A DNA stretch of 64,000 nt from NCBI RefSeq assembly GCF_023896955.1, contig NZ_JAMHIW010000016.1, positions 62,001 to 126,000 on the forward strand, in the 5' to 3' direction. This document shows, one piece after another, positions 1 through 64,000 of the stretch. The position numbers were made by a program, and so were the translations under genes. Under the pieces are notes generated by a model, which saw only the letters and a list, made by a program, of their open reading frames with translations, was not told where the DNA came from and made no database searches. Each line of letters opens with the position of its first letter. The first letter of the stretch is position 1. Source of the DNA: Micromonospora sp. RHAY321. Lineage in GTDB: Bacteria; Actinomycetota; Actinomycetes; Mycobacteriales; Micromonosporaceae.

Positions 1-65
1 TGGCCTTCCTGGGCGCCCGCGAACGGCTGGCCCCGCGTCCGGTGCATGCCCTGCTGACCGTTTGA
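1..65 (+). CDS. apt: C-terminal end of adenine phosphoribosyltransferase (partial)
   Basis: Only the last 20 codons are present, ending in TGA at 63-65. The visible tail (AFLGARERLAPRPVHALLTV) resembles the C-terminus of actinobacterial Apt, the purine-salvage enzyme that makes AMP from adenine and PRPP. The call leans on context: apt directly precedes relA in many actinobacteria (secD-secF-apt-relA). No catalytic motif lies inside the window, so the name is inferred from a short tail plus synteny. Confidence 0.55.
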   Translation, partial: AFLGARERLAPRPVHALLTV

Positions 66-235
66 GGCCCGACCCGTCGGGCGGAGCGGGCGCCGACCGT
101 CCGGCGGAGCGGCAGGGGACCGTCCGTGCGGGTAGCATTGCCCTTTGCTGACGCCGGCGGTACGCCGTCCGGCGGCGCGAGACCAGGCCGGCCGACGTAC
201 GGCCGGTGTGTTTCCGGCGAGCGGTGAGGAGGCCG

Positions 236-2761
236 GTGTCCCACGATGTCGTCCCTCCGGTGGAGGGCACGGTGCACCCGACAGGCGACGCTGACGGCTC
301 GGTGACCGACCGGAACGGTGACGCGCCGGCCCGGGTGACGGGCGCCGGCAACGGCTCCGGCAGGGCTCCGGCAGAGGGCGCGGTGCTTCCGGCCGCTGCC
401 GTGCCGGCCGCCGCCGAGGCGTCGCCCGGTGCCGACGGTGTCGTGGTCCCGTTCCCGACCGACGCCGGCCTCGACCCCGCACCGAGCGGTGGTTTCGGGC
501 TGTCCAACGCGCCCACCGGCCGGCGGGTGCGGGCACGTCTGGCCCGCTTCAACGCGCCCTGGCAGACCTCGCAGGTCAGCGAGGTGCTGGAGCCGCTCAT
601 CGCGAGCCACCGGGACAACCACCCGAAGGCCGACGTCCGGCTGCTCCAGCGTGCCTTCGACACGGCCGCGCGGTGGCACTCCGGGCAGTACCGCAAGTCC
701 GGCGACCCGTACATCACGCACCCGCTCGCCGTGGCCACCATCCTGGGCAACCTGGGGATGGACACCACCACGCTGGTCGCCGCGCTGCTGCACGACACCA
801 TCGAGGACACCGAGTACACGCTCGACCAGATGCGCGCGGACTTCGGCGGCGAGGTGGCCCTGCTGGTCGACGGCGTCACGAAGCTGGACAAGGTCAAGCT
901 GGGCGACGCGGCCAAGGCCGAGACGATCCGCAAGATGGTCGTGGCCATGGCCAAGGACCCGCGGGTGCTGGTGATCAAGCTGGCCGACCGGCTGCACAAC
1001 ATGCGCACCCTGACCTTCCTGCCCCGGCCCAAGCAGGAGCAGAAGGCCAAGGAGACGCTGGAGATCCTGGCCCCGCTGGCGCACCGGCTGGGTATGAACA
1101 CGATCAAGTGGGAGCTGGAGGATCTGTCCTTCGGCACGCTGTTCCCGAAGCGGTACGAGGAGATCAACCGGCTGATCGGGGAGCACCAGCCGCAGCGTGA
1201 GGCGCTGCTGCGGCAGGTGACCCAGAAGGTGCAGACCGACCTCAAGGCCGCCAAGATCAAGGCGGAGACGACCGGTCGGCCGAAGCACCTCTACTCGATC
1301 TACCAGAAGATGATCGTGCGGGGTCGCGACTTCAACGACATCTACGACCTGGTCGGTGTGCGGATCCTGGTCGACACGGTGCGGGACTGCTACGCGGCGC
1401 TGGGCGTGATCCACGCCAACTGGCAGCCGGTGCCGGGCCGGTTCAAGGACTACATCGCCATGCCCAAGTTCAACATGTACCAGTCGTTGCACACGACGGT
1501 CATCGGGCCCACCGGCAAGCCGGTGGAGATGCAGATCCGCACCTACGCGATGCACCGCACCGCGGAGTTCGGCATCGCCGCGCACTGGAAGTACAAGGAG
1601 CACAAGGGCACCCAGATCGTCGGCCCGCCGGCGCACATCGACGAGATGACCTGGCTGCGGCAGTTGCTGGACTGGCAGCGGGAGGCGGCCGACCCGAGCG
1701 AGTTCCTCGACGCGCTGCGCTTCGACCTGTCCAGCCAGGAGGTGTACGTCTTCACCCCGAAGGGTGACGTCATCCCCCTGCCCACCGGGTCGACGCCGGT
1801 GGACTTCGCGTACGCGGTGCACACCGAGGTCGGGCACAAGTGCATCGGCGCGCGGGTCAACGGCAAGCTGGTGCCACTGGAGTCGACGCTGTCCAACGGC
1901 GACGTGATCGAGATCTTCACGTCGAAGTCCGAGACGGCCGGCCCGACGCAGGACTGGCTGGGCTTCGTCAAGAGCCCCCGGGCGCGTACGAAGATCCGCC
2001 AGTACTTCAACAAGGAACGGCGCGAGGAGGCGATCGAGGCCGGCAAGGACGCGATCGTCAAGGCGATGCGCAAGCAGGGCATGCCGTTGCAGCGGATGCT
2101 CACCTCCGACGCGCTGATGTCGATCGCCCGGGACCTGCACCTGGCCGACGTGGCCTCGCTCTACGCGGCGGTCGGCGACAGCCAGGTCTCCGCGCAGTCG
2201 GTGGTGCAGAAGCTGATGGCCGCGTACGGCGGCGAGGAGGGCGCGGCGGAGGACATCGCCGAGACCGCCGTCGCCACCCGGCCGCCGCGCAGCCGGCAGA
2301 GCAGCAGCGACCCGGGCGTGGTGGTCCGCGGCGTCAGCGACGTCTGGATCAAGCTGGCCCGCTGCTGCACGCCGGTTCCGCCGGATTCGGTCTTCGGGTT
2401 CGTCACCCGCTCCGGCGGGGTGAGCGTGCACCGCGACGACTGCGCCAACGCCGAGGACCTGCGGGCGCAGAGCGAGCGGGTGGTCGAGGTCAGCTGGAAG
2501 CTCACCTCCGCCTCGACGTTCCTGGTCGCCATCCAGGTGGAGGCACTCGACCGGCACAAGCTGCTGGCCGACGTCACCCGGGTGCTCTCCGACGAGCGGG
2601 TCAACATCCTCTCCGCCACCGTCACCACCACCCGCGACCGGGTGGCGGTGAGCCGGTTCAGCTTCGAGATGGCCGACCCGAAGCACCTGGGCCACCTGCT
2701 GGCCACGGTCCGCAAGGTCGACGGTGTCTTCGACGCGTACCGGGTCACCTCCGGGGCCTGA
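236..2761 (+). CDS. relA: Bifunctional (p)ppGpp synthetase/hydrolase RelA/SpoT (Rel)
   Basis: This is the stringent-response enzyme: it makes (p)ppGpp from ATP and GDP/GTP on stalled ribosomes and also hydrolyses it. Reading from GTG 236 gives 841 aa. An Ala/Pro-rich N-terminus is followed by the HD hydrolase domain (HDTIEDT near residue 186), the synthetase domain ([12 protein letters not shown], then [20 protein letters not shown] near residue 400), a TGS domain ([14 protein letters not shown] near 502), a Cys-containing segment ([16 protein letters not shown] near 708) and a C-terminal ACT domain. The RFKD (RxKD) motif in the synthetase is the form found in bifunctional Rel enzymes; monofunctional E. 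coli RelA has ExDD. GTG 236 was chosen over GTG 206 because AGGAGG lies at 227-232, although that spacing is short. The downstream hairpin at 2774-2804 ends the unit. Confidence 0.95.
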
Positions 2762-2773
2762 CCCCCGACACGA

Positions 2774-2804
2774 AAGCGCCCGCCGGCTCAGCCGGCGGGC
2801 GCTT
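2774..2804. terminator. Bidirectional hairpin terminator between relA and the cyclophilin gene
   Basis: A 14-bp perfect GC-rich stem (AAGCGCCCGCCGGC with its complement) closes a 3-nt loop. It lies 12 nt after the relA stop and just beyond the 3' end of the convergent minus-strand gene. There is no long T-tract, as usual in high-GC actinobacteria. Confidence 0.7.
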
Positions 2805-2822
2805 CGTCGTTCGCTGCGGGTG

Positions 2823-3662
2823 TCAGCCCTGCGGCGGGCTCATCGCGAGGTCCTTGATGATGACCTCCTTCTTCGGGTGGCCACCGCCGGCCTGCTGGGC
2901 GAACGCCCCGTCGTCGCCGGCCTTGGCCACGTCCTTGACGATGTCCAGGCCACCGGTGACGGTGCCCAGCACGGTGTACGCGGGGTCCAGCGGCGAGTCG
3001 CCGTAGACGATGAAGAACTGGCTGCCGGTGCTGCCCGGCTGGCCGGAGTTGGCCATCGCGATGACGCCCTCCGGGTACGGCGGGCGCTTCTCGGTGGGCA
3101 GGTTCTCCTCGGGCAGCTTGTAGCTCGGGCCGCCCATGCCGTCGGTCTGCCGCCAGCCGTTGCCGGTGGCGCTCGGGTCGCCGCACTGCAGCACCTTGAT
3201 GCCCTCGGTCACCAGGCGGTGGCACTTGGTGTTGTCGAAGAAGTTCTTCTCCGCGAGGTAGGTGAAGCTGCCCGCCGTGCACGGCACCAGCGACCGGTCG
3301 ACCTTGGCCGTGATCGGGCCGAGGTTGGTGTCGATCGTCATGGTCTGCACCCCGGTGCCCGACTGCTGGTTGCTCGGGAGCCCCACGTCCTTGATCTGCG
3401 GGCTCCGCTGGTCAGCGGGAAGCTGGTTGAACACGCACTCGGACGCGCCGGGCGCCTGGGCGGCGGTGTCGGTCTTGTCGTCGTCGCCGCCGAGGCTCAT
3501 GGCCAGCCACACGGTGCCGGCGACCACGAGCACCAGCGCGGCGCCCGCGCCGATGATCGCCTGCGTCTGGCGGCGCTTGCGGGCCTTGGCCGCGCGCTCG
3601 GCCATCTCCTTCTCGAGCCGGGCGCGTGCCGCCGCGCGCTGCCGCTCTCTGGTGGACGTCAC
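2823..3662 (-). CDS. Membrane-anchored cyclophilin-type peptidyl-prolyl isomerase (paralogue 1)
   Basis: This predicted proline isomerase has 279 aa. A basic, helical cytoplasmic N-terminus (residues 1-33) is followed by one membrane segment (AIIGAGAALVLVVAGTVWLAM) and an extracytoplasmic cyclophilin domain (roughly 110-272). The visible active-site segment is FFDNTKCHRL, whose Arg matches the catalytic Arg of cyclophilins, and GSTGSQFFIVY matches the conserved GSQFF strand. The usual QGGD motif reads QCGDP. Four cysteines (ECVF, PCTA, KCHR, QCGD) are shared with the neighbouring paralogue and could form disulfides outside the cell. GTG 3662 has AGGAGG 8 nt upstream (complement of 3671-3676), so the longer N-terminus up to 3797 is unlikely. 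The next gene upstream on this strand is a paralogue, apparently a tandem duplication. Confidence 0.9.
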   Translation of the reverse strand: MTSTRERQRAAARARLEKEMAERAAKARKRRQTQAIIGAGAALVLVVAGTVWLAMSLGGDDDKTDTAAQAPGASECVFNQLPADQRSPQIKDVGLPSNQQSGTGVQTMTIDTNLGPITAKVDRSLVPCTAGSFTYLAEKNFFDNTKCHRLVTEGIKVLQCGDPSATGNGWRQTDGMGGPSYKLPEENLPTEKRPPYPEGVIAMANSGQPGSTGSQFFIVYGDSPLDPAYTVLGTVTGGLDIVKDVAKAGDDGAFAQQAGGGHPKKEVIIKDLAMSPPQG

Positions 3663-3720
3663 GCCTGGATCCTCCTGGCTGTCTGCTGCTGGGTGCCGCT
3701 CGGGTGGGTGGGGTGACCGG

Positions 3721-4605
3721 TCAGCCGGCGCTGGGGCTGCTGGCCGGGGCGCCGGAGGCCGACGGCGACGGTGCCGCGGCGGTGACCGGCTCACCAACGG
3801 TGAGGCTCTGGATCACCACGTCGGTCTTGGGCTTGACCTTGGCCCCCGTCCCATTGTCCACGGTCGGCAGGGCACCGATCTTCTCCACCACGTCGAGCCC
3901 GCCGGTCACCCGGCCGATGACCGGGAACTTCGGGTCGGTGGTGGTGAAGTCCTTGAAGAAGATCAGGAACTGGCTGCCGTTGCTGCCCGGCGGGTTGGAG
4001 ATCATGGCCACGGTCCCCTTCGGGTACGTGGGCGGCTGGCCGGGCGCCGGGGTGGCCGACGGCGACGCCGACGGCACGGTCGGCACGTCCTCGTTGTAGA
4101 ACGAGTACGTGGGGCCGCCGAGGCCGGTGCCGCTGGGGTCACCGCAGCGCAGAGCGCCGTCGGCGGTGATCTCGTGGCACTTGGTGTTGTCGTAGAACGA
4201 CCGGCTCGCCAGGTGGGCGATGCTCGCCGCGGCACACGGGGAGTTGGTGAGGCTCAGCTCGGCGGTGATCGGCGCGCCCTGGTTGGTCGTCACGGTCATC
4301 GCCCGGGTGCCGTCGGTGGGCAGACCCTTGGTCTCCGGGGTGCCGACGTCCTTGAGGTTGGTGTTGGCCGTCGCGTCCTGCGGCGTCCAGAGGCAGACGT
4401 CCTCGGCGGCCGTGTTCTGCTTCGGGTCGGAGTCGAACGCCCCGAGTGCCCAGGCCGAGCCGGCCACGATCAGCACGAGGACCAGGGCGGCGCCGACACC
4501 GGCCTGGATCTGCCGACGGCGCCGCGTGGCGGCGGCCCGGCGGGCCAACTGCCGGTCGAGCTTGGCCCGCGCCAGTTTGCGCTGCCGGTCCCTGCTGGAA
4601 GCCAC
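3721..4605 (-). CDS. Membrane-anchored cyclophilin-like protein (paralogue 2, catalytic Arg replaced)
   Basis: The product is 294 aa with the same architecture as the gene just downstream: a basic N-terminus, one membrane segment (QAGVGAALVLVLIVAGSAWALGAF, about residues 34-57), a linker, then a secreted cyclophilin fold. Its active-site strand reads NTKCHEITADG, so the catalytic Arg of cyclophilins, retained in paralogue 1 as KCHR, is Glu here. The QGGD motif reads RCGDP, and GSNGSQFLIFF replaces GSQFF. The four cysteines are conserved. The C-terminus is a Ser/Ala/Pro-rich tail. GTG 4605 follows an AAGGGGAG site. I expect a weak or inactive isomerase, perhaps a chaperone or ligand-binding paralogue; this is inference from the missing residue. 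Confidence 0.85.
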   Translation of the reverse strand: MASSRDRQRKLARAKLDRQLARRAAATRRRRQIQAGVGAALVLVLIVAGSAWALGAFDSDPKQNTAAEDVCLWTPQDATANTNLKDVGTPETKGLPTDGTRAMTVTTNQGAPITAELSLTNSPCAAASIAHLASRSFYDNTKCHEITADGALRCGDPSGTGLGGPTYSFYNEDVPTVPSASPSATPAPGQPPTYPKGTVAMISNPPGSNGSQFLIFFKDFTTTDPKFPVIGRVTGGLDVVEKIGALPTVDNGTGAKVKPKTDVVIQSLTVGEPVTAAAPSPSASGAPASSPSAG

Positions 4606-4870
4606 CCGTGCTCCCCTTCCTCTACCTGGTCGTCGCCGGCGGCCGGGCGTCCCGGCCCGTCAGGCGTCACGTGTGCCGCGCCACACGCCCGCCAGAGTGT
4701 ACGGCTAGCGACTGGGAATGTGGTGTACGAGGTCCACCCCGCCGTCAGCAGCCCTTATCGGGCGATGTCACTGTGCCCGGCGGGGCGGGAGGGACGGACG
4801 CGGCAAACCGGCTCGCCCCGCCGGTTAGGCTGCTGGGCAGGACGACAGCTCGACGGAAAGGACAGCGCCC

Positions 4871-5581
4871 GTGCTCGTGGCCGGCTTCCCCGCGGACGCC
4901 TTCGGCACCAACTGCTATGTGGTGGCCACCGCGCCGGGGGAGCAGTGCGTGGTGGTCGACCCCGGCATCGGGGTGCTCGACCAGCTCGACGCGCTGCTCG
5001 CCGAGCACCGCCTGCACCCGGCCGCCGTGCTGCTCACCCACGGCCACCTCGACCACACCTTCTCGGTGGCGCCGGTCTGCGGTGCCCGCGGCATCACCGC
5101 GTACGTCCACCCCGGTGACCGGGAGATGCTGGCCGACCCGGCCAAGGGCCTCTCGAGCGACCTGACCTCGCTCTTCGGTGGCCGGTTGAGCTACACCGAG
5201 CCGGAGGACGTGGCCGAGCTGACCGACGGCGCCACCCTCACCCTCGCCGGTCTGGAGATCGCCGTCGACCACGCCCCGGGCCATACCGGCGGGTCGGTGC
5301 TGTTCCGGCTGCCCGGCGCCGGCTCCGGCTGGGAGGCCGACGAGCTGTGCCTCTCCGGCGACGTGCTCTTCGCCGGGTCGATCGGCCGCACCGACCTGCC
5401 CGGCGGCAGCATGCCGGCGATGCTCACCAGCCTGCGCGACAAGATCCTTCCGCTGGCCGACGACACGGTCGTGCTGCCCGGCCACGGCCCCAGCACCACC
5501 ATCGGCCGCGAGCGCGCCAGCAACCCGTACCTCATCGAGGTGGCTGGCACGTCGCCGGCCGCTCCCACCCGGGGCCTCTAG
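4871..5581 (+). CDS. Metallo-beta-lactamase-fold hydrolase (glyoxalase II-like)
   Basis: This 236-aa protein covers a full metallo-beta-lactamase fold of the hydroxyacylglutathione-hydrolase-like group. The metal motif THGHLDHT (HxHxDH) lies near residue 55, with further ligands in HAPGHTGGS and SGDVLFAGSIGRTDLPGG and a terminal LPGHGPSTTIGRERASNPY. These enzymes hydrolyse thioesters such as S-lactoyl-glutathione; actinobacteria lack glutathione, so the real substrate is unknown and may be another thiol adduct. GTG 4871 follows a GAAAGGA site. The place between the cyclophilins and hisS is conserved in actinomycetes. It is divergent from the cyclophilin pair. Confidence 0.88.
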   Translation: MLVAGFPADAFGTNCYVVATAPGEQCVVVDPGIGVLDQLDALLAEHRLHPAAVLLTHGHLDHTFSVAPVCGARGITAYVHPGDREMLADPAKGLSSDLTSLFGGRLSYTEPEDVAELTDGATLTLAGLEIAVDHAPGHTGGSVLFRLPGAGSGWEADELCLSGDVLFAGSIGRTDLPGGSMPAMLTSLRDKILPLADDTVVLPGHGPSTTIGRERASNPYLIEVAGTSPAAPTRGL

Positions 5582-5654
5582 ATCTTTGTCCGCGCCGCGC
5601 GCGGACCCCACGACACCACCGCGCCGCGGGCGCGGAATCGCAAGGAGTACGCCG

Positions 5655-6983
5655 ATGAGCAAGCCCACGCCCATCTCCGGCTTCCCGGAGTGGACCCCCG
5701 GCCAGCGGATGATCGAGCAGTTCGTGCTCGACCGGATCCGGGCCACCTTCGAGCTGTACGGCTTCGCCCCACTGGAGACCCGTGCGGTCGAGCCGCTGGA
5801 CCAGTTGCTGCGCAAGGGCGAGACCTCGAAGGAGGTCTACGTGATCCGGCGGCTGCACGCCGACGCTGAGGGCGCGGGCGGCGACGACCAGCTCGGCCTG
5901 CACTTCGACCTCACGGTGCCGTTCGCCCGGTACGTGCTGGAGAACGCCGGCAAGCTGGCCTTCCCGTTCCGCCGCTACCAGATCCAGAAGGTGTGGCGGG
6001 GCGAGCGGCCGCAGGAGGGTCGCTACCGGGAGTTCGTCCAGGCCGACATCGACATCGTCGACCGGGACACCCTGGCCCCGCACCACGAGGCGGAGATGCC
6101 GCTGGTGATCGGGGACGCGCTGCGGGCGCTGCCGATTCCGCCGGTGACGATCCAGGTCAACAACCGCAAGATCTGCGAGGGCTTCTACCGGGGCATCGGA
6201 CTGACCGACCCGGAGGCGGCGCTGCGCGCGGTGGACAAGCTCGACAAGATCGGCCCGGCGAAGGTGGCCGACCTGCTGGCCCAGACCGCTGGCGCGAGCG
6301 AGGCGCAGGCCAAGGCGTGCCTGGCGCTGGCCGAGATCTCCGCGCCGGACGCCTCGTTCGCCGACGCGGTACGCGCGCTCGGCGTCGACGACCCGCTGCT
6401 GACCGAGGGCATCGAGGAGCTGGTCCGGGTGGTCGAGACCGCCGCCGAGCACTCGCCCGGCCTGTGCGTGGCGGACCTGCGCATCGCCCGCGGTCTGGAC
6501 TACTACACCGGCACCGTCTACGAGACCCAGCTGCGCGGCTACGAGCGGTTCGGCTCGATCTGCTCCGGCGGCCGGTACGACAACCTGGCGAGCGCCGGCA
6601 CCACCTCGTACCCCGGGGTGGGCATCTCGATCGGGGTGACCCGGCTGCTCGGCCTGCTCTTCGGCGCGGGTGAGCTGTCGGTCTCCCGCGAGGTGCCGAC
6701 CGCCGTGCTGGTGGCGGTGACCAGCGAGGAGCGGCGTACGGCCAGCAACCGGGTGGCCGAGGCGCTGCGGCGGCGCGGCGTGCCGACCGAGGTGTCGCCG
6801 AGCGCGGCGAAGTTCGGCAAGCAGATCCGCTACGCCGAGCGGCGCGGCATTCCGTACGTCTGGTTCCCGGGTGCCGACGGCGGCCCGGACGAGGTGAAGG
6901 ACATCCGCTCCGGTGAGCAGGTCACGGCGGCCGCGGGGGAGTGGATGCCGCCTCGGGCGGACCTCAAACCGGTGGTCGGCTGA
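5655..6983 (+). CDS. hisS: Histidyl-tRNA synthetase
   Basis: The enzyme charges tRNA-His with histidine (class II, homodimer expected). It is 442 aa, near the family norm. Visible motifs are the N-terminal class II start (ISGFPEWTPGQRMIEQFV), LGLHFDLTVPFARYV, motif 2 (KVWRGERPQEGRYREFVQAD, around residue 112), the histidine-specific ARGLDYYTGTVYE (around 278) and GRYDNL, followed by an anticodon-binding domain (AVLVAVTSEE to the end). ATG 5655 was chosen over the upstream in-frame GTG at 5586 because AAGGAG sits 7 nt before it and the protein then begins as the family does. The preceding hydrolase ends 73 nt upstream. Confidence 0.96.
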   Translation: MSKPTPISGFPEWTPGQRMIEQFVLDRIRATFELYGFAPLETRAVEPLDQLLRKGETSKEVYVIRRLHADAEGAGGDDQLGLHFDLTVPFARYVLENAGKLAFPFRRYQIQKVWRGERPQEGRYREFVQADIDIVDRDTLAPHHEAEMPLVIGDALRALPIPPVTIQVNNRKICEGFYRGIGLTDPEAALRAVDKLDKIGPAKVADLLAQTAGASEAQAKACLALAEISAPDASFADAVRALGVDDPLLTEGIEELVRVVETAAEHSPGLCVADLRIARGLDYYTGTVYETQLRGYERFGSICSGGRYDNLASAGTTSYPGVGISIGVTRLLGLLFGAGELSVSREVPTAVLVAVTSEERRTASNRVAEALRRRGVPTEVSPSAAKFGKQIRYAERRGIPYVWFPGADGGPDEVKDIRSGEQVTAAAGEWMPPRADLKPVVG

Positions 6984-7018
6984 GAGTCCGACTGGCGCGT
7001 ACGGCCGCGGGGACCTAC

Positions 7019-7039
7019 GGTAGCGTAAGTTACGCCACC
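7019..7039. promoter_or_regulatory. Inverted repeat over the desaturase promoter (candidate operator)
   Basis: The sequence ggtagcgtaa-g-ttacgccacc is a near-perfect palindrome: 9 of 10 arm positions pair around a single central base. It covers the likely -10 hexamers (TAGCGT or TAAGTT) and ends just before the AGGGAG ribosome binding site of the desaturase gene. Position and symmetry suggest a repressor site. The regulator is not identified. Confidence 0.45.
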
Positions 7040-7053
7040 GTAGGGAGTTTCTC

Positions 7054-7995
7054 GTGACCGTGAGCACCACAGTGAGTCAGACCGCACTGCTCGTCGAGCT
7101 GGAGCCGGTGGTCGCGCGCAATCTGGACCGCCACCTCTCGCTGGCCAAGGAGTGGTTCCCGCACGAGTACGTGCCGTGGAGCGACGGGCGTACCTTCGAC
7201 GGGCCGCTCGGCGGCGAGGCGTGGTCTCCGACCGACTCCACCATCCCGGACGTGGCGCGTACCGCGCTGATCGTCAACCTGCTGACCGAGGACAACCTGC
7301 CCTCGTACCACCACGAGATCGCCACCCTGTTCGGCCGGGACGGCGCGTGGGGCACCTGGGTGCACCGGTGGACCGCGGAGGAGGGCCGGCACGGCACGGC
7401 GATCCGCGACTACCTGACGGTCAGCAGGGCGGTCGACCCGGTGGCGCTGGAGCGTGCCCGGATGACGCACATGTCCGCCGGCTACGTCAACGTGCACGAC
7501 GACGAGGTCCTGCACTCGCTCGCGTACGTCTCGTTCCAGGAGCTGGCCACCCGGATCTCGCACCGCAACACCGGCAAGGCCACCGGCGACCCGGTCTGCG
7601 AGGCGCTGCTGGCGCGGGTGGCGGCCGACGAGAACCTGCACATGGTCTTCTACCGCAACCTGCTCGCCGGCGCGTTCGAGCTGGCCCCGAGCCAGGCGAT
7701 GCGGGCCGTCGCCGACGTGGTGGCCAACTTCCAGATGCCGGGCAACGGCATCGACGGCTTCGCCCGCAAGTCGGTGGCGATCGCCCTCGCCGGCATCTAC
7801 GACCTGCGCCAGCACCGCGACGAGGTGCTGATGCCGGTGCTGCGCCAGTGGGACGTGTTCAACGTGACCGGCCTGAACGCCGACGGCGAGGCCGCCCGCG
7901 AGCAGTTGGCCGCCCAACTCGACACCCTGGAGCAGGCCGCGTCCCGCTTCGAGGAGAAGCGCGACGCCCGAGCCGCCCGCCTGGCCCAGCGCTGA
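7054..7995 (+). CDS. Acyl-ACP desaturase (soluble di-iron, DesA type)
   Basis: This predicted enzyme introduces a double bond into acyl chains carried by ACP, using a ferritin-like di-iron centre. It is 313 aa and matches the family along its whole length. Iron-ligand motifs are visible: LLTEDNLPSYHHEI, EEGRH (ExxH, about residues 109-113), VSFQELATRISH, and DENLH (about 192-196). GTG 7054 has AGGGAG 6 nt upstream. It appears to be a single-gene unit, with a palindrome over its promoter and a large inverted repeat after its stop. The tail is Arg/Ala-rich and helical. In mycobacteria such desaturases are controlled by dedicated repressors, consistent with but not proving an operator here. Confidence 0.92.
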   Translation: MTVSTTVSQTALLVELEPVVARNLDRHLSLAKEWFPHEYVPWSDGRTFDGPLGGEAWSPTDSTIPDVARTALIVNLLTEDNLPSYHHEIATLFGRDGAWGTWVHRWTAEEGRHGTAIRDYLTVSRAVDPVALERARMTHMSAGYVNVHDDEVLHSLAYVSFQELATRISHRNTGKATGDPVCEALLARVAADENLHMVFYRNLLAGAFELAPSQAMRAVADVVANFQMPGNGIDGFARKSVAIALAGIYDLRQHRDEVLMPVLRQWDVFNVTGLNADGEAAREQLAAQLDTLEQAASRFEEKRDARAARLAQR

Positions 7996-8032
7996 CCCCA
8001 GGCTCCGGCTCCTGGCTCCCGGCTCCTGTCCC

Positions 8033-8100
8033 GCCTCGTTGATCATGAGGTTGGCGGGTTGTTCGATCTTCCGATCGCCCGTCAACCTCATGATCGAGGC
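8033..8100. repeat. Large intergenic inverted repeat (element A)
   Basis: The 13-nt arms GATCATGAGGTTG (8041-8053) and CAACCTCATGATC (8083-8095) pair perfectly. Outer 5-nt arms (gcctc/gaggc) extend the stem past a 3-nt bulge, and the loop holds a smaller hairpin. It separates the desaturase from the convergent thioesterase, so it may serve as a bidirectional terminator. The loop string ATCGCCCGTC also occurs in the loop of element B at 13.3 kb, which suggests a repeat family and not a one-off terminator. Confidence 0.65.
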
Positions 8101-8120
8101 AAACGGGGTCGGGGGTCGGG

Positions 8121-8636
8121 TCAGGGGGTGGGGTTCAGGGGGAAGATCAGGCAGCTGCTCGTTGCGTGTGCGACGAGGCGGGAGCTGGCGTCGGTGAGGC
8201 GGGCCTCGGCCAGGGCGGTGCGGCGGCCGCGCTGGAGCACGGTGCCCTCGCAGCGCAGGATGCCGCTGTCGACGGTGACCGGGCGGAGGAACTTCACGTT
8301 CAGGTCCAGCGAGGTGTAGCCGACGCCCACGGGCAGCGTGGTGTGCACCGCGCAGCCGGCGGCGGTGTCCAGCAGGGTGGAGATGACACCACCGTGGACG
8401 GTGCCGAGGGGGTTGTAGTGGAACTCCTGCGGGACCAGCTCGACGGCGACCCGTCCCTCGTCCGCCTCCATCCGCGCCATGTCGATCAGGTGCATGACCG
8501 GAGGCGCCGCCAGCTCGCCGGCGATCATCGCCCGGATCATGTCGAGGCCACCGCGCCGACCGAGCTGCGCGGCGTTGGTCGCCGGATCCGACCAGGTGAA
8601 GGTACGGGTGCGCGTCGGCTCCTGCGTCTGTGTCAT
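8121..8636 (-). CDS. PaaI-family acyl-CoA thioesterase (hotdog fold)
   Basis: The 171-aa product fits the small hotdog-fold thioesterases of the PaaI/YbgC group. The signature NPLGTVHGGVISTLLDTAAG holds the HGG active-site segment, followed by GVGYTSLDLNVKFLRPV and the C-terminal strands typical of the fold. It is expected to hydrolyse an acyl- or aryl-CoA in the cytoplasm; the substrate cannot be told from sequence. ATG 8636 was preferred to an in-frame ATG at 8672, because the longer form would begin inside the divergent promoter region and add 12 non-conserved residues. It is transcribed away from the HxlR-type regulator, which is a plausible controller. Confidence 0.85.
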   Translation of the reverse strand: MTQTQEPTRTRTFTWSDPATNAAQLGRRGGLDMIRAMIAGELAAPPVMHLIDMARMEADEGRVAVELVPQEFHYNPLGTVHGGVISTLLDTAAGCAVHTTLPVGVGYTSLDLNVKFLRPVTVDSGILRCEGTVLQRGRRTALAEARLTDASSRLVAHATSSCLIFPLNPTP

Positions 8637-8656
8637 GGACGCAGCCTCGCAGCACG

Positions 8657-8685
8657 TTGCTGAGTCTGTCAATGAGACCTAGCCT
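8657..8685 (+). promoter_or_regulatory. Candidate promoter of the HxlR-type gene (leaderless)
   Basis: TTGCTG (8657-8662) and TAGCCT (8680-8685) are 17 nt apart, and the ATG follows six bases after the -10, so the transcript would begin at or next to the start codon. The octamer atgagacc occurs at 8672-8679 and again at 8692-8699, a direct repeat flanking the -10 that could be an operator. Confidence 0.45.
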
Positions 8686-8691
8686 GGGCGG

Positions 8692-9168
8692 ATGAGACCC
8701 GCGGCACTGGACTGGTCGGTGGACAACTGCACCATCGCCCGAGCGATGGAGGTCCTCGGCGAGCGGTGGACCCTGGTGGTGCTCCGCGAGGTGTTCAACG
8801 GCGTACGCCGCTTCGACGACATGCGGGTGCGCACGGGGATTCCCCGCCAGGTGCTGACCAACCGGCTGTCCACCCTCGTCGAGCAGGGGGTGCTGCGCCG
8901 CGAGCCGTACCGGGAGCCGGGCAGCCGGCTGCGCCACGAGTACCGGCTGACCGAGAAGGGCATGGACCTCTGGCCGGTGCTGGTCGCCGTGCTCGGATGG
9001 GGCGACCGGCACCTCGCCGACCCGGAGGGCTCGCCGCTGAGCGTGGGTCACCGCGACTGCGGCGCGGAGGTACGCGTCACGCTGCGTTGCGCGGACGGAC
9101 ACGAGGTGACCCGGCACCGTGACGTGGTGCCCCGCCCGGGTCCCGGCGCCCGCCGCCGTACCTCCTGA
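8692..9168 (+). CDS. HxlR-family winged-helix transcriptional regulator
   Basis: The 158-aa product begins with the family pattern DNCTIARAMEVLGERWTLVVLREV and continues through the winged helix-turn-helix (FDDMRVRTGIPRQVLTNRLSTLVEQGVLRRE, YRLTEKGMDLWPVL). HxlR-type proteins are small dimeric regulators that sense oxidants, quinones or aldehydes. The only Cys near the N-terminus is in DNCTI, the position used for sensing in some family members. The last 40 residues are charged and poorly conserved. It is divergent from the PaaI-type thioesterase, and a leaderless start at ATG 8692 is likely. Confidence 0.9.
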   Translation: MRPAALDWSVDNCTIARAMEVLGERWTLVVLREVFNGVRRFDDMRVRTGIPRQVLTNRLSTLVEQGVLRREPYREPGSRLRHEYRLTEKGMDLWPVLVAVLGWGDRHLADPEGSPLSVGHRDCGAEVRVTLRCADGHEVTRHRDVVPRPGPGARRRTS

Positions 9169-9317
9169 CGCCGACCGTCGGGACCGCCGGTCGCCACCGC
9201 CGAACGGCGGGTGCTGTCCGGCGGTGATTCGGTGTGACGGTGGGCGTTCGCGAGCGTGTCAGAGGTGTTGCGGCGATGTGGCCGATGAAGATCGACAAAT
9301 CCGGGCGAAACCAAGTC

Positions 9318-9346
9318 TTGCCAACGATCTTATGTATGTGAATACT
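9318..9346 (+). promoter_or_regulatory. Candidate promoter of the secreted protease gene
   Basis: TTGCCA (9318-9323) and AATACT (9341-9346) are separated by exactly 17 nt in a locally AT-rich patch of an otherwise GC-rich intergenic region. Transcription from here gives a leader of about 90 nt before ATG 9444, which has AGGAGG at 9430-9435. Confidence 0.45.
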
Positions 9347-9443
9347 TCAGTTCACTCGGCCGGTTTTCCCAGATCGGCAGGGTGTCCCCCTCGGGATCGC
9401 CGTCCCCGGCGAGACCCGTTCCCCCGCCCAGGAGGTTTGTTAC

Positions 9444-10490
9444 ATGCGACCCACGAGGTCCTCACTCCGCGTCGCGGCCACCGTCGCCGTGGCCGGAACC
9501 CTGGTCGTCGGCTCACTCGTCGGCGCGCCCGCCCAGGCTGCCCCCGCCGCCTCGCCGGACGCCGCCGCCGCCATCTCCGCGCAGCTCGGTGACAGCTCCG
9601 CCGGCTCGTACATCGACGCCAGCGGCAGGTCCGTCGTCACCGTGACCGACGCGGCTGCCGCCCGCAAGGCGAGCAACGCCGGCGCCTCCGTCCGGTACGT
9701 CACCCGCGGTGCCGCCGAGCTCAACCGGGCCACGGCGGACCTGGAGCGCTCCGCCAAGATCCCCGGCACCGCGTGGTGGAGTGACCCGGTCACGAACCAG
9801 GTCGTCGTCTCCGTGGACAGCACCGTCACCGGGGCCAAGCTGGAGCGGGTCAAGGCCGCCGCCGCGCGGGCCAACGGCGCGGTCCGGATCGAGGCCGAGG
9901 CCGGCGTGCTGAGCACCCGGATCTCCGGTGGTCAGGCCATCTACGCCGGCGGCGGCGGACGCTGCTCGCTCGGCTTCAACGTGCGCAGCGGCACCACCTA
10001 CTACTTCCTGACCGCCGGGCACTGCACCAACATCTCGGCGAGCTGGTACTCGAACTCCGCCCAGACGGCGCTGATCGGCACCCGTACCGGCACCAGCTTC
10101 CCGGGCAACGACTACGGCATCGTGCGGCACAGCAACTCGGCCAACGCCGCCGGCAACGTCTACCTCTACAACGGCAGCTACCGGGACATCACCGGCGCCG
10201 GCAACGCCTCCGTCGGCCAGGCGGTGCAGCGCTCCGGCAGCACCACCGGCCTGCGCTCCGGCTCGGTGACCGCTACCAACGCCACGGTGAACTACGCCGA
10301 GGGCTCGGTCTCCGGTCTGATCCGCACCAACGTCTGCGCCGAGCCGGGCGACAGCGGCGGCTCGCTCTTCGCCGGTGGCACCGCCCTCGGCCTGACCTCC
10401 GGCGGTAGCGGCAACTGCCGCACCGGCGGCACCACCTACTTCCAGCCGGTCACCGAGGCGCTCAGCCGCTACGGCGTCAGCGTCTTCTGA
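9444..10490 (+). CDS. Secreted S1-family serine protease with pro-region (streptogrisin/alpha-lytic type)
   Basis: The 348-aa precursor has a signal peptide (about residues 1-32, [19 protein letters not shown] then APAQA), an alpha-lytic-type pro-region up to about residue 165, and a chymotrypsin-fold mature domain starting near [19 protein letters not shown]. The catalytic triad is intact: His193 in TAGHC, Asp223 in NDYGIV and Ser304 in PGDSGGSLF. Cysteines in GGRCSLG with TAGHC, and [11 protein letters not shown] with GNCRTGG, fit the two usual disulfides. The family autoprocesses its pro-peptide outside the cell. ATG 9444 has AGGAGG 8 nt upstream. It is a single-gene unit with its own promoter and a strong terminator hairpin at 10504-10535. 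Confidence 0.93.
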
Positions 10491-10503
10491 TCGATCCACC
10501 GCT

Positions 10504-10535
10504 CGCGGGCCGCCGGAACCCTCCGGCGGCCCGCG
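10504..10535. terminator. Bidirectional hairpin terminator after the protease gene
   Basis: A perfect 14-bp stem (CGCGGGCCGCCGGA and complement) closes a 4-nt loop, 13 nt after the protease stop and in front of the convergent DUF998 gene. Confidence 0.7.
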
Positions 10536-10580
10536 TCGCGTTCGCGACTCCTGAGCCGCCGCCACGTCGTCGTGGCCGAC

Positions 10581-11300
10581 TCAGGCCAGCCGGTCCGGCC
10601 CCTGAGCCGGTCCGAGCGGATCCGGCGGTACGAGGCCGACCGTCGGGAGTACCGGGCCGACGGGGGTGGCGCCACCCGCCGCCCATGCGAGGTGCGCCCG
10701 GCGCGCGGAGAGAGCCGCGAGCAGCGGCCAGAGCGAGACGGCCACCGCCGTCACCCGTTCGGCCAGGCCGGTCCGGGAGCCGCTGGTCACCTCGAACGCG
10801 AACCAGCCGAAGAGGGCCAGCAGCACGACCGTGGCACTCAACCCGACCGCCCGGCGGAACGCCCACGGCGGCTCCGGCGCGGCCGGATGTGCGGCGTCCC
10901 GGCCACGCGGCAGCTTCAGTGCCGAGCCGGCCGGCCAGAGAGCCAGGGCGAGAACGGCCACGGTCGCCACGATGCCGTGGCTCAGCGACCCACCCACGGT
11001 CGGCCGGGGAAACGCGACCAGCGCGATGGTGGCCACGCCGCCGACGGCCAGCAGGAAGCGACTGGGTACCCCGGCCGCGTGCAGCACGGCCGCGGTCGCG
11101 AGATAGCAGCAGCCGAGCAGAACCAGCGTGCTGATCATGATCCAGGCGTCGGTGGCGTCGTGCCCGGCCAGCTCGCTGATCGTGTCCCGCACCGGGTCGT
11201 AGCCGGCGGACTGCCGGGCTTCGGCGACCGTCCAGCCGGCCACCAGCAGCAGGGGCGCAGCCGCCGCCGTGGCGACGGCCCAGTTCGGTACGGCGCGCAT
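10581..11300 (-). CDS. DUF998 family integral membrane protein
   Basis: The 239-aa protein has about six hydrophobic segments (for example VATAAAAPLLLVAGWTVAEA, WIMISTLVLLGCCYLATAAVL, FLLAVGGVATIALVAF and HGIVATVAVLALALW). The motif GYDPVRDTISELAGHDATDAW in the first loop is typical of DUF998 proteins, whose molecular function is unknown. It starts at ATG 11300, next to the upstream region of aspS on the other strand. The C-terminal 30 residues are Pro/Gly-rich. No partner gene suggests a role. Confidence 0.82.
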   Translation of the reverse strand: MRAVPNWAVATAAAAPLLLVAGWTVAEARQSAGYDPVRDTISELAGHDATDAWIMISTLVLLGCCYLATAAVLHAAGVPSRFLLAVGGVATIALVAFPRPTVGGSLSHGIVATVAVLALALWPAGSALKLPRGRDAAHPAAPEPPWAFRRAVGLSATVVLLALFGWFAFEVTSGSRTGLAERVTAVAVSLWPLLAALSARRAHLAWAAGGATPVGPVLPTVGLVPPDPLGPAQGPDRLA

Positions 11301-11453
11301 TTCGCCACGTTAACCAACACACCGACCCGCCGAGCCTGGTTCGCCCGGCCGTCCAACGAAGAATGACCCGGCCTGCTGGGTGCCCCCGAGGAAGGCCGGC
11401 CGCCCCTGACAGAATGCCCATGAGGACTGTTCCACGATGAGGAGTTGCCAGCC

Positions 11454-13259
11454 GTGATCCGTACCCACAATGCCGGAAGCCTGCGCGCGACGGACGCCGG
11501 CACGTCGGTGACGCTCGCCGGGTGGGTGGCCCGCCGGCGCGACCACGGCGGGGTCATCTTCGTCGACCTGCGCGACGGCTCCGGCGTGGTCCAGGTGGTG
11601 TTCCGCGAGGAGGACGCGCACGCGCTGCGCAACGAGTTCTGCGTGAAGGTCACCGGCGAGGTGACCCGCCGGCCGGCCGGCAACGAGAACCCGGAGCTGC
11701 CCACCGGCGAGGTCGAGGTGACCGCCGTCGAGCTGGAGGTGCTCTCCGAGGCGGCTCCGCTGCCGCTGCCGGTGGACGACCAGGTGGAGGCCGGTGACGA
11801 CATCCGGCTCAAGTACCGCTACCTGGACCTGCGCCGCAGCGGCCCGGCGAACGCGCTGCGGCTGCGCTCGCGCGCCAGCCAGCTCGCCCGGGGCGTGCTG
11901 CACGAGCGGGACTTCCTGGAGATCGAGACCCCGACGCTGACCCGCTCGACGCCGGAGGGCGCCCGCGACTTCCTGGTCCCGGTCCGCCTCCAGCCGGGCA
12001 GCTGGTACGCGCTGCCGCAGTCGCCGCAGCTGTTCAAGCAGCTGCTGATGGTCGGCGGCATGGAGCGGTACTACCAGATCGCCCGCTGCTACCGCGACGA
12101 GGACTTCCGCGCCGACCGGCAGCCGGAGTTCACCCAGCTCGACATCGAGATGTCCTTCGTCACCGAGGACGACGTGATCGACCTCGGCGAGGCGATCGTC
12201 TCGGCGCTGTGGAAGGACCTGGCCGGGCACGAGATCAGCCGGCCCATCCCGCGGATCACCTGGCACGACGCGATGGCCCGCTACGGCTCGGACAAGCCGG
12301 ACCTGCGCTACGGCGTGGAGCTGACCGAGCTGACCGACTACCTGCGCGGCACCGAGTTCCGGGTCTTCGCCGGGGCGATCGACGCGGGCGGCTACGTCGG
12401 CGCGGTCGTGATGCCCGGCGGCGCGGCGCAGAGCCGCAAGGAGCTGGACGGCTGGCAGGACTGGGCCAAGGCGCGCGGCGCGCGCGGCCTGGCGTACGTG
12501 GTGCTGGACGCCGAGACCGGCGAGGCGCGCGGCCCGGTGGCCAAGAACCTCTCCGCCGAGCACCTGGGCGGGCTCGCCGACGCGGTCGGCGCCAAGCCGG
12601 GCGACGCGGTCTTCTTCGCTGCCAGCGCCACCACCCGTGAGGCGCAGGAGCTGCTGGGCGCGGCCCGCGTCGAGATCGCCAAGCGGGCCGGGCTGATCGA
12701 CGAGAGTGCCTGGGCGTTCTGCTGGGTGGTCGACGCGCCGATGTTCGAGAAGACGGACGAGGGCGGCTGGACGGCCGTGCACCACCCGTTCACCTCGCCC
12801 AACTCCGAGTGGGTGGACCGGTTCGAGGAGGCGCCGGACCGCGCCCTGGCCTACGCGTACGACATCGTCTGCAACGGCAACGAGATCGGCGGCGGTTCGA
12901 TCCGTATCCACCGGGGTGACGTGCAGAAGCGGGTCTTCGACCTGCTCGGCATCACCCCCGAGGAGGCGCAGGACAAGTTCGGCTTCCTGCTGGAGGCGTT
13001 CAAGTACGGCGCCCCGCCGCACGGCGGTATCGCCTTCGGCTGGGACCGGGTCTGCATGCTGCTCGCCGGCGCGGACTCCATCCGCGAGGTGATCGCCTTC
13101 CCGAAGACCCGTGGCGGCTTCGACCCGCTGACCGGCGCGCCGACGCCGATCACCGGCCAGCAGCGCACCGAGGCCGGCATCGACGCCAAGCCGAAGCCTC
13201 CAGCGACGGCGCACACCGGCACCGCCGGCCCCGCCGCCCCGGTAGCCGACCCGGTCTAA
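11454..13259 (+). CDS. aspS: Aspartyl-tRNA synthetase
   Basis: This class IIb enzyme charges tRNA-Asp. The 601-aa bacterial-type protein has the N-terminal OB fold ([26 protein letters not shown]), motif 2 ([21 protein letters not shown] near residue 207), the bacterial GAD insertion domain, motif 3 ([15 protein letters not shown] near 525), and a short Ala/Pro-rich tail. GTG 11454 was chosen, not TTG 11445, because GAGGAG lies 9 nt upstream and the protein then begins [10 protein letters not shown], like relatives. No asparagine-specific change is obvious, so whether it also charges tRNA-Asn cannot be decided by eye. Confidence 0.96.
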
Positions 13260-13281
13260 CCCCCCCGCCCCCCTGCTTGGT

Positions 13282-13337
13282 CGATCAAGAGGTTTGCGTC
13301 ATCATCGCCCGTCGGGGTGACGCAAACCTCTTGATCG
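13282..13337. repeat. Large intergenic inverted repeat (element B)
   Basis: The arms CGATCAAGAGGTTTGCGTCA (13282-13301) and their exact complement (13318-13337) form a perfect 20-bp stem with a 16-nt loop that contains ATCGCCCGTC, shared with element A. It lies 22 nt after the aspS stop and only 19 nt before ATG 13357, so it would be in the leader or promoter of the next gene as well as acting as an aspS terminator. The unusual arm length and the shared loop point to a dispersed repeat. Confidence 0.7.
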
Positions 13338-13356
13338 TTCACAGGGGAGTGGTGGT

Positions 13357-14169
13357 ATGCGGGTGCTCGTGGTGGGGGCCAGTGGGTTTCTCGGCGGTGA
13401 GGTGTGCCGGCGGGCTTCGGGCACCGGGTGGTCGGTGGTGGGGACATGCCACTCCGGCGACATCGCCGTGCCGGGGGTCGCGGTGCGGCGGTTGGACGTG
13501 ACCGATCGGGCCGCCGTGCGCGCGCTGGTCGCCGAGGTGCGCCCGGACGCCGTGGTCAGCACCCCCTACCGGTACGGCGACTGGTCGGTCACCGCCGACG
13601 GGGCCGCGCACGTGGCGGTCGCCGCCGCCGAGGTGGGCGCCCGGCTGGTGCACATCTCCAGCGACGCGCTGCACGCCGGCCGCCCCTCGCCCTACTCCGA
13701 CGACGAGCCGCCGACCCCGGTGAACGCGTACGGCGCCGCGAAGGCCGCGGCCGAGACCGCCGTGCGGGCGGTCGACCCCGGCGCGGCGCTGGTGCGTACC
13801 TCGCTGATCCTGGGGGAGGGCAGCAAGCAGATCGAGCTGTCCCGGGAGGCGCTCGCCGGGCGGGCCACCCTGTTCACCGACATGATCCGCTGCCCGGTCG
13901 ACGTCACCGACCTGGCCGACGCCGTGCTCGAGCTGGTCGACAGCGCGTACGCCGGCCCGCTCAACGTGGCCGGCGCGGACGCGGTCAGCCGCGCCGAGCT
14001 GGGCCTGCTGGTCGCCGAGCGGTTCGGGCTCGACGCGGCAGGCCTGAAGACCACCACCAGCACCGCCGCCGGGGTGCCCGGCCCCGGCGACGTACGCCTG
14101 GACTCCAGCCGTGCCGCCGGACTGCTGCGGACCCGGCTGCGCGGGGCGCGCGAACTCCTCAGGCACTGA
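13357..14169 (+). CDS. NAD(P)-dependent sugar-nucleotide reductase/epimerase-like protein (RmlD-like SDR)
   Basis: The 270-aa extended short-chain dehydrogenase has a Rossmann nucleotide motif (VLVVGASGFLGGEV, residues 4-17) and a YGAAK catalytic pair (YxxxK, near 125) after VHISSDALHAG, the strand carrying the catalytic Ser/Thr. It is most like dTDP-4-dehydrorhamnose reductase (RmlD) and related NAD-binding proteins, but no other rhamnose gene is nearby, so the substrate is open. ATG 13357 has GGGGAG upstream. It is a solitary gene between the element B repeat and the promoter of the ArsR-type regulator. Confidence 0.82.
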   Translation: MRVLVVGASGFLGGEVCRRASGTGWSVVGTCHSGDIAVPGVAVRRLDVTDRAAVRALVAEVRPDAVVSTPYRYGDWSVTADGAAHVAVAAAEVGARLVHISSDALHAGRPSPYSDDEPPTPVNAYGAAKAAAETAVRAVDPGAALVRTSLILGEGSKQIELSREALAGRATLFTDMIRCPVDVTDLADAVLELVDSAYAGPLNVAGADAVSRAELGLLVAERFGLDAAGLKTTTSTAAGVPGPGDVRLDSSRAAGLLRTRLRGARELLRH

Positions 14170-14178
14170 CCCCGCCGT

Positions 14179-14229
14179 TGCACACTTCCTGTGCATAACT
14201 CTTGTGCACAGGAAGTGTGCAGAGATAAT
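14179..14229 (+). promoter_or_regulatory. Promoter and 17-bp perfect inverted repeat (operator) of the ArsR-type gene
   Basis: TGCACACTTCCTGTGCA (14179-14195) and its exact complement (14205-14221) flank a 9-nt spacer. A TTGTGC (14202-14207) and GATAAT (14224-14229) pair, 16 nt apart, sits over the right arm, and the ATG at 14238 follows directly, so the transcript is probably leaderless. This is a textbook layout for autorepression by the encoded regulator. Confidence 0.6.
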
Positions 14230-14237
14230 GTGCATGC

Positions 14238-14846
14238 ATGGCGAACGACGAAGAGACCCCGCGGCCGGCGCCGCGTGAGGTGCGGATCGACAAGAGGCAG
14301 GTCCGGGTGCTCGCGCACCCGCTGCGGATGCGGCTGGTCGGGGCACTGCGCGTGAAGGGCCCGGCCACCGCCACCACACTGGCCGAGATGCTCGGCACCA
14401 ACACCGGCGCGACCAGCTACCACCTGCGCCAACTCGCCGAGGTCGGCCTGGTCGTCGAGGATCCCGACCGGGGCAGCGGACGGCAGCGCTGGTGGCAGGC
14501 CGCGCACGACGTCACCAACTGGGAACCGACCGACTTCGACGACGACCCCGACGCCCGGGCCGCGATCGAGTGGATCCAGGGCGACCAGGTGCGGCATCTC
14601 GTCGAGCACGCCGAACGCTGGTTCGCCACCCAGCACGAGTGGTCCCCCGCCTGGCGGGACGCCTTCGGCATGAGCGACATCTTCATGACCATCCCGCCGG
14701 CTCGGCTGGAGGAGCTCAAGGCCGAGGTGTGGCAGGTGCTGGAGCGGTACCACCGCGAGGCCGACCCCGTCGACTCCTCCGACCCGCAGGCCCGCCCGGT
14801 GCAGGTCTTCCTGGCCACCTACCCCTTGAAGGAGGAGTACCGGTGA
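14238..14846 (+). CDS. ArsR-type helix-turn-helix transcriptional regulator
   Basis: The 202-aa product has an N-terminal winged helix-turn-helix (VRVLAHPLRMRLVGALRVKGPATATTLAEMLGTNTGATSYHLRQLAEVGLV, about residues 26-78) of the ArsR/HTH_20 group, then a long acidic helical domain of unknown ligand specificity. No metal-binding Cys cluster is visible, so a metal sensor is unlikely. It overlaps the next gene, an MFS transporter, by 4 nt (GTGA), so the pair is translationally coupled and the regulator probably controls the pump. The upstream 17-bp inverted repeat is the likely operator. It probably responds to a small molecule exported by the transporter (inference). Confidence 0.9.
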   Translation: MANDEETPRPAPREVRIDKRQVRVLAHPLRMRLVGALRVKGPATATTLAEMLGTNTGATSYHLRQLAEVGLVVEDPDRGSGRQRWWQAAHDVTNWEPTDFDDDPDARAAIEWIQGDQVRHLVEHAERWFATQHEWSPAWRDAFGMSDIFMTIPPARLEELKAEVWQVLERYHREADPVDSSDPQARPVQVFLATYPLKEEYR

Positions 14847-16135
14847 GCGCCCTGTCCGTACGCCAGGTCCGGCGTCGCTACCTCACGCTCTACGGCCTGC
14901 GCTGGCTGCCCACCGGCCTGATGATCCCGGTGATGATCCTGCTGATGCAGGAGCGCGGCCTGTCGCTGCCGCAGATCGGCCTGGTCAGCACCGCGCAGGG
15001 TCTGCTGGTGCTGGCCCTGGAGCTGCCCACCGGCGGGCTCGCCGACGCCCTCGGCCGTCGACCGGTGCTGCTCGCCGCCGGAGCGCTCAACCTCATCTCC
15101 CTGTCGCTGTTCGCGGTGGCCGACTCGTTCCTGCTGTTCTTCCTGGTCTGGGCGTTGCAGGGGATCTACCGTGCGCTCGACAGCGGCCCACTGGAGTCCT
15201 GGTACGTCGACGCCACCCTCGCCGCCGACCCGAAAGCCGAGTACGAGCGGGGCCTCGGTTACGCCGGCACCGTCGTCGGAGCGGCCATCGGCGCCGGCGC
15301 GCTGCTCAGCGGCGGCCTGGTCCTCCTCGGCCCGATCGGGCCGGTCAGCGCGCTCACGGTGCCCGTGCTGGTTGCCATCCTCGCCCAGGCCGCGGCACTG
15401 GTCGCGCTGCTCGCCCTGCTGGTCGAGGAGGGGCCGGCCACCGGGGCGGCGGGACTGCGGGCCTCGGTGGTCCAGGCGCCCCGGATGATCGGCGAGGCGT
15501 TCGGGCTGCTGCGCCGCTCCCGGGTGCTGCTGGCCCTGGTGGCGGTGGAACTGTTCTGGGGCTTCGGCATGGTCACCTTCGAGTCGCTGCTGCCGGTGCG
15601 GCTCGCCGAGGTGGTCGGTGACCCGGAACGCGCCGCCGCGCTGCTCGGGCCGGCCAACTCGGCCGCGTGGCTCGCCTCGGCGGCCGGCGCGGCGCTGACC
15701 CCGCTGCTGCTGCGCTGGCCCGGCGCCGCGCCCGGGGCGGCCCTGCTGCGCATCCTGCAGGGCGTCACGGTGGTCGGGATGGGACTCTTCGCCGGGCCGG
15801 TCGGGGTGCTCGTGGCGTACCTGGCCTGCTACACCGTGCACGGCGCGTCCAATCCACTGCACAGCGGGCTGCTGCACCGACAGGTCGACGGCCCCTACCG
15901 GACCAGCGTGCTCTCACTGAACTCGATGATGGCGCAGCCGGCCGGCGCGCTCGGCGGGGTGGCACTGACCGCGCTCGCCGCCGTCACCAGCGTCGGCACC
16001 GCCATGGTGGTCGGCGCCGTCGTGCTGGCCGTCGCCGCCCCGCTCTACCTGCCCGCCTGGCGGGCCGGACGCCAGCGCGCAGCGGATCCCGCCGCCGTTG
16101 CCGAACCCGCCGAACCCCAGGCGGCCGGACGGTAG
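14843..16135 (+). CDS. Major facilitator superfamily efflux transporter
   Basis: The 430-aa protein has about 12 membrane helices. The first cytoplasmic loop carries the MFS motif A in the form GGLADALGRRPVLLAAGAL, and the second half starts at about LLRRSRVLLALVAVELFWGFG. GTG 14843 has AAGGAGG 7 nt before it and overlaps the stop of the ArsR-type regulator. Drug or metabolite export is the usual role of such regulator-pump pairs; the substrate is not predictable here. The C-terminus is a short Ala/Pro-rich cytoplasmic tail. Confidence 0.9.
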   Translation: MSALSVRQVRRRYLTLYGLRWLPTGLMIPVMILLMQERGLSLPQIGLVSTAQGLLVLALELPTGGLADALGRRPVLLAAGALNLISLSLFAVADSFLLFFLVWALQGIYRALDSGPLESWYVDATLAADPKAEYERGLGYAGTVVGAAIGAGALLSGGLVLLGPIGPVSALTVPVLVAILAQAAALVALLALLVEEGPATGAAGLRASVVQAPRMIGEAFGLLRRSRVLLALVAVELFWGFGMVTFESLLPVRLAEVVGDPERAAALLGPANSAAWLASAAGAALTPLLLRWPGAAPGAALLRILQGVTVVGMGLFAGPVGVLVAYLACYTVHGASNPLHSGLLHRQVDGPYRTSVLSLNSMMAQPAGALGGVALTALAAVTSVGTAMVVGAVVLAVAAPLYLPAWRAGRQRAADPAAVAEPAEPQAAGR

Positions 16136-16146
16136 GGCGGCCCCCT

Positions 16147-16185
16147 CCTCCCCCTCAGGCCAGCCGTAGCGAGCTGAGGGGGAGG
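16147..16185. terminator. Convergent terminator hairpin between MFS and GNAT genes
   Basis: A 12-bp perfect stem (CCTCCCCCTCAG and complement) with a 15-nt loop lies between the two convergent genes and includes the last codons and stop of the GNAT gene. One strand of the stem is therefore also coding sequence. Confidence 0.6.
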
Positions 16186-16895
16186 GTGGCGGTGAAGCCG
16201 AGCCGCCGGTACAGCCGCACCGCCCCGACGTTGTCCGGATAGACGCCGAGACCGACGGTGTCGTGGCGCGCCAGCAGCGCCCGGGTCATCCCGGCGGTCA
16301 GCGCGGCACCCAGCCCCCGACCCCGCTGGTCGGGGGCGACGGTCAGGCCGGCGAGGAAGCCGATGTCGCCCCGGCTGCGGTCCGCGCCGCAGGCCACCAA
16401 CCGGCCGCCGGCCCGGATGCCGTACCAGTCCACCACCCGAGGGTCGCCGGGGCGGGAGGTGGTGGTCGGGAACGCCTCGTCGATCAGCGCCTCCAGCGCC
16501 GGGTGGTCGGCGGCGGTGAGTCGTACCACCCGCTGCTCGCCCGGCTGGGCCGGCGGCGGCGTGCTCGTCCAGTGGAAGTCCCAGTCGTCGTGCCGCGCCA
16601 CCGCGAGCCGGCCCGCCGCCAGGGCCGGATCGTGCCGGGGGAGATGCAGCCACTGCTCCGGTCGCAGCACCCCGTCGGCGACCAGCGCGACGCACACGTC
16701 GATCGCCGGCCCGGCCGTCCCGATCGCGCCACCGGCCGGCCCCTGCCCGGGCGGCAACAACCACAACACGGCGCCGTCACGCCGGTAGCCGCGTGCCGGC
16801 ACGCCACGCCAGAGCGCGTGCCGGGCGTAGGGGTGGTTGCCGGCGGCGGCCAGGATGGCGGCGCGGTCCTGCAGCACCTGGTCGTACGTGATCAC
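16155..16895 (-). CDS. GNAT-family N-acetyltransferase
   Basis: From GTG 16895 the product is 246 aa. The C-terminal half is a clear GNAT domain: FLAGLTVAPDQRGRGLGAALTAGM contains the acetyl-CoA pyrophosphate motif (QRGRGLG), followed by GLGVYPDNVGAVRLYRRLGF. The N-terminal half (VITYDQVLQDRAAILAAAGNHPYARHALWRG) looks like a degenerate or distinct domain. Substrate is unknown. An in-frame ATG at 16961 would add 22 Ala/Pro-rich residues; neither start has a good Shine-Dalgarno site, so the start is uncertain. Confidence 0.82.
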   Translation of the reverse strand: MITYDQVLQDRAAILAAAGNHPYARHALWRGVPARGYRRDGAVLWLLPPGQGPAGGAIGTAGPAIDVCVALVADGVLRPEQWLHLPRHDPALAAGRLAVARHDDWDFHWTSTPPPAQPGEQRVVRLTAADHPALEALIDEAFPTTTSRPGDPRVVDWYGIRAGGRLVACGADRSRGDIGFLAGLTVAPDQRGRGLGAALTAGMTRALLARHDTVGLGVYPDNVGAVRLYRRLGFTATLPLSSLRLA

Positions 16896-17035
16896 GCGAA
16901 CCAGCCTAGGAGCCGGCGGGCCAGCGGCTGCGGCGGACCGCACCGGTGCGGCCGAATCCACCGTGGAGATTGGCGAGTCGACCGATTGGGTACATCCGGG
17001 GCCGACCTACTGGGAACCCCCACCGGAGGACCGAC

Positions 17036-17257
17036 ATGCTCGCCATTCTGGCCGCCATCGTCTTTGGCTTTGCCCTGCTGATCGATCTGCTCGACACGAA
17101 CTTCGGCGCACCGGACCTGTTCAACTGGAACACGCTCGTGCTTCTCGGGTTGTTCCTGCTCTCGCTCTACCTGGGTGGCGTGGGCAGCGGCCCGCGCGCC
17201 GGTGGCGGCGGTGGCGGCGGTCGCTGGTACCGGGGCCGGCGCCCCGGCCGTGGCTGA
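17036..17257 (+). CDS. Small two-helix membrane protein with Gly/Arg-rich tail
   Basis: The 73-aa protein begins at ATG 17036, preceded by GGAGGA with a 5-nt gap. Two hydrophobic segments are visible (AILAAIVFGFALLIDLL and TLVLLGLFLLSLYLGGV), then a glycine run and a basic C-terminus (RWYRGRRPGRG). Small proteins of this build are common in actinobacteria and have no known function. It stands alone between the GNAT gene, which is divergent, and rarA. Confidence 0.75.
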   Translation: MLAILAAIVFGFALLIDLLDTNFGAPDLFNWNTLVLLGLFLLSLYLGGVGSGPRAGGGGGGGRWYRGRRPGRG

Positions 17258-17332
17258 CCGGAACCGATCACCAGTGGCCCGGCCCGCGGCGCGATTCCGG
17301 CGTCGCGGGTCCGGCCCGGTACTGTCTTCGTG

Positions 17333-18868
17333 ATGGAGTCCGACGCCCTCTTCTCCCTCGGTGCACCCGCCGGGACGCGCAGCGCGCCCGATGGTCCCGC
17401 CGGTGCCGACGGCTTCACTCCGGTAGCGGACGATTCGCCCCTGCCCGTCCGGATGCGCCCGGCGACCCTCGACGAGCTGGTCGGGCAGGAGCACCTGCTC
17501 GCCCCCGGCGCGCCGCTGCGCCAGCTGGTCTCCGGCGGCGCGCCGATGTCGGTCATCCTCTGGGGACCACCGGGCAGCGGCAAGACCACCATCGCGCACC
17601 TGGTGGCCGCGGCCACCGACCGCCGGTTCGTCGCCATGTCGGCGCTCTCCGCCGGGGTCAAGGACGTCCGGGCGGTGATCGAGGCGGCCCGCCGACAGCG
17701 CCGCTCGGGCGGCCCGCAGACCGTGCTCTTCATCGACGAGGTGCACCGGTTCAGCAAGACCCAGCAGGATTCGCTGCTCGCCGCCGTCGAGGACCGTACG
17801 GTCACGCTCCTGGCCGCGACCACGGAGAACCCGTACTTCTCGGTCATCTCCCCCCTGCTGTCCCGATGCGTGCTGCTCACCCTGCAACCGCTGGACGACG
17901 AGGCGGTGCGGGGGCTGCTACGCCGTGCGGTCGCCGACGAGCGTGGCCTGGGCGGCGCGCTCACCCTGGCCACCGAGGCCGAGGACCACCTGGTCCGGCT
18001 CGCGTCCGGCGACGTCCGTAAGGCGCTGACCGCTCTGGAGGCGGCGGCGGCCTCGGCCACGGCGCTCGGCGCGGACCGGATCGACCTCGCCACCGCCGAG
18101 CAGGCGGTCGACGTGGCCGCCGTGCGCTACGACCGCGACGGCGACGCCCACTACGACGTGGTCAGCGCGTTCATCAAGAGCATGCGCGGCTCGGACGTGG
18201 ACGCCGCGGTGCACTGGCTGGCCCGGATGCTGGTCGCCGGGGAGGACGCCCGGTTCATCGCCCGCCGGCTGGTCATCTTCGCCAGCGAGGACGTGGGCAT
18301 GGCCGACCCCGGCGCGTTGAGCGTGGCCACCGCCGCCGCGCACGCGGTCGAGTACGTCGGGCTGCCGGAAGCGCAGCTCAACCTGGCGCAGGCGGTGATC
18401 CACCTGGCCACCGCACCCAAGTCGAACTCGGCCACCACCGCCATCGGCGCGGCGATCGCCGACGTGCGGGCCGGCCGGGGCGGCCCGGTGCCCCGGGGCC
18501 TGCGCGACGCGCACTACGCCGGCGCCCGAGGGCTGGGTCACGGCACCGGCTACCGCTACCCGCACGACGACCAGCGCGGCGTGGTCACCCAGCAGTACGT
18601 GCCGGACGACCTGGTGGGTACCGACTACTACCGGCCCAGCCCGCACGGGGCGGAGCGGTCGGTGGCCACCCGGCTGCCGCTGCTGCGCCGGATCGTGCGC
18701 GGGCTGCCGGCCCCGCCCGCCCGCCCGGACGCCCCGGCGGGGCCGTCCGTAACGGCGCAGACCGGGCCGGCGCTAGCCGACGGGGACGGTCTCCCGACGA
18801 CGGGCACGGGCGGTCCCGGCACGATGCAGGACAGCGGCACGAACGCCGCAGGAGAGGGTCAACAGTGA
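17333..18868 (+). CDS. rarA: Replication-associated recombination protein A (AAA+ ATPase)
   Basis: RarA (MgsA) is an AAA+ ATPase related to clamp loaders that acts at stalled replication forks. The 511-aa product has Walker A (GPPGSGKTT, near residue 78), Walker B ([10 protein letters not shown] near 132), sensor 1 (LLAATTEN), and the C-terminal oligomerisation domain ending in [21 protein letters not shown]. The last 60 residues are a disordered Ala/Gly/Pro tail beyond the usual end of the family. ATG 17333 was chosen over GTG 17330. The stop overlaps the next start by 4 nt (GTGA). Confidence 0.94.
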
Positions 18869-21729
18869 AGTCGCGTGGTGCGGACCGCCCGGACGAGAGC
18901 CCGGACGAGCGGCGCGATCCTCGCGCCAAGGGCCGCCGCTGGGGTCGAGGCCGGGCCGAGGCCGAGCCGGAGGAGCCGGTGGCCGGCGAGGAGTTCGGCT
19001 GGATCGACGACCTGCGGTCGGCCAAGCAGCAACGTTCCGAGCTGGGCCCCGACGGGTCGCCGGCAGAGCCGGCCGGGCGCGGGGGTGCCCCGGTGCCGCC
19101 GGACGCCCCGGTGCCACCCGCGGCTCGCCGTGGTGACCCGGACGGCCCCGCCGCGCGCCGACCCGTCGACGGCCCCTGGCCCGGTGAGGCACCGCCGCAG
19201 CCCAACCGCCGCCCCGACGAGCGGCCGCCCGCCGACCGGCCCCGGGCCGCAGGCCCGGGAGTCCCCGCCCCGGGCCAGCCGGCTCGCCGCGGGGCACCGG
19301 CGGCACCCGGCGGCCCGCGTGCCGCCGTGCCACCGCCCGCGCCCACCGCCGCCCGCCCGGCCGGTGGTGAGCCGGTGGGCCCACCCGGGCCCCCGACCTC
19401 CGGCGGACCGGCGGGCTCGGCCCGACCCCGCCCGGGCGTCGCCCCTGCCGGCCCGCCCGCCGGCCCGCCCGGCGCTGGCCCACCGAGCGCCGGCGCGCCG
19501 GCCGGTCGCCGGCCGGTCACCGCCGCACCCGTGGGCCGGGCGGACGCGATGCCGCCGCTGCGCCGGCCCGACGCCGCGCAGCCGGGTCGCGGCCCGGGCC
19601 CGGAACCCACCGAGCCCGGCCGTCCACTGCCCGCCAACGGCGGGCCGGGCGGTCGGCGTGCGAACGATCCCGCGCGAGCCCCCGGTCCACCGACCGCTCC
19701 CGGCGGCGGCCAGTTCGACGCGCCGCCGTCCGGTGCCGTGCCGTCGGTCCCTGGTGGACTGCGGCCAGACCCCGCCGTCGACCGTGATCCGCGGACCGCC
19801 CGGCGTCGCCCGGGCCCGGTCGACCCCGGAGCGGCGGAGGCCTCCGGCCGTGGGCCCGCCGAGCGCGGCCGCCCGGCCCCCGGTGGGCGCCGTCGCGCCG
19901 CCGAACCCGAGCCGGTGGTGCCCCGATCGGGCAACGCCCCGCCGGTGCCCGACGCGTCCACCGGCCACACCGGCGCCGCGCCGATCGTCGGCCAGACCGA
20001 CGGCGCCGGGCGCCGCCGGGCGGCCCCCGAGGAGCAGGAGCGCGGCGTTGCGGCCGCCGGCGAGCCCCGGACCGACCGGCCGGAGCGACCGGCCGACTGG
20101 CTGCGTCAGGCCGGCCGTCTGCCGCACACCGACCCTGGCCTGCCGACAGTCAACCGGCGTGGTGACACCCCGCCCACCCCGGCCGGGGGTCGGGCCGCAC
20201 CTCGTCGACCCGCGCCGCCGGCGGGTGCGGGTGATCTCACCGACCGCTCGGCCGGCCGGCTCGCCGCGCCCGACCCGGCAGCGGAGCGCCCCGCCGGCCG
20301 TCGGGCCGTCGGGCCGCCGGTCGACCCGGGCGCGGACCCCCCGACCGGTCGCCGTGCCGCCCGACCCGGGACGCCGGAGTCCACCGGGGAGCAGCCGAAT
20401 GCCGGCCCGACCTATCCGCCGGTCACCGGCGAGCGGCCGACCGTCCGCCGGGGCGCTGCGGCGCCCCCGTCGGACCCGACCGCCCGACGCCGCCGTCCGG
20501 CGGCTGATCCCGGCCACGACGGCCCCGCCGGGCCACCGCGGCCCGGCCCGGGTGCCGAGGCCGCAGCCCGTGGCGCCGCCCGGCCGGATGGTCCGGGTCG
20601 TGCTGCCGTGCCGCCGGGCGCTGGCCCGGATGGTCAACCTCGCGTACGCCCGGATGGTCCGGGTCGTGCCGCCGTGCCGCCGGGCGCTGGCCCGGATGGT
20701 CCGCCCCGCCCACGCCCGGATGGTCCGGCTCGTGCCGCCGTCCGCCCCGCCGGCGCCGGACACCCGCCCGTGGGTGGCGAGCCCGGCACCGGCCCCGCGA
20801 CGGCCCGCGGCGGTGCTCCGGTCGCTCGACCCGCGCCGGCCGACCGCGCCGCCGGCCGTGCCCTGCCCCCGCCTCGTGACCCCGGTCGTCCAGAGCCCTC
20901 CGGCGTGGCCCCCGTGCCACCGCCCAACCGCCCCGGCGAGCCGGTCGGCGTGGCCCGGGCCGCTGCCGTGGTGCCCGTGCCGGGCGGGCCGGTGGACCGG
21001 CCGGCGCCCGAGCCGTCCGACGGACCCGCGCTGCGCCCGGCCGGCCAGGCGGCGCCCGACGACGAGAGCGGCGCACCCGGCGCCCGGTCCGAGCTGCGCC
21101 GGCAGTTGCGCGAACGGCGTCGGCTGCGGGCGGCGGTGCTGGTGCTGGTCAGCGTCGTGCTGCTCGGCGCGGTGCCGCTCTTCTTCGGCATCCGTACGCT
21201 GAGTCGCGACCCGGTGTTCGACAACCTGGACCAGCTGAACGTGCCCGGCTGGGCCGCGGCGAAGACGGTCGACGAGGTCAGCGGCAGCCGCTGGTGCCTG
21301 CTCGACTGTCGACTGCGCGAACGCACCGTCACCTCGGAGAAGTCGCCGGAGGAGACGGCGGGGGTCTACGAGAGCGCACTCCGCGAGGACGGCTGGCAAC
21401 CGTGGAAGGTGTCCCGCTGCCCGGAACAGGAGACGAAGGGCAGCTACACCTGCTGGCGTCGCGACGAGTTGACCCTCGACCTGTGGGTGCGCGAGCCGAC
21501 CTGCGTACCGCCGCCGGTCGACGGCGAGCCGGCGGTCGTGCCGTCCGGAGACCCGTCGGCCGCTGCGACGAAGTGCACCGGCTCGTTGGTGTCGGTGAAG
21601 GTGCGCAACGCGATCGACGACGAGCGGACCAGGCCCCAGCCGAGCACCGATCCGTCACTGACCGGAGAGGACCCGTTCCCGACAGTCAGCGCGGACCCGC
21701 TGGGCGAGTTGACACCCTCACCGTCCTGA
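18865..21729 (+). CDS. Very long Pro/Ala/Gly/Arg-rich single-pass membrane protein
   Basis: The 954-aa protein has three parts. Residues 1-750 are a disordered, proline-, arginine- and alanine-rich cytoplasmic region that starts with a charged conserved-looking stretch ([20 protein letters not shown], near 47-66). One membrane helix follows (near 752-775, [21 protein letters not shown]). The last 180 residues are extracytoplasmic, with cysteines in [36 protein letters not shown] and TKCTG, suggesting disulfides. A 22-residue repeat occurs three times near 574-627. GTG 18865 has GGAGAGG 7 nt upstream and overlaps rarA. The function is unknown. Its place next to rarA and the DUF948 genes resembles other actinomycetes, where the neighbour is usually shorter. 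Confidence 0.82.
20586..20745 (+). repeat. 66-bp in-frame tandem repeat inside the proline-rich gene
   Basis: The string ggatggtccgggtcgtg starts at 20586 and 20652, and a close variant starts at 20718, giving an exact 66-bp period (22 codons, protein unit of the type [17 protein letters not shown]). The third copy is partial. The period is a multiple of three, so copy-number change would keep the frame. Confidence 0.8.
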
Positions 21730-21877
21730 GCCGGTTTCCATCACGGACGGTAGGGTCTGGGGCTGGTGGACCCGCCCGCTGCCGTTGATCGCGATGGCTC
21801 GGGGGACCGGTACGGGTACCACGGTGGTGCGTTCCGGGGACGTAGGGTCCCCGGAACTCTGCTTGAGGAGGACAGGC

Positions 21878-22342
21878 GTGGGCGACATTGGAGAGGTCGC
21901 GGCGCTGATCGCGGCGTGCGCGTTCGCGGTGCTGGTGCTCATCCTGACGCTGCCCATCCTGCGGCTGCGGCACACGGTGGACGCCACCACTCGGATGATC
22001 AACGACCTCAACGATCGGACCGCACCGCTGCTCGGCGACGTGAACACCACGGTGAAGAACGTCAACACCGCTCTGGAGCAGGTGCAGACCTCGCTCGACG
22101 GCGTGAACCTCCAGTTGGCGAAGGTCGACACCATGACCAGCCACGCGCAGAACGTCACGGCCAACGTCGCCAACCTGGCCACCGTGGTCTCCGCCGCGGC
22201 CGCGAACCCGCTGGTCAAGGTGGCCGCGTTCGGCTACGGCGTACGCAAGGCCGCCGCCGGCCGCCGGCACGCCGAGACCGAGCGCGAGGTGCGCGACACC
22301 ATCAAGCAGCAGCGGCGCGCTGCCCGGCGCGGCAACCGCTGA
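21878..22342 (+). CDS. DUF948 domain-containing membrane-anchored protein
   Basis: The 154-aa product has an N-terminal membrane helix (EVAALIAACAFAVLVLILTLPIL) followed by a long amphipathic coiled-coil region with heptad-like Val/Leu/Asn spacing (DNA-independent, DUF948 type) and a basic C-terminus. DUF948 proteins are of unknown function and recur just upstream of alaS in actinobacteria. GTG 21878 was chosen because GAGGAG lies 7 nt upstream; an in-frame ATG at 21785 has no such site. Confidence 0.85.
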   Translation: MGDIGEVAALIAACAFAVLVLILTLPILRLRHTVDATTRMINDLNDRTAPLLGDVNTTVKNVNTALEQVQTSLDGVNLQLAKVDTMTSHAQNVTANVANLATVVSAAAANPLVKVAAFGYGVRKAAAGRRHAETEREVRDTIKQQRRAARRGNR

Positions 22343-22371
22343 CCGGCCGGCGCACCAGGAGGTAGCGAGAC

Positions 22372-22677
22372 ATGAGGCGGTTGTTCTGGCTCGGCATCGG
22401 GCTCGCCGTCGGCGTGGTGGTGGTCCGCAAGGCGACCCGGACCGCGCAGGCGTACACCCCGGCCGGCATGGCCAGCTCGTTGTCGGAATCCGCTGGCGGG
22501 CTGGTCGAGTCGCTGCGTAGCTTCGTGGAGGACGTTCGCATCGGGATGGCCGAGCGCGAGCAGGAGATCCACCAGGCGTTCGCCCAGGGTGAGGCGTTCG
22601 ACGACCAGTTCGCCGAGTTGCGGGAGGACCCGCGCATCGGCGATCGAGAGATTTTTCCGGAGGAACACCAGCGATGA
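22372..22677 (+). CDS. Small conserved actinobacterial protein upstream of alaS (DUF6167-like)
   Basis: The 101-aa protein starts [21 protein letters not shown], a single short hydrophobic segment, and continues with a charged, helical, acidic cytoplasmic part ([20 protein letters not shown]). AGGAGG lies at 22358-22363, 8 nt before the ATG. Its stop overlaps the alaS start by 4 nt (ATGA), so the two are coupled. Function is unknown; the position between the DUF948 gene and alaS is conserved in actinomycetes. Confidence 0.8.
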
Positions 22678-25352
22678 AGACGGCGGAGATCAAGCGGCGG
22701 TACCTCGCGCACTTCGAGGCGAACGGTCACGCCGTGGTGCCGTCGGCTCCGCTGCCCGCCATCAGCGACCCGAACCTGCTGTTCGTCAACGCCGGCATGG
22801 TGCAGTTCGTCCCCTACTTCCTGGGTCAGCAGGCCCCGCCGTACCGGCGGGCGGTCAGCGTGCAGAAGTGCATCCGCACGCCGGACATCGACGAGGTCGG
22901 CAAGACCAGCCGGCACGGCACGTTCTTCCAGATGAACGGCAACTTCTCCTTCGGTGACTACTTCAAGGAAGGCGCGATCCCCCTCGCCTGGGATCTGATC
23001 ACCAAGTCGCAGGCCGACGGTGGCTTCGGCCTCGACCCGGAGCGGATCTGGCCGTCGATCTACCTGGACGACGACGAGGCGTTCGAGATCTGGCGCTCGA
23101 TCGGCGTGCCGGCCGACCGGATCGTCCGCCGGGGCAAGGCCGACAACTTCTGGTCGATGGGCATCCCCGGCCCGTGCGGGCCGTCCTCCGAGCTGTTCTA
23201 CGACCGCGGCCCCGAGTACGGCCGCGAGGGTGGCCCGGCGGTCGACGAGGACCGCTACATGGAGTTCTGGAACCTCGTCTTCATGCAGTTCGAGCGGGGT
23301 CCGGGCACCACCAAGGACGACTACCCGATCCTGGCCGAGCTGCCGGCGAAGAACATCGACACCGGCATGGGTCTGGAGCGGATGGCCTCGATCCTGCAGG
23401 GCGTCGACAACCTCTACGAGATCGACGAGGTCCGGCCGATCCTGGACAGGGCGGCCGAGCTGACCGGCAAGCGTTACGGCGCGCACTCCGGCCACGTGGC
23501 CAGCGAGTCGCACCCGGACGACGTCCGGCTGCGGGTGATCGCCGACCACGTGCGTACGGCGCTGATGCTGATCGGCGACGGCGTGACCCCCAGCAACGAG
23601 GGGCGTGGCTACGTGCTGCGCCGCATCATGCGCCGGGCGATCCGGTCGGTGCGGCTGCTGGGCTGGCAGCATCGGGCGCTTCCCGAGCTGCTGCCGGTGG
23701 CGCGGGACTGCATGGCGCCGTCGTACCCGGAACTGGCGACCGACTTCGACCGGATCGCGCAGTACGCGTACGCCGAGGAGGAAGCCTTCCTGTCCACCCT
23801 GCGTGCCGGCACCACGATCCTGGACACCGCGATCGCCGAGACCCGCACCGCGGGCGGCACGGCGCTGTCCGGGGCGAAGGCGTTCCAGCTGCACGACACG
23901 TACGGCTTCCCGATCGACCTGACCCTGGAGATCGCCGCCGAGCAGGGCCTCAAGGTCGACGACGAGGGTTTCCGCCGGCTGATGGCCGACCAGCGGACCC
24001 GGGCGAAGGCGGACGCGCAGGCCCGCAAGACGGGGCACACCGACGTGTCGGCGTACCGGTCGGTGCTGGACGCGGGTGGCCCGGTGACGTTCACCGGGTA
24101 CAGCGAGGTGGCGCGGGAGTCGACGGTCCGGGCGCTGCTCGGCGAGGGCGGCCCGCGTCAGGCGGCGACCGAGGGCGACACCATCGAGCTGGTGCTGGAC
24201 ACGACCCCGTTCTACGCCGAGGGCGGCGGTCAGCAACCCGACCAGGGCATGATCACCGTGGGCGGCGGTCAGGTCGAGGTGCTCGACGTGCAGCAGCCGG
24301 TGCCCGGTCTGATCGTGCACCGGGCCCGGGTGATCCGGGGTGAGGTGCGCGCCGGCGAGACCGGCTACGCCGAGATCGACACCACCCGGCGGCGCGCGAT
24401 CTCCCGGTCGCACACGGCCACCCACCTGGTGCACCAGACCATGCGGAACTTCCTCGGCGACTCGGCCACCCAGGCGGGTTCGTTGAACGCGCCGGGTCGG
24501 TTGCGGTTCGACTTCAACACCCCGACCGGGGTGTCGCCGAGCGTGCTGCGGGACGTGGAGCAGCAGGTCAACGAGGTGCTCCTGGCCGACCTGGAGGTGC
24601 ACGCCTTCATCACCTCGCTGGACGAGGCGCGGCGGATCGGGGCGATGGCGCTCTTCGGCGAGAAGTACGGCGAAGAGGTGCGGGTCGTCGAGGTGGGCGA
24701 CTACGCCCGGGAGCTGTGCGGCGGCACGCACGTGGCCCGCTCGGCCCAGCTCGGCCTCGTGAAGATCCTCTCCGAGTCGTCGATCGGCTCCGGTGTTCGC
24801 CGGGTCGAGGCGCTGGTCGGCATGGACGCCTTCGGCTTCCTGGCCCGCGAGCACCTGCTGGTCTCCCGGCTGGCCGAGCTGTACCGGGTGCCCAACGAGC
24901 AGGTCGCCGACCGGGTGGAGCAGACCGTCACCCAGCTCCGGGACGCGGAGAAGGAGCTGGAGAAGCTGCGCGCCCAGCTGGTGCTGGGCGGGGCGTCGGC
25001 GCTCGCCGCGCAGGCCAAGGACGTGCGCGGGGTGGCGTACGTGGGCACCGAGGCGCCGGAGGGCGCGGCCGGCAACGACGTGCGGACGCTGGCCCAGGAG
25101 ATCCGGGGCAAGATCGACCCGGCGCGGCCGGCGGTGGTCGCGGTGGCGGCCCGCGCGAACGGCAAGGCGTCCCTGGTGGTGGCGGTCAACCAGGCCGCCC
25201 GCGGTCGGGGTCTCGCCGCGTCGGATCTGGTGAAGGCGGCGTTCTCCGGGCGCGGCGGGGGCAGCCCCGACCTGGCCCAGGGTGGTGGCCTGCCGGCGGC
25301 CGAAGCGCCGAACCTGCTACTCACCGTCGAGAAGGCGATCACCGAGGCGTGA
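22674..25352 (+). CDS. alaS: Alanyl-tRNA synthetase
   Basis: The enzyme charges tRNA-Ala and edits mischarged Ser or Gly. At 892 aa it is full length: class II catalytic core ([37 protein letters not shown]), tRNA-recognition helices, an editing domain with zinc-site HTATH (H580 and H584) and CGGTH (near 681), and the C-terminal coiled coil and DHHA1-type domain. ATG 22674 has GGAGGA upstream and overlaps the preceding gene. A strong terminator hairpin at 25371-25398 follows. Confidence 0.97.
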
Positions 25353-25370
25353 TGGACCACCATCTTTCGA

Positions 25371-25398
25371 CCAGGGCGGGCCGATCGGCCCGCCCTGG
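25371..25398. terminator. Terminator hairpin after alaS
   Basis: A perfect 12-bp stem (CCAGGGCGGGCC and complement) closes the tetraloop gatc, 18 nt after the alaS stop and followed by a short T-containing stretch. It separates alaS from ruvX. Confidence 0.75.
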
Positions 25399-25424
25399 CC
25401 TGTTCGGTTCGGCGGTGACCGTCG

Positions 25425-25883
25425 GTGAGTGAACGCGCGCGTGGCGTTCGGATCGGCGTGGACGTCGGTCAGGTGCGGGTCGGGGTGTCCCGCTCGGATC
25501 CGGACGGGGTGCTGGCGACGCCGCTGGTGACTCTCGCCCGGGATCTCACCGCCGCGGCGGACGCGGTGCCGAGCGACATTGCCCAGCTGGCGGCGTTGGT
25601 GGCCGAACATGAGGCCGTCGAGGTCGTCGTCGGCCTTCCGGTCAATCTCGCCGGCAAGCACGGACCGGCGGCCATCCATGTGAAGGCGTACGCTGACCGA
25701 CTGGTCGATGTGATAGCACCCGTCCCGGTAGCGCTCACTGACGAGAGGATGTCGACCGTGGTCGCTTCTCGTAGGCTTGCCGAGCGTGGCGTTCGGGGCA
25801 AGCGTCAACGTGCGGTTGTCGACCAGGCGGCCGCGGTGGAGATCCTGCAGAGCTGGCTGGACGCGCAGCGGAGGCGGACGTAA
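25425..25883 (+). CDS. ruvX: Putative pre-16S rRNA nuclease / Holliday junction resolvase YqgF
   Basis: The 152-aa RNase H-fold protein has the family signatures RIGVDVGQVRVGVSRSDPDG (near residue 8), VEVVVGLPVNLAGKHG and PVALTDERMSTVVASRRL, carrying the acidic active-site residues. YqgF-type proteins act in 16S rRNA 5'-end maturation. GTG 25425 is only weakly supported by a ribosome binding site (GGCGGTGA). The stop TAA shares one base with the mltG start (TAATG), so ruvX and mltG form a coupled pair. Confidence 0.92.
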   Translation: MSERARGVRIGVDVGQVRVGVSRSDPDGVLATPLVTLARDLTAAADAVPSDIAQLAALVAEHEAVEVVVGLPVNLAGKHGPAAIHVKAYADRLVDVIAPVPVALTDERMSTVVASRRLAERGVRGKRQRAVVDQAAAVEILQSWLDAQRRRT

Positions 25884-27082
25884 TGATCGACGATCTGGAC
25901 CTTGGGTTCGACGAGCCGGAGCGGGGGGAGAAGGGCCGGCACCGGCGCGGCTTCGTCCGCAAGCGCAAGGGCGGCAGCTCCGGGGGACGGGGCAAGACGT
26001 TCATGGCCCTGCTGCTGGCCCTGGTCCTGCTGGGCGGCATCGGCGGCGGAGCGTTCTACGGCTTCGACCGGATCCAGAACTACTTCGTCACCCCGGACTA
26101 CGACGGGGCTGGCACCGGTGAGGTCACCGTCGAGATCAAGAACGGCGCCCTCATCGCCGACATGGCCGACGCGCTGGTCACCGCGGACGTGGTGAAGAGC
26201 CACAAGGCGTTCATCGAGGCCGCCGAGGCGAACTCGCGCAGCAAGAACATCCAGCCGGGCACGTACAAGCTGCGCAAGCAGATGAGCGGCGCGAGTGCCG
26301 TCACCGCGATGCTCGACCTGAAGAACAAGATCGTCAACGGGTTGACCATCCCCGAGGGGCGCAGCAGCAAGAACATCTACAAGCTGCTGTCGGAGAAGAC
26401 CAAGATCCCGGTCAAGGACTTCGAGGCCGCCGCGAAGAACCCGCTGGAGCTCGGCATCCCCGACTGGTGGTTCAAGCGCGAGGACGGCAAGAAGGTCCCC
26501 AGGTCCGTCGAGGGCTTCCTCTTCCCGGACACGTACGAGATCCCGCCGAAGTCCACCGCGGAGAGCATCCTCAAGCTGATGGTGGAGAACTTCCTCACCG
26601 TCACCGAGGAGATGAAGTTCGCCGACCGGGTGCAGAAGGAGCGGGGCGGCGTCAGCCCGTACGAGGCGCTGATCGTGTCCTCGCTGGCGCAGGCCGAGGC
26701 GGGCAACAAGGACGACCTGGGCAAGGTCGCCCGGGTGGCCTACAACCGGGTCTACGGCGAGTTCCCCTGCAACTGCCTGGAGATGGACGTCACGGTCAAC
26801 TACTACCTGGAGCTGACCGGCCAGCAGACCAAGACGTCCGCGCAGATGACGGCGGCCGATCTGGACAACCCGAAGAACCCGTACAACCGCAAGCTGCGGG
26901 GCCTGGTCCCCACCCCGATCAACAACCCGGGCAAGCAGGCCCTGGAGGGGGCCATGGACCCGCCGCCGGGCAAGTGGCTCTACTTCGTGGCGATCGACAA
27001 GCAGGGCCACTCCGCCTTCGCGGAGACCTACGAGGCCCACCAGCGCAACGAGGCCAAGGCCAGGGAGGCCGGCATCATCTGA
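25883..27082 (+). CDS. mltG: Endolytic murein transglycosylase MltG (YceG-like)
   Basis: MltG cuts nascent glycan strands at the inner membrane. The 399-aa protein has a cytoplasmic basic N-terminus, a membrane helix (TFMALLLALVLLGGIGGGAFYGF, about 35-57), a LysM-like region and the YceG catalytic domain, in which LIVSSLAQAEAGNKDDLGKVARVAYNRV holds the catalytic Glu (near residue 272). The C-terminus shows the conserved YNRKLRGLVPTPINNPG and LYFVAIDKQGHSAFAETYEAH. It is coupled with ruvX and with aroE (TGATG overlap). Confidence 0.93.
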   Translation: MIDDLDLGFDEPERGEKGRHRRGFVRKRKGGSSGGRGKTFMALLLALVLLGGIGGGAFYGFDRIQNYFVTPDYDGAGTGEVTVEIKNGALIADMADALVTADVVKSHKAFIEAAEANSRSKNIQPGTYKLRKQMSGASAVTAMLDLKNKIVNGLTIPEGRSSKNIYKLLSEKTKIPVKDFEAAAKNPLELGIPDWWFKREDGKKVPRSVEGFLFPDTYEIPPKSTAESILKLMVENFLTVTEEMKFADRVQKERGGVSPYEALIVSSLAQAEAGNKDDLGKVARVAYNRVYGEFPCNCLEMDVTVNYYLELTGQQTKTSAQMTAADLDNPKNPYNRKLRGLVPTPINNPGKQALEGAMDPPPGKWLYFVAIDKQGHSAFAETYEAHQRNEAKAREAGII

Positions 27083-27903
27083 TGGCGCTCCGACGACGGG
27101 CCGCGGTGCTGGGCAAACCGATCGCGCACTCCCTCTCCCCGGTGATCCACACCGCCGGCTACGCGGCGGCCGGGCTGACCGGGTGGTCGTACACCCGGAT
27201 CGAGTGCGCGGCGGCGGAGCTGCCGGCCCTGGTCGCCGGCCTGGGCCCGGAGTGGGCCGGGCTGTCGGTGACCATGCCGGGCAAGGAGGCGGCGCTCGCG
27301 GTGGCGGCGCAGGCCTCGCCGGTCGCCGTCGCCGTCGGCGCGGCCAACACGCTGGTACGCCGGCCGGACGGCTCCTGGTACGCGGACAACACCGACGTCG
27401 GCGGCATGGTCGACGTGCTCACCGCCGCCGGCGTACGTCCCGGGGCGACGGTGACGGTGCTCGGCGCGGGTGGGACGGCCCGCGCGGCGCTGGCCGCGGC
27501 GGCCCTCCTCGACGTGCGCACGGCGACCGTGGTGGCGCGTCGACCCGAGGCGGTCGAGGAGTTGGGTTCGGTGGCACGGGCGGTCGGCCTGTCGATGGCC
27601 GGCGCGTCCTGGGCCGTCGCCGCCGACCGGTGCCGCGCCGATGTCGTGATCTCCACCGTGCCGAAGGGCGTCGCCGACCCGCTCGCCGCAATGATCGCCT
27701 GGCGGCCGGACACCGTGCTCTTCGACGCGCTCTACGATCCGTGGCCAACGCCCCTCGCGGCGTCCGCGCAGGTCGCCGGTTGTCGGATCGTCTCCGGGCT
27801 CGACCTGCTGCTGGCCCAGGCGGTCGGCCAGTTCGAGCAGTTCACCGGGGTGAGCGCGCCCCGCGACGCGATGGCGGCGGCCCTGCACGCGTCCCGCCAC
27901 TGA
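27082..27903 (+). CDS. aroE: Shikimate dehydrogenase
   Basis: The enzyme reduces 3-dehydroshikimate to shikimate with NADPH. The 273-aa product has the substrate-binding start (VLGKPIAHSLSPVIHTAGY), the catalytic Lys in LSVTMPGKEAAL, the Asp in NTDVGG, a glycine-rich nucleotide loop (VLGAGGTARAAL) and the C-terminal GLDLLLAQAVGQFEQFTG. ATG 27082 overlaps the mltG stop. In related genomes aroC follows closely; here a 15-kb block of polysaccharide-type genes intervenes. Confidence 0.94.
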   Translation: MALRRRAAVLGKPIAHSLSPVIHTAGYAAAGLTGWSYTRIECAAAELPALVAGLGPEWAGLSVTMPGKEAALAVAAQASPVAVAVGAANTLVRRPDGSWYADNTDVGGMVDVLTAAGVRPGATVTVLGAGGTARAALAAAALLDVRTATVVARRPEAVEELGSVARAVGLSMAGASWAVAADRCRADVVISTVPKGVADPLAAMIAWRPDTVLFDALYDPWPTPLAASAQVAGCRIVSGLDLLLAQAVGQFEQFTGVSAPRDAMAAALHASRH

Positions 27904-28125
27904 GCTGGCTCGACCAGCCCGGCGACCGCGACTGTCGGCAGTGCGACACCCGAGGCGGTGGAACGCGACAGGACGGACGCGGCGGCTATCGCGGTGGTCA
28001 GGCGTCCCCTAACGTGTCACCAATCGATCGCCACGTGTTGGTGCCGGCGTGGTCGATCCTGTCCGGGAGGCTGTCCACGGGGCCTGGATCGGGAGTTGTT
28101 CGACGGCCCGCGGACAGGAGGACCG
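27904..28125. other. Intergenic entry region of the polysaccharide block
   Basis: I find no convincing gene or RNA element here. A weak GCTGG/CCAGC hairpin lies directly after the aroE stop, and a TAACGT hexamer near 28009 could be a -10, but no matching -35 is seen. The region ends at the well-placed AGGAGG that precedes the small reading frame at 28126. Confidence 0.4.
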
Positions 28126-28215
28126 ATGATCTGGCGTTCACCACGCGGTGGCGTGCCATGGATGGGGCGGTGCCGTTCGCTCGGCCCGGACGGCGGTGAC
28201 CGGCCATGGTCCTGA
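28126..28215 (+). CDS. Possible 29-aa leader peptide upstream of the PAP2 gene
   Basis: An ATG at 28126 is preceded by a canonical AGGAGG (28116-28121) with a 4-nt gap. It opens a 29-codon reading frame (starting MIWRSPRGGVPWMG) whose TGA at 28213-28215 lies past the ATG of the PAP2 gene (28206), in another frame. The PAP2 start has only a weak site of its own, so its translation may be coupled to this short frame. It has no known homologue that I can name and may be chance. Confidence 0.35.
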   Translation: MIWRSPRGGVPWMGRCRSLGPDGGDRPWS

Positions 28216-29036
28216 TCTACGTGCTGGGCGCGCTGTCGATGCTGGCGCCCGTCGTTCTGGTTCCCCTGGCGGCCGTCCGTTGGGCGCCGGCCGTGCGGCA
28301 GAGTCGGATGGCGGAGCGACTGCGCGTCGCGGTGGCCGGGCTCACCGACGCATTCGGCCGGCTCGGGGCCGCCCTCGTCGTCGCGCTCGCCGGATGCGCG
28401 GCGGTGGTGGCGATCTGCTGGCCGCTGGGCGAGGCGCTGTCCAGGTTGGAGCCGACCGTCGACCACGCCGTCTTCGACTACGTGCACGCCCGGCGGGTCG
28501 AGGCGTGGGCCGACATCAACTCGTTCGTCACCGCGCTCGGCGACCGGTACCCGCTCAAGTGGGTCACCGTGGTCGCGGCGGTCGGCTTCGCCATCGCCTG
28601 GCGTCGTCGCCGCTGGTGGATCCCGCTGCTCGCGATGCCGATGCAGTTCGTCGTGGAGCAGTACACCCAGCAGATCCTGGCCCTCACCGTGGACCGGGGC
28701 CACCCACCCACCGACCTCGGCACCTATCCTTCCGGCGGCTGTGCGCGGGTCATGCTCACCTTCGGCACCATCGCGGTGCTGGCGGGCCTGACGTGGAAAA
28801 TCCCGCGGCGCGGCCGGGTCGCCCTGGTGACCGCGCTGGCGGTGCTGGCCTCGGTGGAGGGCTACACGCGCATCTACGCCGAGCGGCACTGGTTCACCGA
28901 CGTGATCGGCGGCTGGATCTTCGGTGCCCTGCTGCTCGGCGTGATGGTGCTGACGGTCCTCGTGGCCGAGGGCCGGGTCCGCACACCCGCCGGGCCCGCG
29001 ACGGCGGTGCCCGTGCGGGTCGCGACCACCACCTGA
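28206..29036 (+). CDS. PAP2-superfamily membrane phosphatase
   Basis: The 276-aa polytopic protein carries the three PAP2 active-site blocks in altered form: VDRGHPP (C1), TYPSGGCARV (C2, where PSGH is usual) and TRIYAERHWFTDVIGG (C3, with the nucleophilic His and Asp kept). PAP2 proteins dephosphorylate lipid phosphates such as undecaprenyl pyrophosphate or phosphatidate at the membrane, a role that would suit lipid-carrier recycling in polysaccharide export. The C2 change may be a subfamily feature. It is the first full gene of the block between aroE and aroC, and the next gene is a secreted glycosidase. Confidence 0.85.
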   Translation: MVLIYVLGALSMLAPVVLVPLAAVRWAPAVRQSRMAERLRVAVAGLTDAFGRLGAALVVALAGCAAVVAICWPLGEALSRLEPTVDHAVFDYVHARRVEAWADINSFVTALGDRYPLKWVTVVAAVGFAIAWRRRRWWIPLLAMPMQFVVEQYTQQILALTVDRGHPPTDLGTYPSGGCARVMLTFGTIAVLAGLTWKIPRRGRVALVTALAVLASVEGYTRIYAERHWFTDVIGGWIFGALLLGVMVLTVLVAEGRVRTPAGPATAVPVRVATTT

Positions 29037-29178
29037 CCGTTCGCCGCACAGCCGGCGACCTGCGGGCATCCTTAGGCTGCCATTAAGACCCGCTTAGCTA
29101 CCGGTTGTCAGCCACTCGTCGCCGTGTGTACGCCGATACGCTGCGCACAGTTTACGGTGGTCGACACAGGGAGCTGGT

Positions 29179-30879
29179 TTGAGCAGGTATGGAGCGCCCC
29201 GCCACGTCCGACGCGGCGGTGGCCGACGCAAGGCGCTGCTGCTCGGCGTGGCCGCCACGACGGTCGTGGGTGGACTGGTGGCCACCATGGTGCCGCTGCT
29301 TGCCGCCGACGACGTCTCGATCGCGGCGTCGGCGGACACCACGGCGACGACCGTCAGCCAGGACGGGGACAACGGCGCGAAGACCACCCTCGCCACCTGC
29401 CCGAACCGCTGCGACGCCCGCCCGAGTGGTGCACGGGAGGCGGTCCTGGAGTTCGCGACGCCCACGCTGCCCCCGAACGCGGTCAACGTCCGGGCGACCC
29501 TGCGGGTGCACGCCTGGCAGGCGTTCGACGCCACGGTGACGGTTCACGCGTCCACGCTGGACGCCCGGTTGGCACGGCCGGCGCCGGGGCCGGTAGGCCC
29601 CGCCGTCGACACGGTCACCGGTGTGCGGCCCGGCTTCAACGAGTGGGACGTGTCCAAGCTGGTCACGGGCGACGGCACGCTCACCGTCTCGATGGCGCAG
29701 ACCGGGTTGGAGACCCGGATCTACTGGGCCTCGACGGAGAACCGCAACCCGGACCTGCGTCCCCGGCTGGTCCTGGCGTACGACGTCGCGAGCCGCCCGA
29801 CCCCGACGTTGGCGCCGAGCAGCGCCGCGCCCTCGCCCAGCCGGACGGTGGCACCGACCACGCCGCCGCCGTCTGCCAGCGCGAGCCCGACCCGGCCGGC
29901 GCCCAGCCCGCCGCCCACCTCAGCGCCGCGTCCCCCCACAGGGTGCGGACAGGTGTCGCCGAAGCTGGTGCCCTCGTGCGGAGCCTGGTGGGGGATGTAC
30001 TCGCCGACGAACCCGTCGACCTGGGATCACGGCCGGGCCATCACCGACATCGAGGCGCAGGTCGGGCGGAGCTTCGACATCGTGCACCGCTACCACGACT
30101 TCTCCAACAGCGGCAGCAACGGGGCCTTCCCCGACTCGTACGAACAACAGCAGATGCGTGAGGGCCGGGTGATGTTCTTCGCCTGGGAGTCCCGGGTCTT
30201 CTCCTCGGGTGCCGTCCTCACCTGGAAGGACGTCTACGGCGGCCGGCACGACGGGACCATCGACGCTGTCGCGGCCCGGATCAGGGCGACCGGTGTGCCG
30301 GTGTTCATGGGCTTCGACCACGAGCCGGAGGACGATCCGGGCAAGGGCAGCGACGCCGACTTCGTCCGCGCCTGGCAGTACGTGCACGACCGGTTCACCG
30401 CCGCCGGCGCCCACAACGCCGTCTGGGTGTGGACGATGATGGGCTGGTCGGGCCACTACGGCCGGTACGCCGGCCTGTACCCGGGGGACCGCTTCGTGGA
30501 CTGGGTGGCCTGGGACCCGTACAACTTTCACGTCTGCAACGGCAGTACGACGTGGAAGAGCCCGTCGACCACCATCGGCAGCTTCTACCGCTGGCTCGAC
30601 CAGAGCGGTATCGGCGCGGGCAAGCCCCGGATGCTCGCCGAGTTCGGCACCAACTTCGACACGGCCGACCCGGACGCCAAGCGGCGCTGGTTCGAGGAGT
30701 TCCCGGCCGCGCTCAAGGCGCACCCGAAGATCAAGGCGGCGATCTACTTCAACTCCGCCGGCGTGACCACCCGGACGCGCACCTGCGACATGACGATGAA
30801 CCACGACGCGTCCGCCCTTGCGGGGTTCGCCCGGGCCGGCCGCGACGCCTATCTCAGCCAACCGATTCCGGGGGGCTGA
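29179..30879 (+). CDS. Secreted GH26-type glycoside hydrolase with DNRLRE/CBM96-like module
   Basis: The 566-aa protein has a basic N-terminus and signal or anchor segment (KALLLGVAATTVVGGLVATMV, about 18-38), a DNRLRE/CBM96-like beta-sandwich (about 55-205, ending in RPRLVLAYD), a Pro/Ser/Thr linker (206-255) and a GH26-like TIM barrel. The predicted acid/base Glu is in GFDHEPED (near 382) and the nucleophile Glu in MLAEFGT (near 488). GH26 members are endo-acting beta-mannanases and related enzymes; here, beside polymer export genes, trimming or release of the block's own polysaccharide is a reasonable guess. TTG 29179 is chosen because AGGGAG lies 5 nt upstream. Confidence 0.82.
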   Translation: MSRYGAPRHVRRGGGRRKALLLGVAATTVVGGLVATMVPLLAADDVSIAASADTTATTVSQDGDNGAKTTLATCPNRCDARPSGAREAVLEFATPTLPPNAVNVRATLRVHAWQAFDATVTVHASTLDARLARPAPGPVGPAVDTVTGVRPGFNEWDVSKLVTGDGTLTVSMAQTGLETRIYWASTENRNPDLRPRLVLAYDVASRPTPTLAPSSAAPSPSRTVAPTTPPPSASASPTRPAPSPPPTSAPRPPTGCGQVSPKLVPSCGAWWGMYSPTNPSTWDHGRAITDIEAQVGRSFDIVHRYHDFSNSGSNGAFPDSYEQQQMREGRVMFFAWESRVFSSGAVLTWKDVYGGRHDGTIDAVAARIRATGVPVFMGFDHEPEDDPGKGSDADFVRAWQYVHDRFTAAGAHNAVWVWTMMGWSGHYGRYAGLYPGDRFVDWVAWDPYNFHVCNGSTTWKSPSTTIGSFYRWLDQSGIGAGKPRMLAEFGTNFDTADPDAKRRWFEEFPAALKAHPKIKAAIYFNSAGVTTRTRTCDMTMNHDASALAGFARAGRDAYLSQPIPGG

Positions 30880-31007
30880 CACCGCGACGCTCGCGCGACG
30901 GCGAGGGGTGGTCGGAGGTCCGTCGGACATCCGACAGCCAGTGCTGATGTCGTCGCTCGGGGCCACTGACCGCCCAATCGGCGGATGTCGCCGGCCGGGA
31001 TCGGCGA

Positions 31008-31052
31008 GGCACGCTACGCGGGTTCTCGTCCATCTTGGAGGCGTAGCGTGCC
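31008..31052 (+). promoter_or_regulatory. Hairpin with ribosome binding site in loop and start codon in stem
   Basis: GGCACGCTACGC (31008-31019) pairs perfectly with GCGTAGCGTGCC (31041-31052). The 21-nt loop carries most of the Shine-Dalgarno sequence TTGGAGG (31035-31041), and the GTG start (31048-31050) lies inside the 3' arm. In RNA this would hide the start codon; in DNA it could be an operator instead. Confidence 0.55.
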
Positions 31053-33033
31053 CGAAGTTCCGCTCTCTCGGCGATCTGCCGGATTCCGCATCCGCGCGGC
31101 CCTGGTCGGCCTGGTGACCGCCGCCGCCGTGATGACCGTCCCGTCGGCGGCCTCGGCCACCGTGGTGCCCGCCCCCGAGACGGCGACCCTGGTGTCAACC
31201 AACCCCGCCGACAACACGCCGCACGGCCGCGACGGTGAGAGCCGCGCCTTCGCGCAGGTCGGTTCGCAGGTGTACGTGGGCGGCAGCTTCACCGAGATCC
31301 GGCAGAACGCCAGCGCCCCGTGGATCGGGCAGAGCTACCTGTTCGCGTACGACCGGACCAGCGGAACCATCTCGACCACCTTCCTGCCGGCCCTCGACGG
31401 CCCGGTCAACTCCCTGCTCGCCGGCCCGAACGGCACGCTCATCGTCGGCGGCGGGTTCAAGACCGTCAACGGTGTCTCGCGGAAGAACCTCGTGGCGCTG
31501 AACCCCACGACCGGGGCGACGGTCGACAGTTGGGTCGGCCGCTCCGACGGCGGCATGATCCGGGACATGGTGCTGCGCGGCAACTGGCTCTACGTCGCCG
31601 GCGCCTTCAACTGGCTCAACGGTGCCGCGCACTCCGGACTGGGCCGGCTCAACGCCAGCACCGGCGCGATCGACCCGACCTTCGCCATCAACGCCACCGT
31701 CGGGCGGCACGGCACCGGCTCGTACGGCTGGACGATCGACGTCACCCCGGACGGGCAGACCATGGTCGCCGGCGGCAACTTCACCCTGGTCAACGGACTG
31801 TCGCGCAACCAGATGGCGCTGATCGACCTCTCGGGTACGCCGACCGTGCTGGACTGGAGCACCGAGAAGTTCGTCCCGCCGTGTGCGGCGCCCACGACCT
31901 TCGTGCACTACGTGCAGGACGTGAAGTTCGGTGCGGACGGCACCTGGTTCGTCGTCGGCACCAACGGTGGCGCCGGCTGGCCGGCCGCCTACTGCGACGC
32001 GCTGATCCGGTTCGAGACCGCCAACCGGGGCAGCGGCCAGCTCGGCACCTGGGTCGACTACACCGGCAACGACACCATCACCTCCGTGGAGGTGGCCGAC
32101 AACGTCATCTACCTGGGCGGGCACTTCCGCTGGCTGAACAACCCGAACGCTTCCGACGCGGCCGGCGACGGCGCGATCGACCGGCTCGGCATCGCCGCCG
32201 TCACCCCCGCGACCGGCCTGCCGGTGGCCTGGAACCCCGGCCGCCGCGGCAGCGCGTCCATGCCGGCCGGCACCAGCAACTGGGGCTCCCAGGTGCCGGT
32301 GCTGTGGCGGGGCAGCGACGGGCTCTACTTCGGGCACAACTCCGACGGCATGGGCAGCGAGTACCACGGCCGGCTCGGCATGTTCCCGCTCGCCGGAGGC
32401 CGCACCGTCGTCCCGAAGAACCCGCCGACCGCGACCACCGGCAACCTCTACCTGGGCACCGGCGAGGGCCAGCTGGCCAAGGTGCCGTTCAGCGGCGCGG
32501 GCGTCGGCACGCCGGCCACGGTCAGCCAGCCCACCTACACCAACGCCGGGGCGACCTGGCGGGTGAGCGACCGCATCTACTGGGCGCACACGGTGGCCGG
32601 CACCCCCACCGGCAGCCGGATCGACGTCTCGATGTTCAACGGCGGCGCCATCGGCGTCCCGTGGGAGTCGTCGGGGTTCAACGACTGGTTCAACGCCGCT
32701 GGCATGACCGGCGCGTTCTACCTCGACGGCCGGCTCTACTACACCCGCAGCGGCGCCAACGCGCTCTACTACCGCTACTTCGAGATCGACGGCAACTACC
32801 TGGGCGCCACCGAGTTCCCCCTTCCCACGACCGGTGTCACCTGGTCGTCGGTGCGGGGCATGGCCTGGGTCGGCGGCCGGATCGTGTACGGCGCGACCGA
32901 CGGCACGCTGCGCAGCGTGGCGTTCGACCTGACGGCCGCCCCGGCCGTGGACGGCGCGACCAGCACGGTGATTGCGCCAGCGGGCGGGGGACTGACCTGG
33001 TCCACGCCGAGGATTTTCTTCTCCGTGCAGTGA
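31048..33033 (+). CDS. Secreted beta-propeller-like repeat protein
   Basis: The 661-aa protein has a signal peptide (FRIRAALVGLVTAAAVMTVPSAASA, cleavage near residue 36) and a series of roughly 50-residue repeats with the core VYVGGSFTEI, LIVGGGFKTVNG, LYVAGAFNWLNG, MVAGGNFTLVNG and IYLGGHFRWLNN, each followed by a LN-x-TTG type turn. This pattern matches delta-60/DUF5122-type beta-propeller repeats. It has no catalytic motif I recognise; binding to a polysaccharide or to the cell surface is possible. GTG 31048 has TTGGAGG upstream and lies in a 12-bp hairpin. It lies between the GH26-type gene and the Wzz-like gene on the same strand. Confidence 0.82.
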   Translation: MPEVPLSRRSAGFRIRAALVGLVTAAAVMTVPSAASATVVPAPETATLVSTNPADNTPHGRDGESRAFAQVGSQVYVGGSFTEIRQNASAPWIGQSYLFAYDRTSGTISTTFLPALDGPVNSLLAGPNGTLIVGGGFKTVNGVSRKNLVALNPTTGATVDSWVGRSDGGMIRDMVLRGNWLYVAGAFNWLNGAAHSGLGRLNASTGAIDPTFAINATVGRHGTGSYGWTIDVTPDGQTMVAGGNFTLVNGLSRNQMALIDLSGTPTVLDWSTEKFVPPCAAPTTFVHYVQDVKFGADGTWFVVGTNGGAGWPAAYCDALIRFETANRGSGQLGTWVDYTGNDTITSVEVADNVIYLGGHFRWLNNPNASDAAGDGAIDRLGIAAVTPATGLPVAWNPGRRGSASMPAGTSNWGSQVPVLWRGSDGLYFGHNSDGMGSEYHGRLGMFPLAGGRTVVPKNPPTATTGNLYLGTGEGQLAKVPFSGAGVGTPATVSQPTYTNAGATWRVSDRIYWAHTVAGTPTGSRIDVSMFNGGAIGVPWESSGFNDWFNAAGMTGAFYLDGRLYYTRSGANALYYRYFEIDGNYLGATEFPLPTTGVTWSSVRGMAWVGGRIVYGATDGTLRSVAFDLTAAPAVDGATSTVIAPAGGGLTWSTPRIFFSVQ

Positions 33034-33178
33034 CGACCGACCCGTTCGTCACAGAGAATCGATAGATCACATCGGGCCGGCGGCGGACCACGTCGCTGGC
33101 CGGATGCGTCGCAGGGGAATGTACGGCGCGCACGGGCGTCGTTCCGTCCGGGCACTCCATAACAGACGGTGAAGTTTC

Positions 33179-34792
33179 ATGGCTGATGCACCTTCCGGTT
33201 CCTGGTCCGCCGACCCGCTCGGCGGTGGGGGCACGCCGGCCCGGACGGTCACCCTGACCGACCTGCTCCGCGTCCCCCTGCACCGGATCCGGCTGGTGGC
33301 GGCGGTCGCCGCGGTCGGGCTGCTCGCCGCCCTCGGGTACGTCCTGCTCAGTCCGGGCGCGGTCACCGCGAGCGCGGTGGTGGCGGTGCGCCCGGTCGTC
33401 ACCGACGCGTTCACCCCGAGCGGCGCCGCCGCCGACCGCGCGGTGAACATGAACGTGGAGAGCGGTATCGCCACCGGAACCGAGGTGGTGCAACGGCTCG
33501 TGACCGCCGGTGGCGACGACCAGCGCGACGTGCGGGACGCACTCGAGGTGGAGGTGCCGACCGGCGGGCAGATCCTGCGCTTCTCGTACACCGGGCGCTC
33601 CGCCGAGGACGCGGTCCGCAACGTCAACCTCGCCGCGCAGACCTACCTCGACGTGCGGCGGACGATGTACGAGAAGCAGCGCTCCGAGATGCTGCGGCGC
33701 TACGACGAGAGCATCGCGGAGGTGGACAAGCAGCGGGAGGCGTTGCAGCGGCGCATCGCGGGCGCGCGGGACGGCTCGTTGGACGCGGCGGTCGCCGAAC
33801 TCGGCGGCACCAACAACCAGCTGACCCAGTTGAAGTCGTCGCGGACCGAGATCGCGGCGGTCGACGTCAACCCGGGCTGGATCACCCAGAGCGCGGAACA
33901 CGTCCTGGTCTCCTCCGACGGGCACACGCTGCTCTACGTGCTGGCCGGGCTGCTCGGGGGCGCACTGCTCGGCGTGGTGCTCGCGTACGCGTGGGAGTCC
34001 GCCGACCGCCGGGTCCGGTCGGTCCACGACGGACGGGACGTCACCGGCCTGCCGCTGCTCGGCACCGTGCGCGGCCGGCTGTTCCGCGGCCGGGGGAAAG
34101 CGGTGGACGCCGACATCCGGTACGTGGCGATGGCGATCGCCGAGCGGGTTCGCGAGCCGGCCCGGGTGGCTCTGCTGACCACCCGCGAGGACCAGACAGC
34201 CATCACCGCCGGTCTGGCCGTCGCGCTCGCCGCGACCGGCCGGGACGTGTACGTGGCCGACGACAGCGGCCGCCTCGAGCAGCTGCGCGCCGCCGTGCTG
34301 GCCGACCGGGACCGGCTGCCGGCGACGGCCAGTCCGGTCCGTTCGCTCGTCCCGAAGCCCCGGGCCGCCGATTTGGCCAGCGGCCACGACGTCACCGAGC
34401 AGATCCCCGTCCGCCGCCCGTTGCCGTACCCGGTCGGCCGGCGCCCGTCGGCGGACCCGGACGCCACCCTGACCCTGCCCCGGGCGGCCCCGGGTACGAC
34501 CGCGAGCGGCACGAGCACGGTCCGGAACAGCGCCGAGGAGATTCCCGTGGGTGCTGGGGGAGTGCGGTTCGGCACGTGGCGGCAGCGCGCCTCCACCGGG
34601 ATCGTGCTGTTCAACGCGCCGCCGGCCGAGGCCGACGAGCGCGGCGTCGCGGCGGCCCGCCAGGGCACCGCGGTGGTGGTCGTCGAACAGGACGGGACCC
34701 GGCAGGGCGACCTGCGCCGGCTCGCGGAGCGGCTGCGCGCGGCCGGCGTCGCCCCGTTGGGTTTCGTGCTCACCCGCAGCGGACGGGCCTGA
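33179..34792 (+). CDS. Wzz/YveK-like polysaccharide co-polymerase fused to a P-loop-less tyrosine-kinase-like domain
   Basis: The 537-aa protein has a first membrane helix (VAAVAAVGLLAALGYVLL, about 39-56), a periplasm-type coiled-coil domain, and a second helix (LLYVLAGLLGGALLGVVLAYAW, about 250-271). It then has the Pro-rich exit motif (GLPLLGTVRG) typical of chain-length regulators and a cytoplasmic domain laid out like bacterial tyrosine kinases. In that domain the Walker A position reads TTREDQTAITAGL and the Walker A' position reads VYVADDSGR, so the GxxGxGKS/T lysine is absent, and no Tyr cluster ends the protein. It likely sets polymer length without kinase activity (inference). It is separated by 3 nt from the Wzy-like gene. 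Confidence 0.8.
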   Translation: MADAPSGSWSADPLGGGGTPARTVTLTDLLRVPLHRIRLVAAVAAVGLLAALGYVLLSPGAVTASAVVAVRPVVTDAFTPSGAAADRAVNMNVESGIATGTEVVQRLVTAGGDDQRDVRDALEVEVPTGGQILRFSYTGRSAEDAVRNVNLAAQTYLDVRRTMYEKQRSEMLRRYDESIAEVDKQREALQRRIAGARDGSLDAAVAELGGTNNQLTQLKSSRTEIAAVDVNPGWITQSAEHVLVSSDGHTLLYVLAGLLGGALLGVVLAYAWESADRRVRSVHDGRDVTGLPLLGTVRGRLFRGRGKAVDADIRYVAMAIAERVREPARVALLTTREDQTAITAGLAVALAATGRDVYVADDSGRLEQLRAAVLADRDRLPATASPVRSLVPKPRAADLASGHDVTEQIPVRRPLPYPVGRRPSADPDATLTLPRAAPGTTASGTSTVRNSAEEIPVGAGGVRFGTWRQRASTGIVLFNAPPAEADERGVAAARQGTAVVVVEQDGTRQGDLRRLAERLRAAGVAPLGFVLTRSGRA

Positions 34793-34795
34793 CCG

Positions 34796-36148
34796 GTGCC
34801 CGTCACCGTCGCCCTGGCCAGCCTCGAGCCGGACGGGGGCGGCCCGCCGGCCAGCACCGTACCGCTGCCACCGCCGCCGCCCCGCCTGCCCGGCTGGCCG
34901 CTGCTGATCATGTTCGGTCTGGTCCCACTGTGGTGGCTGGCGGGCGCGTTCTACCTGGTCTGGCCACTGCTCGGCGCGGTGCTGCTGGCGATGCTGATCG
35001 TCCGGGGGCGGGTGCCGCTGCCACCGGCCACCGGCATCTGGCTGCTGTTCCTGACCCTGGTGCTGCTCAGCGCCACCCGACTGTCGTCGCCGGTCTCGCT
35101 GCTCCCCTTCGGCCTGCGGCTGGGCTACTACCTCACCGCGCTCGTGGTGGGCGTGTACGTCTATGTCTACGCCCGGGAACGAGCCGATCTGGCGGCGGCG
35201 CTCGTACCGGTCTGCCTGTTCTGGTTCGGTCTGGTCGCACTGGGTTGGCTCGGTGTGGTGGCGCCCCGGTTCGCGCTGACCACCCCGGTGGAGATGCTGC
35301 TGCCCGCCGGGGTCGCCGGCCACCCGTACATGCAGGACCTGGTGCACGTCACCGCCGCCGAGTACAGCGAGTTGTCGCTCAACCCGATCTACCGGCCGGC
35401 GGCGCCCTTTCCGTACACCAACAACTACGGCAGCGCGTACGCGATGACGCTGCCCTGCGTCGTGGCGTACACGATGCTGCGCCGCGGCGGGATCCTCCGC
35501 TGGGCACTGCTCGTGTCGCTGCCGCTGTCCCTGGCGCCGGCCTTCCTCACCCTGAACCGGGTGATGTTCGCGAGCCTCGGTGTGGGCCTGGCCGTGCTCG
35601 GCGCGCGGGCCGCGCTGCGCGGCAACGTCCGGGTGGGCGCGTCCGTCGTCGGGGTGCTGCTCCTCGGCGGGCTCACCACCTTTCTGATCCCGGTCGGAGA
35701 GCTCATCGGCAACCGGGTCGCGTCCAGCGACACGAACAGTGACCGGTTCTCCCTCTACGCGGAGGTCATCCGCCGTATCGGGGACTCACCCTGGCTCGGG
35801 TACGGCGCGCCGGTCAGCGTGGACACCGTCGCGGCGCAGGTGCCGGTCGGCACCCAGGGGCAGCTCTGGACGGTGCTGTTCAGTCACGGCGTACCGGCGT
35901 TGCTCTGCTTCCTGGCCTGGTTCGTCACCGTCACGGTGATCTGCGCCCGGGCCCGCTCGGCGCCCGGGCAGTGGCTGGCGGTGGTCCCGGTGGTGTGCCT
36001 GGTGCAGATCCCGTTCTACGGCATGGCCGACCCGACCATCACGGTCGCCTACTTCGCGGTCGCCGTCGCGATGGCGCTCACCGAGCGGGAGGCGGGACCC
36101 GGGCGGCGGGCACCGGCCACGCGCGGCCTGACGGCCGTTCCGGGATGA
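34796..36148 (+). CDS. O-antigen ligase / Wzy-like polysaccharide polymerase (membrane)
   Basis: The 450-aa protein has about 10-12 membrane segments and a large extracytoplasmic loop (VEMLLPAGVAGHPYMQDLVHVTAAEYSELSL, about 165-205). In the second half the stretch SDTNSDRFSLYAEVIRRIGDSPWLGYG is the usual O-antigen ligase/Wzy signature (R-x-xLY-x-x-x(5-6)-P-W-x-G-x-G). Such proteins polymerise lipid-linked repeat units outside the membrane. GTG 34796 starts 3 nt after the Wzz-like gene, and the stop overlaps the Wzx-like start by 4 nt, which fits a Wzx/Wzy-dependent assembly set. Confidence 0.82.
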   Translation: MPVTVALASLEPDGGGPPASTVPLPPPPPRLPGWPLLIMFGLVPLWWLAGAFYLVWPLLGAVLLAMLIVRGRVPLPPATGIWLLFLTLVLLSATRLSSPVSLLPFGLRLGYYLTALVVGVYVYVYARERADLAAALVPVCLFWFGLVALGWLGVVAPRFALTTPVEMLLPAGVAGHPYMQDLVHVTAAEYSELSLNPIYRPAAPFPYTNNYGSAYAMTLPCVVAYTMLRRGGILRWALLVSLPLSLAPAFLTLNRVMFASLGVGLAVLGARAALRGNVRVGASVVGVLLLGGLTTFLIPVGELIGNRVASSDTNSDRFSLYAEVIRRIGDSPWLGYGAPVSVDTVAAQVPVGTQGQLWTVLFSHGVPALLCFLAWFVTVTVICARARSAPGQWLAVVPVVCLVQIPFYGMADPTITVAYFAVAVAMALTEREAGPGRRAPATRGLTAVPG

Positions 36149-37743
36149 CGGCAGGCACCCGTGCGGCCGCCGACTCCGCCGGCGACGAGCAGCCGACCGA
36201 CGGTACGACCGAGGCCCGGCGTAGCGCCCGCACCGGCCTCGCGGGGCTGGCCGGTGCCGCCACCAACGGGCTTTTCGGCTTCCTGCTGGCGGTGGTCATC
36301 ACCCGCGGCTACGGCACCGTCGGCTCGGGGGCGTTCTTCGCCGCGATCGGTGTCGTCACCGTCACCGCCGCCGTGTGCACGCTCGGTGCGGAGACCGGCC
36401 TGATCTGGACGCTGCCCAGGCGGCGCGCCGGCGGGCGGGGCGACGCCGCCCGGGTGCTCCCGGTGGCGTTCCTGCCGCCGCTGGTGGCCGCCGTCCTCGT
36501 CGGCCTCACCGGGGTGTTCGCGGCGGACGCGCTCGCGCCCCGCCTGCTGGACGGGCCGGGCGCCGGCGGTACGACCCTGATCGCGGTCAGCTTCGCCGCG
36601 GTGCCGCTGGTGGTGGCGATGACGCTCCTGCTCGCCGTGCTGCGCTGCGTCCGCCCGATCCAGGCGTACGTCGGTGTGCAGTCCGTTTTGGTGCCGGTCG
36701 CCCGGCCGGTGCTGGTTGGTGTGGCCGCCGTCGCCAGCGGCGGCGTGCTGGTCGGCATGACCGGCTGGCTGGTCCCGGCGGCGTTCGCCGTGCTCGTCTG
36801 CCTGCTGCTGGTGGCCGGTCCGCTCGGCGTCGGCCGGGGCGCGGCACTGCGTCCCGAGCGGGCCGACTGGTCGACGTTCTGGCGTTTCGCGCTGCCCCGC
36901 GCCGCGTCCGCGGCGATCGACGCCAGCGCCGTGTGGGTCGGCGTGCTGCTCACCTCGGTGCTCGCCGGGCAGGCCGACGCGGGCGTGTTCGGCGCGGTCG
37001 GCCGCTACATCCTGGCCGGGCAGCTCGCCATGCAGGGGCTGCGGGTGGCGGTGTCGCCGCAGCTGTCCCGGCTGCTGGGTCGCGGCGAGCGGGCCGCCGC
37101 CGCGGCGGTGCACCGGCAGCTGACCACCTGGGCGCTGGTGCTGTCCTGGCCGGTGTACCTGCTGCTCGCCGTGTTCGGGCTGGCGTTCCTCCAGCTCTTC
37201 GGGCCGGAGTTCACCGCCGGCACCACCGCGATGACCGTGCTCGCCCTGGCCATGCTGATCAATACCGGCGTGGGCAACGTGCAGAGCCTGCTGCTGATGG
37301 GCGGGCGCAGCGGCCTGCATCTGGTCGCGGCGGTGGCCGGGTTGCTGGTCACCGTCTCCCTCGGGCTGTGGCTGATCCCGGAACACGGCGTGACGGGTGC
37401 CGCCGTCGCCTGGGCGGTCGGCATCGCCACCGAGAACCTCACCGCGTTCGGCTGCGCCCGGACGGTGGTCGGCCAGCCGTTGGTCGACGCGGCGCTGGTA
37501 CGCGCGGCGGCCGGGGTCGTCGCCGGGGTGGGGATCGCGGCACTGGTCGGCGTGTCCACGGGCGGTCGGGGGATCGCCGGTCTGGTGGTGGCGCTGAGCG
37601 TGCTGGCCGCCGCTTGCGTCGGTTTGTTGACGGTGCCCCGGGTGCGACGACGCATCCGGGTGACCATGAGGCAGCTCCGTGGCGGGCAGGGGGCGGCGTC
37701 GGCCGCCGACGGTGCCGCCGCGGCGTCGATGAAGGGCAGGTGA
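36145..37743 (+). CDS. Wzx-like polysaccharide flippase (MATE/MVF superfamily)
   Basis: The 532-aa protein has 12-14 membrane segments in the pattern of oligosaccharide flippases (for example GLAGLAGAATNGLFGFLLAVVITRGYGTVGSGAFFAA at the start and MTVLALAMLINTGVGNVQSLLLMGGRSGL in the second half). These proteins translocate lipid-linked sugar units across the membrane. ATG 36145 overlaps the upstream stop (ATGA), and its own stop overlaps the sulfotransferase start (GTGA). The segment order Wzz, Wzy, Wzx is contiguous and on one strand. Confidence 0.85.
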   Translation: MTAGTRAAADSAGDEQPTDGTTEARRSARTGLAGLAGAATNGLFGFLLAVVITRGYGTVGSGAFFAAIGVVTVTAAVCTLGAETGLIWTLPRRRAGGRGDAARVLPVAFLPPLVAAVLVGLTGVFAADALAPRLLDGPGAGGTTLIAVSFAAVPLVVAMTLLLAVLRCVRPIQAYVGVQSVLVPVARPVLVGVAAVASGGVLVGMTGWLVPAAFAVLVCLLLVAGPLGVGRGAALRPERADWSTFWRFALPRAASAAIDASAVWVGVLLTSVLAGQADAGVFGAVGRYILAGQLAMQGLRVAVSPQLSRLLGRGERAAAAAVHRQLTTWALVLSWPVYLLLAVFGLAFLQLFGPEFTAGTTAMTVLALAMLINTGVGNVQSLLLMGGRSGLHLVAAVAGLLVTVSLGLWLIPEHGVTGAAVAWAVGIATENLTAFGCARTVVGQPLVDAALVRAAAGVVAGVGIAALVGVSTGGRGIAGLVVALSVLAAACVGLLTVPRVRRRIRVTMRQLRGGQGAASAADGAAAASMKGR

Positions 37744-38654
37744 GGTCCGCCGTGTCGTCCCTCCGAGACCGGGTGAAGCAGCTCGTGCCGACCCAGGTGA
37801 CCAACCGGGTGAGAAGTTCCCTGGTCGACTACGCGGTACGCACCAGCGACCGGCGGCCGCTGCCGGACTTCCTCATCATCGGCACCAAACGGGGCGGCAC
37901 CACCTCCCTGTGGAACTACCTGATCCAGCACCCGCTGGTGCCGCGCCTCTTCCCGGCCTGGAACACGAAGTCCTCGCACTACTTCGAGGAGAACTGGCAC
38001 CGGGGCGAGGCCTGGTACCGGTCGCACTTTCCGACCGGGCGGCAGCGGGCGGCGCTGGAGAGCCGGCACCGCGGGCCGGTGCGGGTCGGTGAGGCGGCCC
38101 CGCTCTACATGTTCCACCCGCTGGCCGCGCAGCGCGTCGCCGCGCTGATGCCGTCGGTGCGGCTGATCGTGCTGCTGCGTGACCCGGTCGAGCGGGCGTA
38201 CTCGCACTGGAAGGAGCGGCGGACGCACGGCATCGAGCCGCTGGACTTCGCCGACGCGCTGGCCGCCGAGGAGGAGCGGACGGCGGGGGAGCGGGAGCGG
38301 CTGATCGCCGAGCCGGAGTACGTCAGCGAGCCCTACGACTGGTACACCTACCGGGCCCGGGGGCGCTACCTGGAGCACCTGGAGCCGTGGCTGGACCGGT
38401 TCGACCCGGCGCAGATCCTCTTCCTGCCCAGCGAGGACCTCTACCGCGACGCGCGCGCCACCTACCGCCGGACGCTGGACTTCCTCGGGCTGCCCCCGCA
38501 CGACCTGCCGAACTTCAAGGTCTACAACGACCGGCGGTCCGCCCCGCTGGACCCGGCGCTGCGCGCGGAGCTGACCGCGTACTACCGGCCGTACAACGAC
38601 GCGCTGCGGCGGCGGCTGGCGCTGGACCTCGACTGGCCGGAGCGGGCGGCGTGA
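37740..38654 (+). CDS. PAPS-dependent sulfotransferase
   Basis: The 304-aa cytoplasmic protein has both cofactor motifs of sulfotransferases: the 5'-phosphosulfate loop FLIIGTKRGGTTSLWNYL (near residue 45) and the 3'-phosphate motif VRLIVLLRDPVERAYSHW (near 140). Its general form matches carbohydrate sulfotransferases of the NDST-like group. It sits between the Wzx-like and kinase genes with 4-nt overlaps at both ends, so sulfation of the exported polymer or of its lipid-linked unit is likely (inference). The start is GTG 37740; a second GTG at 37752 is possible. Confidence 0.85.
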   Translation: MRSAVSSLRDRVKQLVPTQVTNRVRSSLVDYAVRTSDRRPLPDFLIIGTKRGGTTSLWNYLIQHPLVPRLFPAWNTKSSHYFEENWHRGEAWYRSHFPTGRQRAALESRHRGPVRVGEAAPLYMFHPLAAQRVAALMPSVRLIVLLRDPVERAYSHWKERRTHGIEPLDFADALAAEEERTAGERERLIAEPEYVSEPYDWYTYRARGRYLEHLEPWLDRFDPAQILFLPSEDLYRDARATYRRTLDFLGLPPHDLPNFKVYNDRRSAPLDPALRAELTAYYRPYNDALRRRLALDLDWPERAA

Positions 38655-39910
38655 CCACCCAGGTCACCGCGTGCACCGATCCGCGTTCCCGGAGCGACGG
38701 GCTGGGCTGGGTGACCCGGGCGGTCTTCGGCGACGAGCGCGTCGCGCTGACCGTCGGGGGCGACCCGCCGGCCGGTCACCGCCCGGTGGCCCGGTACGCG
38801 GTGGTCCCGTCGCTGGCCCGGGCACGGTTCCTGCTGCCGCTCGGCGCGCCCCGGGCCACGGCGGCGTCCCTGCTCGCGTACAACGCGCTGCGCCCACCGA
38901 GGGTGCGCGCGGTGCGGGCCGCGCTGGGCGGGCTGTCCCGTGTCGGCGCGCTACGGCGGGCCTTTCCCACCCTCACCGTCTCGGTGCCGGCCGGCGAGGA
39001 ACCCGCCGAGCTGCTGCTGGCCGAGCGGCTCGCCGTCGCCCTCGGCGGCGCGCCGTTGTACGCGGCGTGCGGGGTACGCCCACCGGACCCGAACCACAAG
39101 CCCACCCTTCAGCTCTTCGCCCCCGACGGCCGGCCCCGCGGGTACGCGAAGATCGGTTGGAACGGTGCCACCCGGGCGCTCGTCACCGTCGAGTGCGCCG
39201 CGCTGCGCGCGTTGGCCGAGGTGGGCGATGTTCCCGACCACCCGGCGACACCCAAGCTGCTGGCCGGGCTCGACTGGGCGGGACAGGTGGTGGCGGTGGT
39301 CGAGCCTCTGCCGTCGCGGGTACGCGGCGTGCCGGTCACCGACCGGCCTCGGATCGCCGCGCTGCTGGCGGTGGCCCGCAGGGGACGCGCTGCGGCCCCG
39401 CCCCGCCCGCTGGCCGGCTCACCGTTCCTCGGTCGGCTGGCCGCCGAGGCTGCCCGGGCGGCATCGGCGGACCCGTCCGGCGCGCGGGCGGTCGCGGCGG
39501 TGGCGGGACTGGAACGACGGCACGGGCACACCACGGTCGAGTTCGGACACTGGCACGGCGACTGGGTGCCGTGGAACCTCGGCCTGCACGGCGGACGACT
39601 GGTCGCCTGGGACTGGGAGCACAGTGGGCAGGCGGTCCCGCTCGGCTTCGACCTGGCGCACGACGCGTTCCAGCGGGCTCTGGTGCTGCAGGCGGAACCG
39701 GCCGGCACGGCCGCGGGCGCCGTCGACGCCCAGCTCGACCGGTACGGCGACCGGTTGGGGCTCGGGCCGGCTCAGCGCCGCCTGGTGGCCGACGGTTACC
39801 TGCTGGAGATGTGGCTGCGGACGTGGCGGCTGGCCGACGGCGGAGCGGGTTGGAACGCCGCCCTGCACCCCTCTCTGCTGGACATCGTCGAGAAACGACA
39901 GACGGCATGA
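38651..39910 (+). CDS. APH-fold phosphotransferase (kinase) of the polysaccharide block
   Basis: The 419-aa protein has an N-terminal region (about 1-130) with no clear known fold, then an aminoglycoside/choline-kinase-like domain. Catalytic-loop residues are intact: HGDWVPWN (HGDxxxxN, near 300) and WDWEHSG (the DxE/DFG-like metal ligand). The nucleotide Lys is probably in GYAKIGWN. APH-fold enzymes phosphorylate small alcohols, sugars or antibiotics; in this setting a sugar or glycolipid is more likely than an antibiotic. GTG 38651 overlaps the sulfotransferase stop by 4 nt. It ends the first tightly coupled run of the block. Confidence 0.8.
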   Translation: MTTQVTACTDPRSRSDGLGWVTRAVFGDERVALTVGGDPPAGHRPVARYAVVPSLARARFLLPLGAPRATAASLLAYNALRPPRVRAVRAALGGLSRVGALRRAFPTLTVSVPAGEEPAELLLAERLAVALGGAPLYAACGVRPPDPNHKPTLQLFAPDGRPRGYAKIGWNGATRALVTVECAALRALAEVGDVPDHPATPKLLAGLDWAGQVVAVVEPLPSRVRGVPVTDRPRIAALLAVARRGRAAAPPRPLAGSPFLGRLAAEAARAASADPSGARAVAAVAGLERRHGHTTVEFGHWHGDWVPWNLGLHGGRLVAWDWEHSGQAVPLGFDLAHDAFQRALVLQAEPAGTAAGAVDAQLDRYGDRLGLGPAQRRLVADGYLLEMWLRTWRLADGGAGWNAALHPSLLDIVEKRQTA

Positions 39911-39955
39911 TTCCGACAAACCGCCACGCCGGTTGACTGTTGACCACTGGCTGAG

Positions 39956-39984
39956 CGTGACGGAAGAATTGCTTGTCGTGACGG
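39956..39984. promoter_or_regulatory. Direct repeat in the leader of the glycosyltransferase genes
   Basis: The octamer CGTGACGG occurs at 39956-39963 and 39977-39984, 21 nt apart, about two helical turns, in the largest gap inside the polysaccharide block (39911-40135). The spacing suggests a regulator on one face of the DNA. No regulator is assigned. Confidence 0.3.
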
Positions 39985-40135
39985 TGGTCGATGGACCATC
40001 GGGCGACCGGCGCGCCGGAAAGCCCGGCCGGGAGATCGAACGCTCGTCCGGTCGCCCTATACAACGGCCGGTCGGCCTGTGGTCTGCTTCAGCCTGGCGC
40101 CGACCGAAATTCCAAGCGAACTTGTGGGGAGTCGC

Positions 40136-40615
40136 GTGGACACGAGCACTGAGGACGGAGGGCCCCCGGTCCTGCTGCTGGTTGGTTCCAGCGGCGGCCA
40201 CCTGGCCCAACTGCTGGCACTGCGGTCCTGGTACGAGAATCGGCCCCGATGCTGGGTCACCTTCGACACCCCGGAGGCGGTGTCGCTGCTCGCCGGGGAG
40301 GACCTGGTGCCGGCACACCACCCGACCACCCGGAACCTGCCGAACCTCCTGCGCAACGCGCTGCTCGCCTGGCGGGTGCTGCGTCGTCGGCGGGTCGCCG
40401 CGGTGGTCACCACCGGCGCCGGGGTCGCCGTCCCGTTCATCGTGCTGGCCCGGCTGCGCCGCGTCCCCACCGTCTACATCGAGGTGTACGACCGGATCGA
40501 CACCCCCACGTTGACCGCCCGGCTCTGCCGGCCGTTCCTCTCCGCCATGCTGGTGCAGTGGGACGAGCAACGCCGGCAGTACCCGGAGGCGACCGTCGTG
40601 GGAACACTGCTGTGA
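40136..40615 (+). CDS. Alg14/Cps14F-like glycosyltransferase accessory subunit
   Basis: The 159-aa product starts with VLLLVGSSGGHLAQLLALR, the sugar-nucleotide-transferase N-terminal signature of Alg14/EpsE/Cps14F proteins, and is followed by VVTTGAGVAVPFIVLARLRRVPTVYIEV, typical of this group. Alone it is only half an enzyme; it normally recruits the Alg13-like partner, here encoded immediately downstream with a 4-nt overlap. GTG 40136 has GGGGAG 4 nt upstream. Confidence 0.85.
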   Translation: MDTSTEDGGPPVLLLVGSSGGHLAQLLALRSWYENRPRCWVTFDTPEAVSLLAGEDLVPAHHPTTRNLPNLLRNALLAWRVLRRRRVAAVVTTGAGVAVPFIVLARLRRVPTVYIEVYDRIDTPTLTARLCRPFLSAMLVQWDEQRRQYPEATVVGTLL

Positions 40616-41319
40616 GCGGGGAGGCGACCACCGGCACCGCACCCACCGCCCGATCCGCCGCACCCCGGCCCGTGCCGCACCCGGCCCGGCCCGCCCCCCG
40701 CCCGGAACCGGCGCTGGTGCCCCGCCAGCGGGACCGCGCCGACGACGCGCGGCTCCAACTGCTGGTCGCCGTCGGCACCGACAAGCACCCCTTCGACCGG
40801 CTGGTGAACTGGCTGGACGAGTGGCACGTCGAGGCTGCCGACCACGTCGGGCTCACCATCCAGCACGGGCACACCCGGGCCCCGGCGGTGCCCGGCGCGG
40901 TGCCGTTCCTCGGCCACGACGCGTTGCAGGCCGCGATGGCCGACGTCGACCTGGTGGTCTGCCACGGCGGCCCGGCGACCATCCTGGAGGCCCGCCGGCA
41001 CGGTCACCTGCCCATCGTGGTCCCTCGCGACCCGGCGCACGGCGAGCACGTCGACGACCACCAACTGCTCTTCGCCCGCCGGCTCGGCGCGGCCGGCATG
41101 GTCGCGCTCTGCGAGACCCGTCAGGCCCTGCGCGACGCGCTGGCCGCCGGGCTGGCCGACCCGACCCGCTTCGCGGTCGCCGCCGACCCGCAGGCGCACG
41201 ACGCGCGGCACGCGGCGGTGGCCCGGGTCGGGCAGATCGTGGACGCGCTGGTCGCCTCCGCACCCGGGCGACGCCGGGCGTGGTGGTTCCCCTGGGCGCG
41301 GACCGGGCGGGACCGATGA
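40612..41319 (+). CDS. Alg13/Cps14G-like glycosyltransferase catalytic subunit
   Basis: The 235-aa product has a Pro/Arg-rich 45-residue extension followed by a GT28 C-terminal-type domain (LQLLVAVGTDKHPFDRLVNWLDEW, then VVCHGGPATILEARRHGHLPIVVPRDPAHGEHVDDHQ, the UDP-sugar binding HGG signature). Together with the preceding Alg14-like protein it should form a split glycosyltransferase that extends the lipid-linked repeat unit, in the manner of pneumococcal Cps14F/G. The donor sugar is not predictable. It overlaps the GT2 gene by 4 nt. Confidence 0.85.
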   Translation: MSGEATTGTAPTARSAAPRPVPHPARPAPRPEPALVPRQRDRADDARLQLLVAVGTDKHPFDRLVNWLDEWHVEAADHVGLTIQHGHTRAPAVPGAVPFLGHDALQAAMADVDLVVCHGGPATILEARRHGHLPIVVPRDPAHGEHVDDHQLLFARRLGAAGMVALCETRQALRDALAAGLADPTRFAVAADPQAHDARHAAVARVGQIVDALVASAPGRRRAWWFPWARTGRDR

Positions 41320-42236
41320 CGCCACGACCCACGGTCAGTGTCGTGGTGCCCACCCGGGACCGGCCGGAGCTGCTCCGGGCCGCCGTCCGGGCCATCCTCG
41401 ACCAGGACCATCCCGGCGCCGTCGAGGTCGTGGTGGTGCACGACCACTCCGACCCGGACGCGTCGCTGGCCGAGCTGTCCCGGCCGGACCGTGTCGTCCG
41501 GGTGATCCGCAACGGCCGCACTCCCGGGCTGGCCGGGGCGCGCAACTCGGGGACCCTGGTCGCCGAGGGTGAGCTGATCGCGTTCTGCGACGACGACGAC
41601 GAGTGGTTGCCGGGCAAGCTCTCCGCCCAGATCGCCGCGCTCGCCGCCGCGCCGGAGGCCGAGTTCGTCAGCTGCGGCATCCGGGTCAGCTACGACGGCC
41701 ACACCGTGGACCGGGTGCTCGACCTCGACCGGGTCGCCCTGGCCGACCTGCTCCGGGACCGGATGACCGAGCTGCACCCGTCCACCTTCCTGATCCGCGC
41801 CGCGGCCCTGCGCGACGGGTTCGGGCTGGTCGACGAGGAGATCCCGGGCAGCTACGCGGAGGACTACGAGTTCCTGCTCCGGGCCGCCCGCAGCGCCCCG
41901 CTGGTCAACCTGCGCACCCCCTACGTGCTGGTGCGCTGGCACCAGCGCTCGTACTTCGCGCAGCGCTGGGACACCATCTCCGAGGCGTTGCAGTGGCTGC
42001 TGGATCGCTACCCGGAGTTCGGCACCCAGCCGGCCGGCGAGGCGCGGGTCACCGGGCAGATCGCCTTCGCCCGGGCGGCGTCCGGTGACCGGCGGGGCGC
42101 GCTGCGCTGGGCGCGGCGCACCATCCGGCGCAACCCGCGGGAGCCACGCGCCTACCTCGCACTGGCGGTGGCCGGCCGGATGGTCCGGGCCGACGCCGTC
42201 CTGCGCACCCTGCACAAGCGGGGCCGGGGCATCTGA
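41316..42236 (+). CDS. GT2-family glycosyltransferase
   Basis: The 306-aa protein has a GT-A fold start (VSVVVPTRDRPELLRAAVRAILDQ), a metal-binding acidic motif (AFCDDDDEWLPGKL, near residue 95) and the second conserved acidic block (YAEDYEFLLRAARSA). It lacks membrane helices and probably adds a sugar to the lipid-linked unit in the cytoplasm. The last 70 residues form an Arg-rich helical tail typical of GT2 proteins from exopolysaccharide clusters. ATG 41316 overlaps the Alg13-like stop. Confidence 0.9.
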   Translation: MTPRPTVSVVVPTRDRPELLRAAVRAILDQDHPGAVEVVVVHDHSDPDASLAELSRPDRVVRVIRNGRTPGLAGARNSGTLVAEGELIAFCDDDDEWLPGKLSAQIAALAAAPEAEFVSCGIRVSYDGHTVDRVLDLDRVALADLLRDRMTELHPSTFLIRAAALRDGFGLVDEEIPGSYAEDYEFLLRAARSAPLVNLRTPYVLVRWHQRSYFAQRWDTISEALQWLLDRYPEFGTQPAGEARVTGQIAFARAASGDRRGALRWARRTIRRNPREPRAYLALAVAGRMVRADAVLRTLHKRGRGI

Positions 42237-42311
42237 AGCCCGCGCCCACCGACCTGCCGACCGGTTCGCCGCGCGAACCGCCCCCCGACACAGCAGACAA
42301 GGATGCCGCTC

Positions 42312-42968
42312 ATGGCACTTCACTCGCTCCGGTTCCGCCTGGTCGACTCACCGACCTCACTCGGTGCGAAGCGCCGGGCGCGGCGCGCCGCCTGGCTGTC
42401 GGACACGTTCCCGCACCTCGCCGAGATGAACGTCCTCGACCTCGGAGGGCGCGTGGAGAGCTGGGCCCGGGTGCCCGTCCGTCCGGCGCGCGTCCACGTG
42501 GTCAACCTGGAGCCGCTGCCGTCGGAGCTGCCCGACTGGGCCGAGGCGGACCACGCCGACGCCTGCGAGCTGCCCAAGAGCATCCTCAGCCGCCGCTACG
42601 ACCTCGTCTTCAGCAACAGCGTGCTCGAGCACGTGGGCGGGCACGAACGCCGCCGGCGCATGGCGGAGGCGATCCGCGAGCTGGCGCCCGCGTACTGGGT
42701 GCAGACGCCGTACCGGTACTTCCCGGTCGAGCCGCACTGGGTGGCGCCCGGCATGCAGTTCCTGCCGGTGCCGGCGCGCGTGGTCGTGGCGCGCAGGTGG
42801 CCGTTGGCCTACACCCCGGGCAAGTCGTACGAGGCGGCCATCCGGCAGGTCCTCACCACGGAACTGATCGGCCGGGCGGAGATGCGGCACCTCTTCCCGG
42901 ACGCCACCATCCGCAACGAGCGGCTGTTGGGCCTCACCAAGTCGCTGATCGCGCACCGGGGCTCGTGA
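42312..42968 (+). CDS. SAM-dependent class I methyltransferase
   Basis: The 218-aa product has a class I methyltransferase fold: motif I is [11 protein letters not shown], motif II falls near [10 protein letters not shown], and the post-I signature is [14 protein letters not shown]. The C-terminal half ([25 protein letters not shown]) is the type seen in glycan-cluster methyltransferases. ATG 42312 has AAGGA 8 nt upstream and is preferred over ATG 42303. It is the last gene before aroC, about 75 nt after the GT2 gene, and may methylate a sugar of the repeat unit (inference). Confidence 0.82.
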
Positions 42969-43046
42969 CGGCTTCCGCGCCGCCCGACGCGGCCCGGCCC
43001 GGCAGCCGCCGGTCGTCCGCAGGGCGGGACGCGGCGGGCAGCGCAC

Positions 43047-43061
43047 CGGGCCGGTGGCCCG
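43047..43061. terminator. Weak hairpin between the polysaccharide block and aroC
   Basis: CGGGCC and GGCCCG pair around a 3-nt loop, 20 nt before the aroC start. It is short and has no T-tract, so it is only a possible terminator. Confidence 0.3.
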
Positions 43062-43080
43062 CCGTGACAGACTGACCGCT

Positions 43081-44259
43081 GTGTTGCGCTGGTTGACTGC
43101 AGGTGAATCGCACGGCCCCGCCCTCGTCGCGCTGCTGGAGGGCGTGCCGGCCGGTATCGAGGTGACCACCACCGAGATCGCCGACGAGCTGGCCCGCCGG
43201 CGGCTGGGCTACGGCCGCGGCGCCCGGATGTCGTTCGAGCGGGACGAGGTCGAGGTGCTCGGCGGCCTGCGGCACGGCGTCAGCCTGGGCAGCCCGGTGG
43301 CGATCCGGGTGGGCAACTCCGAGTGGCCGAAGTGGCAGACGGTGATGGCCGCCGACCCGGTGGACCCCGACGAGCTCGCCCGGCAGGCCCGCAACGCGCC
43401 GCTGACCCGTCCCCGGCCCGGCCACGCCGACCTGGCCGGCATGCAGAAGTACGGCCACACCGACGCCCGGCCGATCCTGGAGCGCGCCAGCGCCCGGGAG
43501 ACCGCCGCCCGGGTCGCCGTCGGCACGGTCGCCAAGGCGCTGATCCGCCAGGCGCTCGGCATCGAGATCGTCTCGCACGTCGTCGAGCTGGGCCCGGTGG
43601 CCGCGAAGCCCGGGCTGCGCCCCACCCCGTCCGACGCCGCCCGGATCGACGCCGACCCGCTGCGCTGCCTCGACCCGGAGGCCAGTGCCCTGATGGTCGC
43701 CGAGGTGGACGCCGCGAAGAAGGCCGCCGACACCCTCGGCGGCGTGGTCGAGGTGCTGGCGTACGGGGTGCCGCCGGGCCTGGGCAGCCACGTGCAGTGG
43801 GACCGCAAGCTCGACGCCCGGCTCGCCACCGCGCTGATGTCGATCCAGGCGATCAAGGGCGTGGAGATCGGCGACGGCTGGCAGCAGGCCCGCTCCCGTG
43901 GCTCCGAGGCGCACGACGAGATCATCCCGTCGGCCACCGGTGTCCGCCGGGTCACCGACCGGGCCGGCGGCCTGGAGGGTGGCATCACCACCGGCGAGCC
44001 GCTGCGGGTCCGTGCCGCGATGAAGCCGATCTCGTCGCTGAACCGGGCCCTGGCCACCGTGGACATCACCACCGGTGAGCCGGCCACCGCGATCAACCAG
44101 CGCTCGGACGTCTGCGCCGTGCCGGCCGCCGCGGTGGTCGCCGAGGCGATGGTCGCGCTGGTGCTGGCCGAGGCGGCCACCGAGAAGTTCGGCGGGGACT
44201 CGGTCGGCGAGATTCGCCGCAACCTGACCGGCTACCTCGACGCGCTGGTCATCCGCTGA
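43081..44259 (+). CDS. aroC: Chorismate synthase
   Basis: The FMN-dependent enzyme converts EPSP to chorismate. The 392-aa product starts at GTG 43081 with [20 protein letters not shown], the family signature, and includes [61 protein letters not shown] and [10 protein letters not shown]. No Shine-Dalgarno site is visible; a possible -10 (CAGACT at 43069-43074) lies close to the start and could give a leaderless mRNA. It overlaps aroK by 1 nt. Confidence 0.96.
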
Positions 44260-44762
44260 TGGCGCCGGTCGTCGTGCTGGTCGGCGCGCCCGGCTGCGGC
44301 AAGACCACCGTCGGGCGGGCGCTCGCCGAGGCCCTCGGGGTGGAGTTCCGCGACACCGACACCGACATCGAGGCGATGGCCGGCAAGCCCATCCCGGAGA
44401 TCTTCATCGACGAGGGTGAGGAGCACTTCCGTACCCTCGAACGGGCCGCGGTGGCCGCGGCGCTCGCGGCCAGCCCGGGGGTGCTCGCTCTGGGCGGTGG
44501 CGCGGTGCTGGCCGAGGAGAACCGGGCCGCCCTGGTCGGGCACCGGGTGGTGCACCTGTCCGTCGAGCTTCCCGACGCGGTGAAGCGGGTCGGGCTCGGT
44601 GCCGGTCGGCCGTTGCTCGCGATCAACCCACGGGCCACCCTCAAGCACCTGATGGACCAGCGCCGGCCGCTCTACGCCGAGGTGGCCACCGTGACGGTGC
44701 GCACCGACGGTCGGCCCCCGGAGGAGATCGTCGCCGAGATCACCGAGCTGCTGTCCCGCTGA
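44259..44762 (+). CDS. aroK: Shikimate kinase
   Basis: The 167-aa enzyme phosphorylates shikimate with ATP. The P-loop is VLVGAPGCGKTTVGRAL (residues 4-20); the shikimate-binding DTDTDIEAMAGKPI and GGGAVL strands are present, as is the LID motif RPLLA. ATG 44259 overlaps the aroC stop (TGATG), so both are translated in one unit. In many actinobacteria aroB follows directly; here an inserted hydrolase and WYL regulator come between. Confidence 0.95.
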   Translation: MAPVVVLVGAPGCGKTTVGRALAEALGVEFRDTDTDIEAMAGKPIPEIFIDEGEEHFRTLERAAVAAALAASPGVLALGGGAVLAEENRAALVGHRVVHLSVELPDAVKRVGLGAGRPLLAINPRATLKHLMDQRRPLYAEVATVTVRTDGRPPEEIVAEITELLSR

Positions 44763-44766
44763 GGCC

Positions 44767-44797
44767 GGCCCGCCCGGCCGATCGACCGGGGCGGGCC
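44767..44797. terminator. Bidirectional terminator between aroK and the hydrolase gene
   Basis: An 11-bp GC stem (GGCCCGCCCGG and complement with one bulged base) lies right after the aroK stop and faces the convergent hydrolase gene. Confidence 0.6.
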
Positions 44798-44809
44798 GAC
44801 CCGTCCTCC

Positions 44810-45538
44810 TCAGCCGCGAGCGACGGTGTCGAGCACGTCGGCCAGGGCCTTCGGCTCGCTGAGCATCGGCCAGTGCCCGGTCGGCAGCTCGAACAGCCGA
44901 CCACCGGTCAGCCCGGCGAAGAACGGGTGTCCCTCGCCGATCATCTGTTCCACCACCGTCAGCGGGAAGGTGCTGGCCACCAGCGCGGTCGGCACCGGAC
45001 GGCCGCCGGTGCGCCGCACCGGGTCGGTCGCCGCGCGCAGGGGCTGCGGGGTGGCCCGGGCGCGCAGCAGGGCCAGGGTCGGTTCGTCCAGGCCGGCCAG
45101 GTTGGCGGGGTCGGCCGCCGGGTCCCACGCCGGCGGCGGCAGCAGGTGACCGGTGCCGATCGCGGCCCGCAGCGCCTCCTGCTCCTCCGGTGGCACCGTG
45201 TCGAACTGCGCCGTGCCGTCCGGCAGCGGCCCGCTCTCCACGTAGACCACCCGGGCGATCCGGTCCGGGATGCGGTCCGCCGCCTGGGCGACCGGCATGC
45301 CGCCGCCGGAGTGCCCGACCAGCAGTACGTCGTGCAGGTCCTCGACCTCGATCAGCCGGACGATGTCGGTGGTGTGCGTCTCCAGCCCCACCTCCGGTCC
45401 GGCCAGGTGGTCCCGCTCGGCCAACCCGGTCAGCGTCATCGGGTACACCTCGTGCCCCTGCGCCCGCAGCGCGGCGGTCACCTCGCGCCATGCCCAGGCA
45501 CCCAGCCAGAACCCCGGTACCAGCACGAACGTCGCCAT
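44810..45538 (-). CDS. Alpha/beta-hydrolase (EstC-like esterase)
   Basis: The 242-aa protein is of the alpha/beta-hydrolase fold. The nucleophile elbow is GHSGGG (in VLLVGHSGGGMPVAQAADRI, near residue 76), the oxyanion region is LVPGFWLGAWAW, and the terminal His is in LPTGHWPMLSEP. It resembles small plant-type and bacterial esterases of the EstC/salicylic-acid-binding-protein-2 group. ATG 45538 has AAGGAG upstream; an in-frame GTG at 45625 would reach into the divergent gene. It is divergent from a WYL-domain regulator, which probably controls it. Confidence 0.88.
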   Translation of the reverse strand: MATFVLVPGFWLGAWAWREVTAALRAQGHEVYPMTLTGLAERDHLAGPEVGLETHTTDIVRLIEVEDLHDVLLVGHSGGGMPVAQAADRIPDRIARVVYVESGPLPDGTAQFDTVPPEEQEALRAAIGTGHLLPPPAWDPAADPANLAGLDEPTLALLRARATPQPLRAATDPVRRTGGRPVPTALVASTFPLTVVEQMIGEGHPFFAGLTGGRLFELPTGHWPMLSEPKALADVLDTVARG

Positions 45539-45618
45539 CTGTCGCTCCTTCTCTCGGGTATGGACACGACCGTACGATTGCAACCGGACAGAATCCGCCC
45601 GGTTTGGAGGAGTGGCCC

Positions 45619-48144
<2,526 letters not shown>

Positions 48145-48183
48145 AGCGCACCGAGCGGGGGTCGGGCGATTCGACGCAGCTAG

Positions 48184-48189
48184 TAGACT
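48184..48189 (+). promoter_or_regulatory. Candidate -10 of efp
   Basis: TAGACT lies 38 nt before ATG 48228 and matches the actinobacterial TANNNT pattern. I see no good -35 at the right spacing. Confidence 0.3.
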
Positions 48190-48227
48190 CGCAGGGTCTG
48201 TCCGCCAATTGATGATCAAGGCAGGAA

Positions 48228-48785
48228 ATGGCCTCCACCAACGACCTCAAAAACGGCCTGGTACTCAACCTGGACGGCGAGCTCTGGGCCGTCGTCGAGT
48301 TCCAGCACGTCAAGCCCGGTAAGGGTGGTGCGTTCGTGCGCACCACGCTGAAGAACGTGCTGTCCGGGAAGGTGGTCGACAAGACCTTCAACGCGGGCAC
48401 CAAGGTCGAAACCGCGACCGTGGACAAGCGCACGATGCAGTACCTGTACGCCGACGGCGAGGATTACGTCTTCATGGATCTGGAGACCTTCGACCAGATC
48501 ACCGTCCCCGGCGGCACGGTCGGCGAGGCGGCCAACTACCTCCTCCCCGAGGCCGAGGCGACCGTCGCCACGCACGAGAGCGTCCCGCTCTACATCGAGC
48601 TGCCCACCAGCGTGGTGCTGGAGGTCACGTACACCGAGCCGGGTCTGCAGGGCGACCGGTCGACCGGCGGCAACAAGCCGGCCACCGTCGAGACCGGCGC
48701 GACCGTGCAGGTGCCGCTCTTCATCACCACCGGCGAGAAGATCAAGGTCGACACCCGCGACGGCCGTTACCTCGGCCGCTCCTGA
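48228..48785 (+). CDS. efp: Translation elongation factor P
   Basis: EF-P helps ribosomes form bonds at polyproline runs, which fits a genome with Pro-rich proteins such as the one at 18865. The 185-aa product has the KOW-like N-terminus ([41 protein letters not shown]) with an unmodified or modifiable Lys in the PGKGGA loop, the OB domain, and the C-terminal signature [29 protein letters not shown]. It overlaps nusB by one base (TGATG). Confidence 0.96.
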
Positions 48786-49219
48786 TGGCTGAGGGTCCCA
48801 AGCAGCAGATGCCGGCGCGCCGCAAGGCGCGCAAGCGGGCGCTGGACGTCCTCTACGAGGCCGACCTGCGGGACCGGCCCCCGGTGGAGGTGCTCGCCGG
48901 CTACCTCCAGCGGATCGAGAAGCCCGCACCGGAGCACCTGGGCTACGCGGTGGGCCTGGTCGAGGGTGTCGCCGAGCACCTGAACCGGATCGACGAGCTG
49001 ATCGCCAGCTACGCCGAGGGCTGGACGTTGGAGCGGATGCCGGTGGTCGACCGCAACCTCGCCCGCATCGCGGTCTACGAGCTGCTCTACGTCGACGAGA
49101 TCGACGACGCGGTGGCGATCAGCGAGGCCGTCGAGCTGGCCCGGCAGATGTCCACGGACGACTCGCCGCGCTTCCTCAACGGCATTCTCGGGCGGATCGC
49201 CGAGTACGCCACCCGCTGA
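48785..49219 (+). CDS. nusB: Transcription antitermination factor NusB
   Basis: The 144-aa helical protein has the NusB signature: ARRKARKRALDVLYEADLRDR at the start, the central EGWTLERMPVVDRNLARIAVYELLYVDEID and the last helix EAVELARQMSTDDSPRFLNGILGRIA. NusB works with NusE to promote rRNA antitermination. It is coupled to efp, and a strong terminator hairpin follows the stop. Confidence 0.95.
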   Translation: MAEGPKQQMPARRKARKRALDVLYEADLRDRPPVEVLAGYLQRIEKPAPEHLGYAVGLVEGVAEHLNRIDELIASYAEGWTLERMPVVDRNLARIAVYELLYVDEIDDAVAISEAVELARQMSTDDSPRFLNGILGRIAEYATR

Positions 49220-49242
49220 GCCACCGCTCAGCTCCCGTACGA

Positions 49243-49278
49243 CGAAAGGGCCCGTGCCGGATGGCACGGGCCCTTTCG
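49243..49278. terminator. Strong bidirectional terminator between nusB and bldD
   Basis: A perfect 16-bp stem (CGAAAGGGCCCGTGCC and complement) with the tetraloop ggat separates the convergent nusB and bldD genes. The A/T-containing base of each arm gives a short U-run on either strand. Confidence 0.85.
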
Positions 49279-49291
49279 GTGGATCGACTGC

Positions 49292-49780
49292 TCAGGAGGC
49301 GAAGAACGCCCGCGGGTCGGCGACCAGCACACCGTGCTCGGTCAGCCGCTCGATCAGACCCGACGGCGAGGCGTCGTAGACGATCGCGAGCGCCCGCAGG
49401 TCGTCGGCGCGGATGGAGAGCACCCGGCCGTTGTAGTCACCGCGCTGCTGCTGGATGGCACGGGCGTAGCGGGCGACGTAGGCCAGGTCCTCGGAGGCCT
49501 CGTCGTAGAGCCGCTCCAGGTCCAGGACGATCTTGCTGGTTGGCTCGTGACGGACCCCACTGCCGTCGGGCAGCAGCTCCGAGACGGGGACGCGGTAGAA
49601 CTCAGCCAGCTCGGCCAGGCGGGACACCGTCACGGCCCGGTCGCCGCGCTCGTACGAGCCGACCACCACGGCCTTCCACCGCCCGTTCGACTTCTCCTCC
49701 ACGCCCTGCAGGGACAGACCCTGCTGCTGGCGGATGGAGCGCAGGCGGGCGCCCAGCGACTTGGCGTATTCAGAGGGCAT
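49292..49780 (-). CDS. bldD: BldD-like developmental regulator, c-di-GMP-responsive
   Basis: The 162-aa protein matches Streptomyces BldD. It has an Xre-type helix-turn-helix (SEYAKSLGARLRSIRQQQGLSLQGVEEKSNGRWKAVVVGSYERGDRAVTVSRLAELAEFY, residues 3-62) and a C-terminal c-di-GMP-binding domain. The c-di-GMP signature RGD-x8-RxxD is intact: RGD at 113-115 and RADD at 124-127. In Streptomyces, c-di-GMP-bound BldD represses sporulation genes. It lies next to nusB and pyrR, as in relatives, with a clear promoter upstream. The conserved site suggests this organism uses c-di-GMP to control development (established for Streptomyces, inferred here). Confidence 0.93.
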   Translation of the reverse strand: MPSEYAKSLGARLRSIRQQQGLSLQGVEEKSNGRWKAVVVGSYERGDRAVTVSRLAELAEFYRVPVSELLPDGSGVRHEPTSKIVLDLERLYDEASEDLAYVARYARAIQQQRGDYNGRVLSIRADDLRALAIVYDASPSGLIERLTEHGVLVADPRAFFAS

Positions 49781-49833
49781 TCGGACACTCCCAGTGCTGC
49801 TCGGGGTTCTCCCGTCGATCGCTACGGAGCGTG

Positions 49834-49862
49834 ACGGTACGGGGATTGCGACACCTGGTCAA
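49834..49862 (-). promoter_or_regulatory. Candidate promoter of bldD
   Basis: On the minus strand, TTGACC (complement of 49857-49862) and TACCGT (complement of 49834-49839) are 17 nt apart, about 54 nt upstream of the start. Sequence around the -35 (TTGACCAGGTGTCGC) matches parts of the BldD box (TnAC and GnGT), so autoregulation is possible but unproven. Confidence 0.5.
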
Positions 49863-50022
49863 GTGGTCGTGACCTTACCGTTGGGGAGCACGGGGGGAGT
49901 TATCCCCATTCGTCGGCCTGATCCGATGATCAGCGGCCGCCGTCCATCGGCCCGGTGACCACTGGTAACGTGGCGTGAAGCCCCGGCCCACGTCCGCCCC
50001 CGGACCGGCCGGAGGTGCCCGA

Positions 50023-50061
50023 CATCCTTTAACGACCCGTCCCGTGAGGCGGGGAAGGAGG
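50023..50061 (+). promoter_or_regulatory. PyrR-type RNA-binding element in the pyr operon leader
   Basis: After a possible -10 (CATCCT, 50023-50028) the leader contains a small hairpin whose loop (TGAGG, 50045-50049) is enclosed by CCCG and CGGG, giving the GTCCCGTGAGGCGGGG pattern of PyrR-binding RNA. The pyrR Shine-Dalgarno site AAGGAGG (50055-50061) follows at once, so PyrR binding could block translation rather than cause termination, as proposed for mycobacteria. This is a pattern match by eye. Confidence 0.6.
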
Positions 50062-50067
50062 TCCGCC

Positions 50068-50652
50068 GTGGCATACCCACCGGCTGCCCGCTCGTCGCCA
50101 CCGCGACAACCCTCGGTGAAGGTGATCCTCGCCAGCGCCGACGTGCAACGCGTGGTCGACCGCATCGCCCACCAGATCCTGGAGAAGACCCAGGGCGCCG
50201 CAGACACGGTGCTGCTCGGGATTCCCACCCGGGGCGTCCCCCTCGCCCGGCGGCTCTCCGCCCGGATCAGCACCTTCGAGGACGTCGCCGTTCCGGTCGG
50301 TGTGCTCGACATCACTCTGTACCGCGACGACCTGCGCCGGCACGCGACCCGCGCGGTCGGCCCCACCGAGTTGCCGCCCGGCGGCATCGACGGCAAGCGG
50401 GTCATCCTCGTCGACGACGTGCTCTTCTCCGGCCGCACCGTCCGGGCCGCGCTCGACGCGCTCAACGACGTGGGCCGCCCGTCGTCCGTGCAACTCGCCG
50501 TGCTGGTCGACCGCGGCCACCGGGAGCTGCCGATCCGGGCCGACTACGTCGGCAAGAACATCCCGACCTCGCTCGCCGAGAGCGTCAAGGTGACGCTCGC
50601 CGAGACCGACGGGACGGACGAGGTCAAGCTCTACGGGGGTCCCACCGCATGA
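50068..50652 (+). CDS. pyrR: Bifunctional pyr operon regulator / uracil phosphoribosyltransferase
   Basis: PyrR is a PRPP-binding protein that regulates pyrimidine genes through RNA and has some UPRTase activity. The 194-aa product has the PRPP motif [22 protein letters not shown] and the family segments [27 protein letters not shown] and [26 protein letters not shown] 50068 with AAGGAGG 6 nt upstream is preferred over upstream in-frame starts. A PyrR-type RNA element lies just before it. Its stop overlaps pyrB by 4 nt. Confidence 0.94.
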
Positions 50653-51575
50653 TCAGGCACCTGCTCTCCGGCGCGGACCTCGACGCCGACACCGCCACCG
50701 AGATCCTGGACACCGCGGCCGAGATGGCCACCGTCGCCGGCCGGGAGATCAAGAAGCTGCCCGCGCTGCGCGGCCGGACCGTGGTGAACCTCTTCTACGA
50801 GGACTCCACCCGTACCCGGATCTCCTTCGAGGCGGCGGCGAAGCGACTCAGCGCCGACGTGATCAACTTTTCCGCGAAGGGGTCCAGCGTCACCAAGGGC
50901 GAGAGCCTGAAGGACACCGCGCTGACCCTGCAGGCCATGGGCGCCGACGCGGTGGTCGTCCGACACCCCGCGTCCGGTGCTCCGCACCGGCTGGCCAACT
51001 GGGTCGACGGGTCGGTGGTCAACGCCGGCGACGGCACCCACGAACACCCCACCCAGGCGCTGCTGGACGCGTACACCATGCGGGCCCGGCTGGGCCGGCT
51101 GGCCGGCCTGTCGGTCGCGGTGGTCGGGGACGTGCTGCACTCCCGAGTGGCCCGCTCGAACGTTCTGCTGCTCTCCACCCTCGGCGCCAAGGTCACCCTG
51201 GTCGGCCCGCCCACCCTCATCCCGGTGGACATCGCCGCGGCGCTCGCCCCCGGCACGGACGTCTCCTACGACCTCGACTCCGTGCTGCCCAACGTGGACG
51301 TGGTGATGATGCTGCGGGTGCAGCGGGAGCGGATGAACGACTCGTACTTCCCCTCGGCCCGCGAGTACGCCCGCCGCTACGGCCTGGACGGGCCCCGGAT
51401 GCGCCGGCTGCCCGCGCACGCGATCGTCATGCACCCCGGCCCGATGAACCGGGGGATGGAGATCACCCCCGAGGTGGCCGACTCACCCCGCTCCACCATC
51501 GTCGAACAGGTCACCAACGGGGTCTCCGTGCGGATGGCCGTCCTGTACCTGCTGCTCGGAGGGAACAACCGGTGA
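50649..51575 (+). CDS. pyrB: Aspartate carbamoyltransferase catalytic subunit
   Basis: The enzyme makes carbamoyl-aspartate, the committed step of pyrimidine synthesis. The 308-aa product has the carbamoyl-phosphate motif [19 protein letters not shown], the [12 protein letters not shown] loop, [12 protein letters not shown], and [11 protein letters not shown]. No regulatory subunit gene (pyrI) is present. ATG 50649 overlaps pyrR; its stop overlaps pyrC (GTGA). Confidence 0.96.
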
Positions 51576-52849
51576 CCGCGTACCTCATCACCAGTGTGAG
51601 CGTCGTCGGCGCCGCGCCGACCGACCTGCTGATCCGCGACGGCGTGGTCGCCGAGGTCGGCCCGGGGCTGTCCGCGCCGGACGCCACCGTCGTCGACGGC
51701 ACCGGCCTGGTCGCCCTGCCCGGCCTGGTCGACCTGCACACCCACCTGCGCGAGCCCGGACGGGAGGACGCCGAGACCGTCGAGTCCGGCTCCCGGGCGG
51801 CCGCGCTGGGCGGCTACACCGCCGTCTGCGCGATGGCCAACACCTCGCCGGTCGCCGACACCGCCGGCGTGGTCGAGCAGGTCTGGCGACTCGGCCGCGA
51901 GGCCGGCCTGGTCGACGTGCAGCCGATCGGCGCGGTCACCGTCGGGCTGGCCGGCGAGCGCCTCGCCGAGCTGGGCGCGATGGCCGACTCCGCGGCCCGG
52001 GTGCGCATCTTCTCCGACGACGGGTACTGCGTCGCCGACCCGAAGCTGATGCGCCGCGCCCTGGAGTACGTCAAGGCGTTCGACGGGATCATCGCCCAGC
52101 ACGCCGAGGAGCCGCGGCTCACCGAGGGCGCCCAGATGCACGAGGGCGAGGTCTCCACCCGGCTCGGGCTGATCGGCTGGCCGGCGGTCGCCGAGGAGGC
52201 GATCATCGCCCGGGACGTGCTGCTCACCGAGCACGTGGGCGGCCGGCTGCACGTCTGCCACGTCTCCACGGCCGGCAGCGTCGAGGTGCTGCGCCAGGCA
52301 AAGGCACGCGGGGTACGGGTCACCGCCGAGGTGACCCCGCACCACCTGCTGCTCACCGACGAGCGGGCGACGACCTACGACCCGGTCTTCAAGGTCAACC
52401 CGCCGCTGCGTACCGCCGCGGACATCGCCGCGCTACGCACCGCGCTCGCCGACGGGGTGCTCGACGTGATCGCCACCGACCACGCCCCGCACGCCGTGGA
52501 GGACAAGGAGTGCGAGTGGGCGTACGCCCGGCCGGGGATGCTCGGCCTGGAGACGGCCCTCTCCATCGCGCTGGACGTGCTCGGCCCCCAGTGGGATCTG
52601 ATCGCCGAGCGGATGTCCCGCACCCCGGCCCGCATCGCCGGGCTGACCGGCCACGGTGTCGACCCGGCACCCGGCGTGCCGGCCAACCTGACCCTCGTCG
52701 ACCCGGCCGCCCGCCGCACCATCGAACCGGCGGAGCTGGCCAGTCGCAGTCGCAACACCCCGTACGCCCGCATGACGCTGCCGGGTCGCATCGTGGCGAC
52801 CTTCCTGCGTGGCGAGCCGACGGTCCTGGACGGAAAGGCTGTCAAGTAA
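51572..52849 (+). CDS. pyrC: Dihydroorotase
   Basis: The zinc amidohydrolase closes carbamoyl-aspartate to dihydroorotate. The 425-aa product is the class I type: metal motif [13 protein letters not shown], the central [21 protein letters not shown] and [14 protein letters not shown], and [13 protein letters not shown] near the end. GTG 51572 overlaps the pyrB stop. carA starts at the stop codon of this gene, without the small membrane-protein gene found between pyrC and carA in some other actinobacteria. Confidence 0.96.
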
Positions 52850-54004
52850 TGGTCAAGCGCAGACCCGCGATCCTCGTACTCGAGGACGGGCGTACGTTCC
52901 ACGGCGAGGCGTACGGCAGCGTCGGGGAGACCTTCGGCGAGGCGGTCTTCAACACCGGCATGACCGGCTACCAGGAGACCCTCACCGACCCCTCCTACCA
53001 CCGCCAGGTGGTCGTGCAGACCGCCCCGCACATCGGCAACACCGGCGTCAACGGCGAGGACGACGAGTCCGGCCGCATCTGGGTGGCGGGTTACGTGGTG
53101 CGCGACCCGGCCCGGATCGGTTCGAACTGGCGGGCCACCGGCAGCCTCGAGGACCGGCTCGCCACCGAGGGTGTGGTGGGCATCAGCGGCGTGGACACCC
53201 GGGCGCTGACCCGGCACCTGCGCGAGCGGGGCGCCATGCGGGTGGGCATCTCCAGCGTCGACGACGACCCGCGCGCCCTGCTGGCCCGGGTGCGTCAGTC
53301 GCCGCAGATGGTCGGCGCCGACCTCTCCGCGGAGGTGACCACCGCCGAGCCGTACGTCGTCGAGGCGGTCGGCGAGCACCGGTTCACCGTGGCCGCGCTG
53401 GACCTGGGCATCAAGCGCAACGTGCCGCGCCGGCTCGCCGCGCGCGGGGTGACGACCCACGTGCTGCCCGCCGGGTCGAGCATCGAGGAGCTGCTCGCCA
53501 CCGGCGCCGACGCGATCTTCCTGTCGCCCGGTCCCGGTGACCCGGCCACCGCCGACGGCCCGGTCGCGTTGGCCCGGGAGGCGCTGGGCCGGCGGGTGCC
53601 GCTGTTCGGCATCTGCTTCGGCAGCCAGATCCTCGGCCGGGCGCTCGGCTTCGGCACCTACAAGCTGGGCTACGGCCACCGGGGGATCAACCAGCCGGTG
53701 CTCGACCGGGTCACCGGCAAGGTGGAGGTGACCAGCCACAACCACGGCTTCGCGGTCGAGGTGCCCGGCGCGGGTGTTGGCGCGGTGGTCCCCGACCAGG
53801 TGATCGACACCGACTTCGGCGGGGTACGGGTGTCGCACGTCTGCCTCAATGACAACGTGGTCGAGGGGTTGCGGGCCGCGGACCTGCCCGCGTTCACCGT
53901 CCAGTACCACCCGGAGGCGGCGGCCGGCCCGCACGACGCGGACTACCTCTTCGACCGATTCGCCGAGCTGATCGAGGGCCGTGCCCTCAGCGAGGGGCGC
54001 AGCA

Positions 54005-54012
<8 letters not shown>
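52849..54012 (+). CDS. carA: Carbamoyl-phosphate synthase small (glutaminase) subunit
   Basis: The class I glutamine amidotransferase subunit delivers ammonia to CarB. The 387-aa product has the CPSase small-chain N-domain ([32 protein letters not shown]) and the glutaminase domain with [16 protein letters not shown] (nucleophilic Cys) and the His/Glu pair in [14 protein letters not shown] 52849 shares one base with the pyrC stop. It overlaps carB by 8 nt. Confidence 0.96.
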
Positions 54013-57348
<3,336 letters not shown>

Positions 57349-57352
<4 letters not shown>

Positions 57353-58395
57353 CCGTGTTCGAGCGGGCGGTACGGCCCTGGTTGTTCCGGATCGGGGGCG
57401 GGGACGCGGAGGCGGCCCACGAGTGGACGCTGCGGCGGCTGGCCGTGCTCTCGCGCCGGCCGGTGGCGTTGGCGGCACTGCGGGCCCGGTACGCGGTCCA
57501 GGCGCCGCGCACGGTGTTCGGCGTGCGGTTTCCCAATCCGGTCGGGTTGGCCGCCGGGATGGACAAGGACGGCGCGGCGCTGCCGGCCTGGCCGGCGCTC
57601 GGCTTCGGCTTCGTCGAGGTCGGCACGGTCACCGCGCACGCCCAGCCGGGCAACCCCCGGCCGCGGCTGTTCCGGCTGCCGGCCAGCGAGGCGGTGGTCA
57701 ACCGGATGGGCTTCAACAACGCCGGTGCCGCCGCGCTGGCCGCCCGCCTGGCGGCGCTGCCGCGCCCGATCGGCGTACCGCTGGGCATCTCGTTGGGCAA
57801 GTCCAAGGTGACCCCGCTCGACGAGGCGGTCGAGGACTACCTCGCCTCGTACCGGGCGCTGCGCGGGCACGGCGACTACTTCGCGGTGAACGTCTCCTCC
57901 CCGAACACGCCGGGTCTGCGGTCCCTTCAGGACCGTGCGCACCTGGACGCGCTGCTCGGCGCGCTGGTGGGGGAGAAGCCGGTGCTCGTCAAGATCGCAC
58001 CGGACCTGACCGATGCGGCGATCGCCGAGCTGCTGGAGGTCTGCCTGGCCCGGGGTGCGGCCGGTGTGATCGCCACCAACACGACCCTGGCCCGCAGCGG
58101 GCTCGCCTCGGTGGACACCGAGCGCGGCGCGGAGGCCGGCGGTCTGTCCGGCCGCCCGCTCACCGCCCGGGCGAGGGACGTGGTCGCCTTCGTGCACCGG
58201 GAGACCGGTGGCCGCCTTCCGATCATCGGCGTCGGTGGGGTGCTCGACCCCGACGACGCGGCCCGCATGGTCGACGCCGGCGCCGCCCTGGTGCAGCTCT
58301 ACACCGGCTTCATCTACCGGGGCCCGGCCCTGGTCCGCGCGGCCGCCCGCGCGACGGCCACAGCGGTGGCACCGGATCCGGTCGCCGGCCGGTGA
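57349..58395 (+). CDS. pyrD: Dihydroorotate dehydrogenase, quinone-dependent (class 2)
   Basis: The 348-aa membrane-associated flavoprotein oxidises dihydroorotate with quinone. Class 2 features are the N-terminal helical extension ([28 protein letters not shown]) and the FMN/substrate signatures [35 protein letters not shown] (Ser base) and [38 protein letters not shown] 57349 overlaps the carB stop. An intergenic inverted repeat and bioA follow. Confidence 0.95.
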
Positions 58396-58475
58396 CCGCC
58401 CCCGCCTCGGTGCTGGCCCGGCTCGGCTCGGTGCCGAGCCGGCTCCGCGCCGAGGCGCCCACCCTCGCCGCTGGC

Positions 58476-58558
58476 CCTTTGCTCTGCTTCAACCCACGCG
58501 ACGGCCGGCGTCCGGTATCCGGACGCCAGGTGTTGCGCCCGTTGAAGCAGAGCAAAGG
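58476..58558. repeat. Large intergenic inverted repeat (element C)
   Basis: CCTTTGCTCTGCTTCAAC (58476-58493) and its exact complement (58541-58558) make a perfect 18-bp outer stem. The loop holds a second perfect hairpin, GGCGTCCGG (58507-58515) with its complement (58519-58527) around tat. The whole lies 80 nt after the pyrD stop and 90 nt before the bioA start. It is much larger and more ordered than a simple terminator and differs in sequence from elements A and B. Confidence 0.75.
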
Positions 58559-58648
58559 CGCCGAGGGGGTGACCCGACCCGGCCGCCGGCCGCCCACCGC
58601 CCTGGCCGTGGCCACCGCCCGGAGCGTTCGCGCCTGGAAGGAGTACGT

Positions 58649-59923
58649 GTGACACCCGAGGAGATCCTGACCGCCGACCGGGCGCACGTCTGGCATCCGT
58701 ACGCCGCGCTGCCGCCGGCGAACCCGCCGTTCGTGGTGTCCAGCGCCGAGGGGGTACGGCTGCGGCTGGCCGACGGGCGGGAACTGGTGGACGGGATGTC
58801 GTCCTGGTGGGCGGCGATCCACGGCTACCGGCATCCGGTCCTGGACGCGGCGGTGACCGACCAGCTCGGCCGGATGAGCCACGTGATGTTCGGCGGGCTC
58901 ACCCACGAACCCGCCGTCCAGCTCGCCCGGACCCTGGTCGAGCTGGCCCCGGAGGGACTGGAGCACGTGTTCCTGGCCGACTCCGGCTCGGTGAGCGTCG
59001 AGGTGGCGGTGAAGATGTGCCTGCAGTACCAGCGGGCCGTCGGTCAACCGCAGCGGCGTCGGCTGGCCACCTGGCGGGGCGGCTACCACGGTGACACGTT
59101 CCACCCGATGAGCGTGTGCGACCCGGAGGGCGGGATGCACCACCTCTGGGGCGACGTGCTGCCCCGGCAGGTCTTCGCCCCGGTCCCGCCGGGCGGTTTC
59201 GCCGATCCGCCCGACGAGGCGTACGTGGCGGCGCTCGTGGACGCGGTCGAGCGGCACGCCGACGAACTGGCCGCGGTGATCGTCGAGCCGGTGGTGCAGG
59301 GCGCCGGCGGGATGCGCTTCCACCATCCGGAGTACCTGCGGGTGCTGCGCGAGGTGACCCGCGCGCACGGGGTGCTGCTGATCTTCGACGAGATCGCCAC
59401 CGGCTTCGGCCGTACCGGGACGATGTTCGCCGCCGAGCACGCCGGGGTGACCCCGGACGTCATGTGCGTGGGCAAGGCGCTCACGGGCGGCTACCTGACC
59501 CTGGCGGCGACGCTGTGCACCCCGCGGGTCGCCCGGGCCATCTCCGCCGCCGGGGTGCTGGCGCACGGCCCGACCTTCATGGGCAACCCGTTGGCCTGCG
59601 CGGTCGCCAACGCCTCCATCGGCCTGCTGCGGGCCAGGGACTGGGCGGCCCAGGTCGACAGGGTCGGCGCCGGTCTGCGGGCCGGGCTGGAGCCGTTGCG
59701 GGGCGCGCCGGGTGTGACCGACGTGCGGGTGCTCGGCGCGATCGGCGTGGTCCAGCTCGACCACGAGGTCGACCTGGGGGCGGCCACCGTGGCGGCGGCC
59801 GACCGGGGGGTGTGGCTGCGGCCCTTCCGCGACCTGATCTACACGATGCCGCCGTACGTCACCGACGACGCCGACCTGGCCCGGATCGCGGCCGGTGTGG
59901 CGGCGGCGGTGGCGGCCGGCTGA
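58649..59923 (+). CDS. bioA: Adenosylmethionine-8-amino-7-oxononanoate aminotransferase
   Basis: The PLP enzyme of biotin synthesis transfers the amino group of SAM to KAPA, giving DAPA. The 424-aa product has the BioA markers: [61 protein letters not shown] (Asp to the PLP nitrogen) and the PLP-Lys in [23 protein letters not shown] 58649 has GGAAGGAG 5 nt upstream. It sits alone between pyrD and pyrF, without bioB, bioD or bioF in view, and just after the element C repeat, so it looks inserted into the pyr operon. Confidence 0.93.
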
Positions 59924-59993
59924 GCCGACCCGATCACCGGGCCGGGGTACCCCGGGCGGGCTGCCGCCCGGACGAGGAGAGGGGAAGTACCGG

Positions 59994-60830
59994 ATGGAGA
60001 GCTTCGGAACCCGGCTGCACCGGGCCGTCACCGAGCGGGGACCACTCTGTGTGGGCATCGATCCGCATCCCGGTCTGCTGGCCCGCTGGGGCCTCGCCGA
60101 CGACGTCCAGGGGCTTGACCGGTTCGCCCGGACCGTCACGGAAGCCCTCGGTGACCGGGTTGCGGTTGTCAAGCCTCAGTCGGCCTTTTTCGAGCGGTTC
60201 GGGTCCCGCGGGGTGGCGATTCTTGAGTCAACTATCCGACAGTTACGGGATGCCGGTTCGCTCGTTCTGCTGGACGTCAAGCGCGGCGACATCGGCTCGA
60301 CGGTCAGCGCGTACGCCGCCGCGTACCTCGATCCATCCAGCCCGTTGTATGTCGACGCGGTCACCGCGAGCCCCTACCTGGGAGTAGGTTCGCTCGCGCC
60401 GATGTTCGAGCTGGCCGCCGAGCACGGCGGCGGAGTCTTCGTGCTGGCCCTCACCTCCAACCCGGAGGGGGCCGCCGTCCAGCGGGCCCGCACGGCCGAC
60501 GGACGCACCGTGGCGCAGACCGTGATCGACGAGATTTCCCAGCTCAACAGGGGTGCGGACCCCCTCGGCAGCTTCGGTCTGGTGGTCGGCGCGACCATCG
60601 GCGACACCGGCCACGACCTCTCCGGCGTGGGGGGTCCACTGCTCGCTCCGGGGCTCGGCGCGCAGGGTGCCGGCGCCGCGGATCTGCGGACCGTCTTCGG
60701 CTCCAGCCTCTCCGCGGTGCTCCCGTCGTACTCCCGGGAGGTGCTCTCGGCGGGCCCCGACGTCGCCGCTCTGCGGGCCGCCGCCGACCGGGTGCTGGCC
60801 GACTGCCGGGCCGTTCTGGCTGCCCCGTGA
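59994..60830 (+). CDS. pyrF: Orotidine 5'-phosphate decarboxylase (type 2)
   Basis: The last step of UMP synthesis. The 278-aa product is the longer type 2 form: GPLCVGIDPHPGLLARWGL, KPQSAFFERFG, the catalytic LLDVKRGDIGST and TASPYLGVGSLAP. ATG 59994 has GGGGAAG upstream. It is separated from pyrD by bioA and element C, so it may need its own promoter. mihF follows after 178 nt. Confidence 0.95.
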   Translation: MESFGTRLHRAVTERGPLCVGIDPHPGLLARWGLADDVQGLDRFARTVTEALGDRVAVVKPQSAFFERFGSRGVAILESTIRQLRDAGSLVLLDVKRGDIGSTVSAYAAAYLDPSSPLYVDAVTASPYLGVGSLAPMFELAAEHGGGVFVLALTSNPEGAAVQRARTADGRTVAQTVIDEISQLNRGADPLGSFGLVVGATIGDTGHDLSGVGGPLLAPGLGAQGAGAADLRTVFGSSLSAVLPSYSREVLSAGPDVAALRAAADRVLADCRAVLAAP

Positions 60831-61008
60831 CTGACTGACGGCTCGGTCACTCTGCGATGATCATCGCGCGCCCACGTTGCCGAAAGCTCCGTTGACCGCT
60901 AGTTTTCCCCGCGCTGGGAACCACGGACCCCTTGGTTCACAGCGACACCACGTTTCACAGATGCGGCGGTGCGCCCCGCCCGCCGCGATAGGGACCTGAG
61001 GAGAACTG

Positions 61009-61326
61009 GTGCCGCTCCCGTCACTGACCCCCGAACAGCGCGCTGCCGCGCTCGAGAAGGCCGCGGAGATCCGCAAGGCCCGTGCCGAGCTGAAGGAGCA
61101 GCTCAAGCAGGGCAAGACCACCCTTGGTGCCGTCCTCGAGCGCGCCGAGAGCGACGACGTCGTGGGCAAGCTCAAGGTTTCGGCCGTCCTGCAGGCGATG
61201 CCGGGCATCGGCAAGATCCGGGCTACCCAGATCATGGAGAAGCTCAAGATCGCCGACAGCCGTCGCCTGCGCGGCCTCGGCGAGCAGCAGCGCAAGGCAC
61301 TGCTTGGAGAGTTCGCCGCCAACTGA
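61009..61326 (+). CDS. mihF: Actinobacterial integration host factor (mIHF)
   Basis: The 105-aa nucleoid protein is helical and basic: LTPEQRAAALEKAAEIRKARAELKEQLKQGKTTLGAVLERAESDDVVGKLKVSAVLQAMPGIGKIRATQIMEKLKIADSRRLRGLG, with the helix-two-turn-helix (PGIGKIRATQIM) used for DNA binding. mIHF binds DNA without sequence preference and is essential in mycobacteria. GTG 61009 follows GAGGAG with a 5-nt gap. The order mihF-gmk-rpoZ is conserved in actinobacteria. Confidence 0.95.
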   Translation: MPLPSLTPEQRAAALEKAAEIRKARAELKEQLKQGKTTLGAVLERAESDDVVGKLKVSAVLQAMPGIGKIRATQIMEKLKIADSRRLRGLGEQQRKALLGEFAAN

Positions 61327-61351
61327 ACCTGGCAGCGTGTAGAAACAAGCA

Positions 61352-61885
61352 GTGAGCACGGATGACGAGGCGCGCCCGGCGGCTCGGCTCACTGTCCTGG
61401 CTGGACCTTCGGGTTCCGGCACGGAGAGTGTCGTCGAGCTTGTCCGGGCGCGTTCTCCGTCCGTGTGGATCCCGGTGCCGGCGACCACCCGGCCGCGCCG
61501 GGAGGCGGAGGTGGACGGAGTCGACCGGGTGTTCCTGGCCCCCGCGGAGTTCGACCGCCGGGTGGCCGCCGGCGAGCTGCTGGAGTGGTCCCGGATGGGT
61601 CCACACCGCCGGGGCACCCCGTACCTGCCGCTGCGCGCCCGGCTCGACGCCGGGCAGCCGGTGCTGCTCCCCCTCGACCTGGCCGGCGCCCAGCTGGTCC
61701 GGGCACGGTCACCCGACGCCCGGCTGGTGCTGCTGAGCCCGCCCGGGTACCGACCCGCCCCGGCCGTGGCGGCCGCCTTCGACCACACGCTGAGCCACGA
61801 CCGCACCGATCGGGTGGTCGACGAGCTGGTAGGCTTACTCGGTTCTTCTTATCCGGACCCGGCCTGGTCGCGCGTGCGTGGCTGA
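61352..61885 (+). CDS. Degenerate guanylate kinase-like protein at the gmk locus
   Basis: The 177-aa product occupies the gmk place (mihF-gmk-rpoZ) and keeps parts of the fold: LTVLAGPSGSGTESVV, PVPATTRPRREAEVDGVDRVF, FDRRVAAGELLEWSRMG and LLPLDLAGAQLVRARSPDARLVLLSPPG. Key features are missing. The P-loop Lys (GxxGxGKS/T) is Thr, the GMP-binding Tyr positions read DRVF and HRRGTP, and the roughly 30-residue LID region after SPPG (RLRGRG-type Arg segment in other Gmk proteins) is absent, so the protein is short. No other reading frame supplies the missing piece. It is probably not a normal guanylate kinase, and a functional one should lie elsewhere. GTG 61352 has no clear Shine-Dalgarno site. 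Confidence 0.8.
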   Translation: MSTDDEARPAARLTVLAGPSGSGTESVVELVRARSPSVWIPVPATTRPRREAEVDGVDRVFLAPAEFDRRVAAGELLEWSRMGPHRRGTPYLPLRARLDAGQPVLLPLDLAGAQLVRARSPDARLVLLSPPGYRPAPAVAAAFDHTLSHDRTDRVVDELVGLLGSSYPDPAWSRVRG

Positions 61886-61949
61886 CGGCCGGCCGCCGTT
61901 GAGACTCAGCACCGCGTCCGCGCGGCTCGAAAGACGCAGAGGTTAATTC

Positions 61950-62213
61950 GTGGGATCCATCGCCAACCCCGAAGGCATCACCAACCCGCCGATCGACGAG
62001 CTCCTCGAGAAGACGACGTCGAAGTACGCGCTGGTCATCTTCGCCGCCAAGCGCGCGCGCCAGGTCAACGCCTACTACAGCCAGCTCGGTGAGGGCCTCC
62101 TGGAGTACGTCGGCCCGCTCGTGGAGACCACCCCGCAGGAGAAGCCCCTCTCCATCGCCATGCGCGAGATCAACGGTGGCCTGCTCACCGCCGAGCCGAC
62201 CGACCAGCCGTAA
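61950..62213 (+). CDS. rpoZ: RNA polymerase omega subunit
   Basis: The 87-aa subunit stabilises beta' and, in many bacteria, forms part of a ppGpp site. The family signature is [38 protein letters not shown], followed by the typical actinobacterial tail ([19 protein letters not shown]). GTG 61950 has AGAGG 7 nt upstream. Confidence 0.95.
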
Positions 62214-62227
62214 GCCCCCGTACGTCG

Positions 62228-63436
62228 ATGTCCGCCGGGATCGTCCTCGGGGTCGGCGGCGGCATCGCCGCCTACAAGGCCTGTGAGCTGCTGCGGCTCT
62301 TCACCGAATCGGGCCACCGGGTTCGTGTCGTGCCGACCGCGTCGGCGCTCCGGTTCGTCGGGGCGCCGACCTGGGCGGCGCTCTCCGGCCAACCGGTCGC
62401 CGACGACGTCTGGTCCGACGTGCACGAGGTGCCGCACGTCCGGCTCGGCCAGCAGGCCGACCTGGTGGTGGTCGCGCCGACCACCGCCGACCTGCTCGCC
62501 AAGGCCGCCCACGGGCTCGCCGACGACCTGCTGACCAACACGCTGCTGACCGCTCGCTGCCCGGTCGTGCTGGCCCCGGCCATGCACACCGAGATGTGGG
62601 AGCACCCCGCCACCGTGGCCAACGTCGCCACGCTGCGCGCCCGGGGTGTCCGGGTCATCGAGCCGGCCGTCGGCCGGCTCACCGGGGTCGACACCGGCAA
62701 GGGCCGGCTGCCCGACCCGGCGGAGATCTTCGCGGTCGCCCGTCGGGTCCTCACCCGGGGCGGGCACGCCCCCGCCGACCTGGCCGGCCGGCGGGTGGTG
62801 GTCACCGCGGGTGGCACCCGCGAGCCGTTGGACCCGGTGCGCTTCCTGGGCAACCGGTCCTCCGGCAAGCAGGGTTACGCCTTCGCCCGGGCGGCGGTCG
62901 CCCGGGGCGCCCGGGTCACCCTCATCTCCGCCAACGTCTCCCTCGCCGACCCCGCCGGTGTCGACCTGATCCGGGTGGGCACCACGGCCGAGTTGCGGGA
63001 GGCCACGCTGAAGGCCGCCGTCGAGGCCGACGCGGTGGTGATGGCGGCCGCTCCGGCCGATTTCCGGCCGGCGACGTACGCGCCTGGCAAAATCAAGAAG
63101 TCGGACGATGGCGTCGCACCCGCCATAGAGCTCGTCACCAACCCGGACATCGCGGCGGAGCTCGGCCAGCGCAAGCGGGCGGAGCAGCTGCTGGTGGTGT
63201 TCGCCGCCGAGACCGGCGAGGCCGAGGCCAACGGTCGGGCGAAACTCGCCCGGAAGCGGGCCGACCTGATCGTGGTCAACGAGGTCGGTCAGGACAAGGT
63301 CTTCGGCGCCGACACCAACACGGTGACGGTCATCGGCGCGGACGGCTCGGTCAGCCGACTGCCGGAGCAGGCCAAGGAGGACGTGGCCGACACCGTGTGG
63401 GATCTCGTCGTGGCGCGGCTGCCCGGCCGCTCCTGA
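62228..63436 (+). CDS. coaBC: Bifunctional phosphopantothenoylcysteine decarboxylase / synthetase
   Basis: The 402-aa fusion catalyses two steps of CoA synthesis. The N-terminal CoaC flavoprotein domain has IVLGVGGGIAAYKACELLR, the catalytic His in VPHVRLG, and LAPAMHTEMWEHPA. The C-terminal CoaB domain has VVTAGGTREPLDPVRFLGNRSSGKQGYAFA, AAPADFRPATYAPGKIKK and NEVGQDKVFGADTNTVTVIG. ATG 62228 follows rpoZ closely. The gene ends 88 nt before metK. Confidence 0.95.
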   Translation: MSAGIVLGVGGGIAAYKACELLRLFTESGHRVRVVPTASALRFVGAPTWAALSGQPVADDVWSDVHEVPHVRLGQQADLVVVAPTTADLLAKAAHGLADDLLTNTLLTARCPVVLAPAMHTEMWEHPATVANVATLRARGVRVIEPAVGRLTGVDTGKGRLPDPAEIFAVARRVLTRGGHAPADLAGRRVVVTAGGTREPLDPVRFLGNRSSGKQGYAFARAAVARGARVTLISANVSLADPAGVDLIRVGTTAELREATLKAAVEADAVVMAAAPADFRPATYAPGKIKKSDDGVAPAIELVTNPDIAAELGQRKRAEQLLVVFAAETGEAEANGRAKLARKRADLIVVNEVGQDKVFGADTNTVTVIGADGSVSRLPEQAKEDVADTVWDLVVARLPGRS

Positions 63437-63485
63437 CGGGTGGAACAGCGCACGACCGACGGGGAACATCCGCCGCAGTGGTGAT

Positions 63486-63491
63486 TAGACT
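63486..63491 (+). promoter_or_regulatory. Candidate -10 of metK
   Basis: TAGACT lies 33 nt before GTG 63525 and resembles the -10 proposed for efp. The 88-nt gap shows no SAM riboswitch fold that I can recognise. Confidence 0.3.
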
Positions 63492-63524
63492 GCCGCGGAA
63501 CGACTTCACACGCTTAGGAGTGCC

Positions 63525-64000
63525 GTGACACGCCGCCTCTTCACGTCCGAATCGGTCACGGAAGGCCACCCGGACAAGATCGCCGACCAGATCAGCGATG
63601 GCATCCTCGACGCCCTGCTCACCGAGGATCCGCACAGCCGAGTGGCGGTGGAAACCATGATCACCACCGGTCAGGTGCACATCGCGGGTGAGGTGACCAC
63701 CAAGGCCTACGCCGACATCCCGACCATCGTGCGCCGCACCATCCTCGACATCGGGTACGACTCCTCGAAGAAGGGTTTCGACGGAGCCTCCTGCGGGGTC
63801 AGCGTCTCCATTGGTGCGCAGTCCGAGGACATCGCGCAGGGTGTGGACAACGCCTTCGAACTGCGTACCGGGGCGTCGGAGAGCGCGCTGGACGCGCAGG
63901 GCGCCGGCGACCAGGGCATGATGTTCGGGTTCGCCTGCTCGGAGACCCCCGAGCTGATGCCGCTGCCGATCGCGCTGGCGCACCGGCTGGCCCGCCGGCT
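63525..64000 (+). CDS. metK: S-adenosylmethionine synthetase (5' part, runs off the window)
   Basis: The visible 158 codons match the MetK N-terminus: [28 protein letters not shown] (ATP-binding HPDK) and the [16 protein letters not shown] hexapeptide region. The enzyme makes SAM from methionine and ATP. GTG 63525 has TTAGGAG 4 nt upstream. SAM is also the amino donor for the BioA encoded 4 kb upstream. The reading frame is open at the window end. Confidence 0.95.

Follow-up and report, generated by a model that had tools for sequence, protein, structure and literature searches.

An aroE-aroC polysaccharide block of Micromonospora as a probable variant of a widespread, wps-1-like sulfated-glycan system of actinobacteria

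What is made by the twelve same-strand genes that separate aroE from aroC (28206-42968, + strand) in the 64-kb Micromonospora window, the whole stretch of DNA analysed here, and is the block particular to this genome? A sequence-only reading had described a complete-looking polysaccharide assembly block, inserted between the two shikimate genes, in a combination that it could not name. All twelve genes are present, and their families are upheld by Pfam and NCBIfam for all but Wzx and the kinase, several with scores below the cut-offs (Table 1); the combination can be named as a relative of wps-1 of Actinoplanes missouriensis, with a sulfotransferase and a kinase as its signature. We consider it quite probable that the block is the Micromonospora version of a widespread actinobacterial Wzx/Wzy system making a sulfated, possibly phosphorylated, polysaccharide, with Wzz, Wzy, Wzx, a heparan-type sulfotransferase, an APH-fold kinase and a GT2 glycosyltransferase as its predicted core.

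Table 1. Genes of the block and its flanks, with window coordinates and the evidence for each assignment.
Feature	Coordinates	Strand	Evidence
aroE, left flank	27082..27903	+	tblastn synteny with relatives
PAP2-family phosphatase, probable Und-PP recycling	28206..29036	+	Pfam PAP2 3.7e-10; weak SepP similarity
Secreted glycosidase: CBM96-like, Ser/Pro/Thr-rich linker, GH26 domain (start codon uncertain)	29179..30879	+	Pfam CBM96 9.7e-6, GH26 0.011
Secreted DUF5122 beta-propeller	30985..33033	+	Pfam DUF5122 2.6e-12; N-terminal hydrophobic segment
Wzz-like chain-length protein, C-terminal kinase-like part without Walker A	33179..34792	+	Pfam Wzz 0.0015; NCBIfam EpsF/EpsG partial
Wzy-like polymerase (O-antigen ligase family)	34796..36148	+	Pfam Wzy_C 3.5e-7; ~12 TM stretches; WpsJ homologue 1.6e-31
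Wzx-like flippase	36145..37743	+	~14 TM stretches; relatives match MatE/Polysacc_synt; WpsG homologue 2.1e-25
Carbohydrate-type sulfotransferase, PAPS-binding motif GTKRGGTTSL	37740..38654	+	Pfam Sulfotransfer_1 1.2e-17; PDB heparan sulfate 3-OST 8.5e-18; WpsH homologue 1.2e-56
APH-fold kinase (predicted)	38651..39910	+	alignment, AlphaFold and Foldseek; WpsI homologue 1.0e-32
Alg14/PssD-like glycosyltransferase subunit	40136..40615	+	Pfam Alg14 5.9e-10; NCBIfam PssD 5.1e-27, below cut-off
Alg13/PssE-like glycosyltransferase subunit	40612..41319	+	Pfam Glyco_tran_28_C 4e-14; NCBIfam PssE 1e-18, below cut-off
GT2 glycosyltransferase, WpsA homologue (50%)	41316..42236	+	Pfam Glycos_transf_2 4.7e-23; WpsA 1.1e-97
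SAM methyltransferase, optional gene	42303..42968	+	Pfam Methyltransf_23 2.8e-6; only some relatives carry one
aroC, right flank	43054..44259	+	TIGR00033 match

According to the gene models, gaps of 302, 142, 105 and 145 nt separate the genes from aroE through PAP2, GH26 and propeller to Wzz. A tight run then begins with a 3-nt gap at Wzz-Wzy and continues with 4-nt overlaps at Wzy-Wzx, Wzx-sulfotransferase and sulfotransferase-kinase; after 225 nt, a second run holds 4-nt overlaps at Alg14-Alg13 and Alg13-GT2, with gaps of 66 nt to the methyltransferase gene and 85 nt from there to aroC. The two runs seen by the sequence-only reading are present, with six junctions of 4 nt or less instead of seven. 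The GC content is 0.70-0.75 across the block and both flanks, showing no composition break. No tRNA was found in the 64-kb window, and a promoter and terminator scan gave counts close to chance. Elsewhere in the window, downstream of a gene reading like a RarA/MgsA-type ATPase, a 954-aa ORF (18865-21729) rich in Pro, Ala, Gly and Arg lies within a stretch of up to 84% GC; it has a single hydrophobic stretch at its C-terminus, as well as a 66-bp tandem repeat.

Among the assembly proteins, the Wzx-like protein has no Pfam match of its own; seven of its 15 aligned homologues match MatE and one matches Polysacc_synt, and its approximately 14 hydrophobic or transmembrane stretches likewise support a flippase of the MATE/PST fold, a predicted assignment that is weak by curated models. 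The Wzy_C match (30.6 bits against a cut-off of 31.7) would fit a Wzy-like polymerase, in a family where sequence alone does not separate polymerase from O-antigen ligase. The Wzz-like protein, a putative Wzz that is again weakly assigned by curated models, also scores below its cut-off and possesses two separated transmembrane regions, as expected of a Wzz/PCP protein. No Walker A motif is visible in its kinase-like C-terminal part, and the same holds in nearly all relatives.

The sulfotransferase resembles the bacterial sulfotransferase 3rnl and heparan sulfate 3-O-sulfotransferases in a PDB search, and both its 5'-phosphosulfate loop (GTKRGGTTSL) and its 3'-phosphate motif (RDPVERAYS) are conserved in the alignment, suggesting a PAPS-dependent enzyme. 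For the kinase, which has no Pfam match, the AlphaFold model (pLDDT 92.7) led Foldseek to structures of APH(3'), APH(4) and fructosamine-3-kinase at TM-scores of about 0.4 for the query and 0.6 for the target; residues K167, E181, D304, N309 and D321 are invariant in 18 aligned sequences. The model and the invariant catalytic residues combined indicate an APH-fold kinase. PDB profile searches with the kinase and Wzx alignments returned nothing useful. The CBM96 and GH26 matches of the secreted glycosidase both fall just under the Pfam cut-offs; its GH26 domain matches endoglucanase H of Clostridium thermocellum in the PDB (1.4e-12), and both GH26 catalytic glutamates align with the HEANGD and IIAEF motifs of that enzyme, as would be expected of an active glycosidase.

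Taken together, the assignments support a near-complete Wzx/Wzy-type block, excepting the initiating transferase, whose absence from the window had been correctly read. A search of the genome located four PHPT genes (contigs C41, C5, C4 and C15) and one PNPT gene (C3), all on contigs other than that of the window, and the initiating step would probably be served by one of these candidates. In many other genera a PHPT gene adjoins the cluster, making a PHPT a plausible partner; of those in this genome, the C5 and C41 genes most resemble the cluster-adjacent PHPTs. No single gene could be singled out: the C5 gene (PHPT2) has slightly higher pairwise identity to the cluster-adjacent PHPTs, but in the PHPT tree these form their own branch, joined specifically with neither the C5 nor the C41 candidate. 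PHPT2-like genes were found in every genome searched and give no presence/absence signal. For PAPS, the genome has an APS kinase (C7); such genes occur in 50 of 50 genomes searched and are uninformative as a predictor of the block. APS-kinase genes do adjoin wps-1-like clusters in several genera (G111:C9:297372, G183:C66:59881, L275, L276, L279 and L284), a position that fits a dedicated PAPS supply.

The kinase profile was used to follow the system beyond the family. Matches at E <=1e-20 were found in 51 of 297 genomes of the class and strong matches in about 12 of 397 genomes of the phylum. Gene association was then counted in 28 kinase-led loci outside the family against 17 control loci, the latter including one (L236) with a weak kinase match and no cluster. 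A sulfotransferase is present in 27 of the 28 kinase-led loci (L276 being the exception) and in none of the 17 controls. The kinase-led loci also encode Wzx (26), Wzy (27), Wzz (23), GT2 (21), propeller (20), Alg14/13 (17-18), GH26 (17) and WpsB-like (17) proteins, all essentially absent from the controls. With this conserved gene association, clusters of similar composition are present in many actinobacterial families. The exact gene order of the window is not special, because both order and decoration genes differ between relatives.

Within Micromonospora, a survey of 40 loci of 20 kb from genomes of the family revealed alternative alleles at one site, with three states between aroE and aroC: type I, type II and empty. 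Type I, carried by Micromonospora saelicesensis, M. lupini, M. avicenniae and Salinispora species among others, is the arrangement of the window; PAP2, methyltransferase and a hexapeptide acyltransferase are optional, and the order of PAP2 and GH26 varies. Type II, whose carriers include M. matsumotoense, M. wenchangensis and M. halophytica, comprises the same families reordered (GH16 or GH26, kinase, PAP2, fused Alg14-13, propeller, Wzz, GT2, Wzy, Wzx, sulfotransferase, optional methyltransferase, aroC) and approximately 40-75% identical; PAP2 is usual in type II and sporadic in type I. At empty sites aroE and aroC lie 5-165 bp apart in six of seven cases and 559 bp in one, and the gap is 27-80 bp in three other genera, in agreement with the earlier statement that the two genes are usually close neighbors. 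In those empty-site genomes that were examined, a distant type III cluster lies at another place, beside a PHPT/GT4 locus, with Wzy, kinase, sulfotransferase, Wzx, a second sulfotransferase, GH26 and a propeller with malectin domains. In other genera of the family, among them Couchioplanes, Pseudosporangium, Paractinoplanes and Actinocatenispora, no cluster was observed next to aroC, and a PHPT gene is often a neighbor of the cluster.

The distribution was then counted across 141 genomes of the genus, where the numbers are approximate, with small errors possible, since only 12 candidates per genome were scored. A type I/II kinase is present in 107 genomes (about ten of them as fragments) and a type III kinase in 30, with neither or only a trace in four. 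No genome carries both, whereas about 23 would be expected under independence; this exclusion may reflect one or few events, because type III forms one clade on the marker tree. In 94 of the 107 carriers aroC follows on the same strand within 20 kb, and three more were found at 30 kb, giving about 97 of the 141 genomes. The description "inserted" holds relative to outgroups with adjacent aroE and aroC, but within the genus the block is an ordinary neighbor of aroC in most relatives, which is largely the outcome that the sequence-only reading had itself named as refuting it.

The independent marker tree was built from oriented DNA of a single locus, the conserved C5-type PHPT locus, in 41 genomes. 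It groups 20 of 21 type I genomes together and puts the remaining one (G131) next to a type II genome; the type III/empty genomes, eight in number, all fall in one clade inside the type II lineage. Three to four changes of type are required, compared with about 18 in shuffles. In the block tree (propeller, Wzx and sulfotransferase), G131 groups with type I. From these placements, inheritance accounts for most of the distribution of types, alongside one loss and at least one same-site replacement.

Several further variants were observed at the site. In G196 and G630 (L036, L079, L258, L259), and by spacing only in G680, about 26 kb of additional DNA separates the methyltransferase gene from aroC; this insert holds a Wzy_C gene, two DegT aminotransferases, a PglD-like hexapeptide transferase and a GDP-mannose-dehydratase-like gene, and part of this cargo seems to precede aroC without the block in G692 (L262). 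Most type I relatives have a hexapeptide acyltransferase gene between propeller and Wzz (about 5570-6214 in L037, 5598-6146 in L042, 13782-14312 in L045) that is missing from the window. In G664 (C2:4537157), only a kinase fragment with an internal stop is left 1 kb before aroC, resembling a decaying block.

These data bear on three other accounts of the block. It is improbable that the product is an ordinary unsulfated exopolysaccharide or capsule, with the sulfotransferase and kinase acting on a lipid, protein or small molecule and present by history. Sulfotransfer_1 enzymes do accept many substrates and APH-fold kinases are diverse, but the pair is associated with Wzx/Wzy in 26-27 of the 28 independently found loci, across many families, and knockouts of wpsH and wpsI resemble those of wpsG and wpsJ (PMC13390465). 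A cell-wall-linked glycopolymer of the teichuronic or secondary-wall type could instead be made or decorated, the Wzy_C protein being a ligase; the family spans both activities, PAP2 and GH26 suit either product, and some relatives encode WecG/TagA enzymes. Against this account, which we regard as similarly unlikely, a Wzz-like protein accompanies Wzy_C in 23 of the 28 loci and no LCP-type attachment enzyme is among the family matches of the block.

The uniform GC content, the lack of a tRNA, the position beside aroC in about 97 of 141 congeners and types that largely follow the marker tree all argue against recent acquisition of the block as a foreign island lacking any fixed role in the genus, despite the existence of empty sites, the adjacency of aroE and aroC in outgroups and at least one same-site change of type (G131). 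On distribution, composition and trees, this account was rejected as very improbable.

For the sulfated-polysaccharide system, we infer the pathway order, the substrates and the sulfation and phosphorylation of the product as follows. A PHPT encoded elsewhere (candidates C5:158867-160279 and C41:76713-77963) would load the first sugar phosphate on undecaprenyl phosphate, and the split PssDE/Alg13-14 pair and the GT2 enzyme would extend the lipid-linked sugar. Decoration of the lipid-linked repeat would take place in the cytoplasm, through the sulfotransferase (with PAPS), the kinase and the methyltransferase, although the sulfotransferase or kinase could act on something other than the polymer. 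Wzx would flip the repeat, Wzy polymerize it and Wzz set the length, with PAP2 recycling the lipid; outside, the GH26 enzyme may trim or release the polymer and the propeller may bind it. By analogy with wps-1, the polymer might serve in a spore or hyphal matrix. A broader proposal, which we put forward only tentatively and consider rather doubtful, is that a single system, dedicated to a sulfated and phosphorylated polysaccharide, is common to many actinobacterial families, with the APH-fold kinase acting next to the heparan-type sulfotransferase to phosphorylate a sugar of the lipid-linked repeat, and that nearly every Micromonospora species keeps one version, so that types I, II and III replace one another. 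We know of no such phosphorylation step in other Wzx/Wzy pathways.

Overall, we place the block as a probable version of the predicted sulfated-glycan system to which wps-1 is related; what seems new here is the wide spread, the signature kinase-sulfotransferase pair and the polymorphic aroE-aroC site. This predicted machinery extends beyond a single sporangium-forming species: nearly all of the Micromonospora genomes sampled carry it, Salinispora included, as do about one in six of those sampled from the class, so that many culturable strains are available for testing sulfated glycans. The kinase stands out as a core enzyme yet to be studied, and the fixed site, where the block is naturally present, absent or replaced, can be used to compare surface properties or phage sensitivity.

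The nearest studied system, found here by gene order, is wps-1 of Actinoplanes missouriensis. In genome G144, taken here as that of A. missouriensis 431, a locus at 0.78 Mb shows the published gene order and families of wps-1 (WpsA-K), including DUF4262, with an adjoining ATP-sulfurylase/APS kinase. The proteins of the window are 50, 27, 38, 41, 35, 28 and 25% identical to WpsA, E, G, H, I, J and K, respectively: Wzx, Wzy, Wzz, GT2 and GH26 match WpsG, J, K, A and E with E-values of 2e-25, 2e-31, 2e-6, 1e-97 and 7e-21, the sulfotransferase matches WpsH over 259 aa (1.2e-56) and the kinase matches WpsI over 269 aa (1.0e-32). A methyltransferase gene is also common to both loci. Identity is nevertheless only 25-50% and the gene order is different; the WecG enzyme (WpsC), the second sulfotransferase (WpsB), DUF4262 and the adjoining ATP-sulfurylase/APS kinase are particular to wps-1, whereas the PssDE-like enzymes, PAP2 and propeller are particular to the window. 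No homologue of WpsB or WpsC was found among the block genes, and the block is therefore called related to wps-1 rather than a member of it. Squashed sporangia resulted when wpsA, C, G, H, I, J or K was knocked out, and the wpsE knockout had a milder phenotype (PMC13390465). For wps-1, as here, a Wzx/Wzy route to a sulfated polysaccharide is proposed; its authors state that the product awaits verification, bacterial sulfated polysaccharides being known from cyanobacteria and production in an actinomycete awaiting proof (PMC13390465, 2026).

The imp cluster of the same species (PMC12691653) is likewise of the Wzx/Wzy type and makes a sporangium matrix polysaccharide; it has another gene set, with three GT4 and one GT2 enzymes and no sulfotransferase or kinase reported. 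The Synechan cluster of Synechocystis represents a characterized bacterial sulfated exopolysaccharide pathway; it is cyanobacterial, and the likeness is one of published description (PMC8205485). For the Alg14-like and Alg13-like halves, PssD/PssE (Cps14F/Cps14G) and WelK are the likeness, with the closest NCBIfam models; the window pair scores under their curated cut-offs, so that the match implies no sugar specificity, and type II relatives encode the two halves as one fused protein. No polysaccharide locus at aroE/aroC of Micromonospora was found in the literature searched. Capsule and O-antigen loci occupy fixed chromosomal sites, and the Micromonospora site shares with them a single location, alternative cassettes and flanking housekeeping genes; it differs in lying between aroE and aroC, in having one empty state and in holding types that are mostly vertically inherited.
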